DNA from: Verrucomicrobiota bacterium | GTDB lineage: Bacteria > Verrucomicrobiota > Verrucomicrobiia > Verrucomicrobiales > V1-33 | Length of the DNA stretch: 64,000 nt | Reading direction: 5' to 3' | Assembly: GCA_003402705.1 (NCBI GenBank) | Contig: QQNF01000010.1 | Location: 1-64,000, forward strand | Shown here: positions 1 to 64,000 of the stretch, one piece after another | Position numbering within the stretch: position 1 is the stretch's first letter | How the letters are laid out: every line of letters begins with the position of its first letter | Position numbers and translations under genes: made by a program | Notes under the pieces: model-generated | What the model was told of the DNA's origin: nothing | The model's input: the letters and a program-made list of their open reading frames with translations, nothing else | Database searches by the model: none

Positions 1-109
1 CGCCGATAGCCATTCCGAGCCAGTCCCGAGCGTCGATTGCCATAATGAGAATGCCGAACACCGCGAACGCAGCAGCAGCCAGCAATCCCTTCAGCTTTTC
101 GCGATTCAT
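1..109 (-). CDS. N-terminal part of a small membrane protein (runs off the window)
   Basis: An ATG at 109 opens a frame that stays open to the window edge, giving 36 residues. It begins MNREKLKGLLAAAAFAVFGI and continues with hydrophobic residues, then IDARDWLGMAIG. This is one predicted membrane segment or signal anchor after a short basic N-terminus. The family cannot be named from this piece. No clear Shine-Dalgarno sequence precedes the start. It is the only intact-looking frame at this end of the window. Confidence 0.45.
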   Translation of the reverse strand, partial: MNREKLKGLLAAAAFAVFGILIMAIDARDWLGMAIG

Positions 110-484
110 GGAATGAGCCTAACAGTTTATTATTCCACTATATCTGGTGGAATATCCCATTGCAATCGGGCCGTTCGGCCAAGTGCACTTTCCTTTCAAC
201 TGCCTGAAATTCAATGGATATGACCGCACCACGCTCCCAATATCCGAACCAACGCGATTGGCAACAACTTCCCATGGTGATTTAGCTTTCCTGATGATCA
301 AGGCGGAGCCGACGCCGGGGCCAAAAAAATCAAATTGACGTTCCGCCGCACATGCGGCATGCGTGCATTCACAGTTCAAGGTCAGAGTCCCGCCCGGACT
401 CTCGACGAAGTATTGGCAAGAATGGAGGCACTCGGGGCGGTGGCCGACGAGTGTGAGGCGGTGCGTCGGACCGTTGGGATGTTT
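110..484. other. Gene-poor stretch, nothing recognised
   Basis: Open frames exist on both strands here (for example 147-338 on + and 119-667 on -), but none resembles a known protein and the two strands mirror each other. The stretch ends where integrase-like coding begins on the + strand. Confidence 0.4.
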
Positions 485-622
485 CTGGGCATGACCACCA
501 TGATCTACACGCACGTGATGAACCGTCCGGGCGTGGTCGCCCGCAGCCCGCTCGACGGTCCCGGCGGTGGCTCCGCGTTGGATGGGCGTGGACTTTTCGG
601 GCAGACGGCTGGGGCTGCCTGA
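485..622 (+). pseudogene. Relic of the C-terminus of an integron-type tyrosine recombinase
   Basis: Reading from about 488 the frame gives MTTMIYTHVMNRPGVVARSP followed by LDGP. This matches the classical C-terminal end of IntI/XerC-like integrases: the catalytic tyrosine in the TTMIYTHV block, then the RSPLD end. Everything upstream in this frame is unrelated, so only about 25 codons of integrase survive. The relic lies opposite in strand to a second integrase relic at 1025-1229, so the two are not simple parts of one gene left in place. Confidence 0.6.
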
Positions 623-667
623 CGAGTGAGGGAGATGAGAGGCATCGGCTTCATGGGTGGTCCTCAA

Positions 668-1035
668 CTAGTGTCAGGCGCCTCGGGTTGGGGGAGCAGG
701 AACCCGGGGATCTGTTGGGGCGTGTGGTAGATTCGCACCAGACTCAGCCGCCCACTCCCGCAGTGCGGACAGTTCTTCACGGCGTCGCTGTCCTGCTCTG
801 CGCCGGCCCCGGCCGTCGCGGTCGCGGTCGCAGTTGTGCCGGTGCCCAGCAGCGCCCGGGCCTGCGCGACGCGTTCGTGCCGCCCCCGGTTGGCCAGCAG
901 GCGTAGTGCCGGATTTTGACAAACCGCTCCGGTAGGATGTGCAGGCAGAACCGCCGCAGGAACTCATCAGGTCCCAGGCTCATGACTTTGCGCTGTGACC
1001 CCGCGGCGTAGTCCTTGTAGCCAAATTGCCTCATT
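668..1035 (-). pseudogene. Decayed C-terminal part of an IS91-family transposase
   Basis: On the minus strand, codons near 1025-905 read FGYKDYAAGSQRKVMSLGPD, then EFLRRFCLHILPERFVKIRH and Y. This is the conserved block of IS91/IS801/ISCR (HUH, Y2-type) transposases. After frame changes in the G+C-rich middle, codons near 780-670 read VKNCPHCGSGRLSLVRIYHT and end at a TAG at 668. The CPHCGSG zinc-binding motif is typical of the end of these enzymes. At least one frameshift separates the blocks and the N-terminal two thirds, with the catalytic tyrosines, is absent. The 5' end is fused to an integrase fragment. Confidence 0.75.
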
Positions 1036-1229
1036 GATCGTGCTGCGGCTCAGCCCTTCCCGGTGCAGACCCATGAGGTAGTCATGGATCTGCCCGTCAT
1101 TGAGCTGGTCCGGCGGGAGTCCGTAATGACGGATAAAACCGCCACCGCCCGGATACAAGACTCATGGGTGCGCTGCGCATAGCCCCGGAGGGTCAGCAGC
1201 CCGATGCATTGAGTGCGTAGAGTTGACAT
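1025..1229 (-). pseudogene. Decayed N-terminal SAM-like domain of a tyrosine recombinase
   Basis: From the ATG at 1229 the frame reads MSTLRTQCIGLLTLRGYAQR and THESCIRAV. It then shifts near 1150 into a second frame reading FIRHYGLPPDQLNDGQIHDY followed by LMGLHREGLSRSTINEA. Together these match the core-binding N-terminal domain of phage-type integrases. The catalytic domain is missing; near 1030 the sequence runs straight into an IS91-type transposase C-terminus. In related elements an integrase gene commonly precedes the IS91 transposase, so a deletion joining the two is the simplest reading. 1230-1446 contains nothing recognisable. Confidence 0.7.
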
Positions 1230-1446
1230 AGGCCACCAGCCTACTCCCAACGCAAACCCTCCTCCCGAAGCCTCCACGCGGACAGGCCGGATAATATGTT
1301 AGCACGACCAGAGCGGCTAGTTCACGCTCTCCGGGCAGCGGCTCAGTTCCAACAGTCCAGCATCCGCCGCTGGAGGGATCTGCGGAACTGCAATCAAGGG
1401 TGGAGAGCATCGCCGCCGCACCGGCGATGCTCTCAGACAATTGGTT

Positions 1447-3432
1447 CTACGGCAGCTCTCCGACCCTGTAGAATTTCCCGGGGATCGTTATGAGGTCATA
1501 GACGCTCTTGGTTGTGTTATTACCGGAGATCACGCCACCGAAGTCCATCCAGTCGGACAGGTCTGGGGCTGACTCGACCCGGTAGCTTTTGCCGGTTATC
1601 GATAGCCAACTGACTTCCACGGCCGGGGCCATGGTGGCAGTCAGTGCGGTGGGTGAACCGAAACCCGCGCCCTGGAGTGAGACATCATCGATCAGGACTT
1701 CCCCCAATCCGCCTCCGACGGCACCGGTTACACCCACGATCTGGATGAGAGCTGTCGTTGCGCCGTTTGGAACGACCAAGTTGTCTCTGCTGAATTTTGT
1801 CCAGTCTCCGCCGACGGTCGCTGTAAAGCCAACCCAGCCGCTGTCGCCCTTGATCGCACCGATGTCATCCAGCCAGGAGATCTTGTAGCGTTGTTCATAG
1901 CTGACGCCGTTGCTGATTTGCTTGGCCCAGAACGAGAAGGTATAGGTGTCGCCGGGTGTCACCGCGCCGGCACCGGGGTTCAATCTGTCCGCATCCTTGG
2001 TGTTCTGCTGGATTTCGGAACCGCCGGGAGCCGCGCCCACATTGAGCACCTTGATCTGCATGCATGCGCCATTGTCGCCGCGGCCGCCGGTTTCAAGTCG
2101 TAGCGGCCACTGGCTTTGGGCTGGTGTCCAGCCATCGGCATTTTCGGGGACCGTCCCCGGTTCAGTGAAATTCCCGTTATATCCCGATGCCTTGACCGTC
2201 GGCACACTCTCCATGACGCGATAGAAAGGCGATGGCTCGGAGTCGAAGGCGACGGTGACGGCATTGCCATTGATCGCAGGGCCAAGGTTCATCCACACCG
2301 AGTCGTCGTCGGATTGTTGCGGCTGATACTGGTTGGTGGCGCTGGCAGCGGTCCAGCCTACCGCCGTGACCTTCTTGATCGTGGCGGCAAGCGGCGCGGG
2401 TGGCGCCGGGAGCAGGATCTTGACATTGTCGTAGGCGACGGTCGACATGGGACCATAGAGTGGAACAACCTGAATCCGGGTGCAGGTGGCGGGAAGGGAG
2501 ATCTGGAACTGGTAGGTGTTCCATTCGGTCACAGGGTTGGGCAGGGCGGCGATCTGCTCCGGCGTGTAATAGCGGTCGCCGGAGAATCCCGGCACGAACT
2601 CGACCTTGATGCCACCCGGGTTGGATCCGCCGAGCACCTTCATGTCGAGCTGGAAAGTATAGGTTTCCCCGGCGGTGAGGCCGAGGGAGGCGAGGGACAT
2701 CGGGACATTGTTGTTGGCAACGAGCACGCCCCAGCCGCCGCTGGTGGCATTGATGACTGCGTTCCCATTCGGGTTGCCACCACCGGCCGGATAGCTGACG
2801 CTGGGGCCGCCGGCAAAGAACGCCCAGTTGGCGCCGCCAGACTCGAAGCCGCTGTTCGGAATGACTGGAACGGTCTGTAACGGCGTGTTGTCCACGCCGA
2901 TGTCGTCGAAACGGACGATGTCATTGGAGGTCCACAGCGGGACCATCTTGATGTGGGTGGCGGCGGGGTCGATGGTGTATTCCTCCTCATAGGTGGCCCA
3001 GCTGGTGCCGGTGGTGGTGCGGCGCAAATCGCCCGAGTTGCTGATTCCGGCGGTGGCCGTCCATGACTCGATCTTGATGCCGCCTTTGTTGGCTCCGGCG
3101 GTGGGGGTCTGCATATCATAGAAGAACTTGTATCGCTTGCCGGCCTGAAGGCCAAGGCTGGTGAGTGGATACGGAGCATCGTTGTTGGAGATCAGCACGG
3201 CGAACCAAGTCTGGGTTGCCGCCGTGCCATCGATGACCGCATGGCCGTTGGGAGATCCTCCGGTGGCGGGGTAGGAAACGGTGTGGCCGTTCGCTTGCGC
3301 GAAGCCCCAACTGGTGCCGCCGTTCTCGAAGTCTCCATTGGGAAACAGGACGGGGGCGGCGGTGGTGAGCCCTGTGAGCCCAAGCAATGCTGCGGGTACA
3401 AGGTATTTGATCATGGTTTTCGTTGTTTTCAT
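1447..3432 (-). CDS. Secreted multi-domain carbohydrate-binding-like protein
   Basis: 661 aa from the ATG at 3432, chosen because it starts a signal peptide (MKTTKTMIKYLVPAALLGLT, cleavage near TTAAPV); the frame is open further upstream but that part is translated repeat DNA. Three CBM4/9-like beta-sandwich segments follow, each opening with an NGDFE/NSGFE/NGNF motif and a W a few residues on (near residues 28, 205 and 425). Between and after them are two copies of a short module with S-x-D-x-x-W and ending in FYRV (near 390 and the C-terminus). Probably exported and sugar- or surface-binding; no catalytic domain is visible. The start codon abuts dispersed repeat R1, and no ordinary Shine-Dalgarno sequence is seen. 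Confidence 0.75.
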   Translation of the reverse strand: MKTTKTMIKYLVPAALLGLTGLTTAAPVLFPNGDFENGGTSWGFAQANGHTVSYPATGGSPNGHAVIDGTAATQTWFAVLISNNDAPYPLTSLGLQAGKRYKFFYDMQTPTAGANKGGIKIESWTATAGISNSGDLRRTTTGTSWATYEEEYTIDPAATHIKMVPLWTSNDIVRFDDIGVDNTPLQTVPVIPNSGFESGGANWAFFAGGPSVSYPAGGGNPNGNAVINATSGGWGVLVANNNVPMSLASLGLTAGETYTFQLDMKVLGGSNPGGIKVEFVPGFSGDRYYTPEQIAALPNPVTEWNTYQFQISLPATCTRIQVVPLYGPMSTVAYDNVKILLPAPPAPLAATIKKVTAVGWTAASATNQYQPQQSDDDSVWMNLGPAINGNAVTVAFDSEPSPFYRVMESVPTVKASGYNGNFTEPGTVPENADGWTPAQSQWPLRLETGGRGDNGACMQIKVLNVGAAPGGSEIQQNTKDADRLNPGAGAVTPGDTYTFSFWAKQISNGVSYEQRYKISWLDDIGAIKGDSGWVGFTATVGGDWTKFSRDNLVVPNGATTALIQIVGVTGAVGGGLGEVLIDDVSLQGAGFGSPTALTATMAPAVEVSWLSITGKSYRVESAPDLSDWMDFGGVISGNNTTKSVYDLITIPGKFYRVGELP

Positions 3433-3501
3433 GTCTGAAAGGAATTTGCTTTTCGCGGGTGGCGTCGCCGGCGGGACGGGAAACGGGGAGAGAGAGGGTC
3501 T
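3433..3501 (+). repeat. Dispersed repeat R1
   Basis: About 69 bp beginning GTCTGAAAGGAATTTGCTTT and ending GAGAGAGAGGGTCTG. Near-identical copies lie at 4764-4833 and 7738-7805, with a partial one at 10525-10556, all in the same orientation. This copy touches the start codon of the minus-strand secreted-protein gene ending at 1447, so it forms that gene's immediate 5' leader. Confidence 0.85.
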
Positions 3502-3689
3502 GGGGGGAGAGAGGGGCGGAAGAAGGTCGAAATTTGCGGGAAGAATGATGAACCGCACGGAGACAGAGGTTCCCGACGGCTGAATTCGGCCGCTGGCATA
3601 GCGTATCCGCCTAGTTCATGGTGAATTTTGGTGACGCTTGAGCCTACCATCCCCAACCGCCTTGCCAAGCTATTTATGGCAGCGGGTTT

Positions 3690-4095
3690 TGGGTTCATTT
3701 CGGCGGGTTGCTTCTAGCCTGTTGCCTCGGTCATCAGGTGTATTCCAGGACGCGAGTCCGCCCGTCTCCGAGATCGATTTCCGGGGCTCTCCAGCCTGTG
3801 CCGGTGGTCTGGTCCCAGAGTTCGGGCGAGTCGGTTCGGGATTCGTCGTCCTCGGCTGGAATCCAGGCTCGGATGGCCTGCCTGGGAGGTTCGATGGGCT
3901 TGAAGGTCTCGATATCGAAAGGCAGCTCCGGCGGTGGCGGGACACTGACCCGTCTTGCGAGCGGAGCACAGTAACCTCTGTTCCCTGCACTTCGATCGTG
4001 GATCTGAGTGGCTTTCCATGTGCTCGCGGGAGTATCTGGGAGAGGATCTCTTGAATCTCAATGTCCGTCGCCCACCAGCCCATAAATCCCCGCGG
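3690..4095 (-). pseudogene. Frameshifted small ORF following the CoaD-like gene, copy A
   Basis: The 5' part reads MGWWATDIEIQEILSQILPR and continues through STIEVQGTEVTVLRSQDG, overlapping the end of the CoaD-like frame. The 3' part, in another frame, reads PPPPELPFDIETFKPIEPPR and ends DLGDGRTRVLEYT. Both parts look like real protein, and the parts are joined only by a frame change near 3950. Compared with copy B this copy has one extra base near 3950, so the two copies carry different lesions. The family is not recognised. Confidence 0.5.
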
Positions 4096-4370
4096 TTTCC
4101 GGCACATAACGCGAGCCGCTGCCAACTGCGATGGCTTGCAGTTCACGAATCGCGCTGGAACTGAGGTGTTGCCATTCCGCTTCGCATCCCATCCAGACGA
4201 CGTTCGTCTCCGGGCGCAGTTCACCGAGGAAACGAGCGTATCTCAGTTCAGCTTCAAGGTCGGTGCCGTCGCGAACTCCGCGCACCACCGACAACTGCAG
4301 CGGGAACTGCTCCACAAAGTCCGTTAGCAGACCGGGCACACCGGCGACTTCGTGAAAACACAAGCGCGCC
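4058..4370 (-). pseudogene. Truncated C-terminal copy of the CoaD-like nucleotidyltransferase
   Basis: The frame reads RLCFHEVAGVPGLLTDFVEQ and continues through SVVRGVRDGTDLEAELRYAR to GLVGDGH. This is nearly identical to the C-terminus of the intact gene at 11021-12103. The HD domain and the nucleotide-binding half (PGSFNPFHRGH) are missing, because upstream of 4370 the sequence is unrelated. The first part of the open frame (4371-4516) is not homologous to anything nearby. The enzyme piece cannot be functional. Confidence 0.8.
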
Positions 4371-4763
4371 ATGGCCTCGCCCTCGACACCATCAGTTCGG
4401 ATTCCCCTCGTTCCGCCACGCATCGATCGCTCCATCATCGGTCTGCGGTTGGACACCAACCTCGGTCCTTTGAAATTATGGGCGCCGGCCGTCACCGGAT
4501 CGATGGCAGTCAGCATCCGCCATTCCTTCCATTACTCACCGAGTCATCCCCAGTTCACCGTGAGTCGTTTGTTCCACTGACGACACGCCGGGCGCCGCCC
4601 ATGCGGCTCCGCCCGGCTCTCCTCGACCTTCAGTCCGTGGGGTAGTCACCGTCCACGACCCCGGTCGAGGCGCGCTGTTCACGGGTCGCTTCATCACTGC
4701 CGGCTCGCACCGGCTTTTCCGCATCAGTTTCCTCGCTCTGCTCCGGCCGCCCGGGCACCTACT
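4371..4763. other. Unique gene-free stretch between duplication copy A and repeat R2
   Basis: No protein family, RNA or strong hairpin is recognised. Minus-strand frames crossing it are chimeric extensions of the CoaD-like fragment on the left and of the broken response regulator on the right. Confidence 0.5.
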
Positions 4764-4833
4764 GTCTGAAAGGAATTTGCTTTTCGCGGGCGGCGTCATT
4801 GGCGGGACGGGGAACGGGGAGAGAGGGGGTCTG
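4764..4833 (+). repeat. Dispersed repeat R2
   Basis: Copy of the repeat described at 3433 (starts GTCTGAAAGGAATTTGCTTT, ends GGGGGTCTG), with a GTCATT variant in the middle. Its right end cuts into a response-regulator reading frame on the minus strand, so it marks the junction at which that gene was truncated. Confidence 0.85.
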
Positions 4834-5120
4834 CTCTCTAGTCCCGCGATACGATCATTGGCCTGTGACCTAGCGGTGATCATGATCACCGGAATGTGCC
4901 GTGTGCGTGAATCACCGCGCAGCCGACGATGCACCTGCACGCCATCCAGCCCAGGCAGCATGAGATCGAGCACAATCAAATCAGGCTCATGCTGCACTGC
5001 GAGCGGGAGCACCCCCAGACCATTGCCAATGGACAGCACCTCATGGCCTTCGCGCTGCAAATGCAGGGTCACAAGGTCCACGATGTCCTTTTCGTCGTCC
5101 ACCACCAAGATTCGGCTAAT
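4834..5120 (-). pseudogene. Truncated response-regulator receiver domain
   Basis: The frame reads ISRILVVDDEKDIVDLVTLH, then VLSIGNGLGVLPLAVQHEPD, LIVLDLMLPGLDG and ITARSQANDRIAGLE. This is a CheY-like receiver domain of a PhoB/OmpR-type regulator, with the acidic pair (DD), the phospho-acceptor D in VLDLMLPG and the T/A in ITA. It stops about 90 residues in, exactly where repeat R2 begins, so the K of the KPF motif and any DNA-binding domain are lost. The expected start ATG is ATT at 5120 and a stop codon precedes it. The PAP2/glycosyltransferase pair nearby suggests it once controlled envelope-lipid modification; that is inference. Confidence 0.8.
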
Positions 5121-5249
5121 ATGCTAGGCATCGTGGCGGCCATGCATCTCACGTGAACAAGCTTCGTTGTAACGTTCCTGTTTCGGCACCCAGGAACATG
5201 GCTACCCTGTGTGCCGGAACTGTGACATGAGCAGGGATGCGGCCGTCCA

Positions 5250-6011
5250 ATGCCTGCTCACATTCTCTGGGTGATACCAGTCGTAGCATACCGAATTTTC
5301 CGACTGCTGAAGCGAGATTGTCTTCAGGCATTGGGATTTACGTGGCGCTGGTTCATGCGTCCCCGGCCATGGCTTTTTTCTGCACTCGCAGCGGCGGTAG
5401 TGGCGGGCGTGATCTGGGTGCTGCCGTGGGATGACGCCGCGCCTCTGGTCCTGAAGCCTACGGATAAAGAGACGCGGGAAGCAGTGAAGCAGACCGCCCA
5501 GGCGCTAAGTTTTTACGGCGACTTTGCGGGCTTCAATGTGGCGTTGTTCGTGATCTTGCTGTCCGCTGGCTGGCTGCTGCGCTCGCGCAAGTTCATGCGC
5601 ATCGCCGTGGCCAGCCTGCTCTGTGCGAGTCTCTCGGGCCTCTGTGCGAATGTGATCCGCTCTGCAACGGGCCGTCCACGGCCTTCCACCAAAGCAGAAG
5701 ACCGCCTGCATGGCCCCAGCTTCAGTTCCGCCTATCAAGCGCTGCCATCCGCGCACACGGCCACCGCCTTTGGCGGGGCACTGCCCGTGCTGCTCTCTGC
5801 GCCTGTGATGGGCGCGCCGTTGACAGTCGCCGCTGCTGGCGTTGGCTGGTCGCGCATGCAGTTGAACCGGCATCACCTGACCGATGTGCTCGCTTCCGTG
5901 CCGCTGTCATTTCTTTTCTCGCTGCCATTGACTCGGTGGGCCATGCTTGGTCGGATGCGTACCGCTTCCACGCTGACTCATGCCCCCGACTCATCCCGAC
6001 CTCCTCACTGA
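5250..6011 (+). CDS. PAP2-family membrane phosphatase
   Basis: 253-aa polytopic membrane protein with the three PAP2 (type 2 phosphatidate phosphatase) signature blocks in order: SATGRPRPS, PSAHTATAFGG and SRMQLNRHHLTDVLAS. The catalytic histidines lie in PSAHT and in the NRHHLTD block. Such enzymes dephosphorylate lipid or undecaprenyl pyrophosphates at the outer face of the inner membrane, and LpxE-like members act on lipid A. The start is uncertain: an internal ATG at 5355 (MRPRPWLFSALAA) sits just before the first membrane helix. The gene overlaps the glycosyltransferase start by 32 bp, so the two are probably co-transcribed. Confidence 0.8.
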   Translation: MPAHILWVIPVVAYRIFRLLKRDCLQALGFTWRWFMRPRPWLFSALAAAVVAGVIWVLPWDDAAPLVLKPTDKETREAVKQTAQALSFYGDFAGFNVALFVILLSAGWLLRSRKFMRIAVASLLCASLSGLCANVIRSATGRPRPSTKAEDRLHGPSFSSAYQALPSAHTATAFGGALPVLLSAPVMGAPLTVAAAGVGWSRMQLNRHHLTDVLASVPLSFLFSLPLTRWAMLGRMRTASTLTHAPDSSRPPH

Positions 6012-7701
6012 TCAACGCTGCCGCCACTATGGCTGGCTGGTCCTCTTGCTGCTGACAGCGGTACTCTATCTGCCCGGCACCGCCGTGCTGCCGCTGATGG
6101 ACCGCGATGAGCCACGCTTCGCCCATGCGACGGTGGAAATGATGCAACGCGGCTCCTGGGCGGTGCCCTACTTCAATGGCGAGTATCGCTTCGACAAACC
6201 GCCGCTCACGTATTGGTGGATGGCCTTGCACTACCGATTGCTGGGCATTCATGAACTGTCAGCCCGTCTCCATACCACCGTATCAGTATGGCTAGTGGCG
6301 CTGGTGATCGCGGCGATTGGCAGGCGACTGCACAGCGCACGCGCAGGCTTGCTGGCAGGAGCAGCTTGGGTGCTCACCTTGCAAGTGATCGTGCATGGCC
6401 GTCTGTGCGTGGCTGATATGCCGCTGGTGCTGTTCATCACGCTGGCGTTGCGAGCGGTGATTGAGCTGTTCCAGCCCGGCGTTGCAGGATTCAAGCGCTG
6501 GCACTGGCTTTTCTACAGCGCCCTCGGCCTGAGCTTCCTGGCCAAGGGGCCGCTGGCTTTGCTAGTGCCCGCGCTGGCGCTGGTGCTGATGCGATTCCTT
6601 TTCTGGCGTCAGCCACTGCCGTGGCGACAGCTTAAAGTCTGGCCAGGATTGTTAATCGCTTTGGGCATTGCTGCCGCCTGGGGCATCCCGGCCTTGATCG
6701 AAACACAGGGCCTGTTCTGGAAGGTCGGCATGGGCGAGCATGTGGTGGATCGCGGTACCAAGGCCTTCAACGGACGCTTCCCCGTGCCGGGCTATTACTT
6801 GGCCACGGCTTTCCTCAGCCTGTTCCCCTGGATCGCCTTCCTGCCGCCGCTGTGGTCGGCAGTGCGCCGGACATGGTCGATGACGCACGCCTTGCTCGTG
6901 GGCTGGGTCGCCGCGCCCTATCTCATCTTCACGTTCTATGCCACGCAGTTGCCACACTACGTGATGCCGGGTTTCCCAGCGGCGATGCTGCTGCTGGCTA
7001 CCAGTGGAGCGCTGACATTTACTGCGCGCTGGCATCGCGTCTGGGCGTGCAGCTGCGCGGGGCTGTTCGCAGTGCTGGGACTGGGCCTGCTCTGGGCGCG
7101 CCGAGGCTTTGCCTGGCCAGCGGCGTTGCTGCCTCTGCTGACTCATGCGGCTGGCTTCACGCTGTGTCTGACGGCGGCTGGGGCCTTTCTGATCTGGCTG
7201 GTCACGACCTCAGGTCGGCGGGGCTTGGTGGGCACGGTGCTGTCATGGATCGCTGTCGCTTCGCTGCTGCACATTCTGTGCATGGACATTCGCCAACTGC
7301 ACCCGGCCGTGACGCTGGCTCAGCGTTTTCCCGCGCTGCCTGACAAGACCGAGTTGATTGGCTGGCGCTTCTCTGAGCCAAGCCTAGTGTTCCACTTCCA
7401 ACGCCTCTGGCGTTTCACCAGCAAGCGTGAGAGCCTGGAGAAACGAATGCAGCGGCCCGGGCCGCACTTGGTCGTCCTGCTCAATAGTGAGTGGACGCTG
7501 TCCGACGCGCTGGAACGCTGGCTTTCTGGCAAGGATCAGTCGCCGCCGGGCGTGGACTTGTCCGCCGAGGTAGCAACGCTGGCGACCCGCTATCCTGATT
7601 ACCAACTCTCCTCAGTCACCGTCTTCAACGCCGCACGCAGCAGTTGGGCGGAACTGGTGGTAATGGCTCGTCTTCAGACAGGGACCCAACCCGCCAAGTG
7701 A
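5980..7701 (+). CDS. ArnT-like (GT83/PMT-type) membrane glycosyltransferase
   Basis: 573 aa. The N-terminus has the family pattern LYLPGTAVLPLMDRDEPRFA (catalytic acidic pair in DRDEPR), then FDKPPLTYWW, then a chain of about ten hydrophobic helices and FLAKGPLALLVPA. This fits the ArnT/dolichyl-phosphate-mannose mannosyltransferase superfamily, which moves a sugar from a polyprenyl phosphate to lipid A or protein on the periplasmic side. The C-terminal about 120 residues are soluble. It overlaps the PAP2 gene, and a broken response regulator lies upstream. Together these suggest an envelope-lipid modification cassette comparable to PmrA-controlled arn/pmr loci; the substrate is unknown. Confidence 0.8.
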   Translation: MPPTHPDLLTDQRCRHYGWLVLLLLTAVLYLPGTAVLPLMDRDEPRFAHATVEMMQRGSWAVPYFNGEYRFDKPPLTYWWMALHYRLLGIHELSARLHTTVSVWLVALVIAAIGRRLHSARAGLLAGAAWVLTLQVIVHGRLCVADMPLVLFITLALRAVIELFQPGVAGFKRWHWLFYSALGLSFLAKGPLALLVPALALVLMRFLFWRQPLPWRQLKVWPGLLIALGIAAAWGIPALIETQGLFWKVGMGEHVVDRGTKAFNGRFPVPGYYLATAFLSLFPWIAFLPPLWSAVRRTWSMTHALLVGWVAAPYLIFTFYATQLPHYVMPGFPAAMLLLATSGALTFTARWHRVWACSCAGLFAVLGLGLLWARRGFAWPAALLPLLTHAAGFTLCLTAAGAFLIWLVTTSGRRGLVGTVLSWIAVASLLHILCMDIRQLHPAVTLAQRFPALPDKTELIGWRFSEPSLVFHFQRLWRFTSKRESLEKRMQRPGPHLVVLLNSEWTLSDALERWLSGKDQSPPGVDLSAEVATLATRYPDYQLSSVTVFNAARSSWAELVVMARLQTGTQPAK

Positions 7702-7720
7702 CAGCATCGTTACTGAACCG

Positions 7721-7805
7721 AAAGGAATTTGCTTTTACTGAAAGGAATTTGCTTTTCGCGGGTGGCGTCGCCGGCGGGACGGGGAACGGGGAGAGAGGGG
7801 GTCTG
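7721..7805 (+). repeat. Dispersed repeat R3 with a partial tandem unit
   Basis: Full copy at 7738-7805, preceded by a 17-bp repetition of its own left end (AAAGGAATTTGCTTTTA at 7721). It begins 20 bp after the stop of the glycosyltransferase gene. With R2 at 4764-4833 it brackets the PAP2/glycosyltransferase segment in direct orientation. 7806-8080 contains nothing recognised. Confidence 0.85.
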
Positions 7806-8080
7806 CAATCACCAAACATCGATTGAGCGTCAATCCGCTTCTGAAAATTCCGACTCATTCGCAACGACATTTGACTTGCCAGGATTCCAAAGGATGAACG
7901 TTCGGGGCCGCTAGTGCGCACTGGCGACCCCGCGGGGATCCCGGAGAAAAACCATTAACTCCGGAAAAGGAGGAAGTCTCAAGACGAGCAGCGGCAAGAC
8001 ATAAGAGCCAAGAGAAGAGAAGACGCTTCGGGGATCGTGGAATGTGGAGGAAACGACACTTCTTTTCGGCACTCCGTCGG

Positions 8081-10522
8081 TCAGTCCGGCATCACGACGA
8101 AACGGACGAAGAGTTTGTCCTCGCCGGGTTCGGGCGGCAGCAGGGTGTATGAAACCGAGCTGGCGGTGTTTGCGAGTTTTGGATCGCCAATGTCAACAGG
8201 AGTCCAGTTCAAGAGGTCAGGCGAGGTTTGCACGACGAACTGTTTGTCGGCACCATACTCGGTGCTCGGAATGTTGCCGCCATTGGGCCAGGTCACCGTG
8301 TTGTCGATGAGGCCCGGAAGGGCGGCTTGTCCGGTCGCATTCATGAAATAAGCGATGCCGTTTTGCACCCCGTCGTCATTGTAGTCTTCACCCGGGGTTT
8401 GGCCGCCCGCAGGAGCCCAGTTGGCAAATCCGCCACCACCGCTCGTCACGCTGATATTGCTGATGTTGTCGAGCCATGGCCTGTCGCTCACATTGCTGAA
8501 TCGAAGAGTGAGAGCGCCCGAGTTCGCAATGGTCTTCGTCATTGTGTAGCTCTGCCAGGTGCCAGGCGCCAGTCCGGTCGTGTCAAAGGTTTCGGTGTAC
8601 GGGATACCGCCGACCAGGAACGTGGCAGACATTACTCCCCCGACTCGGCCGTTCTCTCTCCCGGCATAGAATGTCACCGCAAGGGTATCTCCCGAGCTAA
8701 CGGAGACTCCCAGATTCTGATAGAATGTATTACCGGGATCCGTTAAGTTGGCATACCAGATACCGGCGTCCGTGCGAGTGGCAAACCGAGCATTATCATT
8801 GGTCTGCGCGTAAGTAAGACTCGCATTCCAAACGGCGGCGGCTGTAGCCCATGGTCCACCCAGCGATTGTCCTATCGTCTCGAAGCCCGGGTTCTGCACG
8901 ATGATGTCTGGCGTGACGGTGATCGCCATCGTGGCATCCGCACTGAAAAGAGCCGCATCGCGCACCTGGAAATTGAACGGGTCGGACCCGGTGTAGTCAG
9001 TGACTGGAGTGTAGGTGAGGTTCCCGGCCGTGATATCGGCCACGGCTACCACCTGGTCCAGGGTTATGGGGGTACCGGACAGATTCAGTGTACCATTGGT
9101 CGGGTTCGGGAGCGAAGTCACTTTGATCGCTTGCAAGGTGGTACCGGCATCGATATCCGAGAATGGGAACTCCGCAGCTGCGAACGTCTTGACGGTGTTT
9201 TTTCTCAGGATCACCGAGCCGCCAGTGGAGGTGGGCGCCTGGTTCACATCCGTAACATTCACCGTCATCAACGCGTCGGAACTCAAAAGGGTGTTCGCAT
9301 TCTGAACCTTGATCCCCATGGTGGTGTAAGGCGAACCGAACCCTCCCAACGGCGACAGGTAGGATAGGCTGCCGATGTCGGCCACCGCAACCGTGAGCGG
9401 CAGAGCGCCACTCACTACGGGAGTTCCGCTCAATTTCAATGTACCCAGCGCCGGAAGCGTGGTAATCTGCACGGCAGCGAGCGCGACAGAACCGGGATCG
9501 GCATAGCCGAAATTGCTTGCCGTTAGTGCAATTTCCGTGTTCTCATCCGCCGCTAGCGTGGCATTGGTTGAGGTCGGGTTCGGGCTAGTTGAGGTGAACC
9601 GGATGATCACGATGCCGGAGCCGCCTGAGCCAGCGGCGCCGTCTTGGTTTTGGCGTTGTCCACCACCACCTCCACCCGTATTGGCTGACCCGGAGGCAGG
9701 AGCGCTAGGGTTGCCTCCATTACCGCCGCCACCCAATCCGCCCAAACCGCCGTTGCCATTGAAGTTTCCGCTGCCGCCCCCACCGGCATAGAATTTCACG
9801 ATGCCCGAGATGGAACTTGAGAGTCCTGCACCACCAGCGGCACCTGCCCCTTGTCCATTCCCATTCGTGCCGGCTGCCCCGGCACCGCCACCACCCCCGG
9901 GCGCAAAGGGGCCGCCCCAACTGAGAACATTCCCGCCAGCACTCCCTTGAAGGCTGGTGCCAGAGGCTCCGAGACGACCCACACCACCACTTCCGCCACC
10001 ACCGGAACCGCCAACAGTCGGCTCGGTGAAACCAGCGGGGTTAGGATAGTTGGAGCCGCCGCCGCCGCCACCGACAGCCGTGACACCAGCAAAGACCGAG
10101 TTTTTTCCGTTGGTTCCCCGATAAGGAGAAGTGTTTGCTCTGCCGCCCGCTCCCCCAGCACCGACGGTAACGGTATACGCCGTGGAGTCAGTAACGGTGA
10201 TTGTGCCGGTCACAAATCCGCCTGCTCCGCCGCCGCCGCCCGTGCCGCCGCCGCCGCCGCCGCCGCCGGCAACGATCAGATAATCGACGCTGCCGCCACC
10301 AGTCACGTTAAACGTACCGCTGCCAGTAAATGTATGGACGTCATAGGTGATTCCACCGTCAGTGTAGCTTGTGATTGTGCCGCCAGTAGCGGCAACTTGG
10401 GCATGCGCCGACGGAAGTGAGGCGCTGAGCCAGATGGCCGCGATGGCCAAGCCACAGAGCTGGCGCATGGACCAGGAGCGATTGGATAAGACACGCGTGT
10501 TAGTCGATTTCGTGGTTTTCAT
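8081..10522 (-). CDS. Large secreted glycine-rich protein with cadherin-like and CBM-like domains
   Basis: 813 aa from the ATG at 10522, which starts a signal peptide (MKTTKSTNTRVLSNRSWSMR with a hydrophobic stretch ending in SAHAQVA). Residues about 50-300 are a glycine-rich region with runs of up to nine G, containing SVDYLIVAGGGGGGGGTGGG and VTVGAGGAGG. Two cadherin/VCBS-like segments follow (each with a GTLxLSGTP motif), then a CBM-like domain (NPGFETIG). A C-terminal piece carries DYNDDGVQNGIAYFM and VVQTSPDLLNWTP. The upstream open frame is translated duplication DNA and is excluded. Likely an exported surface or adhesive protein; no enzyme motif is seen. It shares its 5' leader repeat with the gene starting at 3432. 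Confidence 0.75.
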   Translation of the reverse strand: MKTTKSTNTRVLSNRSWSMRQLCGLAIAAIWLSASLPSAHAQVAATGGTITSYTDGGITYDVHTFTGSGTFNVTGGGSVDYLIVAGGGGGGGGTGGGGGAGGFVTGTITVTDSTAYTVTVGAGGAGGRANTSPYRGTNGKNSVFAGVTAVGGGGGGSNYPNPAGFTEPTVGGSGGGGSGGVGRLGASGTSLQGSAGGNVLSWGGPFAPGGGGGAGAAGTNGNGQGAGAAGGAGLSSSISGIVKFYAGGGGSGNFNGNGGLGGLGGGGNGGNPSAPASGSANTGGGGGGQRQNQDGAAGSGGSGIVIIRFTSTSPNPTSTNATLAADENTEIALTASNFGYADPGSVALAAVQITTLPALGTLKLSGTPVVSGALPLTVAVADIGSLSYLSPLGGFGSPYTTMGIKVQNANTLLSSDALMTVNVTDVNQAPTSTGGSVILRKNTVKTFAAAEFPFSDIDAGTTLQAIKVTSLPNPTNGTLNLSGTPITLDQVVAVADITAGNLTYTPVTDYTGSDPFNFQVRDAALFSADATMAITVTPDIIVQNPGFETIGQSLGGPWATAAAVWNASLTYAQTNDNARFATRTDAGIWYANLTDPGNTFYQNLGVSVSSGDTLAVTFYAGRENGRVGGVMSATFLVGGIPYTETFDTTGLAPGTWQSYTMTKTIANSGALTLRFSNVSDRPWLDNISNISVTSGGGGFANWAPAGGQTPGEDYNDDGVQNGIAYFMNATGQAALPGLIDNTVTWPNGGNIPSTEYGADKQFVVQTSPDLLNWTPVDIGDPKLANTASSVSYTLLPPEPGEDKLFVRFVVMPD

Positions 10523-10524
10523 CT

Positions 10525-10556
10525 GTCTGCAAGGAATTTGCGTTTCGCGGGTGGCA
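10525..10556 (+). repeat. Dispersed repeat R4 (partial)
   Basis: The first 32 bp of the repeat seen in R1-R3 (GTCTGCAAGGAATTTGCGTT, then TCGCGGGTGGC), ending where the sequence continues ATAAGG. As at R1 it lies a few bases before the start codon of a minus-strand secreted-protein gene. Confidence 0.75.
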
Positions 10557-10629
10557 TAAGGTAACAGCTTGCTTCGTGGTGAACCTTTTTTTTTATGACA
10601 CTTGAGCCTACCATCCCCAACCGCCTTGC

Positions 10630-10648
10630 CAAGAAATTTTTGGCAGCG
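10630..10648. other. Short inverted repeat
   Basis: TTGCCAAGAAATTTTTGGCA forms a 6-7-bp stem (TGCCAA/TTGGCA) with an AT-rich loop, downstream of the CoaD-like gene and its small partner ORF. In copy A the loop sequence has drifted but the arms TTGCCAA and TGGCA remain. It could be a weak transcription end, but no U-run follows. Confidence 0.3.
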
Positions 10649-10697
10649 GGTTTTGGGTTGATTTCGACGGGTTGCTTCTAGCCTGTTGCCTCGGTCA

Positions 10698-11055
10698 TCA
10701 GGTGTATTCAAGGACGAGAGTCCGCCCGTCTCCGAGATCGATTTCCGGGGCTCTCCAGCCTGTGCCGGTGGTTTGGTCCCAGAATTCGGGCGAGTCGGTT
10801 CGGGATTCGTCGTCGTCGGCTGGAATCGAGGCTCGGATGGCCTGCCAGGGAGGTTCGATGGGCTCGTAGGTCTCGATATCGAAAAGCGGCTCCGGCGGTG
10901 GTGGGAGACTGACCGTCTTGCGAGCGGAGCACAGTAACCTCTGTTCCCTGCACTTCGATCGTGGATCTGCGTGGCTTTTCATGTGCTCGCGGGAGCATCT
11001 GGGACAGGATCTCTTGAATCTCAATGTCCGTCGCCCACCAGCCCATAAACCCCAG
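10698..11055 (-). pseudogene. Frameshifted small ORF overlapping the end of the HD/CoaD-like gene, copy B
   Basis: The 5' part reads MGWWATDIEIQEILSQMLPR and STIEVQGTEVTVLRSQDGQS. It then shifts frame near 10920 into LPPPPEPLFDIETYEPIEPP and ends RAPEIDLGDGRTLVLEYT. The second part is also open as part of a 108-codon frame with a TTG start at 11024, but the first 35 codons of that frame look like a shadow. The ancestral protein was about 110-120 aa, overlapped the upstream gene by about 35 bp, and is of unknown family. Confidence 0.5.
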
Positions 11056-12103
11056 CGGTGTCCGGCACATAACGCGAGCCGCTGCCAATTGCGATGGATT
11101 CCAGCTCACGAATCGCGCTGGAACCGAGGTGTTGCCATTCCGCTTCGCATCCAATCCAGACGACGTTCGTCTCCGGGCGCAGTTCACCGGGGAAACGAGC
11201 GTATCTCAGTTCAGCTTCAAGGTCGGTGCCGTCACGAACTCCGCGCACCACCGACAACTGCAGCGGGAACTGTTCCACAAAGTCCGTTAGCAGGCCGGGC
11301 ACTCCGGCGACTTCGTGAAAACACAACCGTGCCTGAAGTTCCGCCCGCCGAGCTTCAAGCGTGTCCACGGCACCGGATTTCTGCCGGTTCACCGCAACGC
11401 CGATGATGACCTTGTCGAAAACACGTTCCGCCTGTCTCAGGATGGACAGATGTCCGCGATGGAACGGATTGAAGCTGCCCGGATACACCGCGACACGAGG
11501 GGAAAGTCCTTCCAGCAAGCCAAGACAAATCTCCACGCCCTCGCGCTGCTGCGAAAACTTGTTCGACCAGTCGCGCAGAAACTCCGCACGCTTCTCGCGA
11601 TAGGTAGTCCACGATGCCCACTGATACTCACGAAAAATGGCACGCTCGTAGGCTACTCTGGAAGCCAGCGGATAATCCGTCGCGAGCGGCTTGCAGTCGG
11701 CTTCCCAGAATCTCCAGGTGAGCGCGTCGTCGGGCAGCTTGTTCCATTTGGATGCAACAATGATTTCAGCCGCGCGCTGCACGATTCGGTTCGTCCTGTC
11801 CGCTGCGTGCCAGAGCAGCAGCGCTGCGCTCGCCTCCTCGTTGTCGGCCCGCAGCGGATTGTAGATGGCGTCGTGGTAGAGCGCGGCGAGTCTCAGTGTG
11901 TTGCGCTCATCCCCGGCCGGCACGTCGGCAAAATCCGCAAGCAGCGAGCGCAAGTGCTCCGGTCCGTGCCACACACGATGCCGCTCCGACCACCGCCGCA
12001 ATACTTCATCCCCACATCCACTGTGTCGGAGCAGATGCACTGGGCACGATTCCTGAACGAGTTCCCTAAGGCAGGCAGCGTTAGTCGATTCAGTCGAGTT
12101 CAT
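11021..12103 (-). CDS. HD-domain / CoaD-like nucleotidyltransferase fusion protein
   Basis: 360 aa. Residues about 25-190 resemble the HD-superfamily metal phosphohydrolases (RHRVWHGPEHL, LAALYHDAIYNPLRADNEEA, with H, HD and late acidic positions). Residues about 200-355 are a phosphopantetheine-adenylyltransferase-like (CoaD) domain: VAVYPGSFNPFHRGHLSILR carries the T/HxGH-type nucleotide-binding motif, VVRGVRDGTDLEAELRYA matches the CoaD middle motif, and SSAIRELESIA matches the usual SSSxVRE motif. CoaD makes dephospho-CoA from ATP and 4'-phosphopantetheine. Whether this protein does so, or acts on another nucleotide, is not known. The ATG at 12103 overlaps the stop of an antitoxin-like fragment (ATGA). 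A C-terminal copy lies at 4058. Confidence 0.75.
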   Translation of the reverse strand: MNSTESTNAACLRELVQESCPVHLLRHSGCGDEVLRRWSERHRVWHGPEHLRSLLADFADVPAGDERNTLRLAALYHDAIYNPLRADNEEASAALLLWHAADRTNRIVQRAAEIIVASKWNKLPDDALTWRFWEADCKPLATDYPLASRVAYERAIFREYQWASWTTYREKRAEFLRDWSNKFSQQREGVEICLGLLEGLSPRVAVYPGSFNPFHRGHLSILRQAERVFDKVIIGVAVNRQKSGAVDTLEARRAELQARLCFHEVAGVPGLLTDFVEQFPLQLSVVRGVRDGTDLEAELRYARFPGELRPETNVVWIGCEAEWQHLGSSAIRELESIAIGSGSRYVPDTAGVYGLVGDGH

Positions 12104-12291
12104 GCGTGTCGAGTGCGTAGCGGGCGACAGCAGTGTCGGCGGAGGTTGTGGAACTCGAGCACGAGCGGGTCACGCACCACTTCGTCCGCGCCGAGGGCGT
12201 CGAAATTGGCGAAGGAATTTTTACGGACCCTGCCCAATTCCTTCGCACGGGCGAATGTTTCGTCGGGAAGTTGGATCTGAGTTCGCCTCAT
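12100..12291 (-). CDS. Short ribbon-helix-helix antitoxin-like fragment
   Basis: 63 aa starting MRRTQIQLPDETFARAKELG, the typical opening of VapB/CopG-type ribbon-helix-helix antitoxins. From about residue 27 (FANFDALGADEVVRDPLVLE) it no longer resembles that family, so it is probably a truncated or frameshifted antitoxin joined to other sequence. No toxin gene is visible beside it. The stop overlaps the start of the HD/CoaD-like gene by 4 bp. Confidence 0.4.
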   Translation of the reverse strand: MRRTQIQLPDETFARAKELGRVRKNSFANFDALGADEVVRDPLVLEFHNLRRHCCRPLRTRHA

Positions 12292-12405
12292 GCCGACAGA
12301 TTGACAGCACCTTGGGATGCCGTCAACGCGGCGGCGCGGCGCGCTTCTCCCGGCTTCTCCCAGTTCGCGCCTTTGGTGGCGGGATGGCGGAGCATGGTGC
12401 GGTGT

Positions 12406-12927
12406 TCATTTGTTGCGGAAGATCACACTCTGCACCAAGGCATGCACCAGCGAACGAATGCCGTGCTTGGTCGCGGCGGTGCCGACGAGGATATGTTCGA
12501 CGGTAGCGCGGTCGGCGAAGGTCACGGGGGTTCCGGTGGCATAGACCATCAGCTGGCTGACAAGCATGTCCCGCGGCTGCTTCGGCTGCGGCTTCTCCTG
12601 CGGAATGGTGAACTTCTCCATGATACCCGACTCGTCACTACCATAAAGCCGCGCTATTCTTGCATCATCACGCTCCGGATAGGGCGCAATCGCCAGAGGC
12701 AGCGCCTTGCCCGCGGCTTCGAGATACTTCGCGATCTGCACCGTGGAAAATTCGAGCGCCGGACCGGTCTTGTCATAGCCGCGCACCCGTCCGTCCTCCG
12801 GCAGCAGGTCGCGCACATCCAGCGCCGGCAGCCCGAGCAAATCGCGCAGCGTGTTCTCATATTGGGTGCGATTGATGCGCCGCAGCGTTGCGCACCCGTC
12901 CTTTCGCCGAGCACCATCTGCGGCCAC
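12406..12927 (-). pseudogene. Internally deleted DUF1592-family protein (DUF1587 joined to DUF1585)
   Basis: The 173-codon frame begins with a DUF1587 segment (LRRINRTQYENTLRDLLGLP, then DVRDLLPEDGRVRGYDKTGP) and, after SDESGIMEKFTIPQEKPQPK, ends with a DUF1585 segment (LMVYATGTPVTFADRATVEH and IRSLVHALVQSVIFRNK). In the full-length relative at 14264-16798 these two ends are about 600 residues apart, so the DUF1595, DUF1592 and DUF1588 domains and the N-terminal cytochrome are missing. The join keeps the reading frame. It lies downstream of the intact DUF1592-DUF1552 operon on the same strand. Confidence 0.8.
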
Positions 12928-12995
12928 CAGCGTACCGCCCAGGTCTGCTAGAAAACCGCAGTCGTGAAGTTGGGGAAGGTCATCATTGACGTCGG

Positions 12996-14267
12996 TCAGG
13001 CCAGTTCCGAAAGGACGCCGGTGCTGCTACCAAACGAGTCGGTGGCGATGCCCATTTGGCGGAGCATGCGGACGTAGAGATTGGAGAGAGGGTAGTTTTT
13101 CTGGCGGTCAAAGGCGACGTGGCCTTGGTGTTTATAGCCACCGCCGGCGAGGAGGACAGGGAGGTTGCTCGATGAGTGGGCGGAGCCGTCGCCCATGTTG
13201 CTGATGGAGAGAACCTGCGTGCTGTCTAGCAAGCTGCCGCCAGCTTCGGGGGAGTCGTTGAGCTTTTGCAGGAGACCTTGCAGCAGCCGCATGTGGGCTT
13301 CTTCGTAGAGGGCGACTTGCTCGACTTTCGCAGGCGATTGGCCGTGATGCGAAGCGTCGTGTTCGCCGAGTTGGGAGCCGGGAACAGTCGGGGCCGGGAG
13401 TTGCTCCGGAACCCGGCATACAATGACGCGCGTGGAGTCGGTCTGCATCGCCAGGTGGATGAGGTCATACCATTGCTTCGTCTGGCCGACCCATTCGTTC
13501 GGGTCGCTTTCCGCCTTCGCATCGACGCGCGGTTTTGGTTTGGCGGCCCACTCTTTTTCCTGCGCTAGGCTTTGCTCGGCCTCGCGGATGGAGGTGGTGA
13601 GGACTTCCATGCGCTGGCGGTCGGCGGAACTGATTTCGCGGTTCAAGGCGCGGAGTTGGTCGCGCATTCCATCAAGGATGCTTTTGCCGTCGTCGAGTCG
13701 TCGGAGTTCGCGGGCGATTTCATCGGGCGTGCCGTCCACGAAAAGCTGGGTGAAAAGTTGCGCGCGATTGCGCTGGCCGGGCAGGGCGACGCCTTTGCTG
13801 TTAAATGAAATCGCCGGTCCCAGCAGCAGGTAGGGCACGCGCGTTTGCCCGCCGACGTGCTGCGCCGCGAGCTGGTCGAGCGTGATGCCGAGGTGCATGT
13901 CGTCCATGCGTTTGATGTTATCGGGATGCACGCCGTTGAGCAGCGCGAACTCGGTGCGGTGATCGTTCGGATAGCCGAGGTGCGACATTCCGGAGAAGAC
14001 GGTGAACTTGCCGCGCTGCGGTTCGAGGATCTTCAAAAGCCGCGGTGCCTCGTAGTCGAGCCCAACTTTTTCGGGGAAAAAATACGGCGCATACGTGCCG
14101 AGCGGGCGGTCTAGGATGACCATGCGGCGCGGGGTCGCAGCGGCAGCAGCGGCGGCGCGGCCAAATGGGCTCATGGCGTCGAGCAGCGGCAGTGCGAGGG
14201 TGGCGGCCCCGGCCTTGAGGAAGGTGCGGCGGTCGAGATGGCGTTTCGGGATGTGCAGAGTGTTCAT
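12996..14267 (-). CDS. DUF1552 protein, Tat-exported
   Basis: 423 aa. The N-terminus has a twin-arginine signal (RRTFLKAGAATLALPLLDAM). The rest matches DUF1552, an alkaline-phosphatase-like/sulfatase-related secreted family of Planctomycetes and Verrucomicrobia: FSGMSHLGYPNDHRTEFALL, SLDQLAAQHVGG-type and DSTRVIVCRVPEQL segments, and SISNMGDGSAHSSSNLPVLL near the end. It starts in an ATGA overlap with the preceding DUF1592 gene, a pairing conserved in these phyla, so the two probably work together in the periplasm. The biochemical role of the pair is not established. Confidence 0.85.
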   Translation of the reverse strand: MNTLHIPKRHLDRRTFLKAGAATLALPLLDAMSPFGRAAAAAAATPRRMVILDRPLGTYAPYFFPEKVGLDYEAPRLLKILEPQRGKFTVFSGMSHLGYPNDHRTEFALLNGVHPDNIKRMDDMHLGITLDQLAAQHVGGQTRVPYLLLGPAISFNSKGVALPGQRNRAQLFTQLFVDGTPDEIARELRRLDDGKSILDGMRDQLRALNREISSADRQRMEVLTTSIREAEQSLAQEKEWAAKPKPRVDAKAESDPNEWVGQTKQWYDLIHLAMQTDSTRVIVCRVPEQLPAPTVPGSQLGEHDASHHGQSPAKVEQVALYEEAHMRLLQGLLQKLNDSPEAGGSLLDSTQVLSISNMGDGSAHSSSNLPVLLAGGGYKHQGHVAFDRQKNYPLSNLYVRMLRQMGIATDSFGSSTGVLSELA

Positions 14268-16798
14268 TGGTTCAAAAAGGCGCGGCTCTGCACGAGTTCG
14301 ACGATGAGCGTGCGAAGGCCGTAGTTACTGGGTTTGGCGGCGGTGAGGATTTGTTCGAGCACTTCGCGGTCGGCGAATTGGATGTCGGTGCCGGTGCTGT
14401 AGGTGAGCAGTTTGCGGGCGACGTTGCGGGCGATTTGCTCCGGGTCGCGCAGGAGCGCGCGCTTGTATTCGGCGAGGTCGGCGAAGGCTGCTCCCTCAGG
14501 CGTGATGCCGGAGGGATCGACTGCGGCGGTGAAATAAACGTGCTTCTTTTCCGGGTAATTAGGCAGCGGCAGCAGCGCGCTTTTCCCGCCTTCCAATCCG
14601 AGTGGCGAGCGGTAACGTTCGCGGTAGCCGCCAAGCACGTCGTAGTTCTCCAGCGCGAAGCCCGGCGGATCGATCTGCGCGTGGCAGTTTGCGCATGCAG
14701 GCAGTGCGCGATGCTTTTCGATTTGCTCGCGCAGGGTGGTCGCGCCCCGGATGTCCGGCTCGATGGCGGGCGTGTCCGGCGGCGGCGGGCTGGGCGGGCG
14801 ACCGATGATGCGCTCAAGCATCCAGACGCCGCGCTTGATGGGCGAGGTGTAAGTGCCGTTCGCGGTCGCCTTCAAAATGCTAGCGTGAGTAATGACGCCG
14901 CCCCGGTGATACGCGGGGACAAGCGGCACTTTGCGAAACTCGCAGCCGTCCACGCCGGGGATGCCGTAGTGTTTCGCGAGGCGTTGATTGAGCATCGTCC
15001 AGTCGGAGTCCACGAACTCGGTAACACTGCGATCCTTCGCGAGCACCTCGCGGAAAAAGCTCTTCGTTTCCGCCGCGAGCGACCAGCCGAGTTCGTCGTC
15101 GTATTCGAGATACTGCTCGTCGGGTTTCATCGTCAGTACCTTGCGCAGGTCGAACCATTCGCTGGCGAAATTCTCCACGAGCGCCTCCGCCCGCGGGTCT
15201 GCGAGCATTCGCTTCACTTCCGCGTGGAGCGTCTTCGGCTGGCGCAGTTCACCCCCCGCGGCGACGGCGAGCAGCGCGGCATCCGGGGGCCCGCTCCACA
15301 GGAAATACGCGAGCCGCGTGGCGAGCGCGTGGTCATTGAGCGGACCGGGCGGCGCGAGGTGGAAAAGGAAATGGGGCGAGCACAGCGCTGCCTTGTAAGT
15401 GGAGCGCATCGCCTCCGCGAACGGCACGTCGCCAGCGAGCCGCTCGTGCGCGAAGCCGACGTAGTACTTCGCCGTCTCCTCACTCACCGGCCCGCGAAAC
15501 GCACGCGGCAGAAACGCGCGGATGAGCCGCTCGGCGTCTGCTTGCGCATCCGTCGTCACCGGCACGAGCGGGTTGCTTTGGAACTGCTCGGGCTGCCACT
15601 TCTGCCAATCGTCTTCCGGCACCGGATTGCCCGCTGCGCGTGCTTCCGCGTGCGTGCGCGGCTCCAGCGGCAGATCGCCAAAGAGCAACTTGTGTCCGGC
15701 TGACGGCCATTCCCCGAGCGGGCCTTCGATTTCAAAACGATGAATCTCCAGCCCGGGTGCATTCGTCCAATCAGGCGGCGTGTCCTTTTCATCCGGCAGC
15801 GTTTGCAATGTGTAGCCGCAGACGCCGATGCGGTGCTCGCTGCGCCGCCCTGACACATGAACGAACATTTCAATCGTCGCCGGTTTTTCCGCAGGCACAT
15901 CGCGATACTCGATGATATGCCGCAAATCTGTGGCCCCCTGCATCCACTCCCAGCCAAAGCGCACGGGCAGCGGTTTGCCGCCGGTATTGCGCGCTGCAGC
16001 CGTCAACCGCACACGATAGAGGCCGGGCGTTCTGGCGGCTTCGCGCGGCATCACGTTCAGCTCCCAGTGCTGCTGCGTCTGGTGATATAGCACCGCGATT
16101 TCGCCCACCGCCGCTGCACCGCGCGGGACGTGTTTGCGTTTCCCTTTCACCTCTCGGTCAAACCACTCACGCCCCGTAAAACTCTCGCGGAACTCCCGCT
16201 TCGTGCTCGACGTGATGACCGCGTCGAGCGCCGCATCCGCCGCACGCTGATACGCCACGAGATGCGCGGGAGAAACCGTCAGCGCCGAGGCGACCGTATC
16301 GAAACCGCCGACCGAGCCATCCTCCGGCAGCAGCTCTTTCACATGAACTGCCACGCCAAACAACTCGCGCAAGGTGTTCTCGTATTCCGTACGGTTCATC
16401 CGGCGCGACGGCACACGACCTTCCACCTTTTGCCGTTCCAGCGAAGCCGCGTGCAACTGCGACCCGAGGTAACCTGTCACCGCTTTCACGTCCGCCGCTG
16501 GCGGCCGTTCCTTCTTCTTCGGCGGCATCTCGCCGCTCGCGATCTTGTCATGCACACGCACCCACGCGGCTGCCGCCGCCGCATCCCCAAACTCGGGCTT
16601 CAAAGTCTCCAGCGAGAAGTCCCCCTTGGGCTTTTCACCCTCATGGCAATCAACACAATGCGCTTCGAGAAATGGCTGCAACGCGGCGCGATCATCTAGC
16701 GCAAAGGCTCTGGCTGCCGGAAAAATGGCGGCGAAGATGATGAACCGGGTTCTCATAGAAGTTGCGGAGCACAGCAGTGCGGTGATGAGGCGTTTCAT
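14264..16798 (-). CDS. DUF1592-family multi-domain protein with planctomycete cytochrome c domain
   Basis: 844 aa. Domains in order: hydrophobic leader; planctomycete-type cytochrome C with the heme site CVDCH (about residue 48) and MPPKKKERPP; DUF1587 (RRMNRTEYENTLRELFGV); a carbohydrate-binding-like region; DUF1595 (AERLIRAFLPRAFRGPVSEE); DUF1592 (TRLAYFLWSGPPDAALLAVA); DUF1588 with CANCH (SPIKRGVWMLERIIGRPPSP); and DUF1585 (LLTYSTGTDIQFADREVLEQ). The second heme-like CANCH suggests a redox role in the periplasm. A better start may be the ATG at 16756 (MRTRFIIFAAIFPAARAFA), which gives a clean signal peptide. It overlaps the DUF1552 gene by 4 bp, and an upstream fragment of a paralogue by 4 bp. 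Confidence 0.85.
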   Translation of the reverse strand: MKRLITALLCSATSMRTRFIIFAAIFPAARAFALDDRAALQPFLEAHCVDCHEGEKPKGDFSLETLKPEFGDAAAAAAWVRVHDKIASGEMPPKKKERPPAADVKAVTGYLGSQLHAASLERQKVEGRVPSRRMNRTEYENTLRELFGVAVHVKELLPEDGSVGGFDTVASALTVSPAHLVAYQRAADAALDAVITSSTKREFRESFTGREWFDREVKGKRKHVPRGAAAVGEIAVLYHQTQQHWELNVMPREAARTPGLYRVRLTAAARNTGGKPLPVRFGWEWMQGATDLRHIIEYRDVPAEKPATIEMFVHVSGRRSEHRIGVCGYTLQTLPDEKDTPPDWTNAPGLEIHRFEIEGPLGEWPSAGHKLLFGDLPLEPRTHAEARAAGNPVPEDDWQKWQPEQFQSNPLVPVTTDAQADAERLIRAFLPRAFRGPVSEETAKYYVGFAHERLAGDVPFAEAMRSTYKAALCSPHFLFHLAPPGPLNDHALATRLAYFLWSGPPDAALLAVAAGGELRQPKTLHAEVKRMLADPRAEALVENFASEWFDLRKVLTMKPDEQYLEYDDELGWSLAAETKSFFREVLAKDRSVTEFVDSDWTMLNQRLAKHYGIPGVDGCEFRKVPLVPAYHRGGVITHASILKATANGTYTSPIKRGVWMLERIIGRPPSPPPPDTPAIEPDIRGATTLREQIEKHRALPACANCHAQIDPPGFALENYDVLGGYRERYRSPLGLEGGKSALLPLPNYPEKKHVYFTAAVDPSGITPEGAAFADLAEYKRALLRDPEQIARNVARKLLTYSTGTDIQFADREVLEQILTAAKPSNYGLRTLIVELVQSRAFLNQ

Positions 16799-17208
16799 GG
16801 TGTTTGAAAAAGGCGGCTTTGCACCAGCTCGTGCAGCAGCGTGCGGATGCCGCCGCCTTGCTTTTGTGAGCAGGCGACGATGCCGGCAATTTCTTCGCGG
16901 TCACAAAAACCAAGGTCGCGTCCCGTGGAGTAGATGGCGAATCGCTGCGCGAGATTCTTCAAGAGTTGCGGCGTGTCGGCGGCGAGCTGGGTCTGGAATT
17001 CGGGGTAAAGTTTTTTGTCCGGGTCGTTAGCGGCGATGGCGCGCAATTTCAGCCACTGGCCGGGGAAATCCTCGATGAACCGCTGGAACTTGGCGTCCTT
17101 GAGCATCCGCTCGACTTCATCGCGCAGCGTAGCCCGGAGTTTGCCGGAGGCAGCGAGTTCCGTGAGCCGCGCATCACGCATGGAGTTCCACAGGAAATTG
17201 GCCCACAT
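16795..17208 (-). pseudogene. Fragment of a second DUF1592-family gene (DUF1592 joined to DUF1585)
   Basis: The frame begins inside the DUF1592 domain (NFLWNSMRDARLTELAASGK, LRATLRDEVERMLKDAKFQR, DFPGQWLKLRAIAANDPDKK). It then passes, after FQTQLAADTPQ, directly into a DUF1585 end (FAIYSTGRDLGFCDREEIAG, IRTLLHELVQSRLFQTP). The DUF1588 domain with its heme-like CxxCH and the whole N-terminal half are missing. The stop overlaps the start of the intact DUF1592 gene by 4 bp, which suggests an original tandem of two such genes. Confidence 0.8.
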
Positions 17209-17229
17209 TGCAAATCTCTCTATAAGCGG

Positions 17230-17413
17230 AGGAGATCGCCGTCAAGGTCGCTCGCATAGTCATCAAGAGCGGTGGAACGGGCCGCTTCAGGTGCCAGCGA
17301 GAATCAGGTGCAAGGTTCGAGGCGGTATGGACCATTGGCAGTGACGTGGCAACGTCGAGGTCATCACCCGGATATTCCTCTCCGAACCCTCGGTCGAACT
17401 CAGTCACAATCAC
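17230..17413 (-). pseudogene. Short relic similar to sequence at 22602-22700
   Basis: The minus-strand frame reads DLDVATSLPMVHTASNLAPD. The same ATSLP-type block occurs at 22602-22795 (IYIATSLPTVRIAIEQRRKA), and the DNA around both (GGCCGCTTCA, TTGGCAGTGACGT) is recognisably related. The parent protein family is not identified. It fills the space between the DUF1592 fragment and the beta-helix gene. Confidence 0.35.
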
Positions 17414-17416
17414 GGA

Positions 17417-19282
17417 TCACTTTCCCTGACGGTCAGAAAATCCGATGTAAGGCAGCGTGTGGCCTTCCCCTTTGCGGATGACCTTCGTTTCCCCTCCGCG
17501 GGTCTCCTGCACCAGCGTTTGAAACGGATCGCCGCTGTAGCAGACTTCGGCAAAGAACGCGAAGAGGGACGCATTCTCGGTGACAAACATCGGTGCGAGC
17601 TTGCCGGCGGTCGTCGTGTAGCTGAAGCCGCCAATCACTTCGCTGCGTCCGCCGCCGAGCGTGTGCGCGAGCGTTCCGCCGCGCTCGGTCTTGTAGCCTA
17701 GCACCCAAGCGGTACCGCCGTCGTTGAGGAAATGCGTGCCCTCGTTCTCGATGTTGAGCTGCCGTGCGAAGACGCGCTGATTCTTGATCGAGAGTTCGTG
17801 GCCGGCGACGTCCTCGAAGAAAATCGTCCCGCGTCCCCTGCTGAGAATCTGCGTGCCAATGCTCCGCAGGATCACCGTGCGGTCCGTGCTGTTCTCGATG
17901 CCGCTGCCGACGTTCGCGAGATGCTCGAACGTCACCTCGCCGCCCGCGCCCTCGATGCGAAAGGCGCGCGGGGATTTTTTGACGTAATCCACCTGCCCGC
18001 CAACCCCAAGAACCCGCTGCACCTTGCCGCGAATGATGACCGGCTTCGACAACGCGTAATGTCCGGGGAGAAAGAGAGTCACCGCGCCCGAATCCACGGC
18101 TTTCTGGATCGCATCAGAGGCATCGCGTTCACCGGTCGGGTCTGCCCCGAAAGCATCGGCGACCGCCCACTTCTTCGGATCCTCGAGTGGCGGCGCGGGC
18201 GTCTCCTCCACTGGCAGACGCAGCGAACCGGACCCGCCCGGATATGCACGGCTAGGCGGGTGTGAGAAATACTCCGCGACCTTCGGCCCGGCGCTGCCCG
18301 GCTTGTCCTCGCCGCTCACGCGCAGCGCCGCGACCCAGTCTGGCGTGGACACATCGCCGACAGCACGGCCATACCCGGTCGTCGCCACATCGCGCAGCAT
18401 CAGGCGACCGCAGTTGTAGTTGATCACCGCGGGAACTTTCGCTGCATCGCCTTTGCCAGTCAGCGTGGAATCAACCATGCAGAGCGCGCCGTAACTGCGC
18501 ACCGCCGGCACGGAATTCTCGCTGCGCAGACCGCGGATAGCCACGCTTTGACCCTCGTTGTCGAAACCAAACTGCGTCTGCCCGCGCAGCGTGAGGTGTT
18601 CGAACGTCTGCCCGTTCACCGCGCGTGACGTGGCCACACCACGGCGAAACCCGCGCACTTCGACCCTGCTCACCAAGAGCGGTCCATTCATGTCGCGATG
18701 ACCAAGATCAAGCCCCACCTCGCCCGCACCATCCTTGGAGACAATCAGGCAGTCGCGCACCGCACCGTAGTTGTTGGCGTAAAACTGCAGCCCGATCGCA
18801 CCGGGATTCTTTGAGCCGACATCGAACGTCAGATTCTCGACATAATTGTGAAACCAGTCCGCCGAGCCAAAGCCGCCGCACCACATGATCGCCGCTGGCT
18901 TGGCCGCATCGCTGAAGGTGCCGTCCTTCAAACGCAGGATGCTCTGGTCGCGGTGCTGGCCGCACAGCATCGTGAATCCCCAGTTGTCCCGGCCGTTCCA
19001 CCGCTTCGGCCATGTCAGTGTCCGACTCACAATATAAGTCCCCCTCGGAAAATAGAGCATCCGGTGCCGCCCGACATTTTCGTTGAGGGCCCGCTGCAGC
19101 GCATCCGTGTCGTCGGTCACGCCATCCCCCTTCGCTGAATATGGCGGCTGTTTGACATCGATCACATTCAGTGATTTCGGATAACGCTGCTCGACGACCG
19201 GAGCAGCACCGCCCGTAAGTCCCGTGGCGAACATCACCGCCGCCGCGAGAAACCCGAACAATTTGAAACAAGATGGCCTCAT
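17417..19282 (-). CDS. Secreted pectate-lyase-superfamily (GH28-related) beta-helix protein
   Basis: 621 aa with a signal peptide (MRPSCFKLFGFLAAAVMFAT, then GLTGGAAPV). Residues 40-110 match the start of the pectate_lyase_3 / glycosyl-hydrolase-28-like fold (SAKGDGVTDDTDALQRALNE, then LYFPRGTYIVSRTLTWP). A second copy of the same opening occurs near residue 395 (AFGADPTGERDASDAIQKAV, DSGAVTLFLPGHYALSKPV), so the protein has two right-handed beta-helix units. Such proteins bind or cleave acidic polysaccharides. The catalytic residues cannot be assigned from sequence alone. It is transcribed towards the DUF1592/DUF1552 genes, and divergent from the two-component system at 19416. Confidence 0.8.
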   Translation of the reverse strand: MRPSCFKLFGFLAAAVMFATGLTGGAAPVVEQRYPKSLNVIDVKQPPYSAKGDGVTDDTDALQRALNENVGRHRMLYFPRGTYIVSRTLTWPKRWNGRDNWGFTMLCGQHRDQSILRLKDGTFSDAAKPAAIMWCGGFGSADWFHNYVENLTFDVGSKNPGAIGLQFYANNYGAVRDCLIVSKDGAGEVGLDLGHRDMNGPLLVSRVEVRGFRRGVATSRAVNGQTFEHLTLRGQTQFGFDNEGQSVAIRGLRSENSVPAVRSYGALCMVDSTLTGKGDAAKVPAVINYNCGRLMLRDVATTGYGRAVGDVSTPDWVAALRVSGEDKPGSAGPKVAEYFSHPPSRAYPGGSGSLRLPVEETPAPPLEDPKKWAVADAFGADPTGERDASDAIQKAVDSGAVTLFLPGHYALSKPVIIRGKVQRVLGVGGQVDYVKKSPRAFRIEGAGGEVTFEHLANVGSGIENSTDRTVILRSIGTQILSRGRGTIFFEDVAGHELSIKNQRVFARQLNIENEGTHFLNDGGTAWVLGYKTERGGTLAHTLGGGRSEVIGGFSYTTTAGKLAPMFVTENASLFAFFAEVCYSGDPFQTLVQETRGGETKVIRKGEGHTLPYIGFSDRQGK

Positions 19283-19415
19283 GCTCTCAGAGTGACCATC
19301 CCAGATGACATGAACATGACAACGAGAGCGATTTCTCTGCCCAGCCAGTGATCCGGACGCAAGCCGTGCTTGCTCAATGCCTGGACATCATCAACAACTC
19401 GCACACCATCTTGCC

Positions 19416-20093
19416 ATGCGCCTGCTCATCATTGAAGACGACCCGAAGCTCGCGCCGCTGCTCGCCCGCGGCTTGCGCGAGGAAGGGTTCGCGGTCGATG
19501 TCTCGGGCGACGGCGATGACGGCGCCTTGCGGGCCGTTGAGCAGGACTATGATCTCATCGTGCTGGACGTAATGCTGCCGGGGCTTGATGGATTTGAAGT
19601 ACTGGAACAGTTGCGCACGAAAGGCAGGCGCACACCCGTGCTCATGCTCACCTCCCGCGGTTCCGTGCAGGACCGGGTACGCGGCCTCAATGGCGGCGCA
19701 GACGATTATCTGAAGAAGCCTTTCGCCTTTGAGGAATTGCTGGCGCGCATTCACGCGTTGCTCCGCCGCGCCGCTCCCGAGTGCGACGCTCGCCTGCGCG
19801 TGGATGACCTCCTGCTCGATCCCCTCGCGCGCAAGGTGACGCGCGGCGGAAGCGTCATTGACCTGACCGCGAGGGAATTCTCCATTCTCGAATACCTGCT
19901 CCGCCACGCCGGCCGCGTCATCTCCCGCACCCAGCTCTCCGAACACGTCTGGGACGAGAACTTCGATGCCATGAGCAATGTGATCGACGTCACAGTCTAT
20001 CGGCTGCGCGAGAAGATTGATCGCAAGGGCGCGGCTCTCGTGCATACCGTTCGCGGCGCAGGTTACGTGCTGCGCGACCCGGCAAAGCCATGA
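19416..20093 (+). CDS. OmpR/PhoB-family response regulator
   Basis: 225 aa from the ATG at 19416 (MRLLIIEDDPKLAPLLARGL); earlier in-frame ATGs would add residues before the receiver fold. Receiver domain at residues 1-115: acidic pair EDD, phospho-acceptor D in LIVLDVMLPGLDGFE, T in MLTSRG, and K in YLKKPFAFEELLARI. A winged-helix trans_reg_C DNA-binding domain follows (LTAREFSILEYLLRHAGRVI, ISRTQLSEHVWDENFD, VIDVTVYRLREKID). The stop overlaps the kinase start (ATGA), so this is a classical two-gene operon. Closest in pattern to CusR/CopR-like regulators; its targets are unknown. Confidence 0.9.
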   Translation: MRLLIIEDDPKLAPLLARGLREEGFAVDVSGDGDDGALRAVEQDYDLIVLDVMLPGLDGFEVLEQLRTKGRRTPVLMLTSRGSVQDRVRGLNGGADDYLKKPFAFEELLARIHALLRRAAPECDARLRVDDLLLDPLARKVTRGGSVIDLTAREFSILEYLLRHAGRVISRTQLSEHVWDENFDAMSNVIDVTVYRLREKIDRKGAALVHTVRGAGYVLRDPAKP

Positions 20094-21430
20094 ACCGCGA
20101 CGAACGCCGCCTCATCATCTACAGCTCGCTGCTCGTGCTCGCGCTGCTCGCGCTAGCCGGTGTGTTGTTGCGCAACTACGTCGCCAGAACCCTCGTCGCC
20201 GATACCAGCGTCCAGACCGCTTTCCTCGATCTGGCGCTGCGCGACCGCTCGCGATATCTGGCAGAGACGCTCCAGTCCGATCGCCAGCAGGGCCGCTGGC
20301 CGGAGAATCTCACGGACATCCTCACCCGCAATCACGCCGACTATAACCGCGACATCTTCATCCAGGTGTTTGAGGCGGACGGAAGACTGGTTGCCGCCTC
20401 GGGCAACACGCCATCCGGAACCACCCTCTCGCCAAAGGCACAACGTGTTGGCAGAATGGAACTGCACTGGCTCAGCGACGAAACAAAAGGAGCCGACGGG
20501 CGGACGCTGCGGTTGGTCACCTATCCGATCTACCTTGGTGCTCCGGATGATCCGAAGGCACAGGCGCTCGGCTTCGCACAGGCCGGCCTGACCCTTCCGG
20601 ATGCGGCCCGTGCCGTGTCCCTTTTCACATGGACCATGATCCCGGCCCTCGCAGGATTCGGCATCCTGTTTGTGATCGCCCTCCGCGCCGCCGTGGGTGC
20701 CGCAGGCCATCGCCTCCGCCGCGAGGCCGCCTCACTGAACGCATCGCAGCAGCGCTTCATCGGCGACGCCGCCCACGAACTCGGCACGCCGCTCGCCATC
20801 CTGCGGGGCGAGATGGACATCGCGCTCCGCCGCGAACGGAGCGCCGAAGATTACCGCGCGGCACTGGCCAGTTGCCGCGAAGAGATCGAGCGACTTTCGG
20901 GACTCTCGGAAAACCTCCTGACACTGGCCACCGCCGATGCCGGCCAGCAACTGGTGCAGCCCGCGCCATGCGATGCCGTTGAGATCGCACGGGCCGTGCA
21001 TCAGCGTTTCGCCCGCTACGCCGCCGGGAAGGATATCGCCTTCACCCTGACGGCTCCCGAATCCCTGCCGTGGTCGGCCGACGCCGTGGCCGTCGGACAA
21101 ATCCTCGGCAATCTCGTCAGCAACGCCCTCCGCCACACGCCCCCCGGCGAATACGTCGCGCTCACCGTCGCCCGCGAATCACACGACGTCGTGTTTCAAG
21201 TCACCGATACCGGCGAAGGCATTCCACCTGCGCATCTGCCTCGGATCTTCGAACGCTTTCACAGGGTGGACAAAGCCCGCTCGCGTGCCGGTGCCGGAGC
21301 CGGCCTCGGCTTAGCCATCGTCAAATCCTTCGTCGAGGCACACGGCGGCACCGTCACGGTCAAAAGCGATGTCGGCAAAGGCTCCACCTTCACCTGTCGT
21401 TTCCCCACCACTGTTTCCGGAGCTTCCTGA
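20090..21430 (+). CDS. Membrane sensor histidine kinase
   Basis: 446 aa. Membrane helix at residues 8-28 (LIIYSSLLVLALLALAGVLL), a periplasmic sensor region of about 150 residues, and a second helix near 180-205 (TMIPALAGFGILFVIALRAA). HisKA dimerisation domain follows, with the H-box FIGDAAHELGTPLAILRGEM. HATPase_c domain has N-box LGNLVSNALRHTPPGEYVAL, G1 VTDTGEGIPP, F-box FERFHRV and G2 GAGLGLAIVKSFVEAHGG. It autophosphorylates the H-box histidine and passes the phosphate to the adjacent regulator. The arrangement resembles CusS/QseC-type kinases without a recognisable HAMP. The ligand is unknown. Confidence 0.9.
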   Translation: MNRDERRLIIYSSLLVLALLALAGVLLRNYVARTLVADTSVQTAFLDLALRDRSRYLAETLQSDRQQGRWPENLTDILTRNHADYNRDIFIQVFEADGRLVAASGNTPSGTTLSPKAQRVGRMELHWLSDETKGADGRTLRLVTYPIYLGAPDDPKAQALGFAQAGLTLPDAARAVSLFTWTMIPALAGFGILFVIALRAAVGAAGHRLRREAASLNASQQRFIGDAAHELGTPLAILRGEMDIALRRERSAEDYRAALASCREEIERLSGLSENLLTLATADAGQQLVQPAPCDAVEIARAVHQRFARYAAGKDIAFTLTAPESLPWSADAVAVGQILGNLVSNALRHTPPGEYVALTVARESHDVVFQVTDTGEGIPPAHLPRIFERFHRVDKARSRAGAGAGLGLAIVKSFVEAHGGTVTVKSDVGKGSTFTCRFPTTVSGAS

Positions 21431-21499
21431 GGAAACGAAGAACTCACGGTCTCGAAAAAACGGGCTGGCAATGACGGCAGTGAGCAGCCGCCGCACTCA

Positions 21500-21935
21500 C
21501 GACGTGAACGGCCACGCGCTTCGTACCATTCTCGCCATAAATGTCCTCCGGATACGAGCCGTGCATGCCGCGCGGCCACTTCTGCTGCACCGGCTGCGGC
21601 TCGCCGCTTTCCTTCGTCCAGAGCTGCACCGGCAAATCGCCAAACAATGCCCGCTGGCTCGCCGGCGGCCAGGCGTCATGCAGCGGGCCCTCGATTCCAA
21701 TCCACTCGATGGCCAACCCGGAACACGGGAGCGGCGGCCCCGGCGTATTCTTGTCATAGGGAAATTCGCGCACGTTCTCCAGCGAGTTCATCACTAGCCG
21801 CAGATTACTGTCCGTGCCGTGCGTGTGCGCGTCGCTCCTCGCGAGCCACATTTCGAATTCCGCCACGCCCGCCTTATTCGCCGGCAGTCCTATGGTGCCA
21901 GAATGCTCACCCGCGCTGTGAATTCCTAGACCCAA
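21500..21935 (-). pseudogene. Middle fragment of a DUF1592-family gene
   Basis: The frame reads VAEFEMWLARSDAHTHGTDS, then GLAIEWIGIEGPLHDAWPPA, SQRALFGDLPVQLW and HGSYPEDIYGENGTKR. The GLAIEWIGIEGPL...LFGDLPV block matches GLEIHRFEIEGPL...LFGDLPL in the intact DUF1592 protein at 14264-16798. It corresponds to the region between DUF1587 and DUF1595. Neither the N- nor the C-terminal domains are present on either side. It could be the missing middle of the deleted copy at 12406-12927, now separated by about 8.6 kb. Confidence 0.7.
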
Positions 21936-21945
21936 CGCACCAGTT

Positions 21946-22135
21946 CAATCCGTCACCACCGCCTTCGTGCCATCCCATTCAAAGCGGTCGCCCGACACCC
22001 GCACCCCCTCAACCGGTGACAGCCTCGCGGCGACGCGCGCCACGGCTTCAGGTACTCGAGGGATCTCAGCGCCATTTCACGGGCGAGTTCGCCGGTAACC
22101 TCTCCGTTTCCCTTGATCCTCTCCGGGCGAAACAT
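21946..22135 (-). pseudogene. Unrecognised protein C-terminus with a frameshift
   Basis: One frame reads FRPERIKGNGEVTGELAREM and ALRSLEYLKPW. A second frame then reads ARVAARLSPVEGVRVSGDRF followed by EWDGTKAVVTD and a stop at 21946. Each half looks like real protein and they are joined by a frame change near 22045. The family is not recognised. It sits directly upstream (minus sense) of the DUF1592 middle fragment. Confidence 0.4.
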
Positions 22136-22601
22136 TCCCGCAGTCTGTCACGCTCATGTCATCTTCGCAGCGCCCCGGGCGGACGCAGTTCTCACGAGCA
22201 GACCCTCACCACCCTGCACGACACGTCATCCGGCCAGCCCCACGGAACCTATGTCCATAACAACGTTCTTCGTGCGACTCGACGGCATGGGCCCGCGCAT
22301 GCCCGCAGGAATCACACAGACCGTCATATTCTCCATCCTGCTAGCCGCATCGCCAAGGTCCGTTGCCCGCATCGATGAATTGAACGATGAAACCATTCCC
22401 GCCCCACCCGCCGCCCGGATCACCGCCGCGACAAGCATGGCCGCGTTCTCAGCAAATCCGCATGGAACCTACTTCCATGATCCCGCCGCCCGAAGGCAGG
22501 GGCGTCGGTCATACCCCCCGCCCCCGATGCGTCTCCGCGCCGAGCTGACCATCGTGCGAAGGCACTCGCCGTTGCTGCAGGCAAGATCGCCCGCTTAGTG
22601 A
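22136..22601. other. Degenerate stretch without a recognisable gene
   Basis: Short open frames are present on both strands but none resembles a known protein. Two similar short strings occur on the minus strand (AGGTTCC-ATGCGG near 22460 and AGGTTCC-GTGGGG near 22245), which may reflect an old duplication. Confidence 0.4.
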
Positions 22602-22866
22602 CGAAGCGTGATGGGATTAGCCGCTTCAAGCGCCAGCGCGGCCTTGCGCCGCTGTTCGATCGCGATGCGGACGGTTGGCAGTGACGTCGCGATGTAGATG
22701 GCATCCCGGCTTTGGGTGTCATCAATGACCACTCCGTCTCCGGCGCGATGCCACTTCGTCTCGTGAATGCCGTCGCCGTCCACACGAGCAGGAATGGTTC
22801 GAGCATGCGGATCTCCCTCCCAATGCGGGTGATTAGTTCCCAGGTGTCAGGAAACCAGCGAATCAT
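22602..22866 (-). pseudogene. Unrecognised C-terminal fragment with a frameshift
   Basis: One frame gives FPDTWELITRIGREIRMLEP and FLLV. A shifted frame then gives DGDGIHETKWHRAGDGVVID, DTQSRDAIYIATSLPTVRIA and IEQRRKAALALEAANPITLR before a stop at 22602. It reads like the end of a larger secreted protein. The upstream part overlaps the last codons of the 253-aa gene at 22847-23608 in a different frame, so that gene may be the truncated N-terminal part of something else. Confidence 0.4.
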
Positions 22867-23608
22867 TCACCCAGCCGCCGCTGATGTCGAAGGTCTCCCG
22901 TTTGATCCTCAAATGCGCCCAGAGTGGCCCGGCAGTGGTGCCGAGTTCCAGCGCGGTGAAAGTGAGCGGCAGCTTCGGGACGCGCAGCCTGATGAATCCC
23001 TTCTCGCCCGGCGGCACGGTCATCGAAACCGTCACCGGATTCTGCGGCCAGAGCACCTGCCACTCCGTTCCGGCTTTCGGCAGCCAGAAGCGCAGCGACG
23101 TGGCCTTCAGTTCCTCCGCTGATTCGTTGGCGACGTGCAACACAATGGTGTCCGGCTGAAGCGATTCATCGCTGGAGAGAAAGGTCGCCGCGGAAATCCA
23201 GTGCTGCGGAGCGGTCACTGGGATCGTCACCTTCCCTAGCCCCTCCGCCGCAAGGTCGAATGATTGTCCTGTGCCCCATCGCGCGGTGCGGCCATTGAAG
23301 CTCCACACAGTGAGTGCCCCCTCCTGCCCTCGCACCGCAGTGCCGAAGTCGTGCCAAGCCCACTCACCCGTCGCCAGCAATTCGGCCGGCGTGCGCCCGT
23401 CAAACCTTGCAGGCCCAGCCGGCCCTTTGACAAAAACCTGCACCCTCGCAGCAAGGTCAGGGTCTCGCGGGCTGCGGTAACGCATCGATTCCACTATCCC
23501 GTGCGGGACCACCGAGGTGCCTGCAATCTCAGCAGCGAACCCTGACAAGACCCAAAATCCCAGAGCAATGGACGCAAGGAGCAGACGGGGCAGAAAAAGG
23601 ACGTTCAT
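22847..23608 (-). CDS. Secreted protein of unknown function, possibly truncated
   Basis: 253 aa with a clear signal peptide (MNVLFLPRLLLASIALGFWV, then LSGFA-AE). The mature part is beta-rich without cysteines: VFVKGPAGPARFDGRTPAEL, WHDFGTAVRGQEGALTVWSF, then IVLHVANESAEELKATSLRF and VPPGEKGFIRLRVPKLPLTF. The pattern suggests one or two Ig-like or jelly-roll domains, but no family is recognised. It ends GGWVNDSLVS just where another fragment begins, so it may be only the front of a longer ancestral protein. Confidence 0.55.
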   Translation of the reverse strand: MNVLFLPRLLLASIALGFWVLSGFAAEIAGTSVVPHGIVESMRYRSPRDPDLAARVQVFVKGPAGPARFDGRTPAELLATGEWAWHDFGTAVRGQEGALTVWSFNGRTARWGTGQSFDLAAEGLGKVTIPVTAPQHWISAATFLSSDESLQPDTIVLHVANESAEELKATSLRFWLPKAGTEWQVLWPQNPVTVSMTVPPGEKGFIRLRVPKLPLTFTALELGTTAGPLWAHLRIKRETFDISGGWVNDSLVS

Positions 23609-23629
23609 GGATGATCTTTCCGTCAGCTC

Positions 23630-24060
23630 TCAATGCCGCCCATGCCTGTACACCCACACGCGGTCAGTCATGCCTCCGTGAACCACCAGAACATTCAGTC
23701 GCGGGTCGAAATAACCCTTGGGCTGAGCCCAGTACTTTCCTGCCCCGTAGTCCGACGGCGGGCAACCGTCACCAACCGGCGTCACCAGTTCCCACTTGTT
23801 CGTCGTCAGTGAAAACACCGCCACCCTGCCCTCTTTGTTCCCGTCAGTCAGCAGAAATACATCTGACATTCCCAGCCGTCGCTCGATCGGATCGTTTGAT
23901 GATCGCCCCATGATAGAAGGCCGTCGGCCGCTGGGTGTCCCGCTGCCGAGGGCACTGCCAAAAAACGCATCTCCAAAGTCCTGAGGCATGTCTCCGTCTC
24001 ATTGATAAACAAGGGAGGCCCTGCTTCCCCCCTGTACCAGCACCGTCGCGAATGCGGCAA
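23630..24060 (-). pseudogene. Internally deleted copy of the Kelch-like protein gene
   Basis: The C-terminal about 85 codons (SDVFLLTDGNKEGRVAVFSL through VVHGGMTDRVWVYRHGRH) are nearly identical to the end of the intact gene at 28901-30331. Immediately upstream, in a shifted frame, is ALLYHG-like sequence followed by GDHQTIRSSDGWE, matching residues near 110 of the intact protein (GGDHQTIRSNDVWE). The roughly 280 residues between are missing. This is a duplicated copy with a large internal deletion. Confidence 0.75.
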
Positions 24061-24153
24061 CGAACAATGCGGCCAGCCTTCAACAGCCGAAGACCGGTTC
24101 CCGGAAGGCCATGCGTCCTTCCGGGAACCAGCGCCAGGCTTGCCATCAGGGTA

Positions 24154-24738
24154 TCACCTGCGGCGGCGGATCACCAACGCAGCCAGTCCCAGACTGAGCG
24201 CCGCCGCAGCGGAGGGTTCGGGGACAACCACCACTTCATAGGTCGGTTGGCTCACGGTGATGGAATCGAACGCATCATCAAGGATGAATGCGTCACTGGT
24301 GCTGATCACATAGTTGCCGGGGGTGATGCCGGGAAGCGATTGAATCGTCAGGGTGGCAACCAGATATGTGCCGATTCCCGTAGAGGCGGGATCGGCTAAA
24401 CCTCCTAGATCATTGTCGTTCGTCGGATCAAGCACTGCATTCGCAGCGGAGAAGGCGATGCCGTCGCTGGTGACAAGATCGCCGAACGCCGAACCGGTTA
24501 CGTCGCGCGCCGTGACCTGGAACAAGCCACTCCCCGGACCGAAGGCGGCCAGCAGATAGGAAATCCCGGTGGTCGCCTCCGCGGTGGAGGTAAGCGTCAG
24601 CGTGACACTGAATGATTCACCAGGGGCGATCGTGGTCGAATTTGGGGCTCCGACGTTGTCGCTCAGGATCAGCGAAACGGCACCCTGGGCGGAAGCGGCA
24701 GCAAGCAGTGCAATGACAGGAATAAGGCAGATTTTCAT
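24154..24738 (-). CDS. PEP-CTERM-anchored secreted protein
   Basis: 194 aa. Signal peptide (MKICLIPVIALLAAASAQGA), a beta-rich mature domain (SLILSDNVGAPNSTTIAPGE, FSVTLTLTSTAEATTGISYL), and a C-terminal sorting signal VVPEPSAAAALSLGLAALVI followed by RRRR. The PEP motif, hydrophobic helix and basic end are the standard PEP-CTERM signal recognised by exosortase/EpsH and linked to exopolysaccharide-producing bacteria. The mature domain resembles cohesin-like folds found next to dockerin proteins, and the next gene does carry a dockerin. An interaction is therefore a reasonable guess, not shown. Confidence 0.8.
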   Translation of the reverse strand: MKICLIPVIALLAAASAQGAVSLILSDNVGAPNSTTIAPGESFSVTLTLTSTAEATTGISYLLAAFGPGSGLFQVTARDVTGSAFGDLVTSDGIAFSAANAVLDPTNDNDLGGLADPASTGIGTYLVATLTIQSLPGITPGNYVISTSDAFILDDAFDSITVSQPTYEVVVVPEPSAAAALSLGLAALVIRRRR

Positions 24739-24782
24739 CGATGGATGGATGTTTGATTGGATTGTCTGATGCAGAAGAGGAA

Positions 24783-27700
24783 TCAGGGAGCGACGGAACG
24801 CCCGACATTCGCTTTCACGACCGCGGCGTCCGCAATGTTCAGTTTGCCGTCCATTTTCAAATCGGCGCCAATATTGACGGGGCTAACCGTCGATGGCGTG
24901 CTGATCAGCGATTTTGTTTCGCTGACATCGGCAGCATTCACCGCGCCGTCCCGATTCACGTCACCGAGCAGGAAGCCGATCGATAGCGAAGCGGAGGGAA
25001 TCACATGAGCCAGGGAATCGGTGACATTGGTCAGCGTCACGGTCACTTTCCGGGCATCGGTGACGCCGGTCAGGTTCACGATGAACTCAGTGCCCGAGAA
25101 GCTGGTGCTTGCGACCGTGCCGGGACCCGCGGTAACGGCAGCGGTGCCACCTGTAATGTTATTGCTGAAGGCAAACACGAGCTGGTGACCTCCGCCGGTT
25201 GCGCCCGGACGCGGTTCCACTCCGCGAGTGCCGGTCAGCGGCATCCGGAAATCGAACAGGCCGGCCGCACCGTGGGCTTTCCGGACCGCGGCATTGATCA
25301 GAGTCAACGGGGCCGGGCCAAGCAGCAGGGCCTCACCCTGCACCGTGCCCGCGGGGGCCACTCCGAGAATCCGTTCGATCGTGGGCGCGATGTCGATGTT
25401 GCTCATTTCTCCGAGAGAGCCGGGCAGGATATCAGGGCCGGCAGCGTAAAACACAGCGCTCATTTCCGCCTTCGCGGGATCGTAGCCATGGGCCCCGTAG
25501 AAATTCGGCTGGGAAAGCACCGCGCCGGAACTGTCGCCCAGACGGATCACGACAGGATTCTGACGGCCGTCGAAATTGTAGCCAATGTCGAGCAGCGCAT
25601 ACACGTCTCCGGAATCCTGGCCGATTTCCTCGGTCGTGCGGCGGCCGAACGACGGATCGTTGATATCCGCAGGCAGTGGGCGGGTGTAGACTTTGTCAAA
25701 CAGCCTCGCACCGCCGGGACCGGCGAAGGTCGGGTTCGTATCACGCGCGCCCCGGAGGGCGTTCGCGATCTGCTTTTGGAGAACGATGTATTCCGCACGG
25801 CTGACGGGAGGCGTTCCCGGCTCGCGGCCTTGAAGATTGATATAGATGTTCGCGGCAGGGCCGGACGTCACCACCTTCACCCGGGATGTAGCCGTATTAC
25901 CGATTCCGGTGATGCCGGCGTTAAGCAGTATCTGCGTGATCTGGACCTGGGTATGGAACGGCGCAAAGCCATGGTCGGAGGTGACCATGATGTTGCTGTT
26001 CGGAACACCGCTGGCATCCACCCCGACAGCATCAACGATCCGCTGCACGGCGTTGTTCGCGGTTTGGTAGGCGGTTTGCAGGTAACTGGCGTAGCGGGCC
26101 TTTTTCGCGGGGTCCTGGCCAGCACCGATGGCGTTGGGATTCGTGAAATCCGTGGACTGCCGGGGATCGGTGAGGAGCCATTGGTGGCCTGAACCGTCCG
26201 GTTGCTCAATGTAGATCATGGCCAGATCGGCATTCGGCAGTCGGTTGATCGCCCGCAAGCCGAGGTTCGTCTGGTAGGTGACGAACTCCCGGACGAGGTC
26301 CATGTAGATGGCTTCCAACTCAATATCCGGAAAGGCGGTGAAGGTGGAAGGTACTGCGTCGAGTTTCTGAACGATCCGGAAATCCGGCTGCGGCTGCCAG
26401 AACCCGACATTGTTGTTGATGTCGTCGATGTTGGCGAGCACCGCCGGAACTGTTGTGAGAGAACGGTTGATGAAAGTAACCGAGGTGCGCGCAATGCGGA
26501 CCGCCGAGAGATCGGGAGAGAGATTGCTCACGAAGTAGCGGACGCCGGCCTTTTGGGGTACGTTGCTCGCGGCAGCGCTGCTGAGAACGGTGTTGCCCTC
26601 AAGGAAGAAGAGCGCCGACAGGTTTGAAATGCCCGCACGGGCGGTGTCAACAAAATCGCTGAAAACGCCGTCAACGCCGATGTTGTAGTAAGCCCTGTAT
26701 TCGTCGATCGGATTGGTGAATCCGTAGAGGCTCGCATCGTTCCGGAAGGTGAAGGCGTGAACGACAAGCCCAGCCGCGTGAGCCGCCGCCACCACTCCGG
26801 TGTCGCCGACCACCTCACGATCCCTGATGTTCACCAGCCCGTCGCCATTGCGGTCGTCGGCGACGCTGTCGCCGTTGGGATCATAGATCTTCGTCTTGAA
26901 CAGATACGGTTTCCACGGGCCCACGCCGTCGGCATAGTCATTGACAAAGTCCAGCCCTGCAGGCGTTAGCAGGTCGGCAAACGTGCGGGTGTCGCCGCTG
27001 ACGACAAAATCGTAGGGCTGCGCATATGGCGCCACCAGCGACATGGAACCGTCGGGATTCACATCGTCCGCATCAATCAACTGCACCAGCCGAACCTGCG
27101 TCAGAGTGTTCAGTTCCTGGAGATTCGAGACCTCGAACGACTGAATAAAGACCGGTGCGCCGGCATTATTCCAGCCGGCGCTGGTCAGTGAGGCAAGCAA
27201 TGGCTCTTCAAGGGAAAGTCCAAGGCTGTCGTGGAACGTCGGGTGCTTCGTCTCCGGATAAATCCCCACCGTGCGGCCGCGGGCAATCGATTGAGCCTTC
27301 ACAAAGCTGATGACTTCGTCTAAAGTCGGAATCTGGTAGAGTCCGTTGAATTGCTGCGGGCGCGAAGCGGATGGCTGAATGGCCCGCAGCGTTTTGATCT
27401 CCGCGAGAGTGAAATCGCTGGCAAACCAATCGGTGGTAGGTACGCCGTCGAGCACTTTGGTCGTCCTTCGGGCAGCAAATTCCGGGCGGCTGGAAACGTC
27501 GGTAGTGCCGCCGAGCATCGGCTCGTGGCGAGCAATCAGGACCCCGTCACTCGTTGAAACCAGATCGGGCTCGACATAATCCGCGCCCAGTTCGATGGCA
27601 TAACGATAGGACTCGAGGGTGTGCTCCGGCCGATAGCCGGAGGCGCCACGATGCCCGATCACGAGCGGAGCCTCACCATTCAGGGTGGGATAGGCACCGC

Positions 27701-28601
27701 CTGGCTTGATGTAGGCCGGACCGGTCGCGGGAAGGCTGAACGGACCCGGCTGAATGCCTTGTGTCTGGTTGAAGATAACGACGGTATCGTAGTTGGCCAC
27801 GCTGTCATTGGTCGTGTCGTAAGCGGCCGCCTTGATGTTGTAGGTGACACCCATCGCGGTGAAGGATTCGAGGTCCGCCTGCTTGACGGAACCGTAGAAC
27901 AGTTTGCCCGCAGTCGCGAGTTGGGCGACGGTGGCGGGAGGTGCGTCAGTGAAATTGCCTGCGCCCAGCACAAAACCCTTTTGGAACGGTGCGGTGGAGG
28001 ATCCAAAAGGAACGGTGTAGTCCACCGTCCGCTCGGAAGAGGGCTGAATGATCGGATTAGTCGGGGAGCCAATGGCTCCCAACAGGCCCGGGATGGTCAC
28101 GTTGACACCGTCTCCGCCAGGCCATGTGGCGGTGGTCACGGTTTTGCCGGCACTGCGCAGTGCCAGCCAGAGCGGCTCAGCAGTCGCGATGCCCTCCATC
28201 GGGCCGTCGATCGAGTAGCCGCCGATGGCCGCACCGAATCCGCTGATCGGAGCACCGTTGAACGGACTCGCGAGGAGCTGGAAAGCATTGCCAACCACGT
28301 CGTTGGCCGCAGCACTCGAACCGGTGGCGATAGCCACATGGGCGGCAGCTGTGAGCGAAGGGTTAATTGTGTTGTTACGCGAAGCTTTGACCCCTTTGGC
28401 CTCAAGCAGGCGCAGGCCGACTCCCGGGGGCAGCGCATTCCTGGCGACATAGGGGTCGAGAATAGCGGGGTTGGCACCATCGAGAGAGATCAGCACCACC
28501 CGAGGCGCTGCGGGAGCGGCTGCGGTCAGCAGTCCGAGAAACATAAAGGCATGCGACCACCGTGACGGTGGAGCGAGGAGGATAGATGGAGTTGGTTTCA
28601 T
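24783..28601 (-). CDS. Type I phosphodiesterase/nucleotide pyrophosphatase with an inserted GDPD domain and a dockerin
   Basis: 1272 aa from the ATG at 28601 (MKPTPSILLAPPSRWSHAFM and a signal peptide); the frame is open further upstream without merit. Residues 30-110 start an alkaline-phosphatase-fold phosphodiesterase: VVLISLDGANPAILDPYVAR, then NPSLTAAAHVAIATGSSAAA with the T nucleophile. Residues about 310-665 are a complete glycerophosphodiester phosphodiesterase: VIGHRGASGYRPEHTLESYR, ADYVEPDLVSTSDGVLIARH. The first fold resumes with ADLAMIYIEQPDGSGHQWLL, NIMVTSDHGFAPFHTQ and YGAHGYDPAKAEM. Residues about 1205-1270 are a dockerin (GDVNRDGAVNAADVSETKSL, ADLKMDGKLNIADAAVVKAN). Likely cleaves phosphodiesters outside the cell, anchored through the dockerin. 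Confidence 0.8.
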   Translation of the reverse strand: MKPTPSILLAPPSRWSHAFMFLGLLTAAAPAAPRVVLISLDGANPAILDPYVARNALPPGVGLRLLEAKGVKASRNNTINPSLTAAAHVAIATGSSAAANDVVGNAFQLLASPFNGAPISGFGAAIGGYSIDGPMEGIATAEPLWLALRSAGKTVTTATWPGGDGVNVTIPGLLGAIGSPTNPIIQPSSERTVDYTVPFGSSTAPFQKGFVLGAGNFTDAPPATVAQLATAGKLFYGSVKQADLESFTAMGVTYNIKAAAYDTTNDSVANYDTVVIFNQTQGIQPGPFSLPATGPAYIKPGGAYPTLNGEAPLVIGHRGASGYRPEHTLESYRYAIELGADYVEPDLVSTSDGVLIARHEPMLGGTTDVSSRPEFAARRTTKVLDGVPTTDWFASDFTLAEIKTLRAIQPSASRPQQFNGLYQIPTLDEVISFVKAQSIARGRTVGIYPETKHPTFHDSLGLSLEEPLLASLTSAGWNNAGAPVFIQSFEVSNLQELNTLTQVRLVQLIDADDVNPDGSMSLVAPYAQPYDFVVSGDTRTFADLLTPAGLDFVNDYADGVGPWKPYLFKTKIYDPNGDSVADDRNGDGLVNIRDREVVGDTGVVAAAHAAGLVVHAFTFRNDASLYGFTNPIDEYRAYYNIGVDGVFSDFVDTARAGISNLSALFFLEGNTVLSSAAASNVPQKAGVRYFVSNLSPDLSAVRIARTSVTFINRSLTTVPAVLANIDDINNNVGFWQPQPDFRIVQKLDAVPSTFTAFPDIELEAIYMDLVREFVTYQTNLGLRAINRLPNADLAMIYIEQPDGSGHQWLLTDPRQSTDFTNPNAIGAGQDPAKKARYASYLQTAYQTANNAVQRIVDAVGVDASGVPNSNIMVTSDHGFAPFHTQVQITQILLNAGITGIGNTATSRVKVVTSGPAANIYINLQGREPGTPPVSRAEYIVLQKQIANALRGARDTNPTFAGPGGARLFDKVYTRPLPADINDPSFGRRTTEEIGQDSGDVYALLDIGYNFDGRQNPVVIRLGDSSGAVLSQPNFYGAHGYDPAKAEMSAVFYAAGPDILPGSLGEMSNIDIAPTIERILGVAPAGTVQGEALLLGPAPLTLINAAVRKAHGAAGLFDFRMPLTGTRGVEPRPGATGGGHQLVFAFSNNITGGTAAVTAGPGTVASTSFSGTEFIVNLTGVTDARKVTVTLTNVTDSLAHVIPSASLSIGFLLGDVNRDGAVNAADVSETKSLISTPSTVSPVNIGADLKMDGKLNIADAAVVKANVGRSVAP

Positions 28602-28900
28602 GTCGGATGCGCAACCTATCCGCCACGCAACCGATTTGCGCAATTCACTCACTGCGAAGATTCCGGCACCGATTAAAAGCACGTATATCGCCGGACACTT
28701 CGGAAACAATAAGGGCATGAAACAAATTCGCCCCATTGCGATCACCGACCGGATTGTATCGGAATCGACACTGCATGGAATGCAACGATTCCGGCGGGAG
28801 GGTCCGCAAGCACACTGACGGTATAGACCCGTTGCCCGCGGCCGACCGGCTGCAGGCGTGTTGCAATAAGAATTCTCAGGAATTGCCCATTCATCCGCTC
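28602..28900. other. Intergenic stretch, no gene recognised
   Basis: Lies between the start of the phosphodiesterase gene and the end of the Kelch-like gene. It is locally lower in G+C than its surroundings and probably holds the promoter of the phosphodiesterase gene, but no clear -35/-10 pair can be named. Confidence 0.35.
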
Positions 28901-30331
28901 TCAATGCCGCCCATGCCTGTACACCCACACGCGCTCAGTCATGCCTCCGTGAACCACCAGCACATTCAGTCGCGGGTCGAAATAACCCTTGGGCTGAGCC
29001 CAGTACTTTCCGGCCCCGTAGTCCGACGGCGGACAACCATCACCAACCGGCGTCACCAGTTCCCACTGATTCGTCTCCAGTGAGAACACCGCCACCCGCC
29101 CCTCCTTGTTCCCGTCAGTCAGCAGAAACACATCGCTCACACTGTCGTAAGCGAACATCGTCTTCGCATCGTGGCACTCCATCGGGACGGAATCATCGAG
29201 CCGCGACCACTCGTTCTTCAAAACATGATAGGCAAAGGTCGACCTGCCGATCACCGCAACCATCTGATGGTGCTTCGGACTGTATGCCGTCTGCTGTTCC
29301 TCGGTCGGAGCCACCTTCTCACGGAGCACAAGGACATCGATCCCCTTCCCGCCGTTCGGCTTAAGCTCCTTCCATTCATTACTCACCACGTCCCACGACC
29401 ACATCCCATACGCATGCGGCGAAACATTCTGCGCAGCCACGTAATAGATCACCCGTTTCAGGTCGGGAATATAGCACATCGTCGCCCCCATCCCCTCCAT
29501 GTCCGGCATCGCACCGGTCTTCGGACGTTTGTGAATGATCCACTGCTTCTTGGCAGGATCGAACATCCAGATGCTGCTGTAGGACTTGTCAATCTTCCGG
29601 TCGACCTCCGCCAGCGGAACCCCCGTATAAAGACTCTCCAGCACCGCCGAATCCGTCGGCGACGCCCCCGTCCCATGAATCATCACACGCCGGTTCGGTT
29701 CGTAAACCAGCGTGTCCCACGTATGCACCGGCAGAATCGGCCCGCCGTGGGTCGTCGTGAAATGACCGTCCTTGAGAATCACGTTCGCCTTCCACCACGG
29801 ACGAACTTCCTCGAACCGCTTCCGTTCCTCCGCCGTCATCGGATCATCCGGATTCGCGCGCAGCCGTCTCGCTAGGAAAAGCAGCACGTCCTTCATCGGC
29901 CCGTGATTCCCCCCATCAGGCTCGAAAACCATGTGCCACGTGTTCGACCCAAGATGATATTCCCAGACATCGTTGGACCGGATCGTCTGATGATCACCCC
30001 CATGATAAAGCGCCGTCTGCCGCTCAGGCGCATACGCCATCCGCATCGTGTACCCGCGAGTCACCGGGCCAACGGTCTGGCACCCGTAAATGTCACTCTT
30101 CGCATCAACCTTGAACTTCGGAAGTGCTAGCGCCGCCCGGTCCCCAAGGCCCGCAATCGCCTGAATCACCGCCGGTTCATCAACATACGGCAACGGCCCT
30201 GCGACCCGGTCCTCCTTCGGCACCCCAACGGCCCCACTCGTGATCAGGGAAAGCAACGCCCCCCCGACGACCACACTCCTACGTCCCCCGCAGCACAAAC
30301 GGTCCAGCTTCATAAACATCAAGGTCTTCAT
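28901..30331 (-). CDS. Secreted Kelch-like beta-propeller protein
   Basis: 476 aa from the ATG at 30331 (MKTLMFMKLDRLCCGGRRSV; ATG at 30313 is an alternative), with a hydrophobic stretch VVVGGALLSLITSGAVG. The body contains Kelch/galactose-oxidase-like blades with repeating patterns such as GGDHQTIRSNDVWEYHLGSN, YSSIWMFDPAKKQWIIH, MWSWDVVSNEWKELKPNGGK and VAVFSLETNQWELVTPVGDG. It probably folds as a beta-propeller outside the cytoplasm. Ligand or activity is unknown. A truncated, internally deleted copy lies at 23630-24060. It is divergent from the kinase gene starting at 30431, with about 100 bp between them. Confidence 0.75.
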   Translation of the reverse strand: MKTLMFMKLDRLCCGGRRSVVVGGALLSLITSGAVGVPKEDRVAGPLPYVDEPAVIQAIAGLGDRAALALPKFKVDAKSDIYGCQTVGPVTRGYTMRMAYAPERQTALYHGGDHQTIRSNDVWEYHLGSNTWHMVFEPDGGNHGPMKDVLLFLARRLRANPDDPMTAEERKRFEEVRPWWKANVILKDGHFTTTHGGPILPVHTWDTLVYEPNRRVMIHGTGASPTDSAVLESLYTGVPLAEVDRKIDKSYSSIWMFDPAKKQWIIHKRPKTGAMPDMEGMGATMCYIPDLKRVIYYVAAQNVSPHAYGMWSWDVVSNEWKELKPNGGKGIDVLVLREKVAPTEEQQTAYSPKHHQMVAVIGRSTFAYHVLKNEWSRLDDSVPMECHDAKTMFAYDSVSDVFLLTDGNKEGRVAVFSLETNQWELVTPVGDGCPPSDYGAGKYWAQPKGYFDPRLNVLVVHGGMTERVWVYRHGRH

Positions 30332-30430
30332 GGCCGCTCCCACTCTCGCACCAGGAATCCCCTCCTTCAATCCCAGGAATTCACCTCACCACCCGCCACT
30401 CATCTCCAGCTTTCCTCCCGCGAGAACGCA

Positions 30431-33400
30431 ATGCACCATACCCTCGTGCCCCCAACCGCCGCCCCAGCACCTTCCCCTTCACCCGCCTGCCCGCAGTGCG
30501 GCGGCCCCATCGCCGTCACCCCGCTCGGCCCGCAGTGCCCACAATGCCTCTTCGCCTCCATCGCCGGAGACGCCATCGAACCTCCCTCCGGCAGCCGCAG
30601 CTTCGGCGAATACGAACTCCTCGATGTCCTCGGCCGCGGCGGCATGGGGATCGTCTACCGCGCATGGCAACCCGCTCTCCAGCGCTCCGTCGCCCTCAAA
30701 CTCCTCCTCGCCGGCCCCTTCGCCTCACCAGATTTCGCCCGCCGCTTCCGCCGCGAAGCCCAGGCCGCCGCCCGCCTCCGCCACCACGGCATCGTCACCG
30801 TCTTCGACCTCGGCGACTGCGACGGCCAACCCTACTACACCATGGAACTCATCGAGGGCAGCACCCTCGCCGATTCCCTGCGCGCTGGTCTCCCTTCCCC
30901 AGCCATCGCCGCCAGCCTCCTCGAAGAAACCTCCCGCGCCGTCGCCCACGCCCACCAGCAGGGCGTCCTCCACCGCGACCTCAAACCCTCTAACATCCTC
31001 CTCACCGCCGACGGCGAACCCCGCGTCGCCGACTTCGGCCTCGCCCGCTTCCCCGACGCCCCCGACGACCCCCAACTCACCCTCTCCACCAGTCTCCTCG
31101 GCTCCCCAGCCTACATGGCCCCGGAACTCGCCACCGGCCAACCCGCCACCACCGCGTCCGACATCTACGCCCTCGGCGCTGTTCTTTACGAACTCCTCAC
31201 CGGCCGCCCTCCTCACCTCGGCAGCAGCCCCCAGGAAATCCTCTCCCACGTCCGCGACTCACCCATCGTCGACCCTCACCGCCTCAACCCTTCCCTCCCC
31301 CGCGACCTCGAAACCGTCTGCCTCAAATGCCTCGACCGCGACCGCGACCGCCGCTACCCCTCGGCCAACGCCCTCGCCGACGACCTCGCTCGCTTCTCCC
31401 GCCGCGAACCAGTCCTCGCCCGCCCCGTCAGCGCCATCGGCAAAACATGGCGCTGGTGCCGCCGCTACCCGGCCCTCGCTAGCGCCCTCACACTTTCCGC
31501 CGCCGCACTCGTCGCCGTAGCCATCGTCCTCGCCATCTCCTCACGACACCAGAAACGCTCCGCCGACGCCGCCCGCGCCGCCGAAAAACAAGCCACCGCT
31601 CAGCTCCACGCCTCCCTCATCGATCAGGCCCGCGCCGCCCTCCTCTCAACCGACGGCAACCGGCGCTTCCAATCCCTCAATCTCCTTCGCAAAGCCAAAG
31701 CCCTCGCGCCCTCACCAGACATCGAACGTCTCGCGCTAGCCGCTCTCGCCATCCCCGGCCTGCGCCTCGACCAAACCCACAACGCCGGCCCCGACGCCCT
31801 CCCCCACCCCGCTCCGCTCGGCAACGCATGGTCCGTCCTCTCACACTTTCCCGATCACAGCTCCGTCCAGATCTTCTTCCCTGACAAATCCCCAGCATCC
31901 ACTCCGCTCAATCTCCCTCCCGCCCGCGAATTCTCCCGCGCCCCCCTCAGCCCGCTCCTCACCATGGTCGCCTCCGAGGGCCGCGACCAATCCCTCCGCG
32001 TCTTCCGCCGCGCCGATCATTCCTGTCTTCTCACCGCCCCAGAAACCCGCTGGGCCGCTTTCGCCCCCGACGAATCCGCCATCCTCGGCTTCAAAGACGG
32101 CAAACTTCTCCGCTTCCTCCTCCCCTCCGGTCTCCCCGACCCCGCATGGTCATCCCCTCGCGCCGATCCGCTCCTCTACACGCCCCTATCAGAAGTCGTC
32201 TTCTCTCCAGATGGCAAAACCCTCGCCGCCGCCGGCACCCAACGCTCCGCCCAGCTCCTCGACGCCCTCACCGGCCAGCGGCTCTGGCGCTCCCGCATGC
32301 CCGGCCCCATCCACTCGTTCGCATGGCACCCGCTCCGGCCAGTCCTCGCCATCATCTGTCAGGACGAAATCGTCCTCTGCGACGCCTCCACCGGCCTCCG
32401 CACCGGCGGCTGGTCCACCCGCGCCACCGGCGATGTCCTCACCGCCGCCTTCAGCCCCGACGGCTTCCTCCTCCTCACCGCCGGCTGGGACGGCATGGTC
32501 CGCCTCCACGACTGGGAACACGGCAACCTCCTCGCCGCCACCCCGGGCATCGGCTCCTGCGCCACATGGACCCCCGATGGCCTCGGCGTCCTCATCGTCG
32601 ACACTAACTCTCTCTACCAGTGGACCGCCCTTCCCGGCACCGGCCTCTCCACCCTCGGCCGCAAAGCCCGCGCCCGTGCCGTCGAAGCCACCCTCCAATC
32701 CTTCGCCTTCGACCGCTCCAGCCGCTGGCTCGCCATCGTCAACGGACCTTCCATCGAATGGTGGTCCGCCGACGGCACCAGACGCATGGCCTCCATCCCC
32801 TCAGGCCCAGTCTCCTCACTAGCCTTCCACCCAAACGAAGACCTCCTCGTCGCGTCCTCCCCGTCCGGCTTCGCAGGATACCCATGGCGCGAATCCAACG
32901 GCACCCTCCACATCGACCCTGCTATCACTCTCTGGACCGGCGGCGATGCCAAACTCTTCTCCTTCAACCCCGACGGCTCCCGCGTCGCCACATGGTCCGC
33001 CTCCCGCTCCCAGCCCGGCACCGTCCGCCTCCGCTTCCTCCGCACCGGCAACCCATGGCAACTCACCGGCGGCACCGATGTCTACAACTCTGGCCGCGGC
33101 CCGCGCTGGAGCCCAGACAGCCGCTTCATCGCCGACCACTGCTGGCACGGTCCCTCCGTCCAGGTCTGGAACACCGACGACGGCTCCGAAGTCTTCGGCG
33201 GCCCCGTCTCTTCGTCATGGAGCGGTGCCCACTGGTCCCCGGACGGCCTCCTCTGGTCCGCCACCACCTACGGCGAATCCACCTTCTCCCCAGTCTCGTG
33301 GACCGCCTCTCCACCCTCCCCATCCCCCCTCGGCCTGATCCACGCCGCCGCCTTCTCCCCGCTCGGCCTCAAAGCCACCGCACCCGGCGATCTCGGCGAC

Positions 33401-34288
33401 CTCTCCCTCGAATCATGGCCCGCGCGCCAACCACTCGTCACATGGCGCCCCGCCCCGGACACCGTCGTCCATTCCCTAGCCTTCTCTAACGACGCCCGAC
33501 GCCTCGCCATGGCCACCGCCGATGGCCACGTCCGCCTCTGGAACCTCGCCGCCTCCGCCGCCGCCCTCCACGACGACGGCTTCTCATTGACCGGACCCTC
33601 ACTCACTTTCCCTAGCCTCACCGACCTCCCTACCTCCGCTGCCCTCTCCACCCACCCGCCTCTCCCCATCGTCCCCTCGCCCCCTCGCGATCCCGCCACC
33701 CCGCCGGAATGCCTCGACCTCTCCCCCGTCGCCAATCTCCAGCTCTCCACCGCATGGTCCAGCGACCCTCTCGACCCTAACGCCCCGACATGGGGCTTCG
33801 GTCAACTCTCCCCCGGCACCCACCGCTGGCACAGCATCTCCTTCGACGTCCGCTGCGCCATCCGCCTCGCCGGCGGCGGTCTCCTCCTCCGCGAACCCTC
33901 CCTGCCCCTCGCCTCCACCATCCCCGTCACTAACCTCCGCGCCGCACGTCTCCACTTCGCCATCGGCTCCATCACCGACACCGACTCCGCCTCCGTCATC
34001 GGTCATCTCATCGTCCACCACGCCTCCGGCTGGCGCTCCGCCATCCCCCTGACCTCCGGCGAATGCGTTAATGGTTCCCTCCTCACCACCGCCGAAGAAC
34101 CCATCCTCACCGCTCCCTCACGCGTCGCATGGCAATCCCCCGCACCCGGCCTCGCCGATCGCCGCACCCTCATCTACCAGTCCTCATGGGTCAATCCATG
34201 GCCCGCAGAACCCATCACCGCCATCACCTTCTCATCCACGATGGAAACCGGCGGCCCTATCCTCTTCGCCATCACCTCCGAACCCTGA
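30431..34288 (+). CDS. Membrane serine/threonine kinase with Zn-ribbon N-terminus and WD40-like sensor
   Basis: 1285 aa. Residues about 21-42 hold a zinc-ribbon (CPQCGGPIAVTPLGPQCPQC). A Hanks-type kinase spans residues about 59-325: glycine loop LGRGGMGIVYRA, lysine in SVALKLLLAG, catalytic loop HRDLKPSNIL, DFGLARF and GSPAYMAPELATG. One membrane helix lies at about 347-370 (ASALTLSAAALVAVAIVLAI). The C-terminal 900 residues have WD40-like blades (SEVVFSPDGKTLAAAGTQRS, TAAFSPDGFLLLTAGWDGMV, ATADGHVRLWNLA). This layout is common in Planctomycetes and Verrucomicrobia. Phosphorylation targets are unknown. The stop is 4 bp from the convergent uvrB stop. Confidence 0.9.
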   Translation: MHHTLVPPTAAPAPSPSPACPQCGGPIAVTPLGPQCPQCLFASIAGDAIEPPSGSRSFGEYELLDVLGRGGMGIVYRAWQPALQRSVALKLLLAGPFASPDFARRFRREAQAAARLRHHGIVTVFDLGDCDGQPYYTMELIEGSTLADSLRAGLPSPAIAASLLEETSRAVAHAHQQGVLHRDLKPSNILLTADGEPRVADFGLARFPDAPDDPQLTLSTSLLGSPAYMAPELATGQPATTASDIYALGAVLYELLTGRPPHLGSSPQEILSHVRDSPIVDPHRLNPSLPRDLETVCLKCLDRDRDRRYPSANALADDLARFSRREPVLARPVSAIGKTWRWCRRYPALASALTLSAAALVAVAIVLAISSRHQKRSADAARAAEKQATAQLHASLIDQARAALLSTDGNRRFQSLNLLRKAKALAPSPDIERLALAALAIPGLRLDQTHNAGPDALPHPAPLGNAWSVLSHFPDHSSVQIFFPDKSPASTPLNLPPAREFSRAPLSPLLTMVASEGRDQSLRVFRRADHSCLLTAPETRWAAFAPDESAILGFKDGKLLRFLLPSGLPDPAWSSPRADPLLYTPLSEVVFSPDGKTLAAAGTQRSAQLLDALTGQRLWRSRMPGPIHSFAWHPLRPVLAIICQDEIVLCDASTGLRTGGWSTRATGDVLTAAFSPDGFLLLTAGWDGMVRLHDWEHGNLLAATPGIGSCATWTPDGLGVLIVDTNSLYQWTALPGTGLSTLGRKARARAVEATLQSFAFDRSSRWLAIVNGPSIEWWSADGTRRMASIPSGPVSSLAFHPNEDLLVASSPSGFAGYPWRESNGTLHIDPAITLWTGGDAKLFSFNPDGSRVATWSASRSQPGTVRLRFLRTGNPWQLTGGTDVYNSGRGPRWSPDSRFIADHCWHGPSVQVWNTDDGSEVFGGPVSSSWSGAHWSPDGLLWSATTYGESTFSPVSWTASPPSPSPLGLIHAAAFSPLGLKATAPGDLGDLSLESWPARQPLVTWRPAPDTVVHSLAFSNDARRLAMATADGHVRLWNLAASAAALHDDGFSLTGPSLTFPSLTDLPTSAALSTHPPLPIVPSPPRDPATPPECLDLSPVANLQLSTAWSSDPLDPNAPTWGFGQLSPGTHRWHSISFDVRCAIRLAGGGLLLREPSLPLASTIPVTNLRAARLHFAIGSITDTDSASVIGHLIVHHASGWRSAIPLTSGECVNGSLLTTAEEPILTAPSRVAWQSPAPGLADRRTLIYQSSWVNPWPAEPITAITFSSTMETGGPILFAITSEP

Positions 34289-34292
34289 CAAC

Positions 34293-36467
34293 TCACCGCT
34301 TCCGCCCGCCCGCCGCCTTCTTCCCGCCCTTCCCGCCCTTCCGGTAACTCACCGGCTGCACCGCCGGCAACCCCGCTCCGCTCTGCAACTCCCGGATCTG
34401 ATCCCTCAACAAGGCCGCCCGCTCAAACTCCAGCGCCGCACTCGCTTCCATCATCTCCACCTGCAGTTGCGCCACCACCTCCGCCACATCCTCATCCCCG
34501 CCACGCTCGGCCACCTTCCCGTCCGTCCCCTCCGTCGCCGCCATCTTCAGGGTCTCCTGCATTCTCCGCGGCACCGGCATCGGCACCAACCCCCGCTCCT
34601 CGTTGTACGCCATCTGCATCCGCCGGTGATAGGTCGTGATCCCAATCAGCGCCTGAATGCTCTTCGTCATCACATCCGCAAACAATATCACCTCCCCATT
34701 CACATGCCGCGCCGCCCGACCCGCCGTCTGAATCAGGCTCGTCTCGCTCCGCAGATACCCTTCCTTATCCGCATCCAGAATGCACACCAGCGACACCTCC
34801 GGCAGATCCAATCCCTCCCGCAGCAGGTTGATCCCCACCAGAATATCAAACTCCCCAGCCCGCAGCCCACGCAGAATCTCCACCCGCTCGATCGCATTCA
34901 CATCACTGTGCACATACCGCACCCGCAGATTCACTCCCCTCAGATAATCCGTCAGATCCTCCGCCGTCCGCTTTGTTAGCGTCGTCACCAGCACCCGCTC
35001 CCCTCGCTCCACCCGCAACCGGCACTGCTCGATCGTCTCGTCAATCTGCCCCTTCAGCGGCTTCATCGTGATCACAGGATCCAGTAATCCCGTCGGCCGG
35101 ATGATCTGCTCCGCTATCAGCACTTTCCCCGGATTCACCACATCAAATGTCTCCACCGGATCCGCCGTCCCCGAAATCCGCGGCGTCAGCGCAGGCACCG
35201 TCTCCCCGTCCCCGATCCTCGCCCTCAGATGCGGAATATACCCCTCATTCCCCACCACGCTGTTCTCCACCTCAAACCGCGCCGGCGTCGCACTCACATA
35301 CAGAATCTGCCCAGTCCGCGCCATGAACTCCGAAAACCTCAGCGGCCGATTGTCCAGCGCACTCGGCAGCCGGAACCCGAAGTCCACCAGCGTCGACTTC
35401 CGGCTGTGGTCCCCCTCATACATCCCGCCAATCTGCGGAATGCTCGCATGACTCTCATCCACAATCAGCATGAAATCGTCAGGAAAGAAATCCAGCAGCG
35501 TGTACGGCGTCGCCCCGGGCTCACGGCCCGTCAGATGCCGGCTGTAATTCTCAATCCCCTGACAAAACCCCATCTCCCTCATCATCTCCAGATCATAATC
35601 CGTCCGCTGCCGGATCCGCTGCGCCTCCAGAAACTTCCCCTGCTCCTCAAACCACGCCACCCGCGCATCCAGTTCCTCACGAATACTCGTCTGCGCCGAC
35701 CTCAGCTTCTCCGCCGCCGTCACAAACTGCTTCGCCGGATAAAACGTGAACGCCTCCACCACCTCCCTCGTGTTCCCCGTCAGCGGATCAAACACACTCA
35801 ACCGGTCAATCTCATCCCCGAAAAACTCCACCCGCACACCGTCATTCTCCAGACTCGCCGGCCACACCTCCACCACATCCCCACGCGCCCGAAACCTCCC
35901 GCGCTGAAACGCAATGTCATTCCGCTCATACAGCAGATCCACTAACCGCGTCAGAAAATGCTCGCGCCTCATCTCCATCCCACGCCTCACCGGAAACATC
36001 GCGTCCGCATAATCATCCGGTGACCCCAACCCGTAAATGCAGCTCACACTCGCCACCACAATCACATCCTCCCTCGTCAGCAGCGCACTCATCGTGCTCA
36101 GCCTCAACCGCTCGATCTCGTCGTTGATGCTCGAATCCTTCTCAATGTACGTGTCACTCCGCGGAATGTAAGCTTCCGGCTGATAGTAATCAAAGTAACT
36201 CACAAAATACTCGACCGCATTCTCCGGAAAAAACTGCTTCAGCTCCGAATACAACTGCGCCGCCAGGGTCTTGTTGTGACTCATCAGCAGCGTCGGCTTC
36301 CCCGTCTCCGCCACCACGTTCGCCATCGTGAACGTCTTCCCGGACCCAGTCACCCCCAGCAGGGTCTGATGCTTGTTCCCGGCCCGCACCGACTTCACAA
36401 GCTTCGCAATCGCCTGCGCCTGGTCCCCGGACGGCGGATACGGTGAATGAAGTTGGAACTCTGCCAC
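34293..36467 (-). CDS. uvrB: Excinuclease ABC subunit B
   Basis: 724 aa, slightly longer than the usual 660-680. Walker A in TLLGVTGSGKTFTMANVVAE, the beta-hairpin region YFVSYFDYYQPEAYIPRSDT and YIEKDSSINDEIERLRLSTM, DEAD-like LIVDESHASIPQIGGM, helicase motif VTTLTKRTAEDLTDYLRGVN, and QTAGRAARHVNGEVILFADV. A C-terminal UVR motif (EASAALEFERAALLRDQIRE) binds UvrC. UvrB verifies DNA damage and loads UvrC in nucleotide excision repair. The extra length is mainly a basic, glycine/lysine-rich tail (RKGGKGGKKAAGGRKR). It is convergent with the kinase and 129 bp from tRNA-Leu. Confidence 0.97.
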   Translation of the reverse strand: MAEFQLHSPYPPSGDQAQAIAKLVKSVRAGNKHQTLLGVTGSGKTFTMANVVAETGKPTLLMSHNKTLAAQLYSELKQFFPENAVEYFVSYFDYYQPEAYIPRSDTYIEKDSSINDEIERLRLSTMSALLTREDVIVVASVSCIYGLGSPDDYADAMFPVRRGMEMRREHFLTRLVDLLYERNDIAFQRGRFRARGDVVEVWPASLENDGVRVEFFGDEIDRLSVFDPLTGNTREVVEAFTFYPAKQFVTAAEKLRSAQTSIREELDARVAWFEEQGKFLEAQRIRQRTDYDLEMMREMGFCQGIENYSRHLTGREPGATPYTLLDFFPDDFMLIVDESHASIPQIGGMYEGDHSRKSTLVDFGFRLPSALDNRPLRFSEFMARTGQILYVSATPARFEVENSVVGNEGYIPHLRARIGDGETVPALTPRISGTADPVETFDVVNPGKVLIAEQIIRPTGLLDPVITMKPLKGQIDETIEQCRLRVERGERVLVTTLTKRTAEDLTDYLRGVNLRVRYVHSDVNAIERVEILRGLRAGEFDILVGINLLREGLDLPEVSLVCILDADKEGYLRSETSLIQTAGRAARHVNGEVILFADVMTKSIQALIGITTYHRRMQMAYNEERGLVPMPVPRRMQETLKMAATEGTDGKVAERGGDEDVAEVVAQLQVEMMEASAALEFERAALLRDQIRELQSGAGLPAVQPVSYRKGGKGGKKAAGGRKR

Positions 36468-36595
36468 AATCTCTGATCAGTTCCCTCCCCTCTCCCCCCG
36501 TTCCTCCCCCCACTCAACAAGGAAACCTCCACCCAAAAGCTTCTCCTTGCACCCACCCCACTCCAGTGCTCTCTACCCCCGCAACTGCATCCCCG

Positions 36596-36681
36596 GCCGG
36601 AATGGTGGAATGGTAGACGCTACGGATTCAAAATCCGTTGCCCGCAAGGGCGTGTGGGTTCGAGTCCCACTTCCGGTACCA
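36596..36681 (+). tRNA. tRNA-Leu (anticodon CAA)
   Basis: 86 nt including an encoded CCA. Acceptor GCCGGAA pairs with TTCCGGT (one G-U), anticodon stem ACGGA/TCCGT holds the loop TTCAAAA with anticodon CAA at its centre, a class II variable arm GCCCGCAAGGGCG is present, and the T-arm is GTGGGTTCGAGTCCCAC. Its 3' 62 bp (with two bases past CCA) are repeated at 49030-49091, so it is the integration site of the island to its right. Confidence 0.95.
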
Positions 36682-36683
36682 CT
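36622..36683 (+). repeat. attL: 62-bp direct repeat, left end of the island
   Basis: From the anticodon stem of tRNA-Leu to two bases past its CCA. Identical over all 62 positions to 49030-49091; sequence diverges immediately on both sides. Because the repeat restores the tRNA 3' end, the tRNA stays functional after integration. Confidence 0.93.
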
Positions 36684-36952
36684 CTAAACCCCTGAAAATC
36701 AGGGGATTCCGACGGGAAAGCGAGCGAAAGACGGGTAGTCGGAAAACCCCGGGAAATGCCCATAAATGGCCATGAATGCAGGAAAAACCCGGAACAAACC
36801 CGGAACGGATTCGTGAGGTATTCCAGCCCCACCCTCCGCCGCCCGCGGATTGCTCCCCGGAACACCTCCGCCGTCGACCCTCACCTCCACAATCGCCCTT
36901 ATGCGGCCATTCCGAACTTGTCGATTACCGCTTAATCCGGCAGAATCAGGGG

Positions 36953-37111
36953 ATGAATCCGGACCACGAAGAATTCCCCGTTACCCTCGACGACGCCACA
37001 AAGGCAAAACTGGACGAAGTCGTTACAGCCACCGGGCTCCCCGCCGGGGAGGTTCTCCGCCTCGCGATTGAAACCGGGTTGCGTGTGATGGAGTCGGCGC
37101 GGCAGAATTGA
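36953..37111 (+). CDS. Small ribbon-helix-helix-like protein
   Basis: 52 aa from the ATG at 36953, preceded by AGGGG. Reads MNPDHEEFPVTLDDATKAKL, DEVVTATGLPAGEVLRLAIE and TGLRVMESARQN. A short strand followed by two helices is the pattern of ribbon-helix-helix DNA-binding proteins (compare the TATGLPAGEVLRLAI helix-turn). It probably acts as a small repressor or antitoxin-like regulator for the island. Decayed copies of the same ORF occur near 39187-39255 and 42396-42450, each before another cargo gene. The stop is 38 bp before the next gene. Confidence 0.6.
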   Translation: MNPDHEEFPVTLDDATKAKLDEVVTATGLPAGEVLRLAIETGLRVMESARQN

Positions 37112-37149
37112 ACGCTGACAGGGGGCGGTTCGGGGTGTATTCAGCCACC
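37112..37149 (+). promoter_or_regulatory. Repeated cargo-gene leader, copy 1
   Basis: GGCGGTTCGGGGTGTATTCA, ending with GCCACC before ATG. Related sequence occurs at 39263-39285 and 40779-40816 (GGTGGTTCGGGCGTGTATTC), the latter again directly before a start codon. It may carry the promoter or ribosome-binding region shared by cargo genes; which of these is not shown. Confidence 0.5.
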
Positions 37150-39018
37150 ATGAAACCGAAACAGAAAACGACCCTCGCCGCCGCCATGCGCCCCTCCGCC
37201 GCCTTTTTCATCGCCAGCCTCGTCTCACTCCTTCGGACTCACGCTGCCCCTGGTGACCTCGATCCCACCTTCGGATCGGGCGGAAAGGCACTCTTCTCCA
37301 TGAATGGTATTGGTGGCATGGCATCGCTGGTCCTTCAATCCGACGGCAAGATTATAGCTGCCGGAGGAGCTCGTCTTGTCAGATTCTTGCCGGATGGCAC
37401 CCTGGATCCAGATTTCAATTCCGGCGGCATCATTAGTCTGTCGTATCAGCACGTAGGGCCAGGATGGGCAGATTTGGCCGTCTTGGCCGACGGGAAGATC
37501 TTAGCTTGTGCGAACCGCACACTTAGGCGTTGGCATCCCGACGGAAGCCCAGACACATCATTCAATGAAACCGGCGTGATCGCTCTACCGGGCCAAGCAT
37601 TTGATCTGACACTAGACGATACACGGAGAATTCTCGTCGGCATGCACTCCGGTCTGGCACGCTACACTTCCAACGGAAGCCTCGACCTAAGCTTCGGACA
37701 GTCTGGGATCGCACTGTATCGACCGCCAAACTATCGATCCGTCACAAGCGTTGCCTCGTTTCCGGGCGGGGGCTCTCTCGTAATGGAAGATGAAAACGGC
37801 GGGTGGGGCTGGGGCGTGATCACCAAACTCAATTCCGCTGGCGTTGAGGACTCCGGATTTCCACTTATTCAGGTTTTAGTCGGCATGGGTCGCATGGAAA
37901 TCGAGGGACAACGTGCGATCTATTACTCCAATGGGATCGGGATCTCACTAATCGACTTTCAGGGCAATTTGGAATCTGTCTTGTCCGGACCGGACATACT
38001 CAGCGGCGTAAATGGTTTCACCAAGCAGCGCGATGGAAAGTTCATCATGGTCGGGTCAAGTCTAAATCCGATCACTGGTCGTTCTGATGTCTCTATCCGG
38101 AGAGTTCTCCCCGACGGCGCACGGGACACTTCATTCGCCAACGACGGAGTCAGGAACGTTGTTACTGGCAGCTTCCAATCCGGTGCCAATCGTGCCGTAG
38201 TCCAGCGCGACGGCAAGATCGTTGTCGCCGCCATCAGCGATACCAACGTCTTGGTTCTTCGACTCCTCGGCGACGACCCAGACATCACCGTTGAGTATCC
38301 GCTGGGAACCAGTCTGGCGGCGGTGCCCGTGCCAACCATCGATTTCGGCCCCGTCGTGGCAGGCCAGTCACAGACACGGAGCGTGTACCTGTCGAACCGG
38401 GGCCCTGCTGACCTTGAAGGCTTGAAGGTCGTGCGGGGAGCAGCCGGAACTCCTTCCGAATTCACCATTGCCTCCGAGATTCCCGCAACACTCGCGACTG
38501 GAGAATCCGTGCCACTCACTCTGGTCCTGACCCCGTCATCTCCCGGCAAAAAGACGGCTACCTTTGAAATTCAGAGCAACGATCCAGACGAGAGCCCATT
38601 CACGCTTTCCCTCACTGGCCGTCAGGCAACCGCCACCGATCTCTGGAGACAGACGCATTTCGGCAGCATGGACGAAACAGGAATCGCCGCGGACCAGAGC
38701 GACCCGGATGCCGACGGAATCGCCAACCTCGTCGAATTTGCCCTCGGAAGTCATCCGAAGGAGTCCACGCCGAATACCGGAACACTTGTCAGAAATGGCA
38801 GTACCCTTGAATTCACTTACTGGCGCTCTAAAGCCGCCCTCGGAGAAATCGCATTCGTCCGTGAATTCTCCCAGTCACTCGCCGAGGGATGGAGTCAGGT
38901 CGGCGGCATGGTGGAAACCATTGTCGAAGAAACCACCGAACTTCAAAGGGTGCGCGTGACCACCCCCGCAGGCACCGCCGGACGGCGCTTCGTCCGCCTC
39001 CGCGTCACCCGTCGATAA
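37150..39018 (+). CDS. Secreted delta-60-repeat beta-propeller protein with ASH-like domain
   Basis: 622 aa from the ATG at 37150, which opens a signal peptide (MKPKQKTTLAAAMRPSAAFF, then IASLVSLLRTHAAPGD). Residues 25-380 contain delta-60 repeats: LDPTFGSGGKALFSMNG, PDGTLDPDFNSGGI, PDGSPDTSFNETGV, SNGSLDLSFGQSGI. Residues about 390-490 form an ASPM-SPD-2-Hydin/choice-of-anchor-like Ig domain (VPTIDFGPVVAGQSQTRSVY, then FEIQSNDPDESPFTLSLTG). The end has DPDADGIANLVEFALGSHPK and a final beta module. Typical of Verrucomicrobiota exported proteins; function unknown. It is the first large cargo gene after the small RHH-like ORF. Confidence 0.75.
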   Translation: MKPKQKTTLAAAMRPSAAFFIASLVSLLRTHAAPGDLDPTFGSGGKALFSMNGIGGMASLVLQSDGKIIAAGGARLVRFLPDGTLDPDFNSGGIISLSYQHVGPGWADLAVLADGKILACANRTLRRWHPDGSPDTSFNETGVIALPGQAFDLTLDDTRRILVGMHSGLARYTSNGSLDLSFGQSGIALYRPPNYRSVTSVASFPGGGSLVMEDENGGWGWGVITKLNSAGVEDSGFPLIQVLVGMGRMEIEGQRAIYYSNGIGISLIDFQGNLESVLSGPDILSGVNGFTKQRDGKFIMVGSSLNPITGRSDVSIRRVLPDGARDTSFANDGVRNVVTGSFQSGANRAVVQRDGKIVVAAISDTNVLVLRLLGDDPDITVEYPLGTSLAAVPVPTIDFGPVVAGQSQTRSVYLSNRGPADLEGLKVVRGAAGTPSEFTIASEIPATLATGESVPLTLVLTPSSPGKKTATFEIQSNDPDESPFTLSLTGRQATATDLWRQTHFGSMDETGIAADQSDPDADGIANLVEFALGSHPKESTPNTGTLVRNGSTLEFTYWRSKAALGEIAFVREFSQSLAEGWSQVGGMVETIVEETTELQRVRVTTPAGTAGRRFVRLRVTRR

Positions 39019-39045
39019 CCGATGACGTAGGCGCAGGCTCTTCGG

Positions 39046-39300
39046 TTCCCCGCCCCGCCCCACCACCACCCCTCCCACCCCTAGGCCCCGGAATCAGGGA
39101 CAGCCTCCTTTATATGGACCCCTTCAAAAAATTGGGAGAATTCCGCGATGATTCCGGACCCCTTGAATAATTTGTCGCCTGCTTCGACGACGCCCCGAAG
39201 GAGCGGATTGAGGAAATGAGCGGGAGGTGGAGCGAGTCGGCGCGACAGAATGGAATCCCTCGACAACGGCGGTTCGGGTGTGTATCTCCCCGCAAAACGA
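39046..39300 (+). repeat. Degenerate repeat block: decayed small ORF plus leader, copy 2
   Basis: Starts with a roughly 50-bp sequence also found at 42264-42314 (CCGCCCCGCCCCACCACCAC and CCCCTAGGCCCCGGAAT). At 39187-39255 it reads DDAPKERIEEMSG and WSESARQN, a worn copy of the small ORF at 36953 (DDATKAKLDE, MESARQN). The leader GGCGGTTCGGGTGTGTAT follows at 39263. The order, small ORF then leader then cargo gene, matches copy 1. Confidence 0.6.
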
Positions 39301-39390
39301 AACCCGCACCGCTTCAATCGCCCGCATCGGGAACCCCGATTAGCTTCAATCCGCAGGCCCGCCTCTCACCAAGAATAAATCCAGACGAGA

Positions 39391-40218
39391 ATGAACCAGT
39401 ATTACCACGCGGACGAGTCCGGAAATTCCGTCGGCCCGGTGTCCTCGGATGAGTTGATGCGATTGCACAAGGACGGCGTGATCAGGTCAACGACGCTTAT
39501 CACGGAAGCGAACCAAGAAACTTGGATTCCGCTCTACAAATTCGGCTTCACAAGCGGACCTTCGGCTGACACCAGCGCCCTCAAGGAGTGCCCGCTGTGC
39601 GGTGAATCGATTGGGTCCGGCATCTTCGGATCGAATTCCCTGATATCGCCAATCGTTGCCGCACTCATTAAAGAATACTGCCCGGAACAGTCGGTCCGGC
39701 GGTGCGAAAAGTGCGCGAGCGGGATTCTTGGGAATGCCAAGGAGCGTTTCACTGCCGAGCGAAATGGATTGGTTCGCGTTATTCAGACCGAACTTCAAGC
39801 GATTCCAATTCTCTCACTCCAAGCTCCTCTTCATTGGGACTACAGGGTTTGCGGGCTTGTGACAGGCCAGTCTGTGATCGGCACTGGTCCGCTATCGGAA
39901 TTCTCATCCGCTATCACCGATCTCTTCGGCTCTCAATCCAACGCATATCGCAGAAAGATAAAGGAAGGTGAGACCCATTGCGCGACCATGCTGAGGAACG
40001 AAGCGTTTGAGATTGGGGGAAACGCTGTGCTTGCGGCAGACGTTGACTATGCCGAGTTGGGCGGCGCAAAGGGGATGCTCATGGTCTGCATGACCGGAAC
40101 GGCAGTCCTGCTTGGCAACGCTGAGATTCTTGGTGAGAACACGGTGCAATCACTCACCCGACTTGGGGAATGCAAGGCCCGCCTCGACTACATATCGAGC
40201 TTGGCGGTAGAATCATAG
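39391..40218 (+). CDS. GYF_2 domain protein with a YbjQ-like C-terminal domain
   Basis: 275 aa. Residues 1-55 match GYF_2/DUF4339 (MNQYYHADESGNSVGPVSSD, ELMRLHKDGVI, then TWIPLYKFGF), a small domain that often starts bacterial membrane-associated proteins. Next is a zinc-binding-like segment with CPLCGES and CEKCASG. Residues about 155-255 resemble YbjQ/UPF0145 (CGLVTGQSVIGTGPLSEFSS, GNAVLAADVDYAELGG, GMLMVCMTGTAVLLG). YbjQ-like proteins form pentamers of unclear function. No membrane helix is seen. It is one of two GYF_2-type proteins in the island. Confidence 0.7.
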   Translation: MNQYYHADESGNSVGPVSSDELMRLHKDGVIRSTTLITEANQETWIPLYKFGFTSGPSADTSALKECPLCGESIGSGIFGSNSLISPIVAALIKEYCPEQSVRRCEKCASGILGNAKERFTAERNGLVRVIQTELQAIPILSLQAPLHWDYRVCGLVTGQSVIGTGPLSEFSSAITDLFGSQSNAYRRKIKEGETHCATMLRNEAFEIGGNAVLAADVDYAELGGAKGMLMVCMTGTAVLLGNAEILGENTVQSLTRLGECKARLDYISSLAVES

Positions 40219-40267
40219 TGCCACCGGCCCTCCTCCATGGGAAGTGAGTAGGCATCCGCCGTGAAAT

Positions 40268-40687
40268 CTACGCGATACGGCTAAGGAGTCGCCAAGTCTG
40301 GGTAGCGGGGTCGTGCAAGTAGTGATCCGTTGGGACGAGTTCCCCCGTATTCAGAAACGCCAGAACATCAGCAAGGGGCCAGGTCCCGATAATTTCGCCA
40401 TCCCGCCGGATTGTCAGTTGATCCGGTACATCGGCAAGGCTGCTGGCGGGATTTACGGGGGCGGCGGGGCGGGCGGCGCGATGGGTGGCGTGGAGTGCCG
40501 CGGTGGCGGCGCGTTCCGCAGAAGCGCGATTACCCAACATCACCGCAATGATGACTCCCAGCGGACCGAATAGCAGCCCAACGACAAATCCGTTCCCCCG
40601 TTGCTCAGGCCCTGCCAAGTTGCAGCCAATGAGCCCGCAAAGTATCCAGACGAGAGCAACACCATGCATGATTTCCAAAAGCTGCAC
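40268..40687 (-). CDS. Small membrane protein with a C-terminal GYF_2-like domain
   Basis: 139 aa. Two hydrophobic segments at the N-terminus (MHGVALVWILCGLIGCNLAG and GNGFVVGLLFGPLGVIIAVM), a proline/alanine linker, then DQLTIRRDGEIIGTWPLADV, LAFLNTGELVPTDHYLHDPA and TQTWRLL. The end matches the GYF_2 pattern with W and a late W-x-x-L. The start could be the ATG seven codons in. It is convergent with the GYF_2/YbjQ-like gene, with 49 bp between stops, and may act with it at the membrane; that is inference. Confidence 0.6.
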   Translation of the reverse strand: MQLLEIMHGVALVWILCGLIGCNLAGPEQRGNGFVVGLLFGPLGVIIAVMLGNRASAERAATAALHATHRAARPAAPVNPASSLADVPDQLTIRRDGEIIGTWPLADVLAFLNTGELVPTDHYLHDPATQTWRLLSRIA

Positions 40688-40778
40688 GATACTGAGCGAA
40701 CGGCGTATGCGTCAAGGCGTGACCGCAGCGGAGAGCGCGGGCAATTGCGGATCTGGTCAGCGGAGGGAAAAGTGGATC

Positions 40779-40816
40779 AGTGACAACGGTGGTTCGGGCG
40801 TGTATTCAGCGCCATC
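40779..40816 (+). promoter_or_regulatory. Repeated cargo-gene leader, copy 3
   Basis: GGTGGTTCGGGCGTGTATTC, then AGCGCCATC directly before the ATG at 40817. It matches the leader at 37112 and has the same spacing to the start codon to within a few bases. Confidence 0.5.
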
Positions 40817-41374
40817 ATGAATCCGAAAACCATCGCCGCCGCCCTCGCCCTCCTCTCAATCGGCTCCGCCCCCGCAAGTGAAGCCGTGACGCTCACTTGG
40901 AAGAAGGACGCGCCAGAGAACGCGCAAACGGCAGTCCTCACGCTGGCAGCCGGGGAGAGCTTGAAAGCAGTTTGGGGCGGAGAGCGAGTAAATGGAGGCG
41001 ATCAGGTTCAGAATCATATCCGGGTGAGGCTCTCAGTTACGAAAGGCTCCGAAACGTGGCTCGCGAACCTAGTGGACGCCCATAACTTCGGATCGGGAAT
41101 CGCTGTCCTGAACTTTCAAATAACGGGACCGGCAGTCATCCGGCTTGTTCCCAACGATCCGACGGGAACCACCGTCACATCCGTTGCCACTTTCGACGTC
41201 ACCCGCGTCGGCACCGCAAGCCCTCCCGCGGAAGTCCCACAGGAGGCTGGCAGCGACTTCGACGTCATCCTCGAACAGAGCAGCGATCTTGTGAACTGGA
41301 CGCCCGCGAACCCCGGCACCTACTCCGGCACCGAAACGAAGCGATTCTTCCGCACCCGGATCGTGAAGAAGTGA
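40817..41374 (+). CDS. Small secreted protein with terminal S-x-D-L-x-x-W module
   Basis: 185 aa with a signal peptide (MNPKTIAAALALLSIGSAPA). A beta-rich domain follows (SEAVTLTWKKDAPENAQTAV, LTLAAGESLKAVWGGERVNG, FQITGPAVIRLVPNDPTGTT). The C-terminus reads FDVILEQSSDLVNWTPANPG and KRFFRTRIVKK, the same short module found at the ends of the large secreted proteins outside the island. Relics of homologues lie at 43430-43573 (C-terminal half) and 44528-44735 (N-terminal half). Function unknown. Confidence 0.7.
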   Translation: MNPKTIAAALALLSIGSAPASEAVTLTWKKDAPENAQTAVLTLAAGESLKAVWGGERVNGGDQVQNHIRVRLSVTKGSETWLANLVDAHNFGSGIAVLNFQITGPAVIRLVPNDPTGTTVTSVATFDVTRVGTASPPAEVPQEAGSDFDVILEQSSDLVNWTPANPGTYSGTETKRFFRTRIVKK

Positions 41375-41583
41375 GCGGATGCCGATGGGGCCATCCCCGG
41401 CCGCCCCGGAACAATTGCACCCCCGGCAGCAGTTGCCCCCAAGCACGTGACGCCTGGCCCTGTCGTCGCGCTCCGGCCCGCCTTCGTCCCGCTTCGTCAC
41501 CCCAGAAGGAGATGCACACACCCCAATCTGAGCAGCGCTCACGACATCTCCTAGCAGGGATCGACTCGCCGCCTCTCTTAATC

Positions 41584-42039
41584 TCAATTCTTGGCGGCTT
41601 TGAACATGGCATCAACATAATCCTGCGGGGAGAACCCATCCGGAAGCAAGCCACATTTCTCTAATCGGGTCGCGTGCCACAGTGCCCTCTTCCGACCAAA
41701 CGATTCCTCTGGAGTCCCTGAAAACTGTTTGGCGATATCAACTATGTATCCTTCGGACTTGCTTCTGAAGTCCTCCGCCAGCGCCTCGATGAGCGGCCCG
41801 GATGCAGATGAGCCTTTCAGAGATTCAATTACGCTCTTCAGTTCGGATTGCTCGCGCCTCGCCAACGCTTCCGATTCCATGAACTGAACTTGAAATTCAT
41901 CGCTCCTCTCTCGCTCTTGGGTGAATCGGCCAAGGGCCTCTGACTCGAATCGGCGTGACTCTCGCAGCTGCCAGACATTGAGTGCGATGCTGCCACAAAC
42001 CAGCATCCAAAGAATTCCGTTTGATTGCCCAGATTTCAT
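41584..42039 (-). CDS. Membrane-anchored coiled-coil protein of unknown function
   Basis: 151 aa. A hydrophobic anchor near the N-terminus (GILWMLVCGSIALNVWQLRE) is followed by a long charged helix (SRRFESEALGRFTQERERSD to REQSELKSVIESLKG) and a C-terminal globular piece ending GFSPQDYVDAMFKAAKN. It is likely held in the inner membrane with a coiled-coil facing the periplasm or cytoplasm. No family is recognised. Confidence 0.6.
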   Translation of the reverse strand: MKSGQSNGILWMLVCGSIALNVWQLRESRRFESEALGRFTQERERSDEFQVQFMESEALARREQSELKSVIESLKGSSASGPLIEALAEDFRSKSEGYIVDIAKQFSGTPEESFGRKRALWHATRLEKCGLLPDGFSPQDYVDAMFKAAKN

Positions 42040-42263
42040 ATTTTCTTAGTTCCTCGCCACGAAGCAATTGGCATTAGCACCCTGACCCACCCCGCTGCCA
42101 GGCCGAAATCCCGCACCGTTCACCTCAGAGTGCCGCCAATGCCGAACGGCGATAGAAACTGCCTGCTTCATCATCAGCAGGATCTTGCATTCTCTAGGCA
42201 CTTTGTCCAGCAGGCCCTGAGGATCGAGTCGCGGCAATCCCTTGCCGAGGCAGCTTCCAGTCA

Positions 42264-42460
42264 TCCCCCTCCCGCCCCGCCCCACCACCACCCCTCCCTC
42301 CCCTAGGCCCCGGAATGCGGTATCTCAGTAATTATACGGCCCCTTAAAAAATTCTCAGAAACTGGAGATGAATTAGGATTCTCCCGGAGAATTCCAATCT
42401 CTCCCGACGGAGTTACGAAGGCGAAACTGGACGAACCGCCATCATCTGGAGCGGTTGGCA
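42264..42460 (+). repeat. Degenerate repeat block: decayed small ORF, copy 3
   Basis: Begins with the same roughly 50-bp sequence as 39046 (CCCCGCCCCACCACCACCCC, CCCCTAGGCCCCGGAAT), followed by CGGCCCCTTAAAAAATT, related to GGACCCCTTCAAAAAATT at 39117. Near 42396-42430 it reads ISPDGVTKAKLDE, a remnant of the small ORF at 36953 (LDDATKAKLDE). It precedes the secreted coiled-coil gene at 42528. Confidence 0.55.
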
Positions 42461-42527
42461 TAAGCACGGACCCGCATTACGGGTTTGCGTAATTTGAGAA
42501 AGCATAACGGGACGTAGGGTCTGATTA

Positions 42528-43226
42528 ATGAAGAAGGTTCTTTTTTCAACTCTCTGTTGCGTGGTCCCTTTGAGCAGCCTCGCCCAATCCCAATCTAAAG
42601 ACAATCGGGTAGGGGTAGAACAGATGGAATCTCTTCGACGGATGCAAGAAGAACGTATGCGGTCTGAGGAGGAGTTTCGTCTACGGGTGGAAGCAGACCG
42701 TAGGCAGGTGGAAGCAGAAAATCAGCGCCGCGACACTGAAGCGCGCCTAGATGCCATTGAGCGCCAGCAGCAAAAGATTCGCCAAATGCAGGAAGATTAC
42801 GAAAAGAAGCAGGCCCGGCGGGGGTTGGACGGCGAAGAGCTGGATGAGATAATTAGGCGTAACGCCGTCCCACCTATCACTGTTCCGCGGACAGTTCAGC
42901 CAAGACCCGCCCGCGTTCCGTCAGCGCCCCGCACGGCAGCAGAACGCGCATCGGAACTAGAGAAGGCCATGCGGGAAAGCCTGGCAGCTATGGCGGAGGC
43001 CCAGAAAACTCAGTATCTGACGGCTGAGGACGTTGGGGTCCTCAAAATGATGCTGAAAGACATAGACAGTATCGCCATGATTCTTTCCCCGAAGAATCCA
43101 TTTCAGGAAACCGCCGAGAGTACAGCAATGGCGCTGTCGAATCGGGGGCTCCTTCGGTATCGCCCGGAAGTGTCCAGAATTTATGAATTAGAGAAGGCGC
43201 GCTGGACTGCCGCTGGAAAACGGTAG
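42528..43226 (+). CDS. Secreted coiled-coil protein of unknown function
   Basis: 232 aa with a signal peptide (MKKVLFSTLCCVVPLSSLAQ). Residues 30-100 form a highly charged helix rich in R, E and Q (MQEERMRSEEEFRLRVEADR, QVEAENQRRDTEARLDAIER) predicted to be coiled coil. A proline-rich linker (PPITVPRTVQPRPARVPSAP) and a second helical part (ERASELEKAMRESLAAMAEA) follow. It could be a periplasmic scaffold or adaptor. No homologue is recognised. Confidence 0.65.
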   Translation: MKKVLFSTLCCVVPLSSLAQSQSKDNRVGVEQMESLRRMQEERMRSEEEFRLRVEADRRQVEAENQRRDTEARLDAIERQQQKIRQMQEDYEKKQARRGLDGEELDEIIRRNAVPPITVPRTVQPRPARVPSAPRTAAERASELEKAMRESLAAMAEAQKTQYLTAEDVGVLKMMLKDIDSIAMILSPKNPFQETAESTAMALSNRGLLRYRPEVSRIYELEKARWTAAGKR

Positions 43227-43429
43227 GGCCAAGAACCGACGATCAGCGCAGCGTTTCCCGCCCCCATTTTGGTCTCCTTTAGCCTCCTGTGGCTTCGTTT
43301 CTCCTTTCGAGCCTTAGGGGAAAAAAGTGGCAAACAAGCGCAATACCCCCGGAATTTCGTATTTTCTGTTCGCAATCTCTCCGCAGTCGGAAAAGCCGTC
43401 ACGGACAAGCGCCGCCCCCGTAACTATCC

Positions 43430-43573
43430 GTCCCGCATTCCCTTCTTTCACCCAATCGGATGCGGCTTTTATCAAGGAGAGTTCCGCCGACCTGATCACT
43501 TCGACGGCGGCGAATCCCGGAGATTATTCAGGAATCACGGCGAAGAGGTTCTCTCGGAATTTCTCCCATCGCG
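43430..43573 (+). pseudogene. C-terminal relic of a homologue of the 185-aa secreted protein
   Basis: Codons here read FTQSDAAFIKESSADLITST and AANPGDYSGITAKRFSRNFS. This aligns with EAGSDFDVILEQSSDLVNWT and PANPGTYSGTETKRFFRTRI at the end of the protein encoded at 40817-41374. No upstream domain is attached. Confidence 0.55.
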
Positions 43574-43591
43574 CTGGCATACCCCCATCAT

Positions 43592-44386
43592 TTACCGGGC
43601 GAACACAACAATGGAACAAGCCAGAAGGCCCAGCAGACATATCCAATGAACAGCTATAGCAAACGAAACACTGCTGTCATCACGATCACCGGTGGCTCGC
43701 CCCTGAAGCGCCATTGATATCGCCCTTCTGGAACACCACGTTCCAATAACTAGACCTATTATCCAGCCCTTGAGCGAGTCTGCGCCTTGGATTAGCGCGA
43801 TTGCACCCATTCCGTAAGAGAGTCCTGGGAGGTAATGAGCGATCTGCATAGCCGTTCCCGGCGCGATACGCTGCTCAAAATCGATGCTATAAATCGGATG
43901 ATCATCAGGCTGCCCCCCTTGGATCAGATTGTCTTTGTGATTAGTTTTGATGGAATTGCTACTTATCGACGGAAAGATTGTCTTATCGGTGATCAATTGA
44001 GCAAGAGAATTTTTTGAGGAGTCACCGTCTCCTCTAGCAAACATAAGCAATGCCATATCGGATGCCCTGCTGATTTTTATTGCACTCGGGTCTTTATTAG
44101 CTAAAAGCCTGTAGGCAACCAGCTTGTCGTTTAGTGTTATGTTAATACCATAAATTGAATTGCAGATTCCATTTGAATTGAATAATTCTTTCATGACAAA
44201 TTTTTGAACTTCCACCTCTGACATGTTCTCGCTAAGAGAACAAAACGCTGCGCTCTCAAGAAATACAAAATAAATAACCCTCTCCCTCAATCCAATTCCC
44301 GTCAGTTTAGTCGGGATCAATGCGTTTATTATTTGCAGGTTGGAAAAAGCGAATAGTACTTTGCTAAGCTTGTTTATATCGGCCAT
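43592..44386 (-). CDS. AT-rich gene for an unknown protein with C-terminal membrane helices
   Basis: 264 aa (MADINKLSKVLFAFSNLQII start). The N-terminal 175 residues are soluble, with SLSENMSEVEVQKFVMKELF and GINITLNDKLVAYRLLANKD. Hydrophobic segments follow near 185-215 (YLPGLSYGMGAIALIQGADS, LKGWIIGLVIGTWCSRR) and at the end (FAIAVHWICLLGLLACSIVV). Base composition is clearly more AT-rich than any other gene in the window, with AAA, AAT and ATT codons frequent, which points to recent transfer from another source. It has relics of one secreted-protein family on both sides. No function is recognised; as island cargo an accessory or defence role is possible but not supported by motifs. Confidence 0.65.
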   Translation of the reverse strand: MADINKLSKVLFAFSNLQIINALIPTKLTGIGLRERVIYFVFLESAAFCSLSENMSEVEVQKFVMKELFNSNGICNSIYGINITLNDKLVAYRLLANKDPSAIKISRASDMALLMFARGDGDSSKNSLAQLITDKTIFPSISSNSIKTNHKDNLIQGGQPDDHPIYSIDFEQRIAPGTAMQIAHYLPGLSYGMGAIALIQGADSLKGWIIGLVIGTWCSRRAISMALQGRATGDRDDSSVSFAIAVHWICLLGLLACSIVVFAR

Positions 44387-44527
44387 TGTTCAAGAATTTA
44401 AAGGTTATTGATCGAATTCCACGAGTGGAAAATGAATCCTCCGTGGGTTTCCTCGGCGCTTTCGTGTCTACCGGGCATCTGAAATTTGTACAACGTTTTT
44501 TTCGCTTCGTTTGATCTTGCCCGCACC

Positions 44528-44735
44528 ATGAGAATCAACGCATCTGCCTTTGCCGCTGCCCTTGTGCTCTTGGCCATTCCCGCTGCCGTCGCTTGACGCT
44601 GACGTGGAAGCGGACAGCCAGCAATGCCGACAATCCAAGACCGTGAGGATTGAACTGGGAGTCGGGGAGAGCATCAAAGCACTCTGGGGAGTGGGGGGAG
44701 TATCGGGAGAGCCCGAAGCGGGCAGAGCCCCCCGG
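44528..44735 (+). pseudogene. N-terminal relic of a homologue of the 185-aa secreted protein
   Basis: Starts with an intact signal peptide (MRINASAFAAALVLLAIPAA, VA) and then hits TGA. Shifting one base gives LTLTWKRTASNADNPRP, and a further shift gives RIELGVGESIKALWG. These match AVTLTWKKDAPENA and TLAAGESLKAVWGG in the protein at 40817. At least two frameshifts disable it. Confidence 0.65.
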
Positions 44736-44802
44736 TGAGGAGGTAACTGGCAAGGATTGCCGCGGCAGTAATCAGAATTGAGGTGATGACGGGTTTCAGC
44801 AT
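44674..44802 (-). CDS. Possible 42-aa membrane peptide
   Basis: The ATG at 44802 starts MLKPVITSILITAAAILASY, LLTGGLCPL and RALPILPPLPRVL before TGA. One membrane helix with a GGLCPL end is typical of small membrane proteins, but the last about 14 codons overlap the antisense relic at 44528, so the 3' end may be chimeric. 44803-45061 contains nothing recognised. Confidence 0.35.
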   Translation of the reverse strand: MLKPVITSILITAAAILASYLLTGGLCPLRALPILPPLPRVL

Positions 44803-45061
44803 GGGATTGTTTCGTTGCCGCATGTTCGCGGTTCGCGCATTTCCTTGGGATGGGGCGGGATGTGGTTGGTCACAGCCGATTTAAGGCCGGGGTCTGTCGA
44901 GGTGTCCAACTGACGGGGTCGGTGTCCGTGCTGCACGCTGCGGGTGATTCTGTGCGATTGGCAGGGTGCTGGCGGAGAGATGAGGAGGGAGAGCAGGGGT
45001 GGGAAGGTGTTGTCACCTCAATCCTTCCCCTGATCACCCCTCTCCGGGTCGGGAACGATCT

Positions 45062-45270
45062 TGGAAACGAATGCGTTTTTTGAGCCGTCCGTTTCCGATA
45101 TGCTATGGGTATCGTTTCCGGCTCGTTTCCATTCCCGTTTCCACTTCTGAGTCGGATTTGAACCGGGAAACGCCTGAATGTTCAGGCTCGTTTCCATTTT
45201 GTTTCCACCGGGGTGTGTGGAAACAATCCCCGTTTCCCGTTTCCCGCCTACAGGGAGGAAACAGGAAACG
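45062..45270. repeat. Iteron array, candidate replication origin
   Basis: About 13 copies of GTTTCC or its complement GGAAAC in about 205 bp, mostly extended as CGTTTCC(A/C/G). Forward copies are near 45089, 45113, 45124, 45136, 45189, 45200, 45231 and 45238; reverse copies near 45062, 45165, 45219, 45257 and 45264. Spacing is irregular, from 7 to about 50 bp. The array starts right after the stop of the RepA-like ATPase gene. Short repeats beside a primase/helicase module are the pattern of iteron-controlled plasmid origins. No separate AT-rich melting box is evident. Confidence 0.7.
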
Positions 45271-45273
45271 TTT

Positions 45274-46299
45274 TCACGATCCGGGGATGGCGTACTTCTG
45301 TCCCGACTTCTCCAACCTCCCCGTCTTCATCGCTCGCCGTGCCACTTTGGAAACCTGCCCCTTGGAACGTCCCATCATCTCAGCGATCTCTCCGCACTGA
45401 TTGAAGCCATCCCGGACCAGTTCAATCAGCAGAAGCATGTCGTCACCACGCTCGCACTCCACTCCCTCTGCCGTGACCTTCCAGTCCAGCGGGGGAGCAT
45501 CGTGCGCCTTGCAGTTCCGGCACTTCGTGAACTCAGAGGTGAATACTGCGCCTTCGTGAGTGGCGTCGTGACTGGATGTCAGCCGGATCACCCACTGCAT
45601 TTCGTCCTCTCTCTTGCTTGCTCCTCGAGCCCCTCCGCCGCCTCGGCCTTCATGGTGAATCAGGATCACCGTCACCCTTGCTCGCCGGAACCGCCGAAGC
45701 CATGAGTTCATCTTCTCCCATTCGTCGTTGTCGTTCTCCTTTACGCCACGGCACAGGCAACTGAGGTTGTCCAGTATCACCACCTGAACTCCCGCCTCCA
45801 CGACTTGCGCCAAAAGCGACTCCTGTTGCTCCGCGTCCGCGAGGTTGAAGCAGTACCCCTCCGGGAGTGTTTCGTGGTGAAGGAATCCTGGAACCTGCCC
45901 ACCAACCAGTGCGCTCCTGATGGCGTTGGTGCGCTCTTTCGAGTCGGCAAGATTCATCTCGCCGTCAACATACAGAACCTTTTGCGGCCCCAGTTCTCCG
46001 GCATCCCATTCTCCCAGCGGAGCCCCGTCGGATATGGCCTGAGCGATCAGCATGGACATCCATGTCTTGCCGACGCCACGCGCCGCATAAATCATCCCTA
46101 GATCTCCTTGCTTCATCCACTGCCCCATGAGCCGAGGCCGGGGAGTAATCTGAATGGCGGTGAGGTTGCACCCGGCCGCCATCGCTGAGGCGAATGCAGA
46201 AGGCCAGTCTTTCCTCGCCGCGGTGTTTGTTGTGCTGGTGATCGGACTGGCGTCGGGGACTTCGTCGTCATCTGGAATTTCTATCGTCGTGGGTCTCAT
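45274..46299 (-). CDS. RepA-like (RecA-fold, AAA_25) replicative ATPase
   Basis: 341 aa. Walker A is MIYAARGVGKTWMSMLIAQA (about residue 73), Walker B lies in VQVVILDNLSCLCRGVKEND, and VTVILIHHEGRGGGGARGAS is the following motif with the conserved HH-x-G-RG. This matches the hexameric RepA/DnaB-related helicases of RSF1010-type plasmids and similar ATPases in integrative elements. The C-terminal 60 residues hold a helix-turn-helix-like segment (FNQCGEIAEMMGRSKGQVSK) which could bind the iterons just downstream. It overlaps the primase gene by 32 bp, so the two are translationally coupled. Confidence 0.8.
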   Translation of the reverse strand: MRPTTIEIPDDDEVPDASPITSTTNTAARKDWPSAFASAMAAGCNLTAIQITPRPRLMGQWMKQGDLGMIYAARGVGKTWMSMLIAQAISDGAPLGEWDAGELGPQKVLYVDGEMNLADSKERTNAIRSALVGGQVPGFLHHETLPEGYCFNLADAEQQESLLAQVVEAGVQVVILDNLSCLCRGVKENDNDEWEKMNSWLRRFRRARVTVILIHHEGRGGGGARGASKREDEMQWVIRLTSSHDATHEGAVFTSEFTKCRNCKAHDAPPLDWKVTAEGVECERGDDMLLLIELVRDGFNQCGEIAEMMGRSKGQVSKVARRAMKTGRLEKSGQKYAIPGS

Positions 46300-47299
46300 G
46301 GGGTGTGCGTTGGGTTGGGGTTGGGGTTGGGTTTGTGCTTGTTCTCATTTTTGTGTTTCGGTAAAATTCGGTAAGGTAGTCCGGGCATCCGGGGCTGCGC
46401 TTTAGTTCATCGCCAAGGTCGCCTTCGACGAATTGGCGTATGCGTGCGGAACCACCTGCGGTTTTTATAGCTCTACGCCATCCCTTGGCGGCTTTCAGTC
46501 CGGGTTCGCCAGCATCGGCAAGGATCATTACATGACGGGTTGATAGGTAGGTGGCGTTCTTGTTGGAAAGGACGCTGGCTTTGCTGTAGGCGGCGATAAC
46601 TCCGACACCTTCCCAGCATTCACCTGATTCGTCCTCTGCACGCAGCACGGCCTCCACGGCTTCAAGAAGGCCGACTAGGCCCTCGGTGATAATGACGACC
46701 TTCGTGTCCTTGTTGATGCCGCATCTGATACCGAAGCCCTTAACGGGGAAATAGGTGTCAACCTTGGACTCGCCACCGTCCCTCAGCTGCCACTTCCCGC
46801 CGTCCAGTCGCTTCGCCTGGAAGATGCCGGGGCCGTGCAGGAAATAGGCTGGAAGCTCGCGGTTTGTGCCGACGGACAGAACACCGTTGGCAACCGCCAG
46901 AGAAACGGCGGCGGGGCTGATGCCGCGAACCCGCGCAATCTGTGCAATCTCCGTATCGTTGGGGATGAACGTCTCCGGTCGGAGCCGTGGCGACTTTGGC
47001 GGGGGCGGTGCAGGCGTAGGGCGGTTGATCCTTTCCCTGCTTTCCTCCCCCAGTAGGAAACCCCGTTCGCCGGGGAAGCGATTCACGCCAGACAGTTTCA
47101 CCCTCACGCTATTGTCACTCCAAAGTGGGGCGGATCTTTGGTTGTATTCGGCAATCAAGGGGAAGGCTTCATCCGGTGGGATGTCGAAACCTGCGACAGT
47201 GGAAAAGCAGGCTTTGTGAAGCGCATTCTCTCCTCCCGCTCCTTGAATTGACGGGGGGAGTTTAGCCAAATAGCGCCTGGCGCGTTCAATAACGTCCAT
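46268..47299 (-). CDS. Primase-like protein with Toprim domain
   Basis: 343 aa. The N-terminus (YLAKLPPSIQGAGGENALHK, ACFSTVAGFDIPPDEAFPLI) resembles the primase C-terminal/PriCT-like helical domain. The second half is a Toprim fold: VVIITEGLVGLLEAVEAVLR supplies the conserved E and HVMILADAGEPGLKAAKGWR the DxGxxG-type acidic motif. Toprim primases make RNA primers for DNA replication. No N-terminal zinc finger is visible, so loading may depend on the partner ATPase. The C-terminus ends in a short PTPTPTQ repeat encoded by GGGTTG-type DNA. First gene of the replication pair, transcribed leftward. Confidence 0.7.
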   Translation of the reverse strand: MDVIERARRYLAKLPPSIQGAGGENALHKACFSTVAGFDIPPDEAFPLIAEYNQRSAPLWSDNSVRVKLSGVNRFPGERGFLLGEESRERINRPTPAPPPPKSPRLRPETFIPNDTEIAQIARVRGISPAAVSLAVANGVLSVGTNRELPAYFLHGPGIFQAKRLDGGKWQLRDGGESKVDTYFPVKGFGIRCGINKDTKVVIITEGLVGLLEAVEAVLRAEDESGECWEGVGVIAAYSKASVLSNKNATYLSTRHVMILADAGEPGLKAAKGWRRAIKTAGGSARIRQFVEGDLGDELKRSPGCPDYLTEFYRNTKMRTSTNPTPTPTQRTPHETHDDRNSR

Positions 47300-47392
47300 A
47301 GGATTCGCTTGAATCCGGCCTTTCGGTAGGCTACCCTCAATCAGTCGCCCAGACTGCCCCCCCCGCGCTGCTACCGAAGCGGCCGGGGGTTT

Positions 47393-47578
47393 TTACTTGC
47401 TGGCGAATTCAAGAAGGTCCTGATACCTAATCCGCACGCATCGCCGCCCCATGCGCTTCGGTCGAATTGTTCCGTCGGCAATCCATTTGTCTATAGTTCT
47501 CAAATTTACCGAGAGGAGCTTTGCCGCCTCCGGTCTTGTTATCCAAATGGGGTTGAGCGAATGGTCATGGTTAATCAT
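47393..47578 (-). CDS. AlpA/MerR-like excisionase
   Basis: 61 aa with one helix-turn-helix: PIWITRPEAAKLLSVNLRTI, DKWIADGTIRPKRMGRRCVR, IRYQDLLEF. This is the HTH_17/excisionase (Xis, AlpA) pattern, where the wing GRRCVRI contacts DNA. Such proteins steer the integrase toward excision or regulate it. It lies between primase and integrase on the same strand. The 176 bp upstream towards the integrase are AT-rich. Confidence 0.85.
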   Translation of the reverse strand: MINHDHSLNPIWITRPEAAKLLSVNLRTIDKWIADGTIRPKRMGRRCVRIRYQDLLEFASK

Positions 47579-47754
47579 CTCTAAGCATCAGCGAGAGCCG
47601 AATGTATGCAACCCGTTCCTCTCATTTCGGCCCAAATGAGCTATTTCGCGTCCATGCCAGTTATTGGAATCCGCTCATTTCCAGAGATTTACAAACCAAA
47701 AAAAACTTTCTGTTAGTGTTACGCGAATGCGTATCTCGTGTGGGGTTTATATGA

Positions 47755-48930
47755 TTAAATAGATTTTCGCGGCAGTAATTCCGAGGGTTGCAGCTTCTCC
47801 GGCATGATGTTGAACCACGCACGCGCATTCTCCCGGGAGGTAGTATTTTGATAGTGAGAGTGGACGACGCCGGGAGAATTCCCCATCTCCTCCGCTACTT
47901 GCGCCGCGTTCTTCGTGACGGCTAAGCGATACGTTCCGAACGAATGTCGCAAAAGGTTTTCGCTCCAATCAATTCCAGCGGCGGCGGAGGCGGCTTCCAA
48001 GTGACGGCGATATGCACTCAGGGAGATTTCCAGACTTGCGCCGGGGAGTCCACGGCACGTCCTCAGCCATGCCACGGCATTTTTCGGGATGGGTGGATTG
48101 CGGCGGCGGTTGGTCTTTGTGACTGCGCTGGTGAGTTCAACGAATGGCTCCTTGCCTTCCAGTTTGATCTCTCCCCACGTCAGACGCTCGCTTTCGGCCC
48201 TGCGGACCCCGCAGAACGCTTGCAGCACCAGCAACGGCAGAATGGCAGGGTCGGCGACGGCGAGAAGCGCACTTGCCTGTTGCGGCGTCAGGATGGCAGG
48301 GTCGGAGGGCGCGGCCTTCGGTGCCTTCAATTTCGACGCCGGGTTTGCCGGAATCTGCCCGCGATCAAGGGCGAGGGAGAAAACGCTACCAAGGGCGAGG
48401 GAGTAGTTTTCCCACGTCTTCGGGGCGACACCCAAGCCGTGAAGCCAGTGCGAAAGGTCATCCACGGTGACGGCAGACAGCGGGCGCATTCCGAAAGCCG
48501 TGGCGAAACGCGCCAGACGGCTTTTCAGGTCAGCTTGATGCCGCGGGGAGAGCTTGCGGCGCTCCGCATCTTCCAGCCGTTGCCGGATTGCTTCGGTGAC
48601 GGTGATGGTGGATTGCGCGGCGCTGAATGCCTCGATGGCGGATTCGACGACGGCGGACAGGTCAGGCGCTCCCGGCGTCGCCCTTTGCCACTCCCGAAAC
48701 CGGATCAATGCAGCCCTTTCGGATGAGGAGACGCTGGCATGGGCCGCACCATGAGCCGTCAATTCGCGGCGCTTCTCCGCCGCCAGCGCTTCGGCTTCTC
48801 GCTTCGACTTCGGCCATGCCGTTTTCGTGACGGCCTTCCCGGTCGCGTCCCGCTCGCTCCACCGCACCTCCCAGACAGGGAATTGATAGCTTTTCTTGCC
48901 GTTCGGGTGGTGGTGGATGCTGATTTTCAT
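47755..48930 (-). CDS. Tyrosine recombinase (island integrase)
   Basis: 391 aa from the ATG at 48930 (MKISIHHHPNGKKSYQFPVW), preceded by GGGGAG; the longer upstream frame runs into attR. Core-binding domain around residues 125-225 (FATAFGMRPLSAVTVDDLSH, ENYSLALGSVFSLALDRGQI). Catalytic domain: Arg I in CGVRRAESERLTWGEI, NLLRHSFGTYRLAVTKNAAQ with Arg II, MGNSPGVVHSHYQNTTSREN with the nucleophile Y. Two histidines of the classical set are N here (NLLR rather than HxLR, MGNS rather than LGHS). The same changes are familiar in a planctomycete/verrucomicrobial integrase subgroup. The gene starts 100 bp from attR and directs integration at tRNA-Leu. Confidence 0.9.
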   Translation of the reverse strand: MKISIHHHPNGKKSYQFPVWEVRWSERDATGKAVTKTAWPKSKREAEALAAEKRRELTAHGAAHASVSSSERAALIRFREWQRATPGAPDLSAVVESAIEAFSAAQSTITVTEAIRQRLEDAERRKLSPRHQADLKSRLARFATAFGMRPLSAVTVDDLSHWLHGLGVAPKTWENYSLALGSVFSLALDRGQIPANPASKLKAPKAAPSDPAILTPQQASALLAVADPAILPLLVLQAFCGVRRAESERLTWGEIKLEGKEPFVELTSAVTKTNRRRNPPIPKNAVAWLRTCRGLPGASLEISLSAYRRHLEAASAAAGIDWSENLLRHSFGTYRLAVTKNAAQVAEEMGNSPGVVHSHYQNTTSRENARAWFNIMPEKLQPSELLPRKSI

Positions 48931-49029
48931 CTCCCCGCTTCTATATGCAGCCATAGACAGCAGGCAAACGCAAAAGTCGGAACACGCACGGAATGAAGCC
49001 GTGAGGGCGCTGATTTTCAACGTGTCACC

Positions 49030-49091
49030 ACGGATTCAAAATCCGTTGCCCGCAAGGGCGTGTGGGTTCGAGTCCCACTTCCGGTACCACT
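49030..49091 (+). repeat. attR: 62-bp direct repeat, right end of the island
   Basis: Perfect repeat of 36622-36683. It carries the anticodon stem-loop, variable arm, T-arm and acceptor 3' strand of tRNA-Leu, but lacks the 5' acceptor and D-arm, so it is not a tRNA gene. Sequence beyond 49091 leads to der. Confidence 0.93.
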
Positions 49092-49269
49092 TCCTTCTCC
49101 CTCGCGTCCCGGTTGCGCTCAGCCATTGCCGTCGCCATCAATGCTCAAGGCCCGCAAGGTTGCGGTACCCGTCGTCCTCACTCTCGTGCGGGTTCGTGTC
49201 CCGCCTCCCGCTCTCTTTGCTCCGCGGGCCCACCACGCTGCAACAGCCCTTTCCAATACACCCCTTTCC

Positions 49270-50952
49270 ATGTCCGCCTCACGCCCCATCTTCTCCCGCA
49301 GCGACCGCGTCGTCGCCATCGTCGGCCGCCCCAATGTCGGCAAATCCGCCCTCTTCAACCGCCTCGCCGGCCGCCGCATCGCCATCGTCCACGACCGACC
49401 CGGCGTCACCCGCGACCGTCTCTCCGCCAGTCTCAAAGACGCTTCCTTCCCCATCTCCATCATGGACACCGGCGGCATCGGAGCCACCCTCGACGACGAC
49501 TTCGGCACCATCGTCCGCGCAGAAGCAGACATCGCCATCACCGCCGCTGACCTCATCGTCTTCGTCGTCGATGCCCTCTCCGGCATGCACCCCATCGACC
49601 AGAGCGTCGCCGAAAAACTCCGCCGCCAGGGCAAACCAGTCATCCTCGGCATCAATAAAGCCGACGACCCCAAACACGATCTCGTCTCCGCTGACTTCGC
49701 ACGCCTCGGCTTCAAAACCGTCCGCAGCTTCAGCGCAGAACACGGCCGGGGCATCCCCCAACTCATCGACGCCATCGAATCCACCCTCGGCCCACCCGCC
49801 GAACCAGCCGATCCCGACGCCGAAGACTACGACCCCAACGCCGACCCGCGCTGCGTCCGCCTCGCCATCGTCGGCCGCCCCAACGTCGGCAAATCCTCCC
49901 TCTTCAACGCCATCCTCGACGACGAACGCGCCATCGTCAGCGCAATCGCCGGCACCACTCGCGACGCCGTCGACTCCTTCTACAATCACCGCGGCCACCC
50001 CTTCCTCCTCATGGACACCGCCGGCATCCGCCGTCAGGCCAAGGTCGATGACGCCGTCGAATCCTACTCCGTCCGCCGCGCCGAACGCAGCATCCGCCGC
50101 GCCGACATCGTCGCCCTCGTCGTCGACGCCGCCCGCGGCGTCACCGCCCAGGAACGCAAAATCGCCTCCATCATCGTCGAAGAAAACAAACCCTGCCTCA
50201 TCGTCGCCAATAAATTCGACCTCTACCACCCAGACGGCGAAATGAAGGCCCGTCTCGAGGAACTCGAATCCCACGTCCGTCGCGAACTCTTCTTCCTCCA
50301 CTACGCACCCCTCGTCGCCGTCTCCGCCAAATCCCGCGACCGTCTCGGCAAAATCTTCGGAGCCGTCGACAAGGTCCGCGCCGCCAGCGACTCCCAGCTC
50401 GGCACCGGCGCCTTCAACCGCCTCCTCCAGGAAGCCATCACCCGCACCCCTCCTCCAGCCATCGGCGGCAAACGCTTCAAACTCTTCTACGCCACTCTCG
50501 CCCGCGAAGAAAAACAACGCCCCATCATCGCTCCGCGTCTCGTCCTCTTCGTCAATCACGAGAGTCTCATGACGCCAACCTACCGGCGCTACCTCGAAAA
50601 CACGGTCCGCGCCCAGATGACCTACGAGGGGCTCCCCATCCGCTTCGATGTCCGCGAACGCGAACAACGCAAAGCCCGCCGCACCGAAAAGGACCCTCAC
50701 GTCAGAGACCCGGACGAAGACGCCGCCTCCCACGATGAGGCCTCCACCAAGGAAGCCCCCAATACCCGCCGCAAGGGCCCCGCTCGCACCGCCCCGCGCC
50801 CTTCCCGCAAGCAGGCCGCCGCTCGCGACGCCTCCAACGCTCGCAAAACCCCTAAGAAAAAACGCCCTTCCTCCCAGAAGGTCCCCAAATCCCAGCGCCG
50901 CGACCGCGCCAAAAAGAAAACCGCACGCCGCGGCGCAGGCCGCAACCGCTAA
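49270..50952 (+). CDS. der: Ribosome-assembly GTPase Der (EngA)
   Basis: 560 aa; start set at ATG 49270 (MSASRPIFSRSDRVVAIVGR). Two tandem GTPase domains: first G1 GRPNVGKSALFNRLAG, G3 DTGGIG and G4 NKAD; second G1 GRPNVGKSSLFNAILD, G3 DTAGIR and G4 NKFD. A C-terminal KH-like domain follows (FKLFYATLAREEKQRPIIAP, FVNHESLMTPTYRRYLENTV, RAQMTYEGLPIRF). Der matures the 50S ribosomal subunit. About 95 extra residues at the end are rich in K, R, A and P (KTPKKKRPSSQKVPKSQRRD, KKKTARRGAGRNR), likely RNA-binding. Probably the original right-hand neighbour of tRNA-Leu before island insertion. Confidence 0.95.
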   Translation: MSASRPIFSRSDRVVAIVGRPNVGKSALFNRLAGRRIAIVHDRPGVTRDRLSASLKDASFPISIMDTGGIGATLDDDFGTIVRAEADIAITAADLIVFVVDALSGMHPIDQSVAEKLRRQGKPVILGINKADDPKHDLVSADFARLGFKTVRSFSAEHGRGIPQLIDAIESTLGPPAEPADPDAEDYDPNADPRCVRLAIVGRPNVGKSSLFNAILDDERAIVSAIAGTTRDAVDSFYNHRGHPFLLMDTAGIRRQAKVDDAVESYSVRRAERSIRRADIVALVVDAARGVTAQERKIASIIVEENKPCLIVANKFDLYHPDGEMKARLEELESHVRRELFFLHYAPLVAVSAKSRDRLGKIFGAVDKVRAASDSQLGTGAFNRLLQEAITRTPPPAIGGKRFKLFYATLAREEKQRPIIAPRLVLFVNHESLMTPTYRRYLENTVRAQMTYEGLPIRFDVREREQRKARRTEKDPHVRDPDEDAASHDEASTKEAPNTRRKGPARTAPRPSRKQAAARDASNARKTPKKKRPSSQKVPKSQRRDRAKKKTARRGAGRNR

Positions 50953-50975
50953 CACCCTCCCCTCCTCACAAAAAA

Positions 50976-51009
50976 CCGCGGCCGCCGGGATCTCTCCCCG
51001 CGGCCGCGG
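50976..51009 (-). terminator. Intrinsic terminator between der and the discoidin/LamG gene
   Basis: Ten-bp perfect stem: CCGCGGCCGC at 50976 and GCGGCCGCGG ending 51009, loop of 14. On the minus strand it is followed by TTTTTTG, so it is a strong rho-independent terminator for the leftward gene. Its position between convergent stops lets it also block transcription from der. Confidence 0.75.
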
Positions 51010-51032
51010 CCATTTCATCCTATCACTTCAGC

Positions 51033-54026
51033 TCAGTTCAAACGCTTCACCCGGTAGAACAACGACCCCGCTCCCGCAGGCGCCGTCGTATCCGTGTAAC
51101 TCGTCGTCCCGGCCTGACCTGCCACCATCCCCGGCAGCGTCGTCCACGATCCAGGCGTCGTCCCGCGCTGAATCTCATACGTCCCGCCCACCACCGACTC
51201 AAACGTCAGCGCCACATTCCCCGGCGTCGGCACCGCTATCGTCAGCACCCGGAACGCAGGAAGCGCCGGCGGCACCACCGACACCACCCCGTTCGTCTTG
51301 ATCTGCTCAATCGTCGCCGCCGACAGCGAATCGCGGAACACCGCCACATCGTCAATCCGGCCCGCGAAATAAAAGTTCAATCCGTCGTCCTGACCAGCCC
51401 CGATGTGCAGCATCTCACTCTCCGTCGTCCCGTTCGGACTGTACAACGGTGCCGGTCCAGTCGCCGTCGCCGCCACCAGCCCGTTCAGATACAGGGTCTT
51501 CGTGTTCGTCAGCGCATCATACACCAGCGCAACATGCACCCACTCCCCAGGCGTCACCGCAGGCCCGTCCAGCGTGCTCCAGCCCGGATCCCCATCCCCC
51601 GTCCAGAAGCTCCAGAACCCACCCGCGTCATTGTACAGGATATACCCGTGCGTCTGCACCCCGACTTGATAGTCGTCCCGGCTCGTGATCGGCGACCCGT
51701 AGTTCCCGCCAGCCGTATCCGGCAGCGTCCACATCGTCACCGTGAAACTGTCAGGATTCAGCGCCGGACTGAATGGCACATCAAACCGCGAGATCCCGTC
51801 AAACTGCATCGCCCCACCCGTCGCAGCATTCGCACCTTCAATCGGCAGCGGCGTCCCAGTCGCCACCCCGTCATGCCCGTTCCCGCTCGCATCGCTCCCA
51901 TCCACATCCAATGGCCACCACGCCGCCAGCGGATTCGCCACCACCACCTTCGCCACCACCGGGATCACCACGGTCGGGCGCAGCGGATCATTCGACGTCC
52001 CCCGCAACACCGCACGGAAAATCCCATCCTTACCGCCACTGTCCAACCCAAGCACCAGATTCGCCGTCGACTTCGCAGCCACCGGACTCGGGTTCGTCAC
52101 CACACTGAAACTCGCCGCCTGCGGCCCCGAAAACGTGATGTCAGTCAGACTCAATCCTAGCGTCTCGCCCTCGTTCCCCAGCACCACCGGAAACGGCTGC
52201 ACCCCAGTCACCACCGGTAGTGGCCCCGCTGCAATCGTCGCCGCAACCACCAGCGAAGGATTCTGCACCACCCCGTCCAACCGCACCGTCGTCACCGGAT
52301 TCAGCGGATCATTGCTGTTCACCGTAAAGGTCGTGTCAAACAGCCCCGAGGTCGCTCCAGGCGTGAACGTGTACCCCACCACTCCAGTCGCCCCAGGCGC
52401 CAACGTCGCCGGAAATGACGTCACCGTCAGCAGCGCCGCATTCGCTCCACCTGGCACCACCGACGCAATATTCAACGTCCGCGTCAGCCCCGCATTCGTG
52501 ATCTCAAACGTCCCCGTCACCGCCGCTCCCTTCGTCGTCACCGGAATCGTCTTCGGCGCAGACACCTGCGGATCCACCGCCGGCGTCACCTCAAACGCCA
52601 CTTCCCCCAACCCAACCCTATCCCCACCAGGCGCAATCCCCGTCAACCCATGATTCGTCAATGGCGTCAGCTCCACATACCGCGCACGCACCAATCGACC
52701 GAACGCAATGCTCTGCCGCTCCAATGCCCCGAACGGCAGCACCAACTCCGGCGCAAAACCAATCGACAATCCGAACCCCGCCGGACCATCCGCCGCAGTC
52801 GCAAACCGCAGCCGGAAATCCTTCACCCCATTCGAATTCCCAGTCGAATACCCCCACAAACTGATCTCCCCAAGCAACCGATCCTCCCCTAGATCAATCG
52901 TGAACACCGGCGCAGGCTCAGGCAACGGCACAAAATAATTGCTCGGAAAACCCCACGGCGCATTCGTCACCCACAACATCTCCCCTCCTCCAGGCAACGC
53001 ATTGTGCGGAGCCAGCGCATCAAACCCTACCCCAGGCCCTTGAATCAGACCACCCTCTGGGTAAAAATCCGTCGCCTGCGTCGTCCCCGTCAGCGACAAG
53101 ATCGGATAAAACTCCGACGGCTGCTGCACCCGCACCGTCACCACTTCCGGCGACGCCGGATCATTGCTCGCGATCGTCATCGTCGCTTCCATCTTCTTTG
53201 GCTGCCCCGCAGGATTCACCGTGATCGTCAGCGCCCCCGTCTCCAGCACCCCCAGCGGTCCAGGCAGCGACTTCACAGAAAACGCCGCCGCATTTGCTCC
53301 ACTGAACGTCGCACCCGTCACCACCAATGGCGTCAACCCACCGTTCCCCACCGTCACCACCAAATCCTCCGGCCCCCCGGTGTTCGCAAAAAAGTTCGCC
53401 GTCGCAGGCGTGTCCAGTGTCGCATTGGTCGAGACCTTCCGATCCTCAAACGCAATCTCCCCAAGCCCCACACGGTCCCCTCCAGGCCCGCCGCCAGGCA
53501 CCTGATAAAAATTGTCCGTCGGCACCAGCTCCACATACCTCGCCGCCACCACCTGCGTAAACGCAATGCTCTGCCTCGGCGTCTGCGGCCTCGTGATCGT
53601 AAACGTCGGATTGTAACCCACCGACAACCCAAACCCGCTCGGCCCGTCCGCCGCCGTCGCAAACCTCAACGAGAACATCATCGCCCCATTCGCATTCCCG
53701 TCCGAATACCCCCACGCACTGATCTCCGTCAACTCACGGTCCTGCCCCAAATCAAACACCAGCCGTGGCGACGGGGTCGGCAATGGATTGAAATAATCCC
53801 CACTCCCGCCATTCGGCGCATTCGTCACCCACGTCTGCCCACTCGTCCGGTTGTGCGGCTCTACCGCCTGAAACCCAATCCCAGGCCCCTCAATCAATCG
53901 CACCGCAGGAAAAAAATCCGTCGCCGATGTCGCCGACGTCACCGACGTGATCGGAAAAAAGGTGTCCGCCTGCACCGCTCCCGCGGCCAGCAGCGCCAGC
54001 ATGGCTGATATTCGTTTTAGCTTCAT
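51033..54026 (-). CDS. Large secreted protein with two discoidin-like domains and a LamG domain
   Basis: 997 aa from the ATG at 54026 (MKLKRISAMLALLAAGAVQA, a signal peptide). Two F5/8-type-C/discoidin-like domains near residues 25-205 and 310-490 share FDLGQDRELTEISAWGYSDG / IDLGEDRLLGEISLWGYSTG and ARYVELVPTDNF / ARYVELTPLTNH. Choice-of-anchor (ASH-like) Ig domains follow each (ITVNPAGQPKKMEATMTIAS; TFTVNSNDPLNPVTTVRLDG). A concanavalin/LamG domain spans about 735-905 (AWWPLDVDGSDASGNGHDGV, EWVHVALVYDALTNTKTLYL). The end is YEIQRGTTPGSWTTLPG and LFYRVKRLN. Likely binds carbohydrate at the cell surface or outside. Confidence 0.8.
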   Translation of the reverse strand: MKLKRISAMLALLAAGAVQADTFFPITSVTSATSATDFFPAVRLIEGPGIGFQAVEPHNRTSGQTWVTNAPNGGSGDYFNPLPTPSPRLVFDLGQDRELTEISAWGYSDGNANGAMMFSLRFATAADGPSGFGLSVGYNPTFTITRPQTPRQSIAFTQVVAARYVELVPTDNFYQVPGGGPGGDRVGLGEIAFEDRKVSTNATLDTPATANFFANTGGPEDLVVTVGNGGLTPLVVTGATFSGANAAAFSVKSLPGPLGVLETGALTITVNPAGQPKKMEATMTIASNDPASPEVVTVRVQQPSEFYPILSLTGTTQATDFYPEGGLIQGPGVGFDALAPHNALPGGGEMLWVTNAPWGFPSNYFVPLPEPAPVFTIDLGEDRLLGEISLWGYSTGNSNGVKDFRLRFATAADGPAGFGLSIGFAPELVLPFGALERQSIAFGRLVRARYVELTPLTNHGLTGIAPGGDRVGLGEVAFEVTPAVDPQVSAPKTIPVTTKGAAVTGTFEITNAGLTRTLNIASVVPGGANAALLTVTSFPATLAPGATGVVGYTFTPGATSGLFDTTFTVNSNDPLNPVTTVRLDGVVQNPSLVVAATIAAGPLPVVTGVQPFPVVLGNEGETLGLSLTDITFSGPQAASFSVVTNPSPVAAKSTANLVLGLDSGGKDGIFRAVLRGTSNDPLRPTVVIPVVAKVVVANPLAAWWPLDVDGSDASGNGHDGVATGTPLPIEGANAATGGAMQFDGISRFDVPFSPALNPDSFTVTMWTLPDTAGGNYGSPITSRDDYQVGVQTHGYILYNDAGGFWSFWTGDGDPGWSTLDGPAVTPGEWVHVALVYDALTNTKTLYLNGLVAATATGPAPLYSPNGTTESEMLHIGAGQDDGLNFYFAGRIDDVAVFRDSLSAATIEQIKTNGVVSVVPPALPAFRVLTIAVPTPGNVALTFESVVGGTYEIQRGTTPGSWTTLPGMVAGQAGTTSYTDTTAPAGAGSLFYRVKRLN

Positions 54027-54287
54027 AGGGTTGTTTGGTGGTGGATCGTGGATGGTGGATTTCAGCAGTTGGGTTTCAGCAAATCCGAACGGCCGCTTCC
54101 TGCGTCCATTCCAATCCGCCCCACTGCCGCAGGAATAATGCCCCGGAAGGAGATTTTCCCGCAAGCTTTTATTAAGCACTCCCCTCCCACTCCCCACCCC
54201 CGGAAAAAGTTCGCACAGACCGCAGAAACCCCTTGCAATCCCCCGCTCCTGAACGAATGGATTGGCCCGCCGGAAACCGGCCGGAGT

Positions 54288-54362
54288 GACCTCTTCGTCT
54301 AGCGGTTAGGACATCGCCCTTTCACGGCGAGTGCACGGGTTCGATTCCCGTAGAGGTCGCCA
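54288..54362 (+). tRNA. tRNA-Glu (anticodon TTC)
   Basis: 75 nt including CCA. Acceptor GACCTCT pairs with AGAGGTC, anticodon stem CGCCC/GGCG with loop CTTTCAC places TTC at the anticodon, and the T-arm is ACGGGTTCGATTCCCGT. No duplicated 3' end is seen, so no element is inserted here. Confidence 0.95.
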
Positions 54363-54379
54363 CTTTCACCGCTCAGTGG

Positions 54380-54520
54380 CCAACACCCCAACGCGGTAAC
54401 AAGCAAAGTGGCACAGGCATCCGCATGTGACTCCAACGCCGCAACAAGCAAAGCTGCACAGGCACCCCGCCTGTGACTCACTGCCGCAGCACCCAAAGTG
54501 GCTCAGGCATCCCGCCCCCG
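54380..54520. repeat. Three imperfect tandem repeats of about 45 bp with palindromic cores
   Basis: The units near 54401, 54446 and 54491 share AACAAGCAAAGTGGCACAGG, CATCCCGCCTGTGACTC and GCCGC. The unit contains CACAGGC-A-CCCC-GCCTGTG, a 7-bp hairpin, intact in the middle copy. They lie between tRNA-Glu and the thiG stop. They may act as transcription ends or belong to a dispersed palindromic family. Confidence 0.65.
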
Positions 54521-54530
54521 CCTCCCACGC

Positions 54531-55331
54531 TCACCCCCCCAGAAACCCAGTCAGCGGACTCGTCGCACTCGCCGCATCCCCAACCATCGGCAACCCTGCC
54601 TCCCACGCCTCCCGCCCAGCCCGCACCGCATCCCGAAACGCCCGCGCAATCCGCACAGGATCCCCCGCCGCCGCAATCGCCGTATTCACCAGCACCGCGT
54701 CCGCTCCCATCTCCATCGCCTCCGCCGCATGACTCGGCGCCCCCAACCCCGCATCAATCACCACCGGCACACTCGCCTGCTCAATGATGATCTCAATCTG
54801 CCGCCGGGTCTCAATCCCACGGTTCGTCCCAATCGGCGACCCCAGCGGCATCACCGTCGCCGTCCCGATATCCTGCAACCGCCTCGCCAGCACCGGATCA
54901 GCATTGATGTACGGCAGCACCGTGAATCCTTCCCGCACCAGCACCTCCGCAGCCTTGAACGTCTCAATCGGATCCGGCAGCAGATACCTCGGGTCCGGAT
55001 GAATCTCTAGCTTCACCCACGCCGGCAACCCCGCCGCCACCGCCAATCGCGCCAACCGCACCGCCTCCTCCGCCGTCTGCGCCCCACTCGTGTTCGGCAG
55101 CAGCAAGTACCGGGTCCCATCAAGGTGCTCCAGAATGTCCGCAAACGGATCATGCCCGCCACTCAAATCCGCCCGCCGCAACGCCACCGTCACAATCTCC
55201 GTCCCGCTCGCCTCCAGCGCTTCCTTCATCACCCCTGGCGACGCAAACTTCCCGGTCCCGGTCATCAACCGCGACCCGAACGCCCGCCCTGCAATAGTCA
55301 GTGTCTCAGCCACAGCAGCACTCAGATACAA
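54531..55331 (-). CDS. thiG: Thiazole synthase
   Basis: 266 aa, normal family length. Matches ThiG throughout: [40 protein letters not shown], Schiff-base lysine in [60 protein letters not shown] and [20 protein letters not shown]. It joins deoxyxylulose phosphate, dehydroglycine and ThiS-thiocarboxylate into the thiazole half of thiamine. Its start overlaps the stop of the HemQ-like gene by 10 bp, so the two are one operon even though their pathways differ. No TPP riboswitch is seen upstream. Confidence 0.95.
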
Positions 55332-56173
55332 ACCCTGCGGAACAACTCATCCAGCGGCAGCTGAATCCCTATCAGAAAATCCCCGAACTCCGCATACCGC
55401 GCACTCACTTCGTCAAACCGCATCTCATACACAATCGCCTTAATCTGATAGGTATCGTGCGCAAACAGCGTCACCCCCCACTCATACTCATCCAACCCAG
55501 TCGACCCCGTAATCAACTGCCGCACCTTCCCGTGATACTTCCGGCCCGTGATCGCATGCCCGCCCATCAGCTTCCGCCTCTCCGCAAACGGCAGCGCATA
55601 CCAGTTGTTCCCGTCATTCCGCCGCTTCGACATCCCGTAAAAACAGAACACCGGCCAGTCCGGCATGTTCGGATACACCCGGTCCTGCCGGTACTTCGAC
55701 ATGTGCTGATGAAACACCGCCATCTCCGCCTCAAACTCCGGTGTCCCAGCCGCAAACCCCTTCTCCGCCGTAATCTTCGCCCCCTGCTCCTCATCCGTCA
55801 TCGAATACTCGGTCCACTCCGTCATCGAAAAATACGAATAGACCGGGCTCAGCACATCCGCCCCCATCGCCAGCGTCAGCCGCTTCTCAAAAGCATTCGC
55901 CGTATGCAAATCCGGCGTCAAAAGCATGAACCCCAGATCCGCCTTCGGACTCACCATCGAAAAATGCAGCACCTGCGTCTGCGGCATCGCCCGATACTCC
56001 TGCACGAGCTTCGTCAGCTTCGTCTTCGCACGCATCTGCTCGTCACGCCCCATCGCCTCCCACTGCGACCGCTCAATCCGGTAAAATAAATGCAGCACAT
56101 GCCAGCCTTCCTGCGGCACCAGCGCCGGGGCCTTCACTGCAGCAGTTTTTGAAAGAGAAACAGGATCACTCAC
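55322..56173 (-). CDS. chdC: Coproheme decarboxylase (HemQ/ChdC, chlorite-dismutase family)
   Basis: 283 aa from a GTG at 56173 ([16 protein letters not shown]); longer upstream frame is low-complexity. Family segments: [75 protein letters not shown] with the catalytic Y and proximal [21 protein letters not shown] and [19 protein letters not shown]. It turns coproheme into heme b in the coproporphyrin-dependent route, which Verrucomicrobiota and Planctomycetes use. Encoded upstream of thiG with a 10-bp overlap. Confidence 0.88.
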
Positions 56174-56333
56174 GGCTTTATTCTTGGTTTGCGGGGATTC
56201 TCCTCCCCTCTCCGGGTGCCACCGCCGCTCTGCAACCGTATTGACGCTACTCCCCACCTTCTCCCCATCCCCTCCCCACCGCCAACCCGGCCCTTTTCCA
56301 CCCGCTCCTCCCGTGCCACCCGTTCCTCTTCCC

Positions 56334-57236
56334 ATGACCCACCCCCAACTCTCGGCCATCCTCGCCTCCGCCGCCGCCATCGATCTCTCCTCCCACCTCC
56401 GTCTCCGCTTCTCAGGCTCAGACCGCCTCCGCTACCTCAACGGCCAACTCACCAACGACGTCACCAAGGCCTCCCCCAACCTCATCCTCCCAGCCGCCGT
56501 CACCAACCTCAAAGGCCGCCTCGAAGCCATCGTCCACCTCCACTCCTCCCCAGACGCCATCTTCCTCGACGCCCCAGCCTCCCTCCGCGACTCTCTCCCT
56601 CCTCGTCTCGAAAAATACATCATCGCCGACGATGTCACCGTCGACGATCTCTCGGACACCTCCTCCCTCATCCACATCGCCGGTTGCTCCCCAGTCCAAC
56701 TCACCCCTCTCCTCGCGGAAACCGAACACGCCATCGCCCACCCGCGCTTCGGCATCCCCGGCACCGACATCTGGTCCACCCCAGACCGTCTCGAGTTCTG
56801 GCTCGCCCAATTCCCCGCCCTCTCCCCATCCGACGCCGCCAACCTCATGGTCCTCCACGCCATCCCCGACTGGGACCGCGACCTCTCCGACGGCATCCTC
56901 CCACCCGAAGCCCGTCTCGAATCGACCCACATCGACTACCACAAGGGCTGCTACATCGGCCAGGAGGTCATCAGTCGCATGCGCACCGCCGGAAAAACCA
57001 ACCGTCTCCTCGTCCCCGTACGCATCCCCGACTCCATCCCCACCCAAGGCTCGCACCTCTTCCTCCCAGACGCCCCCGACTCCCCAGTCGGCACGCTCTC
57101 CAGCACCGCCCCCCACCCCGACGGCGGTGCCATCGCCCTCGCATGGCTCCGCCGCGACGCCGGCCCCGGCCCATGGTCCTGTCTCCCCCCAGCCCCACTC
57201 TCCGCTCCTCCTTGCCAGGTCCACCGCATCAGCTGA
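56334..57236 (+). CDS. ygfZ: YgfZ/GcvT-like folate-binding Fe-S maintenance protein
   Basis: 300 aa from the ATG at 56334 (MTHPQLSAILASAAAIDLSS); longer upstream frames are proline-rich and not conserved. Shows GcvT-like folding (RLRFSGSDRLRYLNGQLTND) and the YgfZ signature KGCYIGQEVISRM with its essential cysteine. YgfZ uses tetrahydrofolate to keep certain Fe-S enzymes active. The gene is divergent from the chdC-thiG pair, 160 bp apart, and followed 51 bp later by a Gfo/Idh oxidoreductase on the same strand. Confidence 0.88.
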   Translation: MTHPQLSAILASAAAIDLSSHLRLRFSGSDRLRYLNGQLTNDVTKASPNLILPAAVTNLKGRLEAIVHLHSSPDAIFLDAPASLRDSLPPRLEKYIIADDVTVDDLSDTSSLIHIAGCSPVQLTPLLAETEHAIAHPRFGIPGTDIWSTPDRLEFWLAQFPALSPSDAANLMVLHAIPDWDRDLSDGILPPEARLESTHIDYHKGCYIGQEVISRMRTAGKTNRLLVPVRIPDSIPTQGSHLFLPDAPDSPVGTLSSTAPHPDGGAIALAWLRRDAGPGPWSCLPPAPLSAPPCQVHRIS

Positions 57237-57287
57237 CACCGCGTCTTTCATCATCCCCTCTCCCCACCCTTTACTCCCTCCCATCCC

Positions 57288-58361
57288 ATGTCCAAACGCT
57301 GGAAAATCGCCGGTATCAACTTCGACCACTTCCACATGGGCGACCTCCTCCGCATGGCCCACAACCACCCGGACGCAGAAATCACCGCCATCTGCGACCC
57401 AGACCCCGCCCGCATGGCCGACGCCCAGCGCAATTTCAACCTCCGCGACGACCAACTCTTCACCGACCCCGCCGCCTGTCTCGACACCACCCGCCCGGAC
57501 CTCCTCATCCTCTGCCCAGCCGCCGCCCGCCACGCCGAGTGGGTCGAACGCGTCGCCCCATGGGGCATCCCCGTCATGGTCGAAAAACCCTTCGCCGCCT
57601 CCGTCGCCGAAGCCGATCGCATGATCGCCGCCATGGCCGCCTCCAACGCCCCCCTCGCCATCAATTGGCCCATCTGCTGGGTCCCCGCCCACGCCACCGC
57701 CCGACGTCTCGCCTCCGAAGGCCTCATCGGCACGCTCTCCGAAGTCCACTACTACGGCGGCAACCGCGGCCCACTCTACCACGGCGCTGACAAAATCGAA
57801 AAGGAACCGTCCACCTCCGACAAGGCCGCCAGCTGGTTCTACAAAGCCTCCGAAGGCGGCGGCTCTCTCCTCGACTACCTCGGCTACGGCGCAACCATCG
57901 CCACATGGTTCCTCAATGGCATCGCCCCACTCGAGGTCACCTGCGTCACCGCCGCCTCCGAAGGCCTCGAAGTCGACGAACACAGCATCACCATCGCCCG
58001 CTACCCCTTCGGCCTCTGCCGCTTCGAAACCCGCTGGGGCACGTTCACCGACCCATGGACCCATCAGCCTCAACCCAAATGCGGCTTCATCCTCAAAGGC
58101 TCGGAAGGCACCATCGCCTCCTACGACTACGAACCCTCCATCCGCGTCCAGACACGCTCACGCCCCGAAGGCTTCGACGTCCCCGCCGACTCCCTCGCCG
58201 CCCCCTTCCGCAATCCCGTCGAATACCTCATCCACTGTCTCTCTAACGACCTCCCCATCGAAGGCCCACTCTCCACCACCACCTCCCGCACCGGCCAACG
58301 CATCGTCGACACCGCCTTCCTCAGCGCCCTCCAGAAAAAAACGCTCCCGCTCGTCCCCTGA
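57288..58361 (+). CDS. Gfo/Idh/MocA-family oxidoreductase
   Basis: 357 aa. N-terminal Rossmann-like part: KRWKIAGINFDHFHMGDLLR, EITAICDPDPARMADAQRNF and PVMVEKPFAASVAEADRMI, whose EKP motif supplies the catalytic-site lysine. The C-terminal alpha/beta domain has EGGGSLLDYLGYGATIATWF and GLCRFETRWGTFTDP. The usual glycine-rich loop is replaced by GINFDHFHMG, a change seen in a subgroup of this family, so cofactor use (NAD(P)) should not be assumed. Members oxidise or reduce sugars and inositols; the substrate is unknown. Confidence 0.85.
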   Translation: MSKRWKIAGINFDHFHMGDLLRMAHNHPDAEITAICDPDPARMADAQRNFNLRDDQLFTDPAACLDTTRPDLLILCPAAARHAEWVERVAPWGIPVMVEKPFAASVAEADRMIAAMAASNAPLAINWPICWVPAHATARRLASEGLIGTLSEVHYYGGNRGPLYHGADKIEKEPSTSDKAASWFYKASEGGGSLLDYLGYGATIATWFLNGIAPLEVTCVTAASEGLEVDEHSITIARYPFGLCRFETRWGTFTDPWTHQPQPKCGFILKGSEGTIASYDYEPSIRVQTRSRPEGFDVPADSLAAPFRNPVEYLIHCLSNDLPIEGPLSTTTSRTGQRIVDTAFLSALQKKTLPLVP

Positions 58362-58502
58362 CGCCCCACCCGCGTTTCACAACCGTCCAGCAACACCGGA
58401 TTCGGGAAACATTCGCGGACCCGCTTCCCGTAGACACCCGCCCCTCCCCGTGCTCCCTCACCGAGCAGCACGTCTCCAAACCGCTCCCTTCCCCAGCCCA
58501 GC

Positions 58503-61500
58503 ATGCACTCAATGATCAAATGGTTCGCCCGCAACCACGTGGCCTCGAACCTCCTCATGTGGCTCATGCTCCTCCTCGGAGCCTTCCTCGCATGGAAAAA
58601 AATCCCCGTCGAATACTTCCCCGAAAACGAACCCGACGAGGTCCGCGTCTCCATGTCCTACCGCGGTGCCACCCCCGCTGAAGTCGAAGAAGGCATCGTC
58701 ATTAAACTCGAAAACGCCGTCCGCGACCTCCCCGGCATCCGCGAAATCCGCAGCTATTCCTCCGAAGGAAGCGGCGAAATCGAAATCGAAGTCGAAAAAG
58801 GCAACGATCCCCGCCAGCTCCTCGACGACATCAAAAACCGCGTCGACGCCATCAATACCTTCACCGCCGACATGGAACGGCCGGTCGTCGCCCTCAACCA
58901 GCGCACCATGTCCGCCGTCACCGTCATCGTCGGCGCCGACATGTCCGCCCACGACCTCCGCAGGCTCGGCGAAACCGTCCGCGACCAGCTCACCATGCTC
59001 CCAGGCATCACCCTCGCCAATCTCCGCGGGGTCCGCCCATACGAAATCTCCATCGAAATCGCCGAGGAAAGTCTCCGCCGCTACGGCATGTCCATCGCCG
59101 ATGTCTCCGCCGCCATCCGCCGCAATAGCATCGACATCCCCGCAGGTGGCGTCAAAACCGCCGCCGGCGACGTCCTCCTCCGCACCAAGGGCCAGGCCTA
59201 CCGCCGCGACGAATTCGAAAACCTCGTCCTCCGCGCCGAACCCAACGGCGCTCGCGTCCTCCTCAAGGACGTCGCCACCATCAGCGATGACTTCAACGAG
59301 GACCCGCTCTATTGCATCTATAACGGAAAACCCAGTGTCTTCGTCCGCGTCGAACGCACCGGCGACCAGAACCTCCTAACTGTCACCGATTCCGTCAAGG
59401 AATGGATCAAAACCGCCGGCGACCGTCTCCCCGCCGGCGTCGAACTCAGTCTCTGGCGCGATAACTCCCGCCCCGTCCGCGAACGTCTCTCCTACCTCCT
59501 CTGGAACGGTCTCCAGGGCGGTGCCCTCGTCTTCATCACCCTAGCCCTCTTCCTCCGCATCTCCTTCGCCTTCTGGGTCGTCCTCGGCATCCCCATCGCC
59601 TTCGCCGGCGGCCTCATCGTGATGCACTACCTCGGCTTCACCATCAACATGTTCAGCCTCTTCGGCTTCATCGTCGTCATGGGCATTATCACTGACGACG
59701 CCATCGTCGTCGGCGAATCGGTCTACAGTCACGCCAAACTCGGCAAATCCCCGGAAGACGCCGCCATCGAAGGAACCCTCGACGTCGCCACCCCCGTCAC
59801 CTTCGGCGTCCTCACCGTCGTCGTCGCCTTCCTCCCACTCCTCGTCATGACCGGCCGCTGGGGATCCTTCTTCGAACAAATCCCCGTCGTCGTCGTCCCC
59901 GTCCTCCTCGCCTCTCTCATCGAAAGCAAACTCATCCTCCCCGCCCACCTCTCCTCCATCCGCTGGGACCGCAAACCATCTCGCTTCGGTCGCATCCAGC
60001 AGGGCATCGCCGACTGGCTCGACTCCTTCGTCGTCCAGAAGCTCTACCTCCCGACGCTCAAGGTCGCCATGGAGCACCGCTACGCCACCCTGGCCCTCTT
60101 CATCGGCATCCTCGCCATCAGCTTCGGTACCCTCAAAGGCGGTCACCTCAAATGGGTCCCCTTCCCCCGCTTCCAATCCGATAGCGTCTCCGGTCAGCTC
60201 GAAATGAGCCTCGGCACCCCCGCCCACATCACCGAGGCCCACATGCGCCACATGATCGAAACCGCAGGCACCATCCAGAAGAAGTACCTCAACGCCTCCA
60301 CCGGCCGCAGCGAGGTCATGAACATCATGGCCGTCATGGGCTCCATGGGCGCTAGCATGGCCCGCGTCGGCAGCTCCGGCGCTTCCCACATCTGCGAGGT
60401 CGTCCTCGAACTCCCCCCACCAGAAGAACGCACCATCGACACCGAAGCCCTCAAAAGCGAATGGCGTAAACTCATCGGCGAAATCCCCGGTGCCCGCGAA
60501 CTCCGCTTCCAGGACTCATGGGGCACCGGCCGCCCACCACTCGATATCCAGATCAGTGGCCAGGACCTCGCCGAAATGCTCGCCGTCTCCGAAAAACTCC
60601 AGGAACACCTCAAAACCTACGACGGCATCAACGACGTCTACGACGACTACGCCACCGGCAAACAGGAAATCCAGATTGTTAGCGTCAAACCGGAAGCCGA
60701 AGCCCGCGGCGTCACCCGCGAAATCCTCGCCCGCCAACTCCGCCAGGCCTTCTTCGGCGACGAAGCCCAGCGCATCCAGCGCGGCCGCGACGATGTCCGC
60801 GTCATGGTCCGCTACCCCAAAGACGAGCGCACTAGCCTCGACAATCTCGAGAAAATGCTCATCCGCGCCCCCGATGGCTCGGAAATCCCTTTCTCCTCCG
60901 CCGCAGAATTCCGCTTCGGCCGCAGCCCCACCTCCATCCGCCGCTTCAACCGCGCCCGCGTCATCCACGTCCTCGCCGACATCGACCAGAAAGCCGCCGA
61001 CATCGTCGCCGTCCGCTCCGCCATCGACGCCCACCTCAACGAGCTCCTCCGCGAATATCCCTCCCTGACCCTATCCATCGAAGGCGAAGCCCGCGAGGAA
61101 CGCGAATCCTTCGAAACCCTCATCTGGGGCCTCGTCTTCGTCCTCTTCGCGCTCTACACGCTCATGGCCATCCCCTTCAAGAGCTACTGGCTGCCCCTCA
61201 TCATCCTCCTCGTCATCCCCTTCGGCTGGATCGGAGCCGCCCTCGGCCATCTCATCAAAGGCATGGCCATCTCCTTCTTCTCCGTCCTCGGCATGCTCAC
61301 CCTCAGCGGGGTCGTCGTGAACGACAGTCTCGTCCTCGTCGACTACGTCAACAAATGCCGCGACGAAGGCATGTCCGTCCCCGACGCCGCACGCGCCGCC
61401 GGAACCTCACGCTTCCGCGCCATCTTCCTCACCAATCTCACGACCTTCGCAGGCCTCGTCCCCATCATCTTCCAGGGCACCCTCAGCGAAAACTTCCTCA

Positions 61501-61670
61501 ACCAGATGTCCATCAGCATCGCCTTCGGCGTCATGTTCTCCTTCACCGTCACACTCTTCCTCGTCCCCATCAACTACCTCGTCCTCGACGACATCAGCCG
61601 TCTCCTCGCACGCCTCCGCGGCCCCTCCCCCGCCCCCCACCAACCCGCCTCCCCAGCCTCCACGGTCTGA
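58503..61670 (+). CDS. RND-family efflux transporter, inner-membrane component
   Basis: 1055 aa (ATG 58512 is an alternative start). AcrB-like architecture: first helix SNLLMWLMLLLGAFLAWKKI; periplasmic loop with RGATPAEVEEGIVIKLENAV; helix group with FGFIVVMGIITDDAIVVGES, whose aspartates relay protons; second periplasmic loop; and final helices with LSGVVVNDSLVLVDYVNKCR and RFRAIFLTNLTTFAGLVPII. It exports a substrate using the proton gradient. No membrane-fusion or outer-membrane partner lies within this window; 58362-58502 has no gene, so partners would be elsewhere. Confidence 0.9.
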   Translation: MHSMIKWFARNHVASNLLMWLMLLLGAFLAWKKIPVEYFPENEPDEVRVSMSYRGATPAEVEEGIVIKLENAVRDLPGIREIRSYSSEGSGEIEIEVEKGNDPRQLLDDIKNRVDAINTFTADMERPVVALNQRTMSAVTVIVGADMSAHDLRRLGETVRDQLTMLPGITLANLRGVRPYEISIEIAEESLRRYGMSIADVSAAIRRNSIDIPAGGVKTAAGDVLLRTKGQAYRRDEFENLVLRAEPNGARVLLKDVATISDDFNEDPLYCIYNGKPSVFVRVERTGDQNLLTVTDSVKEWIKTAGDRLPAGVELSLWRDNSRPVRERLSYLLWNGLQGGALVFITLALFLRISFAFWVVLGIPIAFAGGLIVMHYLGFTINMFSLFGFIVVMGIITDDAIVVGESVYSHAKLGKSPEDAAIEGTLDVATPVTFGVLTVVVAFLPLLVMTGRWGSFFEQIPVVVVPVLLASLIESKLILPAHLSSIRWDRKPSRFGRIQQGIADWLDSFVVQKLYLPTLKVAMEHRYATLALFIGILAISFGTLKGGHLKWVPFPRFQSDSVSGQLEMSLGTPAHITEAHMRHMIETAGTIQKKYLNASTGRSEVMNIMAVMGSMGASMARVGSSGASHICEVVLELPPPEERTIDTEALKSEWRKLIGEIPGARELRFQDSWGTGRPPLDIQISGQDLAEMLAVSEKLQEHLKTYDGINDVYDDYATGKQEIQIVSVKPEAEARGVTREILARQLRQAFFGDEAQRIQRGRDDVRVMVRYPKDERTSLDNLEKMLIRAPDGSEIPFSSAAEFRFGRSPTSIRRFNRARVIHVLADIDQKAADIVAVRSAIDAHLNELLREYPSLTLSIEGEAREERESFETLIWGLVFVLFALYTLMAIPFKSYWLPLIILLVIPFGWIGAALGHLIKGMAISFFSVLGMLTLSGVVVNDSLVLVDYVNKCRDEGMSVPDAARAAGTSRFRAIFLTNLTTFAGLVPIIFQGTLSENFLNQMSISIAFGVMFSFTVTLFLVPINYLVLDDISRLLARLRGPSPAPHQPASPASTV

Positions 61671-61750
61671 TTTTCATATCAGTCGCGGGCCGATTTTGTA
61701 TGCACGGCCGCCTTGCCGCATCACGTCTCTCCCCATATCCATTCCTCATC

Positions 61751-64000
61751 ATGCAGAAGCTCCTCATCCTCTCCGCAGGCCTCCTCGCCGCCTCTCCAGC
61801 CGCTGCCCAGCGGCTCGAAGTCCTCTTCCTCGGCGACAACGGCCACCACGAACCCGCCGAACGCTTCCCCCAGCTCCTCAAGGGCCTCGGTCCTCTCGGC
61901 ATCAATCTCACCTACACCAGCAGCGCCGATGACCTCAACGCGGAAACCCTCGGGCACTACGACGCCCTCATGGTCTACGCCAACATCGACGCCATCACCC
62001 CTCCCCAGGAAAAGGCCCTCATCGACTACGTCCGCAGCGGCCACGGCTTCGTCCCCCTCCACTGCGCCAGCTACTGCTTCCGCAATTCCATGCAGGTCGT
62101 CCAGATGATCGGCGGCCAGTTCAAATCCCACGGCACCGGCACCTTCAATACGTCCATCACCGACCTCAACCACCCCATCATGAAGGGCTTCACACCCTTC
62201 GAAACATGGGACGAAACCTACGTCCACCACCTCGGCAACCCTGACCGCGTCATCCTCCAGAAACGCGAGGAAGAACCCTACACATGGGTCCGCTCCGAAG
62301 GCAAAGGCCGCGTCTTCTACACCGCCTACGGCCACGACGCCCGCACCTTCGCCAACCCAGGCTTCCACGACCTCGTCTTCCGCGGCACGCTCTGGGCCGT
62401 CGGCGACGACCGCGCCGCCAAGTTCACCGCATGGAAACCAAAACCCTTCGAGTACTCCGCCGAAGGTCAGGTCCCTAACTACGAGCGCCGCAACCCCGCC
62501 CCCCAGCTCCAGCTCCCCCTCCCCGTCGAGGAAAGCCGCAAGCACATCCAGGTCCCCGCTGGCTACCGCCTCGAAACCATCGCCACCGAACCGCTCATCT
62601 ACAATGTCATCGACATGAAATGGGACGAGCTCGGCCGCCCATGGATCGTCGAAACCAAGGACTACCCCAACGTCATCAAAAAACAGGAGGACGGCAGCGA
62701 CCGCATCTCTTTCCTCGAAGACTCCAACGGCGACGGGCTCATGGATAAATCCACCGTCTTCGCAGACAAGATCAACATCCCCACCAGCATGGTCTTCGCA
62801 GGCGGCGGGGTCATCGTCAGCGCCGCCCCGGACACCATCTTCCTCAAGGACACCAACGGCGACGGCAAAGCCGATGAACGCAAGATCCTCTTCTCCGGCT
62901 GGGGCAAGGGCGACACCCACGCCGGCCCTAGCAACCTCCACTACGGCTTCGACGGCTGGGTCTGGGGCTGCGTCGGCTACTCGGGCTTCGGCGGTGTCGT
63001 CGGCGGCGAAGAACACCGCTTCGGCCAGGGTGTCTTCCGCTTCAAACCCGATGGCTCCAAACTCGAATTCCTCGGGCCCACCTCCAACAACACATGGGGC
63101 TTCGCCTTCAACGAAAACGGCGATGTCTTCGGCTCCACCGCCAATAACCAGAGCAGCTTCTACATGCCCATCCCCCTCACCGCCGCCAAAGGCGTCGAAG
63201 GGTTCGAAATCTATGACCGGCTCCCCGGCATCGATTCCAACAAGCGCATGTGGACCATCATGGATAAACTCCGTCAGGTCGATGTCTTCGGCGGTTACAC
63301 CGCCGCCGCCGGCCACGAAATCTACACCGCACGGCGCTTCCCTCAGGAAACATGGAACCGCATGGCCCTCGTCACCGAACCCACCGGCCACGTCGTCTAC
63401 CGCGCCATGCTCAAACAGGAAGGCACTCACTTCACCGCAGAAAACGGCTGGAACCTCATGGCAGGAGCAGACGAATGGGTCGCCCCAGTCCACGCCTCCA
63501 CCGGCCCCGACGGCGCTGTCTGGGTCAGCGACTGGTACTCGTTCATCGTCCAGCACAACCCCACGCCTAGCGAAAACAACGGGGGCTTCCGCGCCACCAA
63601 CGGTCAGGGCAACGCCTTCGTCTCCACACTCCGCGACACCGAACGCTGCCGCATCTACCGCATCGTCCCGGAAAACTCCAAGGCCCCGGAAGTCCTCAAG
63701 CTCTCCAAGGACCAGCCCGCCACCCTCCTCACCGCCCTCAAATCCGATAACCTCCTCTGGCGTCTCCACGGCCAGCGGCTCCTCATCGAACGCGCCCAGC
63801 AGGACGTCGTCCCACAACTCCTCGAACTCCTAGCCGACCAGTCCACCGACGCCATCGGCATCAACGGCGGAGCCCTCCACGCCCTCTGGTCACTCCACGG
63901 TCTCGGCGCTGTCCAGGGAGGCAATCCCGCCGTCCAACGCGCGGTCCTCGCTTCCCTCAAGCACCCAGCCCAAGGTGTCCGCCGCGCCGCCCTCAAGGTC
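61751..64000 (+). CDS. ThuA-domain / PVC-type membrane-bound dehydrogenase protein (partial, runs off the window)
   Basis: The frame from the ATG at 61751 stays open for 750 codons to the window edge. Signal peptide MQKLLILSAGLLAASPAAAQ. Residues 20-225: ThuA-like domain (LEVLFLGDNGHHEPAERFPQ, GHGFVPLHCASYCFRNS, GKGRVFYTAYGHDARTFANP). Residues about 260-640: a PVC-type dehydrogenase beta-propeller (PAGYRLETIATEPLIYNVID, FLEDSNGDGLMDKSTVFADK, WVAPVHASTGPDGAVWVSDW). From about 670: HEAT-like repeats (LLTALKSDNLLWRLHGQRLL, AVLASLKHPAQGVRRAALKV). In full-length relatives a cytochrome c domain follows, and it should lie just outside. Likely periplasmic, in sugar or glycan oxidation. Confidence 0.85.
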   Translation, partial: MQKLLILSAGLLAASPAAAQRLEVLFLGDNGHHEPAERFPQLLKGLGPLGINLTYTSSADDLNAETLGHYDALMVYANIDAITPPQEKALIDYVRSGHGFVPLHCASYCFRNSMQVVQMIGGQFKSHGTGTFNTSITDLNHPIMKGFTPFETWDETYVHHLGNPDRVILQKREEEPYTWVRSEGKGRVFYTAYGHDARTFANPGFHDLVFRGTLWAVGDDRAAKFTAWKPKPFEYSAEGQVPNYERRNPAPQLQLPLPVEESRKHIQVPAGYRLETIATEPLIYNVIDMKWDELGRPWIVETKDYPNVIKKQEDGSDRISFLEDSNGDGLMDKSTVFADKINIPTSMVFAGGGVIVSAAPDTIFLKDTNGDGKADERKILFSGWGKGDTHAGPSNLHYGFDGWVWGCVGYSGFGGVVGGEEHRFGQGVFRFKPDGSKLEFLGPTSNNTWGFAFNENGDVFGSTANNQSSFYMPIPLTAAKGVEGFEIYDRLPGIDSNKRMWTIMDKLRQVDVFGGYTAAAGHEIYTARRFPQETWNRMALVTEPTGHVVYRAMLKQEGTHFTAENGWNLMAGADEWVAPVHASTGPDGAVWVSDWYSFIVQHNPTPSENNGGFRATNGQGNAFVSTLRDTERCRIYRIVPENSKAPEVLKLSKDQPATLLTALKSDNLLWRLHGQRLLIERAQQDVVPQLLELLADQSTDAIGINGGALHALWSLHGLGAVQGGNPAVQRAVLASLKHPAQGVRRAALKV

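Follow-up and report, generated by a model that had tools for sequence, protein, structure and literature searches.

The window analysed here, a 64,000-nucleotide stretch of a Verrucomicrobiota contig (QQNF01000010.1), raises the question of what kind of element is inserted in its tRNA-Leu(CAA) gene, and how such an element would be maintained and spread. The contig is part of a 4.08-Mb, 75%-complete genome assembly of 128 contigs. A 12.4-kb insert is bounded by perfect 62-bp direct repeats at 36622-36683 (attL) and 49030-49091 (attR), and the coordinates given for them in an initial sequence-only reading were exact. ARAGORN identified one complete tRNA-Leu(CAA), the host gene used as the attachment site, on the plus strand at 36596-36681. 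The right copy comprises only the last 60 nt of that gene plus 2 nt.

The uninterrupted site, which had been suggested as a check, was present in G001 and G003, both genomes of the same genus, in which uvrB-tRNA-Leu-der lacks the insert. Window positions 35392-36683 and 49030-51894 align to these genomes at 95-97% identity, and the left and right alignments overlap by exactly the att sequence, attL corresponding to attB in the congeners. The GC skew is approximately -0.2 to -0.45 in the flanks and approximately 0 inside the island, with a break at both borders. The motif TGAAAATCAG was found three times, beside both att sites, with 0.05 copies expected in the whole window. These copies are candidate arm-type integrase sites, one at the left end (36693-36702, plus strand) and two at the right end (48920-48929 and 49010-49019, minus strand). 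With repeats of a tRNA 3' end, an adjacent tyrosine integrase and an empty site, the locus has the features of a site-specific tRNA island or integrative element. The exact att repeats and the 95-97% identical empty sites in two congeners indicate that the insertion is recent. Judged from these comparisons, the 12.4-kb island is real and recent, and its integration into the tRNA-Leu gene is established. We consider it likely that the island arrived recently as an integrative element, site-specific and equipped with a replicon of its own, according to the four-step explanation given below.

Four core genes are open, lie on the minus strand and are ordered from the right end as integrase, excisionase, Toprim protein and ATPase, in the single direction described previously. 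The tyrosine integrase (47755-49020; PF00589, 1.4e-6; phrog_1, 5.5e-31) has an uncertain start codon, with candidates at TTG 49020, ATG near 48954 and ATG near 48930. It does lie near the right end, but the reported distance of 100 bp has to be widened to 10-100 bp owing to this uncertainty. The excisionase-like protein (47393-47578) is of the HTH_17 type (PF12728, 7.7e-10; phrog_66, 2e-8). The Toprim primase-like protein (46268-47299) was recognised from its relatives and its motif, the PF13362 match (0.0026) being below the curated cut-off. The Glu motif is kept, and the second Asp of the DxD motif is replaced by Gly. Decay of the window copy was considered as the cause of this change and rejected, since DxG is common to four relatives. 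Among the scanned island proteins there was no match to a capsid, tail, terminase, relaxase or conjugation family, which agrees with the sequence-only reading on the absence of phage and conjugation genes. The PHROG scan detected no TerS in the window cargo. No defence genes were detected in it either; the only such match was a weak one of mads_8 to the helicase core.

The fourth core gene (45274-46299) encodes an ATPase resembling hexameric helicases of the RepA type (AAA_25, PF13481, 5.8e-28). Its sole sequence relative in the PDB is RSF1010 RepA (1g8y/1nlf/1olo, E 1.6e-5). The AlphaFold model (pLDDT 83) contains a RecA-type core followed by a C-terminal helix-helix-helix-strand-strand unit, which in the model is read as a winged helix. 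When the model was compared using Foldseek, RepA gave a target TM of 0.70-0.73, the best target-normalised value among the 50 best matches listed. The Walker motifs RGVGKTW and DNLS are conserved, and the protein has the RecA-fold core of RSF1010 RepA-type helicases. No match to the ATPase was found in 72,556 plasmids or in the phage collection. The window protein lies on a long branch, and its nearest relative (L120) is 43% identical.

A feature not noticed in the sequence-only reading is an array of thirteen GGAAAC/GTTTCC iterons in 207 bp (45063-45269), from 4 bp past the ATPase stop codon; the remaining 40 copies in the window are scattered across the 64 kb. The array opens with an inverted core of four copies (GTTTCC-GTTTCC-spacer-GGAAAC-GGAAAC), after which the spacing is often approximately 11 or 22 bp. 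An inverted core with a similar centre was seen in many relatives. For relatives with a profile E<1e-90, the 310 bp that follow the ATPase gene were scored for 6-mer enrichment at p<1e-6. Arrays were found 3' of 30 of the 41 related ATPases among the matches listed, versus 1% of 1,774 control windows taken from the same loci, and the window array was the richest in the set. There was no array at L090 or L095, and at L091 an array was found only approximately 320 bp away. From its position and recurrence, the 13-repeat array is likely to be a replication origin.

Relatives of the ATPase were found by alignment query; a contig scan with a single protein as query gave none. Among 142 genomes from the same order or more closely related, 21 encode the ATPase. 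When each species was represented by one genome, the scan gave 37 ATPase loci, mostly in Verrucomicrobiota, with other carriers in Comamonadaceae, Sphaerotilaceae, Myxococcota, Nitrospinota and others. The integrase, where found, is usually 2-3 kb upstream of the ATPase on the same strand. Bounded sister islands with the same order of integrase, (excisionase), primase and ATPase were recovered, their integrase, primase and ATPase genes lying on one strand; they include L099, L126 and L131, in which short repeats are common to both island ends. Exact tRNA repeats delimit islands at tRNA-Met (4.9 kb), tRNA-Lys (8.1 and 8.2 kb), tRNA-Ser (6.0 kb), tRNA-Glu (9.7 kb), tRNA-Gly (5.9 kb) and tRNA-Thr (14.5 kb), and a 7.6-kb island lies at tRNA-His in Rubritalea marina. 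The cultured carriers are Rubritalea marina DSM 17716 and Roseibacillus persicicus KCTC 12988. For L101, L096, L092 and L102, no usable second copy of the tRNA repeat was found within the flanking DNA examined.

The integrase sits at the end opposite the intact tRNA, as described correctly in the sequence-only reading, but this is not an oddity. The layout is usual in the closest bounded sister islands: the window shares it with L097, L099, L126, L131 and L143, and it can be regarded as normal here; in L121 and L128 the integrase is beside the tRNA. Unrelated phylogenies of integrase, primase and ATPase had been named as an observation that would count against a common module, and they were not found. 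The ATPase distances correlate with those of the integrase (Mantel r 0.47) and the primase (Mantel r 0.45; p 2e-4 for both), so the module appears to be partly co-inherited, with exchanges. Within Verrucomicrobiota only, the ATPase-integrase correlation was lower (Mantel r 0.25, p 0.03). In the open literature searched, only two papers deal with both phage satellites and Verrucomicrobiota, and neither, judged by title and abstract, describes such a family. These loci represent a widespread, apparently undescribed family of small mobile elements.

In the explanation that we propose, the element first integrated into the 3' part of the tRNA-Leu gene and rebuilt the tRNA at one end, a step that can be read from the junctions. 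The adjacent tyrosine integrase, with the HTH_17 excisionase and the arm sites at both ends, would then excise a circle. Autonomous replication would follow: the winged helix at the C terminus of the RepA-type protein would bind the GGAAAC iterons just past the end of its own gene and load the helicase on the inverted double-iteron core, with priming by the Toprim protein. Lastly, and with less confidence, the element may spread as the passenger of some other element, of which a phage is the most likely, in a PICI/PICMI-like manner; this is suggested because several sister islands have a TerS-like gene just after the origin. The proposal in the sequence-only reading of an excisable, self-replicating, satellite-like element is thus well supported by the empty sites, the bounded sisters and the conserved iterons, with excision, replication and transfer as its predicted parts.

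The TerS-like genes lie just 3' of the iterons in five sister islands. The matches were strong in two islands with defined ends (L121, 2.2e-17; L143, 5.1e-10) and weaker in L138, L142 and L096 (about 1e-5 to 1e-6). A pooled PHROG scan of the sister-island ORFs gave several TerS families, one at 8.4e-30, which are not tied to a given ORF. Packaging by a phage is a plausible route for the family as a whole; TerS, capsid and interference genes are all absent from the window copy. The lack of TerS and capsid genes in the window copy would also suit an integrative and mobilizable element, in which a conjugative helper, and not a phage, would transfer the circle from an oriT that escaped recognition. 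An ArdC-N/M78 anti-restriction-like protein in L099 and a similar ORF in L126 point in the same direction, anti-restriction genes of this type being often carried on conjugative DNA. We nevertheless regard conjugative mobilization as unlikely, given that family scans found no relaxase or conjugation genes of ICEs or IMEs in the window island, that TerS-like proteins are encoded in five sister islands, and that the ATPase had no counterpart among the plasmids searched.

The cargo occupies the left and central parts of the island. On the plus strand it comprises a small ribbon-helix-helix-like ORF (36953-37111; PF01402, 0.0028, below the cut-off), a secreted DUF5122 repeat protein with relatives in congeners (37108-39018, probable start ATG 37151; PF17164, 1.1e-22), a GYF_2 and YbjQ protein (39391-40218; PF14237 and PF01906), a small secreted protein (40817-41374) and a coiled-coil-like ORF with a signal-like N terminus (42528-43226). 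The minus strand carries a small membrane protein with no significant family (40268-40687), an ORF with no family assigned (41584-42039) and an A+T-rich ORF (43592-44386). Two plus-strand fragments relate to the 40817-41374 gene: the C-terminal part of a second copy (43438-43557; tblastn, 3.6e-6) and a fragment resembling the N-terminal part (44655-44709). The GYF_2 protein had been thought unusual as cargo, a view that does not hold: approximately ten such domains are encoded in the host genome, which makes the protein an ordinary one there.

For the DUF5122 gene, an 87%-identical DNA stretch was found in the congener G001, with further domain matches at G000 C22 and C23; the 40817-41374 gene has a domain-sized match elsewhere, at G000 C72. 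Across 13 genomes of the family, the remaining cargo had no DNA match or only very short ones. Displacement of all the cargo from host loci was rejected as an explanation because matches elsewhere in these 13 genomes are limited to the DUF5122 gene and part of one secreted gene. The whole cargo at other conserved loci in close relatives, which would have spoken against an island, was likewise not found; the DUF5122 gene is the only one with close DNA relatives elsewhere in the genus. The cargo looks like secreted proteins of host-lineage type in turnover, plus the A+T-rich gene at 43592-44386. In the proposed explanation, the secreted and membrane-protein cargo would be largely passenger DNA, partly of host-lineage type.

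The broken duplicate cargo genes, the DxG Toprim motif and the long ATPase branch could also be consistent with a domesticated or decaying island, once mobile and now immobile in its window copy. This is rather improbable when set against the four open and ordered core genes, the recent event recorded by exact att repeats and near-identical empty sites, the window iteron array, which is the richest in the set, and the recurrence of DxG in relatives. Two further repeats were observed in the cargo, a C-rich 46-bp repeat at 39049-39094 and 42271-42316 (98% identical) and a partial copy of the end of the ribbon-helix-helix gene (37091-37140 and 39234-39285), which suggest past duplications.

The iteron unit varies by branch, being GGAAAC in most, GGCAAC in a Prosthecobacter-related group and TGAAAC, TGCAAC, CGCAAC, GTAAAC or TGCAAG elsewhere. 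One recognition-helix residue is Lys in all ATPases with GG[A/C]AAC repeats (25 of 25); where the repeat is a different one, it is Arg or Gln (12 of 13), the exception being L152. Repeat class changes at least five times on the ATPase tree, and the sister pairs L122/L134, L128/L125 and L150/L147 differ in residue and repeat, both in the expected direction; the correlation rests on few independent contrasts. This covariation suggests that the iterons are bound by the winged helix of the ATPase itself, and because of it helicase and initiator appear to be fused. The GGAAAC array could instead be an operator or other regulatory site of the operon, and the region is, at 50% AT, not especially A+T-rich. 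We find this improbable, as the array is located 3' of the operon, outside its promoter region, has a phasing of approximately 11/22 bp with an inverted core, covaries with the helicase's own winged helix, and occupies the place of the PICI origin (PMC6092414).

The Prosthecobacter-related ATPases (L103, L104, L119, L139, L144 and L146) have an insertion, with GGCAAC-type repeats in some. Their upstream genes are shared and no integrase was found nearby, and the group may represent another element type.

Three viral contigs (L161, L162 and L158) have TGCAAG or TGCAAC iterons after a related ATPase, and phages may thus share the replication module. These contigs would also fit an island left over from a temperate phage or phage-plasmid that has lost its structural genes. 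Such an origin is quite improbable, since the island contains no structural gene or fragment of one, the compact 5-15 kb integrase-primase-ATPase layout recurs at many tRNAs, and the closest ATPases are located in islands. An assembly artefact at the 62-bp repeat, conceivable in a metagenome bin with 128 contigs and 75% completeness, can be set aside almost entirely: a single contig spans both junctions, the flanks match the congeners, and the same architecture occurs in independent genomes, including that of the cultured Rubritalea marina.

The island is best read as an integrative replicon convergent with the PICI and PICMI phage satellites. In PICIs, which have int, xis, primase and rep, an iteron origin lies directly behind the 3' end of rep and is in some cases followed by terS (PMC6092414). 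The island resembles PICIs and SaPIs in its specific att sites and similar small size, and PICIs in the position and repeats of its candidate origin, directly 3' of rep. It differs in its helicase, a RecA-fold ATPase of the RSF1010 RepA type that also has a winged helix, and in that int is co-directional with xis, primase and rep, whereas the int of PICIs is apart from a divergent xis-pri-rep operon, with a regulator between them. Their origin has two iteron sets flanking an A+T-rich region, whereas in the window an inverted double-iteron core is followed by spaced iterons. No PICI regulator pair was recognised among the scanned island proteins. The packaging or capsid gene of some PICIs is absent from the window, whereas L121 and L143 have TerS-like genes. 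The verrucomicrobial islands, known here from sequence alone, have no known helper.

In PICMI, the minimalist satellites of Vibrionaceae, defence genes accompany int, a regulator of the HTH_17 type and a primase (PMC10803314). The likeness extends to the minimal set of integrase, HTH_17/AlpA-like protein and primase and to defence cargo in some members. The island proteins gave no match to the PICMI fis gene or DUF3987/DUF5906 primase, and the window island is in another phylum, with a putative helper phage. Several defining features of each group fail, and the island is therefore assigned to neither, although its construction is suited to working as they do. Tycheposons, compared here through a citing paper (PMC10872708), share tRNA targeting, a tyrosine recombinase and cargo.

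IncQ RSF1010 shares the RepA helicase fold, a primase and iterons. RSF1010 has a separate iteron-binding protein, RepC, and the primase RepB'. The window island, in contrast, fuses a winged helix to the helicase, has a Toprim-type primase and sits in a tRNA gene, and no separate RepC or MobA/RepB family was found in it. More broadly, and with slightly less than an even chance in our estimation, the islands could form a Verrucomicrobiota phage-satellite family with related replication modules in other phyla. Their replicon would be convergent with that of PICIs, with a RepA-type helicase fused to an iteron-binding domain and a 3' origin that co-evolves with one recognition-helix residue, giving lineage-specific origins.

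Knowledge of helper-dependent elements is concentrated in few species (PMC11389934), and the island adds a concrete family that can be searched for, with defined ends, a candidate origin and carriers in culture. Two questions become testable: how a replicative helicase could double as the initiator, and how origin specificity changes, one recognition-helix residue being set against the first bases of the iteron. The family also offers an explanation for those tRNA islands of Verrucomicrobiota that resemble an orphan integrase beside defence genes. Defence genes were seen at three loci for which island ends were not found, with BrxA, BrxB and BrxC (BREX) next to the module in L094, HmaA in L101 and type III R-M genes in L136.

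Two minor observations concern a sister island and the flank. In the TerS-bearing L121, three adjacent secreted cargo proteins (L121:12121-14109) have VPDSGST C-terminal sorting-like signals. Between attR and der in the window, a tRNA-3'-end-like stretch (49156-49217) is 61% identical to att; the DNA that holds it is kept in both congeners, and it is possibly an old tRNA or attachment remnant.

Follow-up and report, generated by a model that had tools for sequence, protein, structure and literature searches.

Several cargo genes of a mobile island in an uncultured Verrucomicrobium stand behind copies of one short unit, and we consider it reasonably probable (roughly 0.6) that this unit is the head of an RHH operon, whose copies arose by duplication and were grafted by illegitimate recombination within an island in decay. 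The repeated feature would be a two-gene operon head, consisting of the gene for a 52-aa CopG/Arc-like RHH protein, a leader of ~38 nt and, natively, a gene of the 185-aa family, which encodes a small exported protein. Copies of this head, mostly worn, lie before several cargo genes. In one case, the head appears to be fused in frame with an unrelated gene for a 622-aa exported protein; the join lies at the start of this gene, in an apparent microhomology of a few bases. The gene would thereby have gained 12 extra codons, together with the leader and the RHH gene. At its other end, a C-run links the 3′ flank of the gene to the next copy, composed of a block and an RHH ORF. Such cargo changes would arise from ordinary duplication and illegitimate recombination, without dedicated cassette-exchange machinery.

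The element and its boundaries

The window, the whole stretch of 64,000 nucleotides analysed here, comes from a MAG of 4.08 Mb that is 75% complete and comprises 128 contigs. Judged by its sequence, the region forms the cargo-bearing end of an integrative element of 12.4 kb, which sits in a tRNA-Leu gene. The attachment gene, tRNA-Leu(CAA), occupies positions 36596–36681 of the + strand. The 62-nt attL (36622–36683, + strand) is a perfect direct repeat, 100% identical to attR at 49030–49091 (+ strand). The tyrosine integrase gene (47755–49020, − strand), whose first possible start is at 49020, lies 9 nt from attR, and the island has the arrangement of a tRNA-integrated mobile element, with a tyrosine integrase beside a direct repeat of a tRNA 3′ end. 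The − strand also carries an excisionase-like HTH gene (47393–47578), a Toprim primase-like gene (46268–47299; E 0.0026, below the cut-off), an AAA_25 helicase (RepA-like) gene (45274–46299) and a faint remnant matching the AAA gene at its 3′ end (43346–43409; 1/500 shuffles). No conjugation genes were found among the proteins scanned, and the tRNA is the sole Rfam match at the gathering threshold.

The RHH ORF, the leader and their copies

In copy A, the intact 52-aa RHH (CopG/Arc-like) ORF (36953–37111, + strand) is followed by leader A, which runs up to the start codon (37117–37149, + strand). The protein matches the RHH_1 profile with E 6.7e-4 and 20.0 bits, against a cut-off of 20.5, and its counterpart in a second MAG, G141, scores 21.0 bits; the two are 73% identical in amino acid sequence. 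The AlphaFold model (pLDDT 88), a monomer model without a strand, contains two helices at residues 14–27 and 31–51. Foldseek returned 105 matches for this model, including CopG, MatP, Arc and ParD, none of them with E ≤ 0.001; CopG is among the best (TM 0.68/0.80, probability 0.92, E 0.36). A PDB sequence search with the RHH profile as the query gave nothing useful. The predicted fold may be RHH-like, and the modelled protein resembles the CopG/Arc-type RHH repressors (PDB 1b01, 1par) in its length, its putative two-helix RHH fold and its lack of a second domain, whereas its RHH_1 match lies at the cut-off, and its dimerisation, DNA binding and target are predictions. Selection on the protein is not significant with the two intact copies known (pS 0.24, pN 0.12, Fisher p 0.11).

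The leader follows the pattern GACA..GGYGGTTCGGG(N)GTGTAT, and its three sites begin at 37117 (A), 39262 (B; 39262–39285, + strand) and 40782 (C; 40782–40807, + strand). Leader A differs from leaders B and C by small indels, and an 18-base form of the pattern misses it; the exact matches of this form in the own genome are B and C only. One further site, with 2 mismatches, lies on another contig of the same genome (C8). Only exact matches are counted, because the pattern read backwards also yields 3 sites at up to 2 mismatches in this genome. Viral contigs contain 0 sites. By eye, a TTGACA-like hexamer stands 17 nt before TATTCA in leaders A and C, and the corresponding hexamer is TATCTC in B and TACTCA in G141; these hexamers agree with TATAAT at 3/6 positions or fewer. 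The leader yields no promoter call in a sigma-70 scan; its promoter role is putative. The leader as a structured RNA was ruled out (fold z 0.03, 1.00, −0.56 and −0.18).

The similarity of the copies, claimed in the earlier note and checked here by local alignment against 500 dinucleotide shuffles, exceeds chance for every pair except C–D. The z values are 10.5 (A–B), 11.2 (A–C), 11.9 (A–D), 6.7 (B–C) and 5.5 (B–D), with 0/500 shuffles reaching the score in each case; copies C and D are not similar (z 0.2; 221/500 shuffles reach the score). The parts that the note had listed are present, namely the 52-aa ORF, the three leaders, the worn ORFs of copies B (39148–39251, + strand) and D, and the block at 39049 and 42271. 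Its ORF trace at 42396 is recovered at 42368–42435 (+ strand), but copy D has no leader. As the note had described, the leader stands alone before the 185-aa gene: copy C consists of the leader and the start codon, and no RHH trace is detectable before it (423/1000 and 248/1000 shuffles reach the score). The C-rich block, described earlier as roughly 50 bp, measures 46 nt; its two copies, at 39049–39094 and 42271–42316 (both + strand), are identical at 45/46 nt.

The genes behind the copies are diverse. Copy A precedes the 622-aa gene, and copy B a 275-aa GYF_2 + YbjQ_1 protein gene (39391–40218, + strand), for which the other 92 of 93 genomes yielded a single distant homologue. Behind copy C lies the 185-aa exported-protein gene (40817–41374, + strand), whose family follows the RHH–leader unit in G141. 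Copy D precedes a 232-aa protein gene (42528–43226, + strand); a search of 12 genomes gave no homologue of it in the other 11. By eye, signal-peptide-like starts are found in 3/4 of these genes; the proposed pairing of the unit with a secreted-protein gene therefore holds for A, C and D, but not for B, as the GYF_2/YbjQ protein has no visible signal peptide at its N-terminus.

The 622-aa gene and its junctions

The 622-aa gene looks chimeric in its sequence, with the first 36 nt of the 185-type and the remainder belonging to a gene type that has neither the RHH gene nor the leader in G001, a genome of the same genus. The putatively grafted first 12 codons (37150–37185, + strand) are in frame before the probable native ATG of the 622-type gene (37186–39018, + strand), which encodes delta-60 repeats, a HYDIN/choice-of-anchor-D Ig domain and a C-terminal module. 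Residues 1–12 match the start of the 185-aa gene (0/1000 shuffles), and the G001 homologue (619 aa) starts at window residue 13. The 15 kb fetched around this homologue contain no match to the island RHH–leader stretch. Leader capture thus has support in one case, that of the 622-aa gene, as its homologue lacks the unit and its first 12 codons are of the 185-aa gene type; the ancestral form is deduced from one outgroup, G001, the only full-length homologue compared, together with the 12-codon match. To this extent, the earlier suggestion that cargo was reshuffled relative to the ORF–leader unit is borne out.

The other end of the gene can be read in a similar manner. The 622-type 3′ module, comprising the last ~80 codons and 33 nt (38777–39051, + strand), also occurs on two other contigs of the own genome (G000:C22 and G000:C23), twice on G001:C319 and on G141:C143. 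These counts are lower bounds, as the first scans scored two candidates per genome and a later search found the third own-genome copy. In four of the other copies (both G001 copies, that of G141 and one from the own genome), a common but different flank begins, by eye, at ~39051; the first block therefore sits at a junction, as the note had proposed. Both junctions of the gene, 37185/37186 and ~39049–39051, show by eye short microhomologies, CCGCC before the ATG and the C-run, respectively. No terminator-like site lies on the + strand right behind the 622-aa or the 185-aa gene, and the scan found 7 sites against 7.7 in shuffles.

Relative to G001, the synonymous divergence of the 622-aa gene is 0.61–0.70 for residues 60–350 and 0.28–0.40 for residues 350–622 (Fisher p 3e-12 on rounded counts), and it is 0.41 for residues 13–60 (48 codons). 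The C-terminal domain is widespread in large ORFs at 39–55% identity (13/93 genomes, E 1e-10), and its conservation may reflect function.

Native setting, rival readings and regulation

Where does the unit come from? In a search of 386 genomes of the order, the RHH gene was found in 2, including the own one, and the search yielded one other RHH–leader unit, followed by a 185-family gene. It is 77% identical in DNA and resides in a second element, at tRNA-Thr in G141 (same order, another family), which has a 69-nt repeat (95.7%), an integrase and a D5 primase. There, the RHH gene and the leader stand together with the gene for a 193-aa protein homologous to the 185-aa one, and this stretch faces the helicase gene of the element. 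From these sequences, the RHH–leader unit before the 185-aa family is probably the native arrangement. This unit precedes a signal-peptide-like start, in agreement with the expectation that leader copies elsewhere are followed by exported-protein genes. The idea of a general cargo adaptor fares less well, as the unit is probably native to a 185-family operon, copy B is worn, copy D has no leader and copy C no RHH gene.

In a pattern-based search of 84,980 species, the single-sequence RHH query found nothing in genome contigs, nor did it in viral contigs, while a two-row profile found one genome contig, taken to be that of G141, and one weak viral match (L072, 45% over 38 residues). A match in G003 (34% identity, L034) was dropped, its surroundings being unrelated by eye, as were two own-genome matches with E 0.0016 and 0.97. 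Among the papers listed by the literature searches, we found no description of the RHH–leader unit.

The 185-type protein has matches in 14/141 genomes; of 13 such stretches, those on G000:C72 and in G141 were read, and the others were scanned for tRNAs only. The second own-genome gene, on C72, has no RHH gene or leader in the upstream sequence read. The synonymous divergence between the 185-aa gene and C72 is 0.63–0.73 for residues 1–122 and 0.45 thereafter (p 0.015). The structure model of the protein (pLDDT 34) is useless. The island also contains a worn 3′ end of a 185-type gene (43487–43552, + strand), 86% identical to the G141 version; when it is compared with the intact local gene, 8/500 shuffles reach the score. 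A worn 5′ part of a 185-type gene (44530–44709, + strand; 0/500 shuffles in the same comparison) is present as well, and no leader was detected before it (290/500 shuffles).

These worn 185-type ends, together with the weak AAA 3′ end between the cargo and the replication genes, could also mean that related elements entered the same tRNA-Leu gene serially, leaving the repeats as decayed earlier elements of one family; an element in G141 likewise has its RHH–leader–185 stretch facing a helicase gene. This reading is possible but doubtful. No att remnant was found within the island, where a 44-nt att piece reaches a score of 25 at most, equal to the mean of 30 shuffles; the proteins scanned include a single integrase and a single excisionase; and the chimera at copy A would require a separate event anyway. 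A dedicated modular system, in which ORF–leader units are swapped between conserved edges (the leader at the 5′ side, the block or the C-terminal module at the 3′ side), would explain why the leader precedes three different genes, why the block occurs twice, and why the 3′ modules of the 622-aa and 185-aa genes are more alike in synonymous divergence than most of the remaining gene. We regard it as unlikely, since the 622-gene junctions resemble microhomologies rather than common edges, the 3′ modules also occur at sites without the leader, the one other unit in 386 genomes carries its probable native cargo, and the widespread 622 C-terminal domain may be conserved for function; the lowish value of 0.41 at residues 13–60 also blurs the two-part picture. 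Integron gene cassettes share with the island the idea of interchangeable cargo units, but they were ruled out, as positions 36690–45270 contain 0 attC-like sites (shuffle mean 1.2) and the integron integrase model reached 18.8 bits against a cut-off of 265. The note's recombination between conserved edges as a system thus finds no footing in the junctions, and a dedicated cassette system is not shown.

Misassembly, with the MAG contig joining pieces of related elements or strains into a chimera, is quite improbable. The genome is fragmented and incomplete, and 622-type 3′ pieces lie on two other own-genome contigs, but the fusion keeps the reading frame and falls precisely on the native start codon, the worn copies B and D represent old divergence rather than a product of misassembly, and searches of the incomplete own genome with the 622 3′ end gave 3′ pieces and no second full 622 copy that could have been misjoined. 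Hardly credible is a type II toxin–antitoxin pair with the RHH protein as the antitoxin and the next gene as the toxin. A short RHH gene does stand directly before a second gene, and there are weak RelB antitoxin matches below the cut-off (NCBIfam E 0.01 for the window protein, Pfam RelB E 6.5e-4 for that of G141). However, most of the following genes have signal-peptide-like starts, the RHH protein stops right after its second helix, leaving little space for a toxin-binding tail, and no toxin domain or family was found in the downstream genes and the proteins scanned. Toxin–antitoxin and known defence systems were ruled out, with no toxin family, defence or anti-defence model matched.

Returning to the duplicated and grafted operon head, we propose that the leader would serve as the promoter/operator and the start region of the exported gene, and that an RHH dimer would bind it and regulate through it. 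The sole intact RHH protein, that of copy A, would control its own copy in cis and copy C, perhaps also B, in trans, forming a small island regulon. Copy C, without an RHH gene, and copy B, with a worn ORF, both retain the leader, which would be expected if it works for the next gene. The RHH trace of D and the worn copy at 44530 both lack a leader, which speaks against this reading.

Two described systems invite comparison. As described for phage morons and short boundary sequences (PMC3029335), mosaic junctions arise near gene boundaries through short homologies or illegitimate exchange, and a cargo gene lies with its own control sequence between resident genes. The island may have a moron-type layout, with the 622-aa gene between leader A and the block. 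Unlike morons as described there, its control part is a regulator-like gene plus a leader, in several copies within one element, one junction lies inside the start of a coding sequence, and the promoter and terminator are putative. In archaeal viruses (PMC11065993), many accessory genes have a common regulatory sequence and the element encodes an Aca regulator. In the island, too, several small accessory genes follow copies of a putative regulatory sequence, on which a small putative DNA-binding protein of the element would act. In contrast, the Aca gene, predicted to encode a winged-HTH protein, itself carries the sequence, whereas in the island the RHH gene precedes the leader, no leader pattern was found upstream of it, binding is a prediction, no defence-related model matches, and the copies are few and mostly worn.

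With both of its junctions visible, the 622-aa gene is a legible example of how a mobile island can place foreign cargo under a control segment of its own. Module exchange among the exported proteins of the order is hinted at by the C-terminal parts, which diverge less than the remainder of their genes. A bolder and rather doubtful idea is that the RHH–leader unit serves a family of Verrucomicrobiota elements as a portable cassette for expression and control, which recruits new exported proteins when they land in frame behind the start codon of the leader, all of them answering in trans to one island-borne RHH switch; if so, the leader sequence could be used for finding the exported cargo of these elements. 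Leader and RHH together would provide a sequence handle for exported cargo in Verrucomicrobiota elements.

Copies of the RHH ORF and its leader

The intact 52-aa ORF of the island (36953-37111) resembles the ribbon-helix-helix (RHH) type in its match to Pfam RHH_1 and in its modelled fold. It scores 20.0 bits against RHH_1 (cut-off 20.5), and its AlphaFold model (pLDDT 88) contains two helices, with CopG among the best fold matches, though at an E value of 0.36. The copies of this ORF with its downstream leader are labelled A (36900), B (39095), C (40690), and D (42317), and the copy in G141, a MAG from another family of the same order, is labelled G. In nine of the ten pairs among these five copies, none of 500 shuffles reached the observed score; for the tenth, C-D, 221 of 500 did. 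The repeated ORF-leader feature described in the earlier note is real. RHH traces are present in B and D (0/1000 shuffles each), and the leader is exact at B and C, other matches in the genome being at chance level. No RHH trace was detected in C, where 423/1000 and 248/1000 shuffles reach the score.

The cassette had been described as ending in a secreted-protein gene. This applies to A (an exported protein carrying delta-60 repeats and a HYDIN-type domain), C (the 185-aa exported protein), and D (a 232-aa protein whose start looks, by eye, like a signal peptide), but not to B, which precedes a GYF_2/YbjQ protein with no signal peptide visible by eye.

By eye, TTGTCGA precedes the RHH ORF in A (36918-36924) and in G141, and the leaders of B (39260-39266) and G141 open with its reverse complement, TCGACAA; this pair is a possible shared operator candidate. 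A C-rich block of 46 nt, G-rich when read on the opposite strand, lies at 39049-39094 and 42271-42316. Its two copies are identical at 45 of 46 positions (98%), in contrast to the sequences after them, which are only about two-thirds identical.

The joints of the 622-aa gene

The 622-aa protein behind leader A has a homologue of 619 aa in G001, a genome of the same genus. The G001 reading frame starts opposite residue 13 of the window protein, at 37186, while codons 1-12 (37150-37185) match the beginning of the 185-aa gene instead, save for a 9-nt insertion (0/1000 shuffles). CCGCC, the last bases before the joint, also precedes the ATG in G001. On these grounds, a 622-type gene appears to have received, in frame and at its own start codon, a 185-type head. 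The RHH-leader stretch of the island has no match (E 0.001) within 15 kb around the G001 homologue. The RHH-leader-622 arrangement resembles a moron-type addition with mosaic junctions, as characterized in excerpts of PMC3029335.

At the other end, we compared four further copies of the 622 3′ end (one at C23 of the window's genome, two in G001, and one in G141). By eye, their shared 3′ flank runs on past the C-run at 39051, the point from which the window carries the block instead. The 3′ module also occurs at C22 and C23 of the window's genome and at another G001 locus, with differing 5′ cut points, while the C23 and G141 modules are cut within a few bases of each other, behind the same upstream gene. 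The isolated 3′ ends (G000:C22:37961-38197, G000:C23:20128-20364, and G001:C319:1774-1971, and 8242-8528 of L069, another stretch compared) have open frames and an excess of synonymous changes; the window and C23 differ by 22 synonymous changes and 1 non-synonymous change. At lower identity (39-55%), this C-terminal domain also closes large ORFs elsewhere in the order, and matches at E 1e-10 occur in 13 of 93 genomes, including the window's genus.

When the 622-aa gene is compared with its G001 homologue, residues 13-60 (48 codons) show 0.41 synonymous differences per site, residues 60-350 show 0.61-0.70, and residues 350-622 show 0.28-0.40 (Fisher p 3e-12 for the latter two, on rounded counts). 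Between the 185-aa gene and its paralogue at C72 of the window's genome, the values are 0.63-0.73 for residues 1-122 and 0.45 thereafter (p 0.015). One reading of these values is a recent exchange of the 3′ parts of both genes; alternatively, they may reflect codon constraint.

Two elements with the same unit

The MAG holding the window comprises 4.08 Mb in 128 contigs (completeness 75%). The cargo genes occupy the left side of a 12.4-kb element that lies between a tRNA-Leu(CAA) gene (36596-36681) and position 49091. A 62-nt direct repeat of the tRNA end, identical in its two copies, flanks the element. Its right side encodes a tyrosine integrase, an excisionase-like protein, a Toprim primase-like protein, and an AAA_25 helicase. 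Between the cargo and replication genes lie a weak trace of a second AAA-gene 3′ end (43346-43409, minus strand) and traces of two more 185-type genes (43487-43552 and 44530-44709), the former being closer in sequence to its G141 counterpart than to the island's intact 185-aa gene.

Among 386 genomes of the order, the leader (a 26-base pattern, at most 3 mismatches) and the RHH profile (E 1e-5) each occur in two, the window's own and G141. A pattern-based scan of 84,980 species returned one contig, from a pond MAG titled Verrucomicrobiaceae, which we take to be the G141 contig. There, the RHH ORF and leader precede a 193-aa homologue of the 185-aa protein; compared with the window, the RHH and leader DNA is 77% identical (262 columns) and the RHH protein 73%. 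The contig also carries an element, with a 69-nt, 95.7% repeat at tRNA-Thr(CGT), an integrase, and a D5 primase. Since G141 has all three parts within another element, the native form is likely an RHH-leader-185 operon, carried by two different elements.

A weak RHH relative (45% over 38 residues) is present in the viral contig IMGVR_UViG_3300030208_000014 (2508-2621 of the compared stretch L072). Neither RHH nor leader was seen upstream of the C72 paralogue (G000:C72:6825-7376; protein 53% identical), which lies in a small group of unknown genes; its neighbours are presumably mcsA/mcsB-like genes.

Proposed working of the unit

The leader survives in copies with a worn or missing RHH, and this indirectly suggests that it would serve the exported gene as its control and start region, and that the RHH protein would bind it. 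Against this reading, the promoter scan did not call the leader, no fold was found in its RNA, and selection on the RHH was non-significant (p 0.11). Should the RHH protein bind the leaders, the system would resemble that of archaeal viruses with a shared regulatory sequence and an Aca regulator, as presented in excerpts of PMC11065993. Integron and toxin-antitoxin identities were rejected, as the RHH-leader unit failed the tests for each, and nothing on the unit appeared among the papers listed in literature searches.

The earlier interpretation, a modular cargo system reshuffled by recombination between conserved edges, is right in part, and the reach of the finding is modest. At the level of sequence comparison, it is shown that an operon head was copied and decayed, that one copy was joined in frame to another gene, and that the unit is present in a second integrated element.

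Follow-up and report, generated by a model that had tools for sequence, protein, structure and literature searches.

A hexamer array past a RepA-like ATPase gene as the probable replication origin of an integrative island

Introduction

What purpose is served by a dense cluster of short repeats lying directly beyond the ATPase gene of a genomic island, and which protein reads it? The question is raised by positions 45063-45269 of the window, the whole stretch of 64,000 nucleotides analysed here, which belongs to the draft genome of a Verrucomicrobiota bacterium. A sequence-only reading of this DNA had taken the cluster for the replication origin of the island, bound either by the RepA-like ATPase encoded beside it or by an excisionase. 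Our analysis leads us to regard the array as quite probably the origin from which an integrative element replicates, with the helicase encoded just before it as the reader. Both the origin and its binding by the ATPase have good comparative support, drawn from the sequences of homologous loci.

The island and its putative replication genes

The host draft genome (4.08 Mb in 128 contigs, 75% complete) carries a 12.4-kb island at 36622-49091, bounded by perfect 62-bp direct repeats at a tRNA-Leu gene. The left repeat (36622..36683, plus strand) overlaps the 3' portion of the tRNA-Leu(CAA) gene, which is intact (36596-36681), and the second copy at the right end (49030..49091, plus strand) is 100% identical to it. 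The genes of the right end all lie on the minus strand. They encode, in order, the tyrosine integrase P0003 (47755..49020), a 61-aa excisionase-family HTH protein (47393..47578; TIGR01764 above cut-off), the Toprim_3-like protein P0002 (46268..47299) and the 341-aa ATPase P0001 (45274..46299), after which come the hexamers. P0002 is a candidate primase, its Toprim_3 score of 18.6 bits lying below the Pfam cut-off of 27.2 bits. The Pfam scan took in part of the island ORFs; an RHH-like protein is also encoded by the island, again with a Pfam match below cut-off.

A dense hexamer array past the ATPase gene

In the orientation of the ATPase gene (minus strand), the array at 45063..45269 contains exactly 13 exact copies of the hexamer, 5 as GTTTCC and 8 as GGAAAC, and the 7-mer CGTTTCC accounts for 10 of the 13. 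Its first copy lies 4 nt past the ATPase stop codon. The sequence-only reading, which had counted about 13 copies in both orientations within about 205 bp and had seen the array as bounded by that stop codon, was accurate on all these points. It had also described the spacing as irregular, which holds for nine of the copies (45063..45224, minus strand) and fails for the four nearest the gene. These four form a palindrome at 45232..45269 (minus strand), GTTTCC-n-GTTTCC-12 nt-GGAAAC-n-GGAAAC, with gaps of 1-12-1 and the 12-nt spacer TCCCTGTAGGCG, which we propose as the core of the origin. Classical iteron plasmid origins consist of same-direction repeats of about 17-22 bp. The words found here are 6-7 bp long and lie on both strands, so that the array, as had been remarked before, does not belong to that type.

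The density is far above chance, as the same reading had claimed. With the array excluded, the rest of the 64 kb holds 40 copies of the hexamer (0.63 per kb), and a 400-kb sample of the same genome, made up of 20 stretches of 20 kb, holds 178 (0.445 per kb) with at most 3 in any 208 bp; nowhere in this sample does the hexamer reach a density equal to that of the array. For a given 208-bp stretch, the Poisson probability of at least 13 copies is about 5e-24. When the 64 kb were scanned for hexamer density in 208-bp segments at 26-bp steps, the only other hexamer as dense was GCCGCC (12 copies per 208 bp, 10063-10427). In the draft genome (4.08 Mb, 75% complete), the close pair GGAAACNGGAAAC is present at two places only, both of them within the array. 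With a GC content of 0.507 against 0.56-0.58 for the island, the array is only mildly AT-rich, and the palindrome spacer is not AT-rich.

Far from the island, three GTTTCC words lie within 38 bp at 21399-21436; they are probably a chance occurrence, since a search of the host draft genome for a second copy of the ATPase found none.

As single-stranded DNA, the palindrome at 45232-45269 is predicted to fold into a hairpin (-10.9 kcal/mol, z -4.4), and its minus-strand version beats 200 of 200 shuffled sequences. Given this capacity to form a hairpin and a start only 4 nt past the stop codon, the palindrome could be conceived as the transcription terminator of the ATPase gene, with the hexamers as its by-product. 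However, the scan for intrinsic terminators, defined by a GC-rich hairpin followed by a T run, called none at this position, and a terminator would leave 13 copies across 207 bp unexplained as well as the co-variation of the hexamer with the DNA-binding helix described below. We consider a terminator extremely improbable. The Rfam scan of the palindrome called no family.

A RepA-like ATPase with a predicted winged helix

Pfam assigns P0001 to AAA_25 (E 5.8e-28) and finds neither DUF927 nor Primase_Cterm in it at E 0.1. The only sequence match in the PDB at E 0.01 is RepA of RSF1010 (E 3.2e-4). The AlphaFold2 model built from 59 sequences (mean pLDDT 89.1) consists of a RecA-type core, at about residues 35-283, and a C-terminal winged helix, in keeping with the helix-turn-helix-like end that had been noticed in the translation. 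The predicted winged helix comprises helices 287-296, 302-309 and 313-325 and a wing at 330-337; in the model, the recognition helix is 313-325 and is immediately preceded by S312.

When the Foldseek matches are ordered by E-value, chains of RecA and KaiC come first and RepA follows within the top rows. After realignment with VIA-align, RSF1010 RepA is the best by Z (22.8, residues 35-283) among 999 chains from the top 1000 of Foldseek, and among the matches listed it also leads by TM-score to the target. By sequence and by fold, the core of P0001 is of the type of the RecA-fold helicase RepA. Because the alignment spans residues 35-283, the winged helix lies outside the part aligned with RepA.

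Arrays past homologous ATPase genes

Matches to P0001, some of them weak, occur in 33 of the 386 genomes available for the order, the host genome among them, and in 15 of 50 genera; the three other genomes of the host genus gave no match. The 26 nearest loci (L003-L028) encode proteins that are mostly 36-44% identical to P0001. In the 400 bp past the ATPase stop codon, 17 of these 26 loci carry at least 5 GTTTCC words; in 4 others GTTGCC takes its place, with 6 copies or more, and the last 5 (L003, L004, L010, L024 and L025) lack both arrays. A search based on the alignment added loci from Verrucomicrobiota, from Proteobacteria, including Ottowia, Ideonella, Rhodoferax, Halomonas and Mesorhizobium, and from viral contigs of IMG/VR. 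The alignment was required for this step, as a scan with P0001 as a single protein produced no match in the genome contigs or in the viral contigs. Likewise, a search of 72,556 plasmids and 50,697 phage records with P0001 returned no match. The protein of L067 matched a single distant phage record and a single fragment, the latter located on a Nitrobacter plasmid, and that of L140 matched 105 distant phage records, none of them reaching 80% coverage. Three of these phages were examined. Past the corresponding genes of phage BFK20 and of one Vibrio phage, no hexamer exceeds 3 copies; past that of the uncultured phage L231, GGGACA is present 8 times.

The repeated word varies with lineage, with GTTGCG, CATTTCA, TCTTGCA, GTAAAC, GGGACA, TGAATCA and GGGTAC among the variants. 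Recurrence was accordingly measured for any hexamer in the 400 bp past each ATPase stop codon, in 113 of 123 members (P0001 included) whose sequence reached the C-terminal domain, the others having been dropped for a short sequence past the stop codon or for being too similar; 2131 windows taken from the members' own loci served as controls. At least 8 copies of one hexamer follow the gene in 62 of the 113 nonredundant members versus 9 of the 2131 control windows, and at least 6 copies in 86 of 113 versus 86 of 2131. Where at least 7 copies are present (72 members), the median distance from the stop codon is 9 nt for the first copy and 197 nt for the last copy within 450 bp. No hexamer reaches 6 copies in the 400 bp past the stop codon of the remaining 27 members, some of which are remote and some close (L010, L046); two of these, L033 and L120, still have 7 copies of the shorter GTTTC or GTTGC. 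The absence of such arrays next to homologous ATPases, which would have spoken against the sequence-only reading, is thus not what the family displays.

In some divergent members, among them L134, L135 and L140, the arrays contain very AT-rich tracts, with the lowest GC content over 60 bp at 0.07-0.12, which look like melting sites. GC skew was dropped as a sign of an origin: across the arrays of 24 loci it shows no change, and hence no origin signal.

Primase-type Pfam domains above cut-off were found in 7 of 10 ORFs chosen for scanning that neighbour the ATPase or are fused to it. In the others, L101 gave a BT4734-like N-terminal domain, L032 gave nothing, and the ORF chosen for L067 proved to be an integrase. 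In L101, L122, L147, L169 and L170, the ATPase forms the C-terminal half of a single ORF of 620-690 aa, which begins with an N-terminal Toprim domain in L122 and L147 and with the BT4734-like domain in L101.

Iteron clusters of plasmids serve as partition sites too. By this analogy, the array might be a partition (centromere-like) or incompatibility site of the excised element. Against such a role stand the RepA/RecA-like nature of the ATPase, by both Pfam and fold, and its frequent adjacency or fusion to primase domains in the ORFs scanned, and we hold partition to be very improbable. Both properties are in line with the origin that we favour.

A palindrome with a CTA/TAG core

The arrangement of the four gene-proximal copies is not peculiar to this island. 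Two iterons, 11-17 nt and an inverted iteron pair occur in 43 of the 86 arrays with at least 6 copies, against an expectation of 7.9 on average and 16 at most when orientations are shuffled (200 shuffles). CTA or TAG is present in 41 of the 43 palindrome spacers (letter-shuffled mean 11.2, maximum 22, 1000 shuffles), and CCTA or TAGG in 33 of 43. Palindrome and core hold in Verrucomicrobiota and in Proteobacteria despite their different iterons. The palindrome recalls SV40 T antigen. In the portion of PMC7581432 at hand, that protein is mentioned for origin recognition only.

The palindrome also leads back to the gene. Searched as bare DNA in the 386 genomes of the order, the exact GTTTCC palindrome yields 6 sites in 6 genomes, and all 6 directly follow ATPase genes matching P0001; the backward control yields 0. 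Specificity is lower in viral contigs. There, the GTTGCG palindrome lies beside a family ATPase (E 1e-3) in 2 of 4 contigs (L242, which is L117, and L243), and the GTTTCC palindrome in 0 of 2 at the same threshold. One of the latter two, L246 (IMG/VR), has its GTTTCC palindromes inside ORFs, at 11490-11529 and 12503-12542, where both encode FPVS...ETGNT-like peptides; one of these ORFs has, by eye, a Walker-A-like GKTW stretch, with no family match at E 1e-3. In the other, L247, the palindrome is located between two larger ORFs. The GTTGCG palindromes of L244 (11754-11792) and L245 (4341-4379) have a CTACTAGGG-like centre and lie beside a 107-aa ORF, with no family ATPase match in the stretch examined; either another protein reads the same DNA element in these contigs, or the repeat is there by chance.

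Three further arrangements were noted by eye or in passing. The uncultured phage L231, in which the gene is annotated as repA, shows the same palindrome arrangement by eye. On the conjugative plasmid 2 of Nitrobacter hamburgensis X14 (L232), a short leftover of the ATPase C-terminus is followed by a full GTCCC palindrome with a CCCTAGGG centre, also by eye. Finally, L126 and L027 have two palindromes per array past the ATPase stop codon, roughly 200-320 bp apart.

The hexamer changes with the recognition helix

If the ATPase reads the array, the repeated word may be expected to follow its DNA-reading domain. In 69 of the 113 members (at least 7 copies, an aligned helix and a filled core), motif similarity correlates with that of the recognition helix when the ATPase core is held constant (partial Mantel r 0.49, permutation p 0.0005); the core, with the helix held constant, reaches 0.15, and the remaining HTH helices reach 0.10. 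The best single-column predictor of the motif, column 325 (r 0.38), corresponds to G314 in the recognition helix, although columns of the ATPase core also rank high, column 149 being third.

Between the two commonest words, GTTTC and GTTGC, a local rule can be drawn. Asn or His occupies the position of S312 in 15 of 17 members with GTTGC arrays versus 0 of 39 with GTTTC arrays (Fisher 8e-12, uncorrected for kinship). L120 (Ser, GTTGC) breaks the rule, L010 has no array although its His predicts GTTGC, and L048 (His; 5 GTTGC and 4 GTTTC copies) does not reach the threshold for classification. In a quick tree based on the ATPase core, which took in 55 of the 56 classified arrays, the motif class changes 4 times on well supported branches; 3 of these changes are matched by Asn/His, and the fourth (L093 versus L063) by Ser to Arg at the S312 position. 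The sign test for these 4 independent changes gives p 0.25; with only four pairs, no sign test can reach significance. Among new viral members with a repeated hexamer, GTTGC is found in 3 of 6 with Asn/His versus 1 of 15 others (p 0.053), according to hand tallies at an overlap filter of 0.5, where a Jaccard value of 0.6 had been set in advance; the tallies include the AT-only or low-complexity rows L261, L265, L287 and L322. L248 shares its contig with L243, already seen by its DNA palindrome, and was for that reason removed from the blind test, which then stands at 2 of 5 (p 0.14).

As a general rule, a code made up of this one residue was rejected. When all of the family is compared, identity at the S312 column comes only 118th among 312 columns in predicting a shared motif (r 0.04, by a measure that scores Asn and His as different), and the rule misses the new members L283, L322, L323 and L292. 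By these comparisons, it is the recognition helix as a whole that carries the signal, the one-residue rule being local, and the data suggest that word and protein change together among relatives.

Of the two binders that the sequence-only reading had left side by side, the ATPase is favoured over the excisionase, since the array motif follows the ATPase recognition helix across the family. The hexamers could nevertheless be read by the co-travelling excisionase or Toprim protein, in which case the link with the recognition helix would reflect shared ancestry. The tree has only four independent motif changes and some core columns of the ATPase predict the motif too, which speaks for such a reader; the recognition helix nonetheless correlates more strongly with the motif than does the ATPase core or do the neighbouring helices of its domain, and we judge this alternative quite improbable.

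Binding and purpose are separate matters. The co-variation indicates likely binding only, and the array could be an operator or silencing site at which the ATPase or another HTH protein regulates transcription and not replication; the island does encode excisionase-like and RHH-like proteins, the match of the latter being below the Pfam cut-off. Yet the array comes after the last gene of the replication module and not before the module, and the palindrome with its CTA/TAG core, together with the AT-rich tracts of some members, is origin-like. The promoter scan of 44300-47400 returned 0 sites, which says little, as this sigma-70-only scan found none upstream of the genes either. On balance, an operator seems unlikely, and a replication origin read by the ATPase is the interpretation that we retain.

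Comparison with known systems

The closest published layouts are consistent with an origin at this place, as the sequence-only reading had proposed, and together with the gene content of the island they are the basis on which we support that proposal. In the pri-rep-ori modules of SaPI/PICI elements (SaPIbov1 and SaPI5 Rep, E. coli PICI EcCICFT073), according to the portions of PMC7581432 and PMC6092414 at hand, an iteron origin lies directly past the helicase gene, the initiator helicase has a C-terminal origin-reading domain (the candidate for this role here being the predicted winged helix), the primase adjoins the helicase or is fused to it, and the element is integrative. The same portion of PMC6092414 reports that a rep-ori segment of the E. 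coli PICI supports plasmid replication. The island described here likewise has short iterons immediately 3' of the putative initiator gene.

The differences are as instructive. As far as the excerpt of PMC7581432 goes, the Rep of SaPIbov1 has its relatives among DUF927 proteins and that of SaPI5 among Primase_Cterm proteins; the helicase here is AAA_25/RSF1010-RepA-like and has neither of these domains by Pfam, which excludes a SaPI-type Rep. In the SaPI/PICI origins covered by the available part of PMC6092414, two iteron sets flank an AT-rich region; here, the core would be a four-iteron palindrome around CTA/TAG. That part also describes the integrase gene of Gram-positive PICIs as transcribed opposite to xis-pri-rep and Gram-negative PICIs as organised differently. 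Since the integrase, excisionase, Toprim-like and ATPase genes of this island are all on the minus strand, a Gram-positive PICI is excluded by gene direction. PICMI satellites were not taken as the closest system either, because their primase is defined by DUF3987/DUF5906 in the part of PMC10803314 available to us.

Other replication systems share single traits. Cch2 of SCCmec binds a repeat-bearing sequence past its own gene, which is also a preferred priming start of its partner primase (PMC7581432, in part). The layout is the same, an initiator helicase with a DNA-reading C-terminus and iterons directly past the gene, but Cch2 belongs to the Primase_Cterm type of helicase, its iterons number three and are 5 nt long, and its partner is a polymerase of the A family. 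RSF1010 shares the RepA helicase core, by PDB sequence match and as best fold by Z; there, however, a separate protein, RepC, recognises the iterons (PMC4234260, in part), whereas here the DNA-reading domain would be joined to the helicase. ORF904 of pRN1 resembles P0001 in its C-terminal winged helix, and its stem-loop origin lies past its gene, as the putative origin does here; the pRN1 system differs in lacking iterons and in primer synthesis from GTG (same portion of PMC4234260). Helicases of the RepA type with a C-terminal winged helix were known before, in the PrimQH/all3500 fusions to archaeo-eukaryotic-type primases (PMC5862659, in part), where the winged helix was suggested to take part in origin recognition; the portion of that paper at hand describes no cognate origin sequence or recognition rule. 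Among the full-text literature matches listed, judged by titles and the starts of abstracts and with subscription journals and preprints outside this set, none describes cognate arrays or a recognition rule.

Proposed mechanism and implications

After excision of the island, ATPase molecules would attach to the hexamers by means of their C-terminal winged helix. The two iteron pairs of the palindrome would set two such assemblies face to face across about 12 bp, the strands would open at the spacer with its CTA/TAG core and take up two rings, and primers would be supplied by the Toprim-type primase encoded next to the ATPase. That the island replicates at all, and that it does so by way of binding, melting, ring loading and priming at the core, is what we infer from the arrangement of genes and repeats. 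A primer-start role of CTA/TAG is plausible, because pRN1 has a stem-loop origin and its primase starts at GTG (available part of PMC4234260).

More tentatively, and with somewhat more doubt than confidence, we envisage that initiator helicases with the RepA/RecA fold that load themselves form a large class, so far unrecognised, among islands and phages. Their origins would be two-layered, with element-specific hexamers readable from the recognition helix and a CTA/TAG core common across bacterial phyla, set in a palindrome of doubly inverted iterons, as a shared site of melting or primer start. If this were true, the origins of many unannotated elements could be predicted from protein sequence.

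For the RepA-like ATPases of islands and phages, the present reading would provide a testable job and would indicate where the origins of such elements lie. Protein-DNA co-variation is offered as an approach to origin specificity, and the constancy of the CTA/TAG core while the iterons change may be explored alongside it. Natural motif switches between close relatives (for example L063/L093 and L027/L023) are ready test pairs.

Other features of the island

In the cargo of the island at 37108-40218, Pfam identifies DUF5122 beta-propeller and HYDIN-like Ig domains on a protein of 636 aa, and GYF_2 and YbjQ domains on one of 275 aa. Repeated blocks flank the cargo genes, at 39049-39094 and 42271-42316 and also at 36968-37112, 39165-39255 and 42405-42435; one of 46 nt is repeated at 98% identity and shorter ones at 68-91%, a pattern that would fit duplication of cargo units or their insertion in succession. 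Moreover, a relic of the 3' end of a second ATPase gene, devoid of the recognition-helix stretch, lies on the minus strand at 43201-43560, about 2.0 kb from the intact ATPase, and is followed by an apparent decayed palindrome with CCCCTAAGG; the island may formerly have carried two replication modules.
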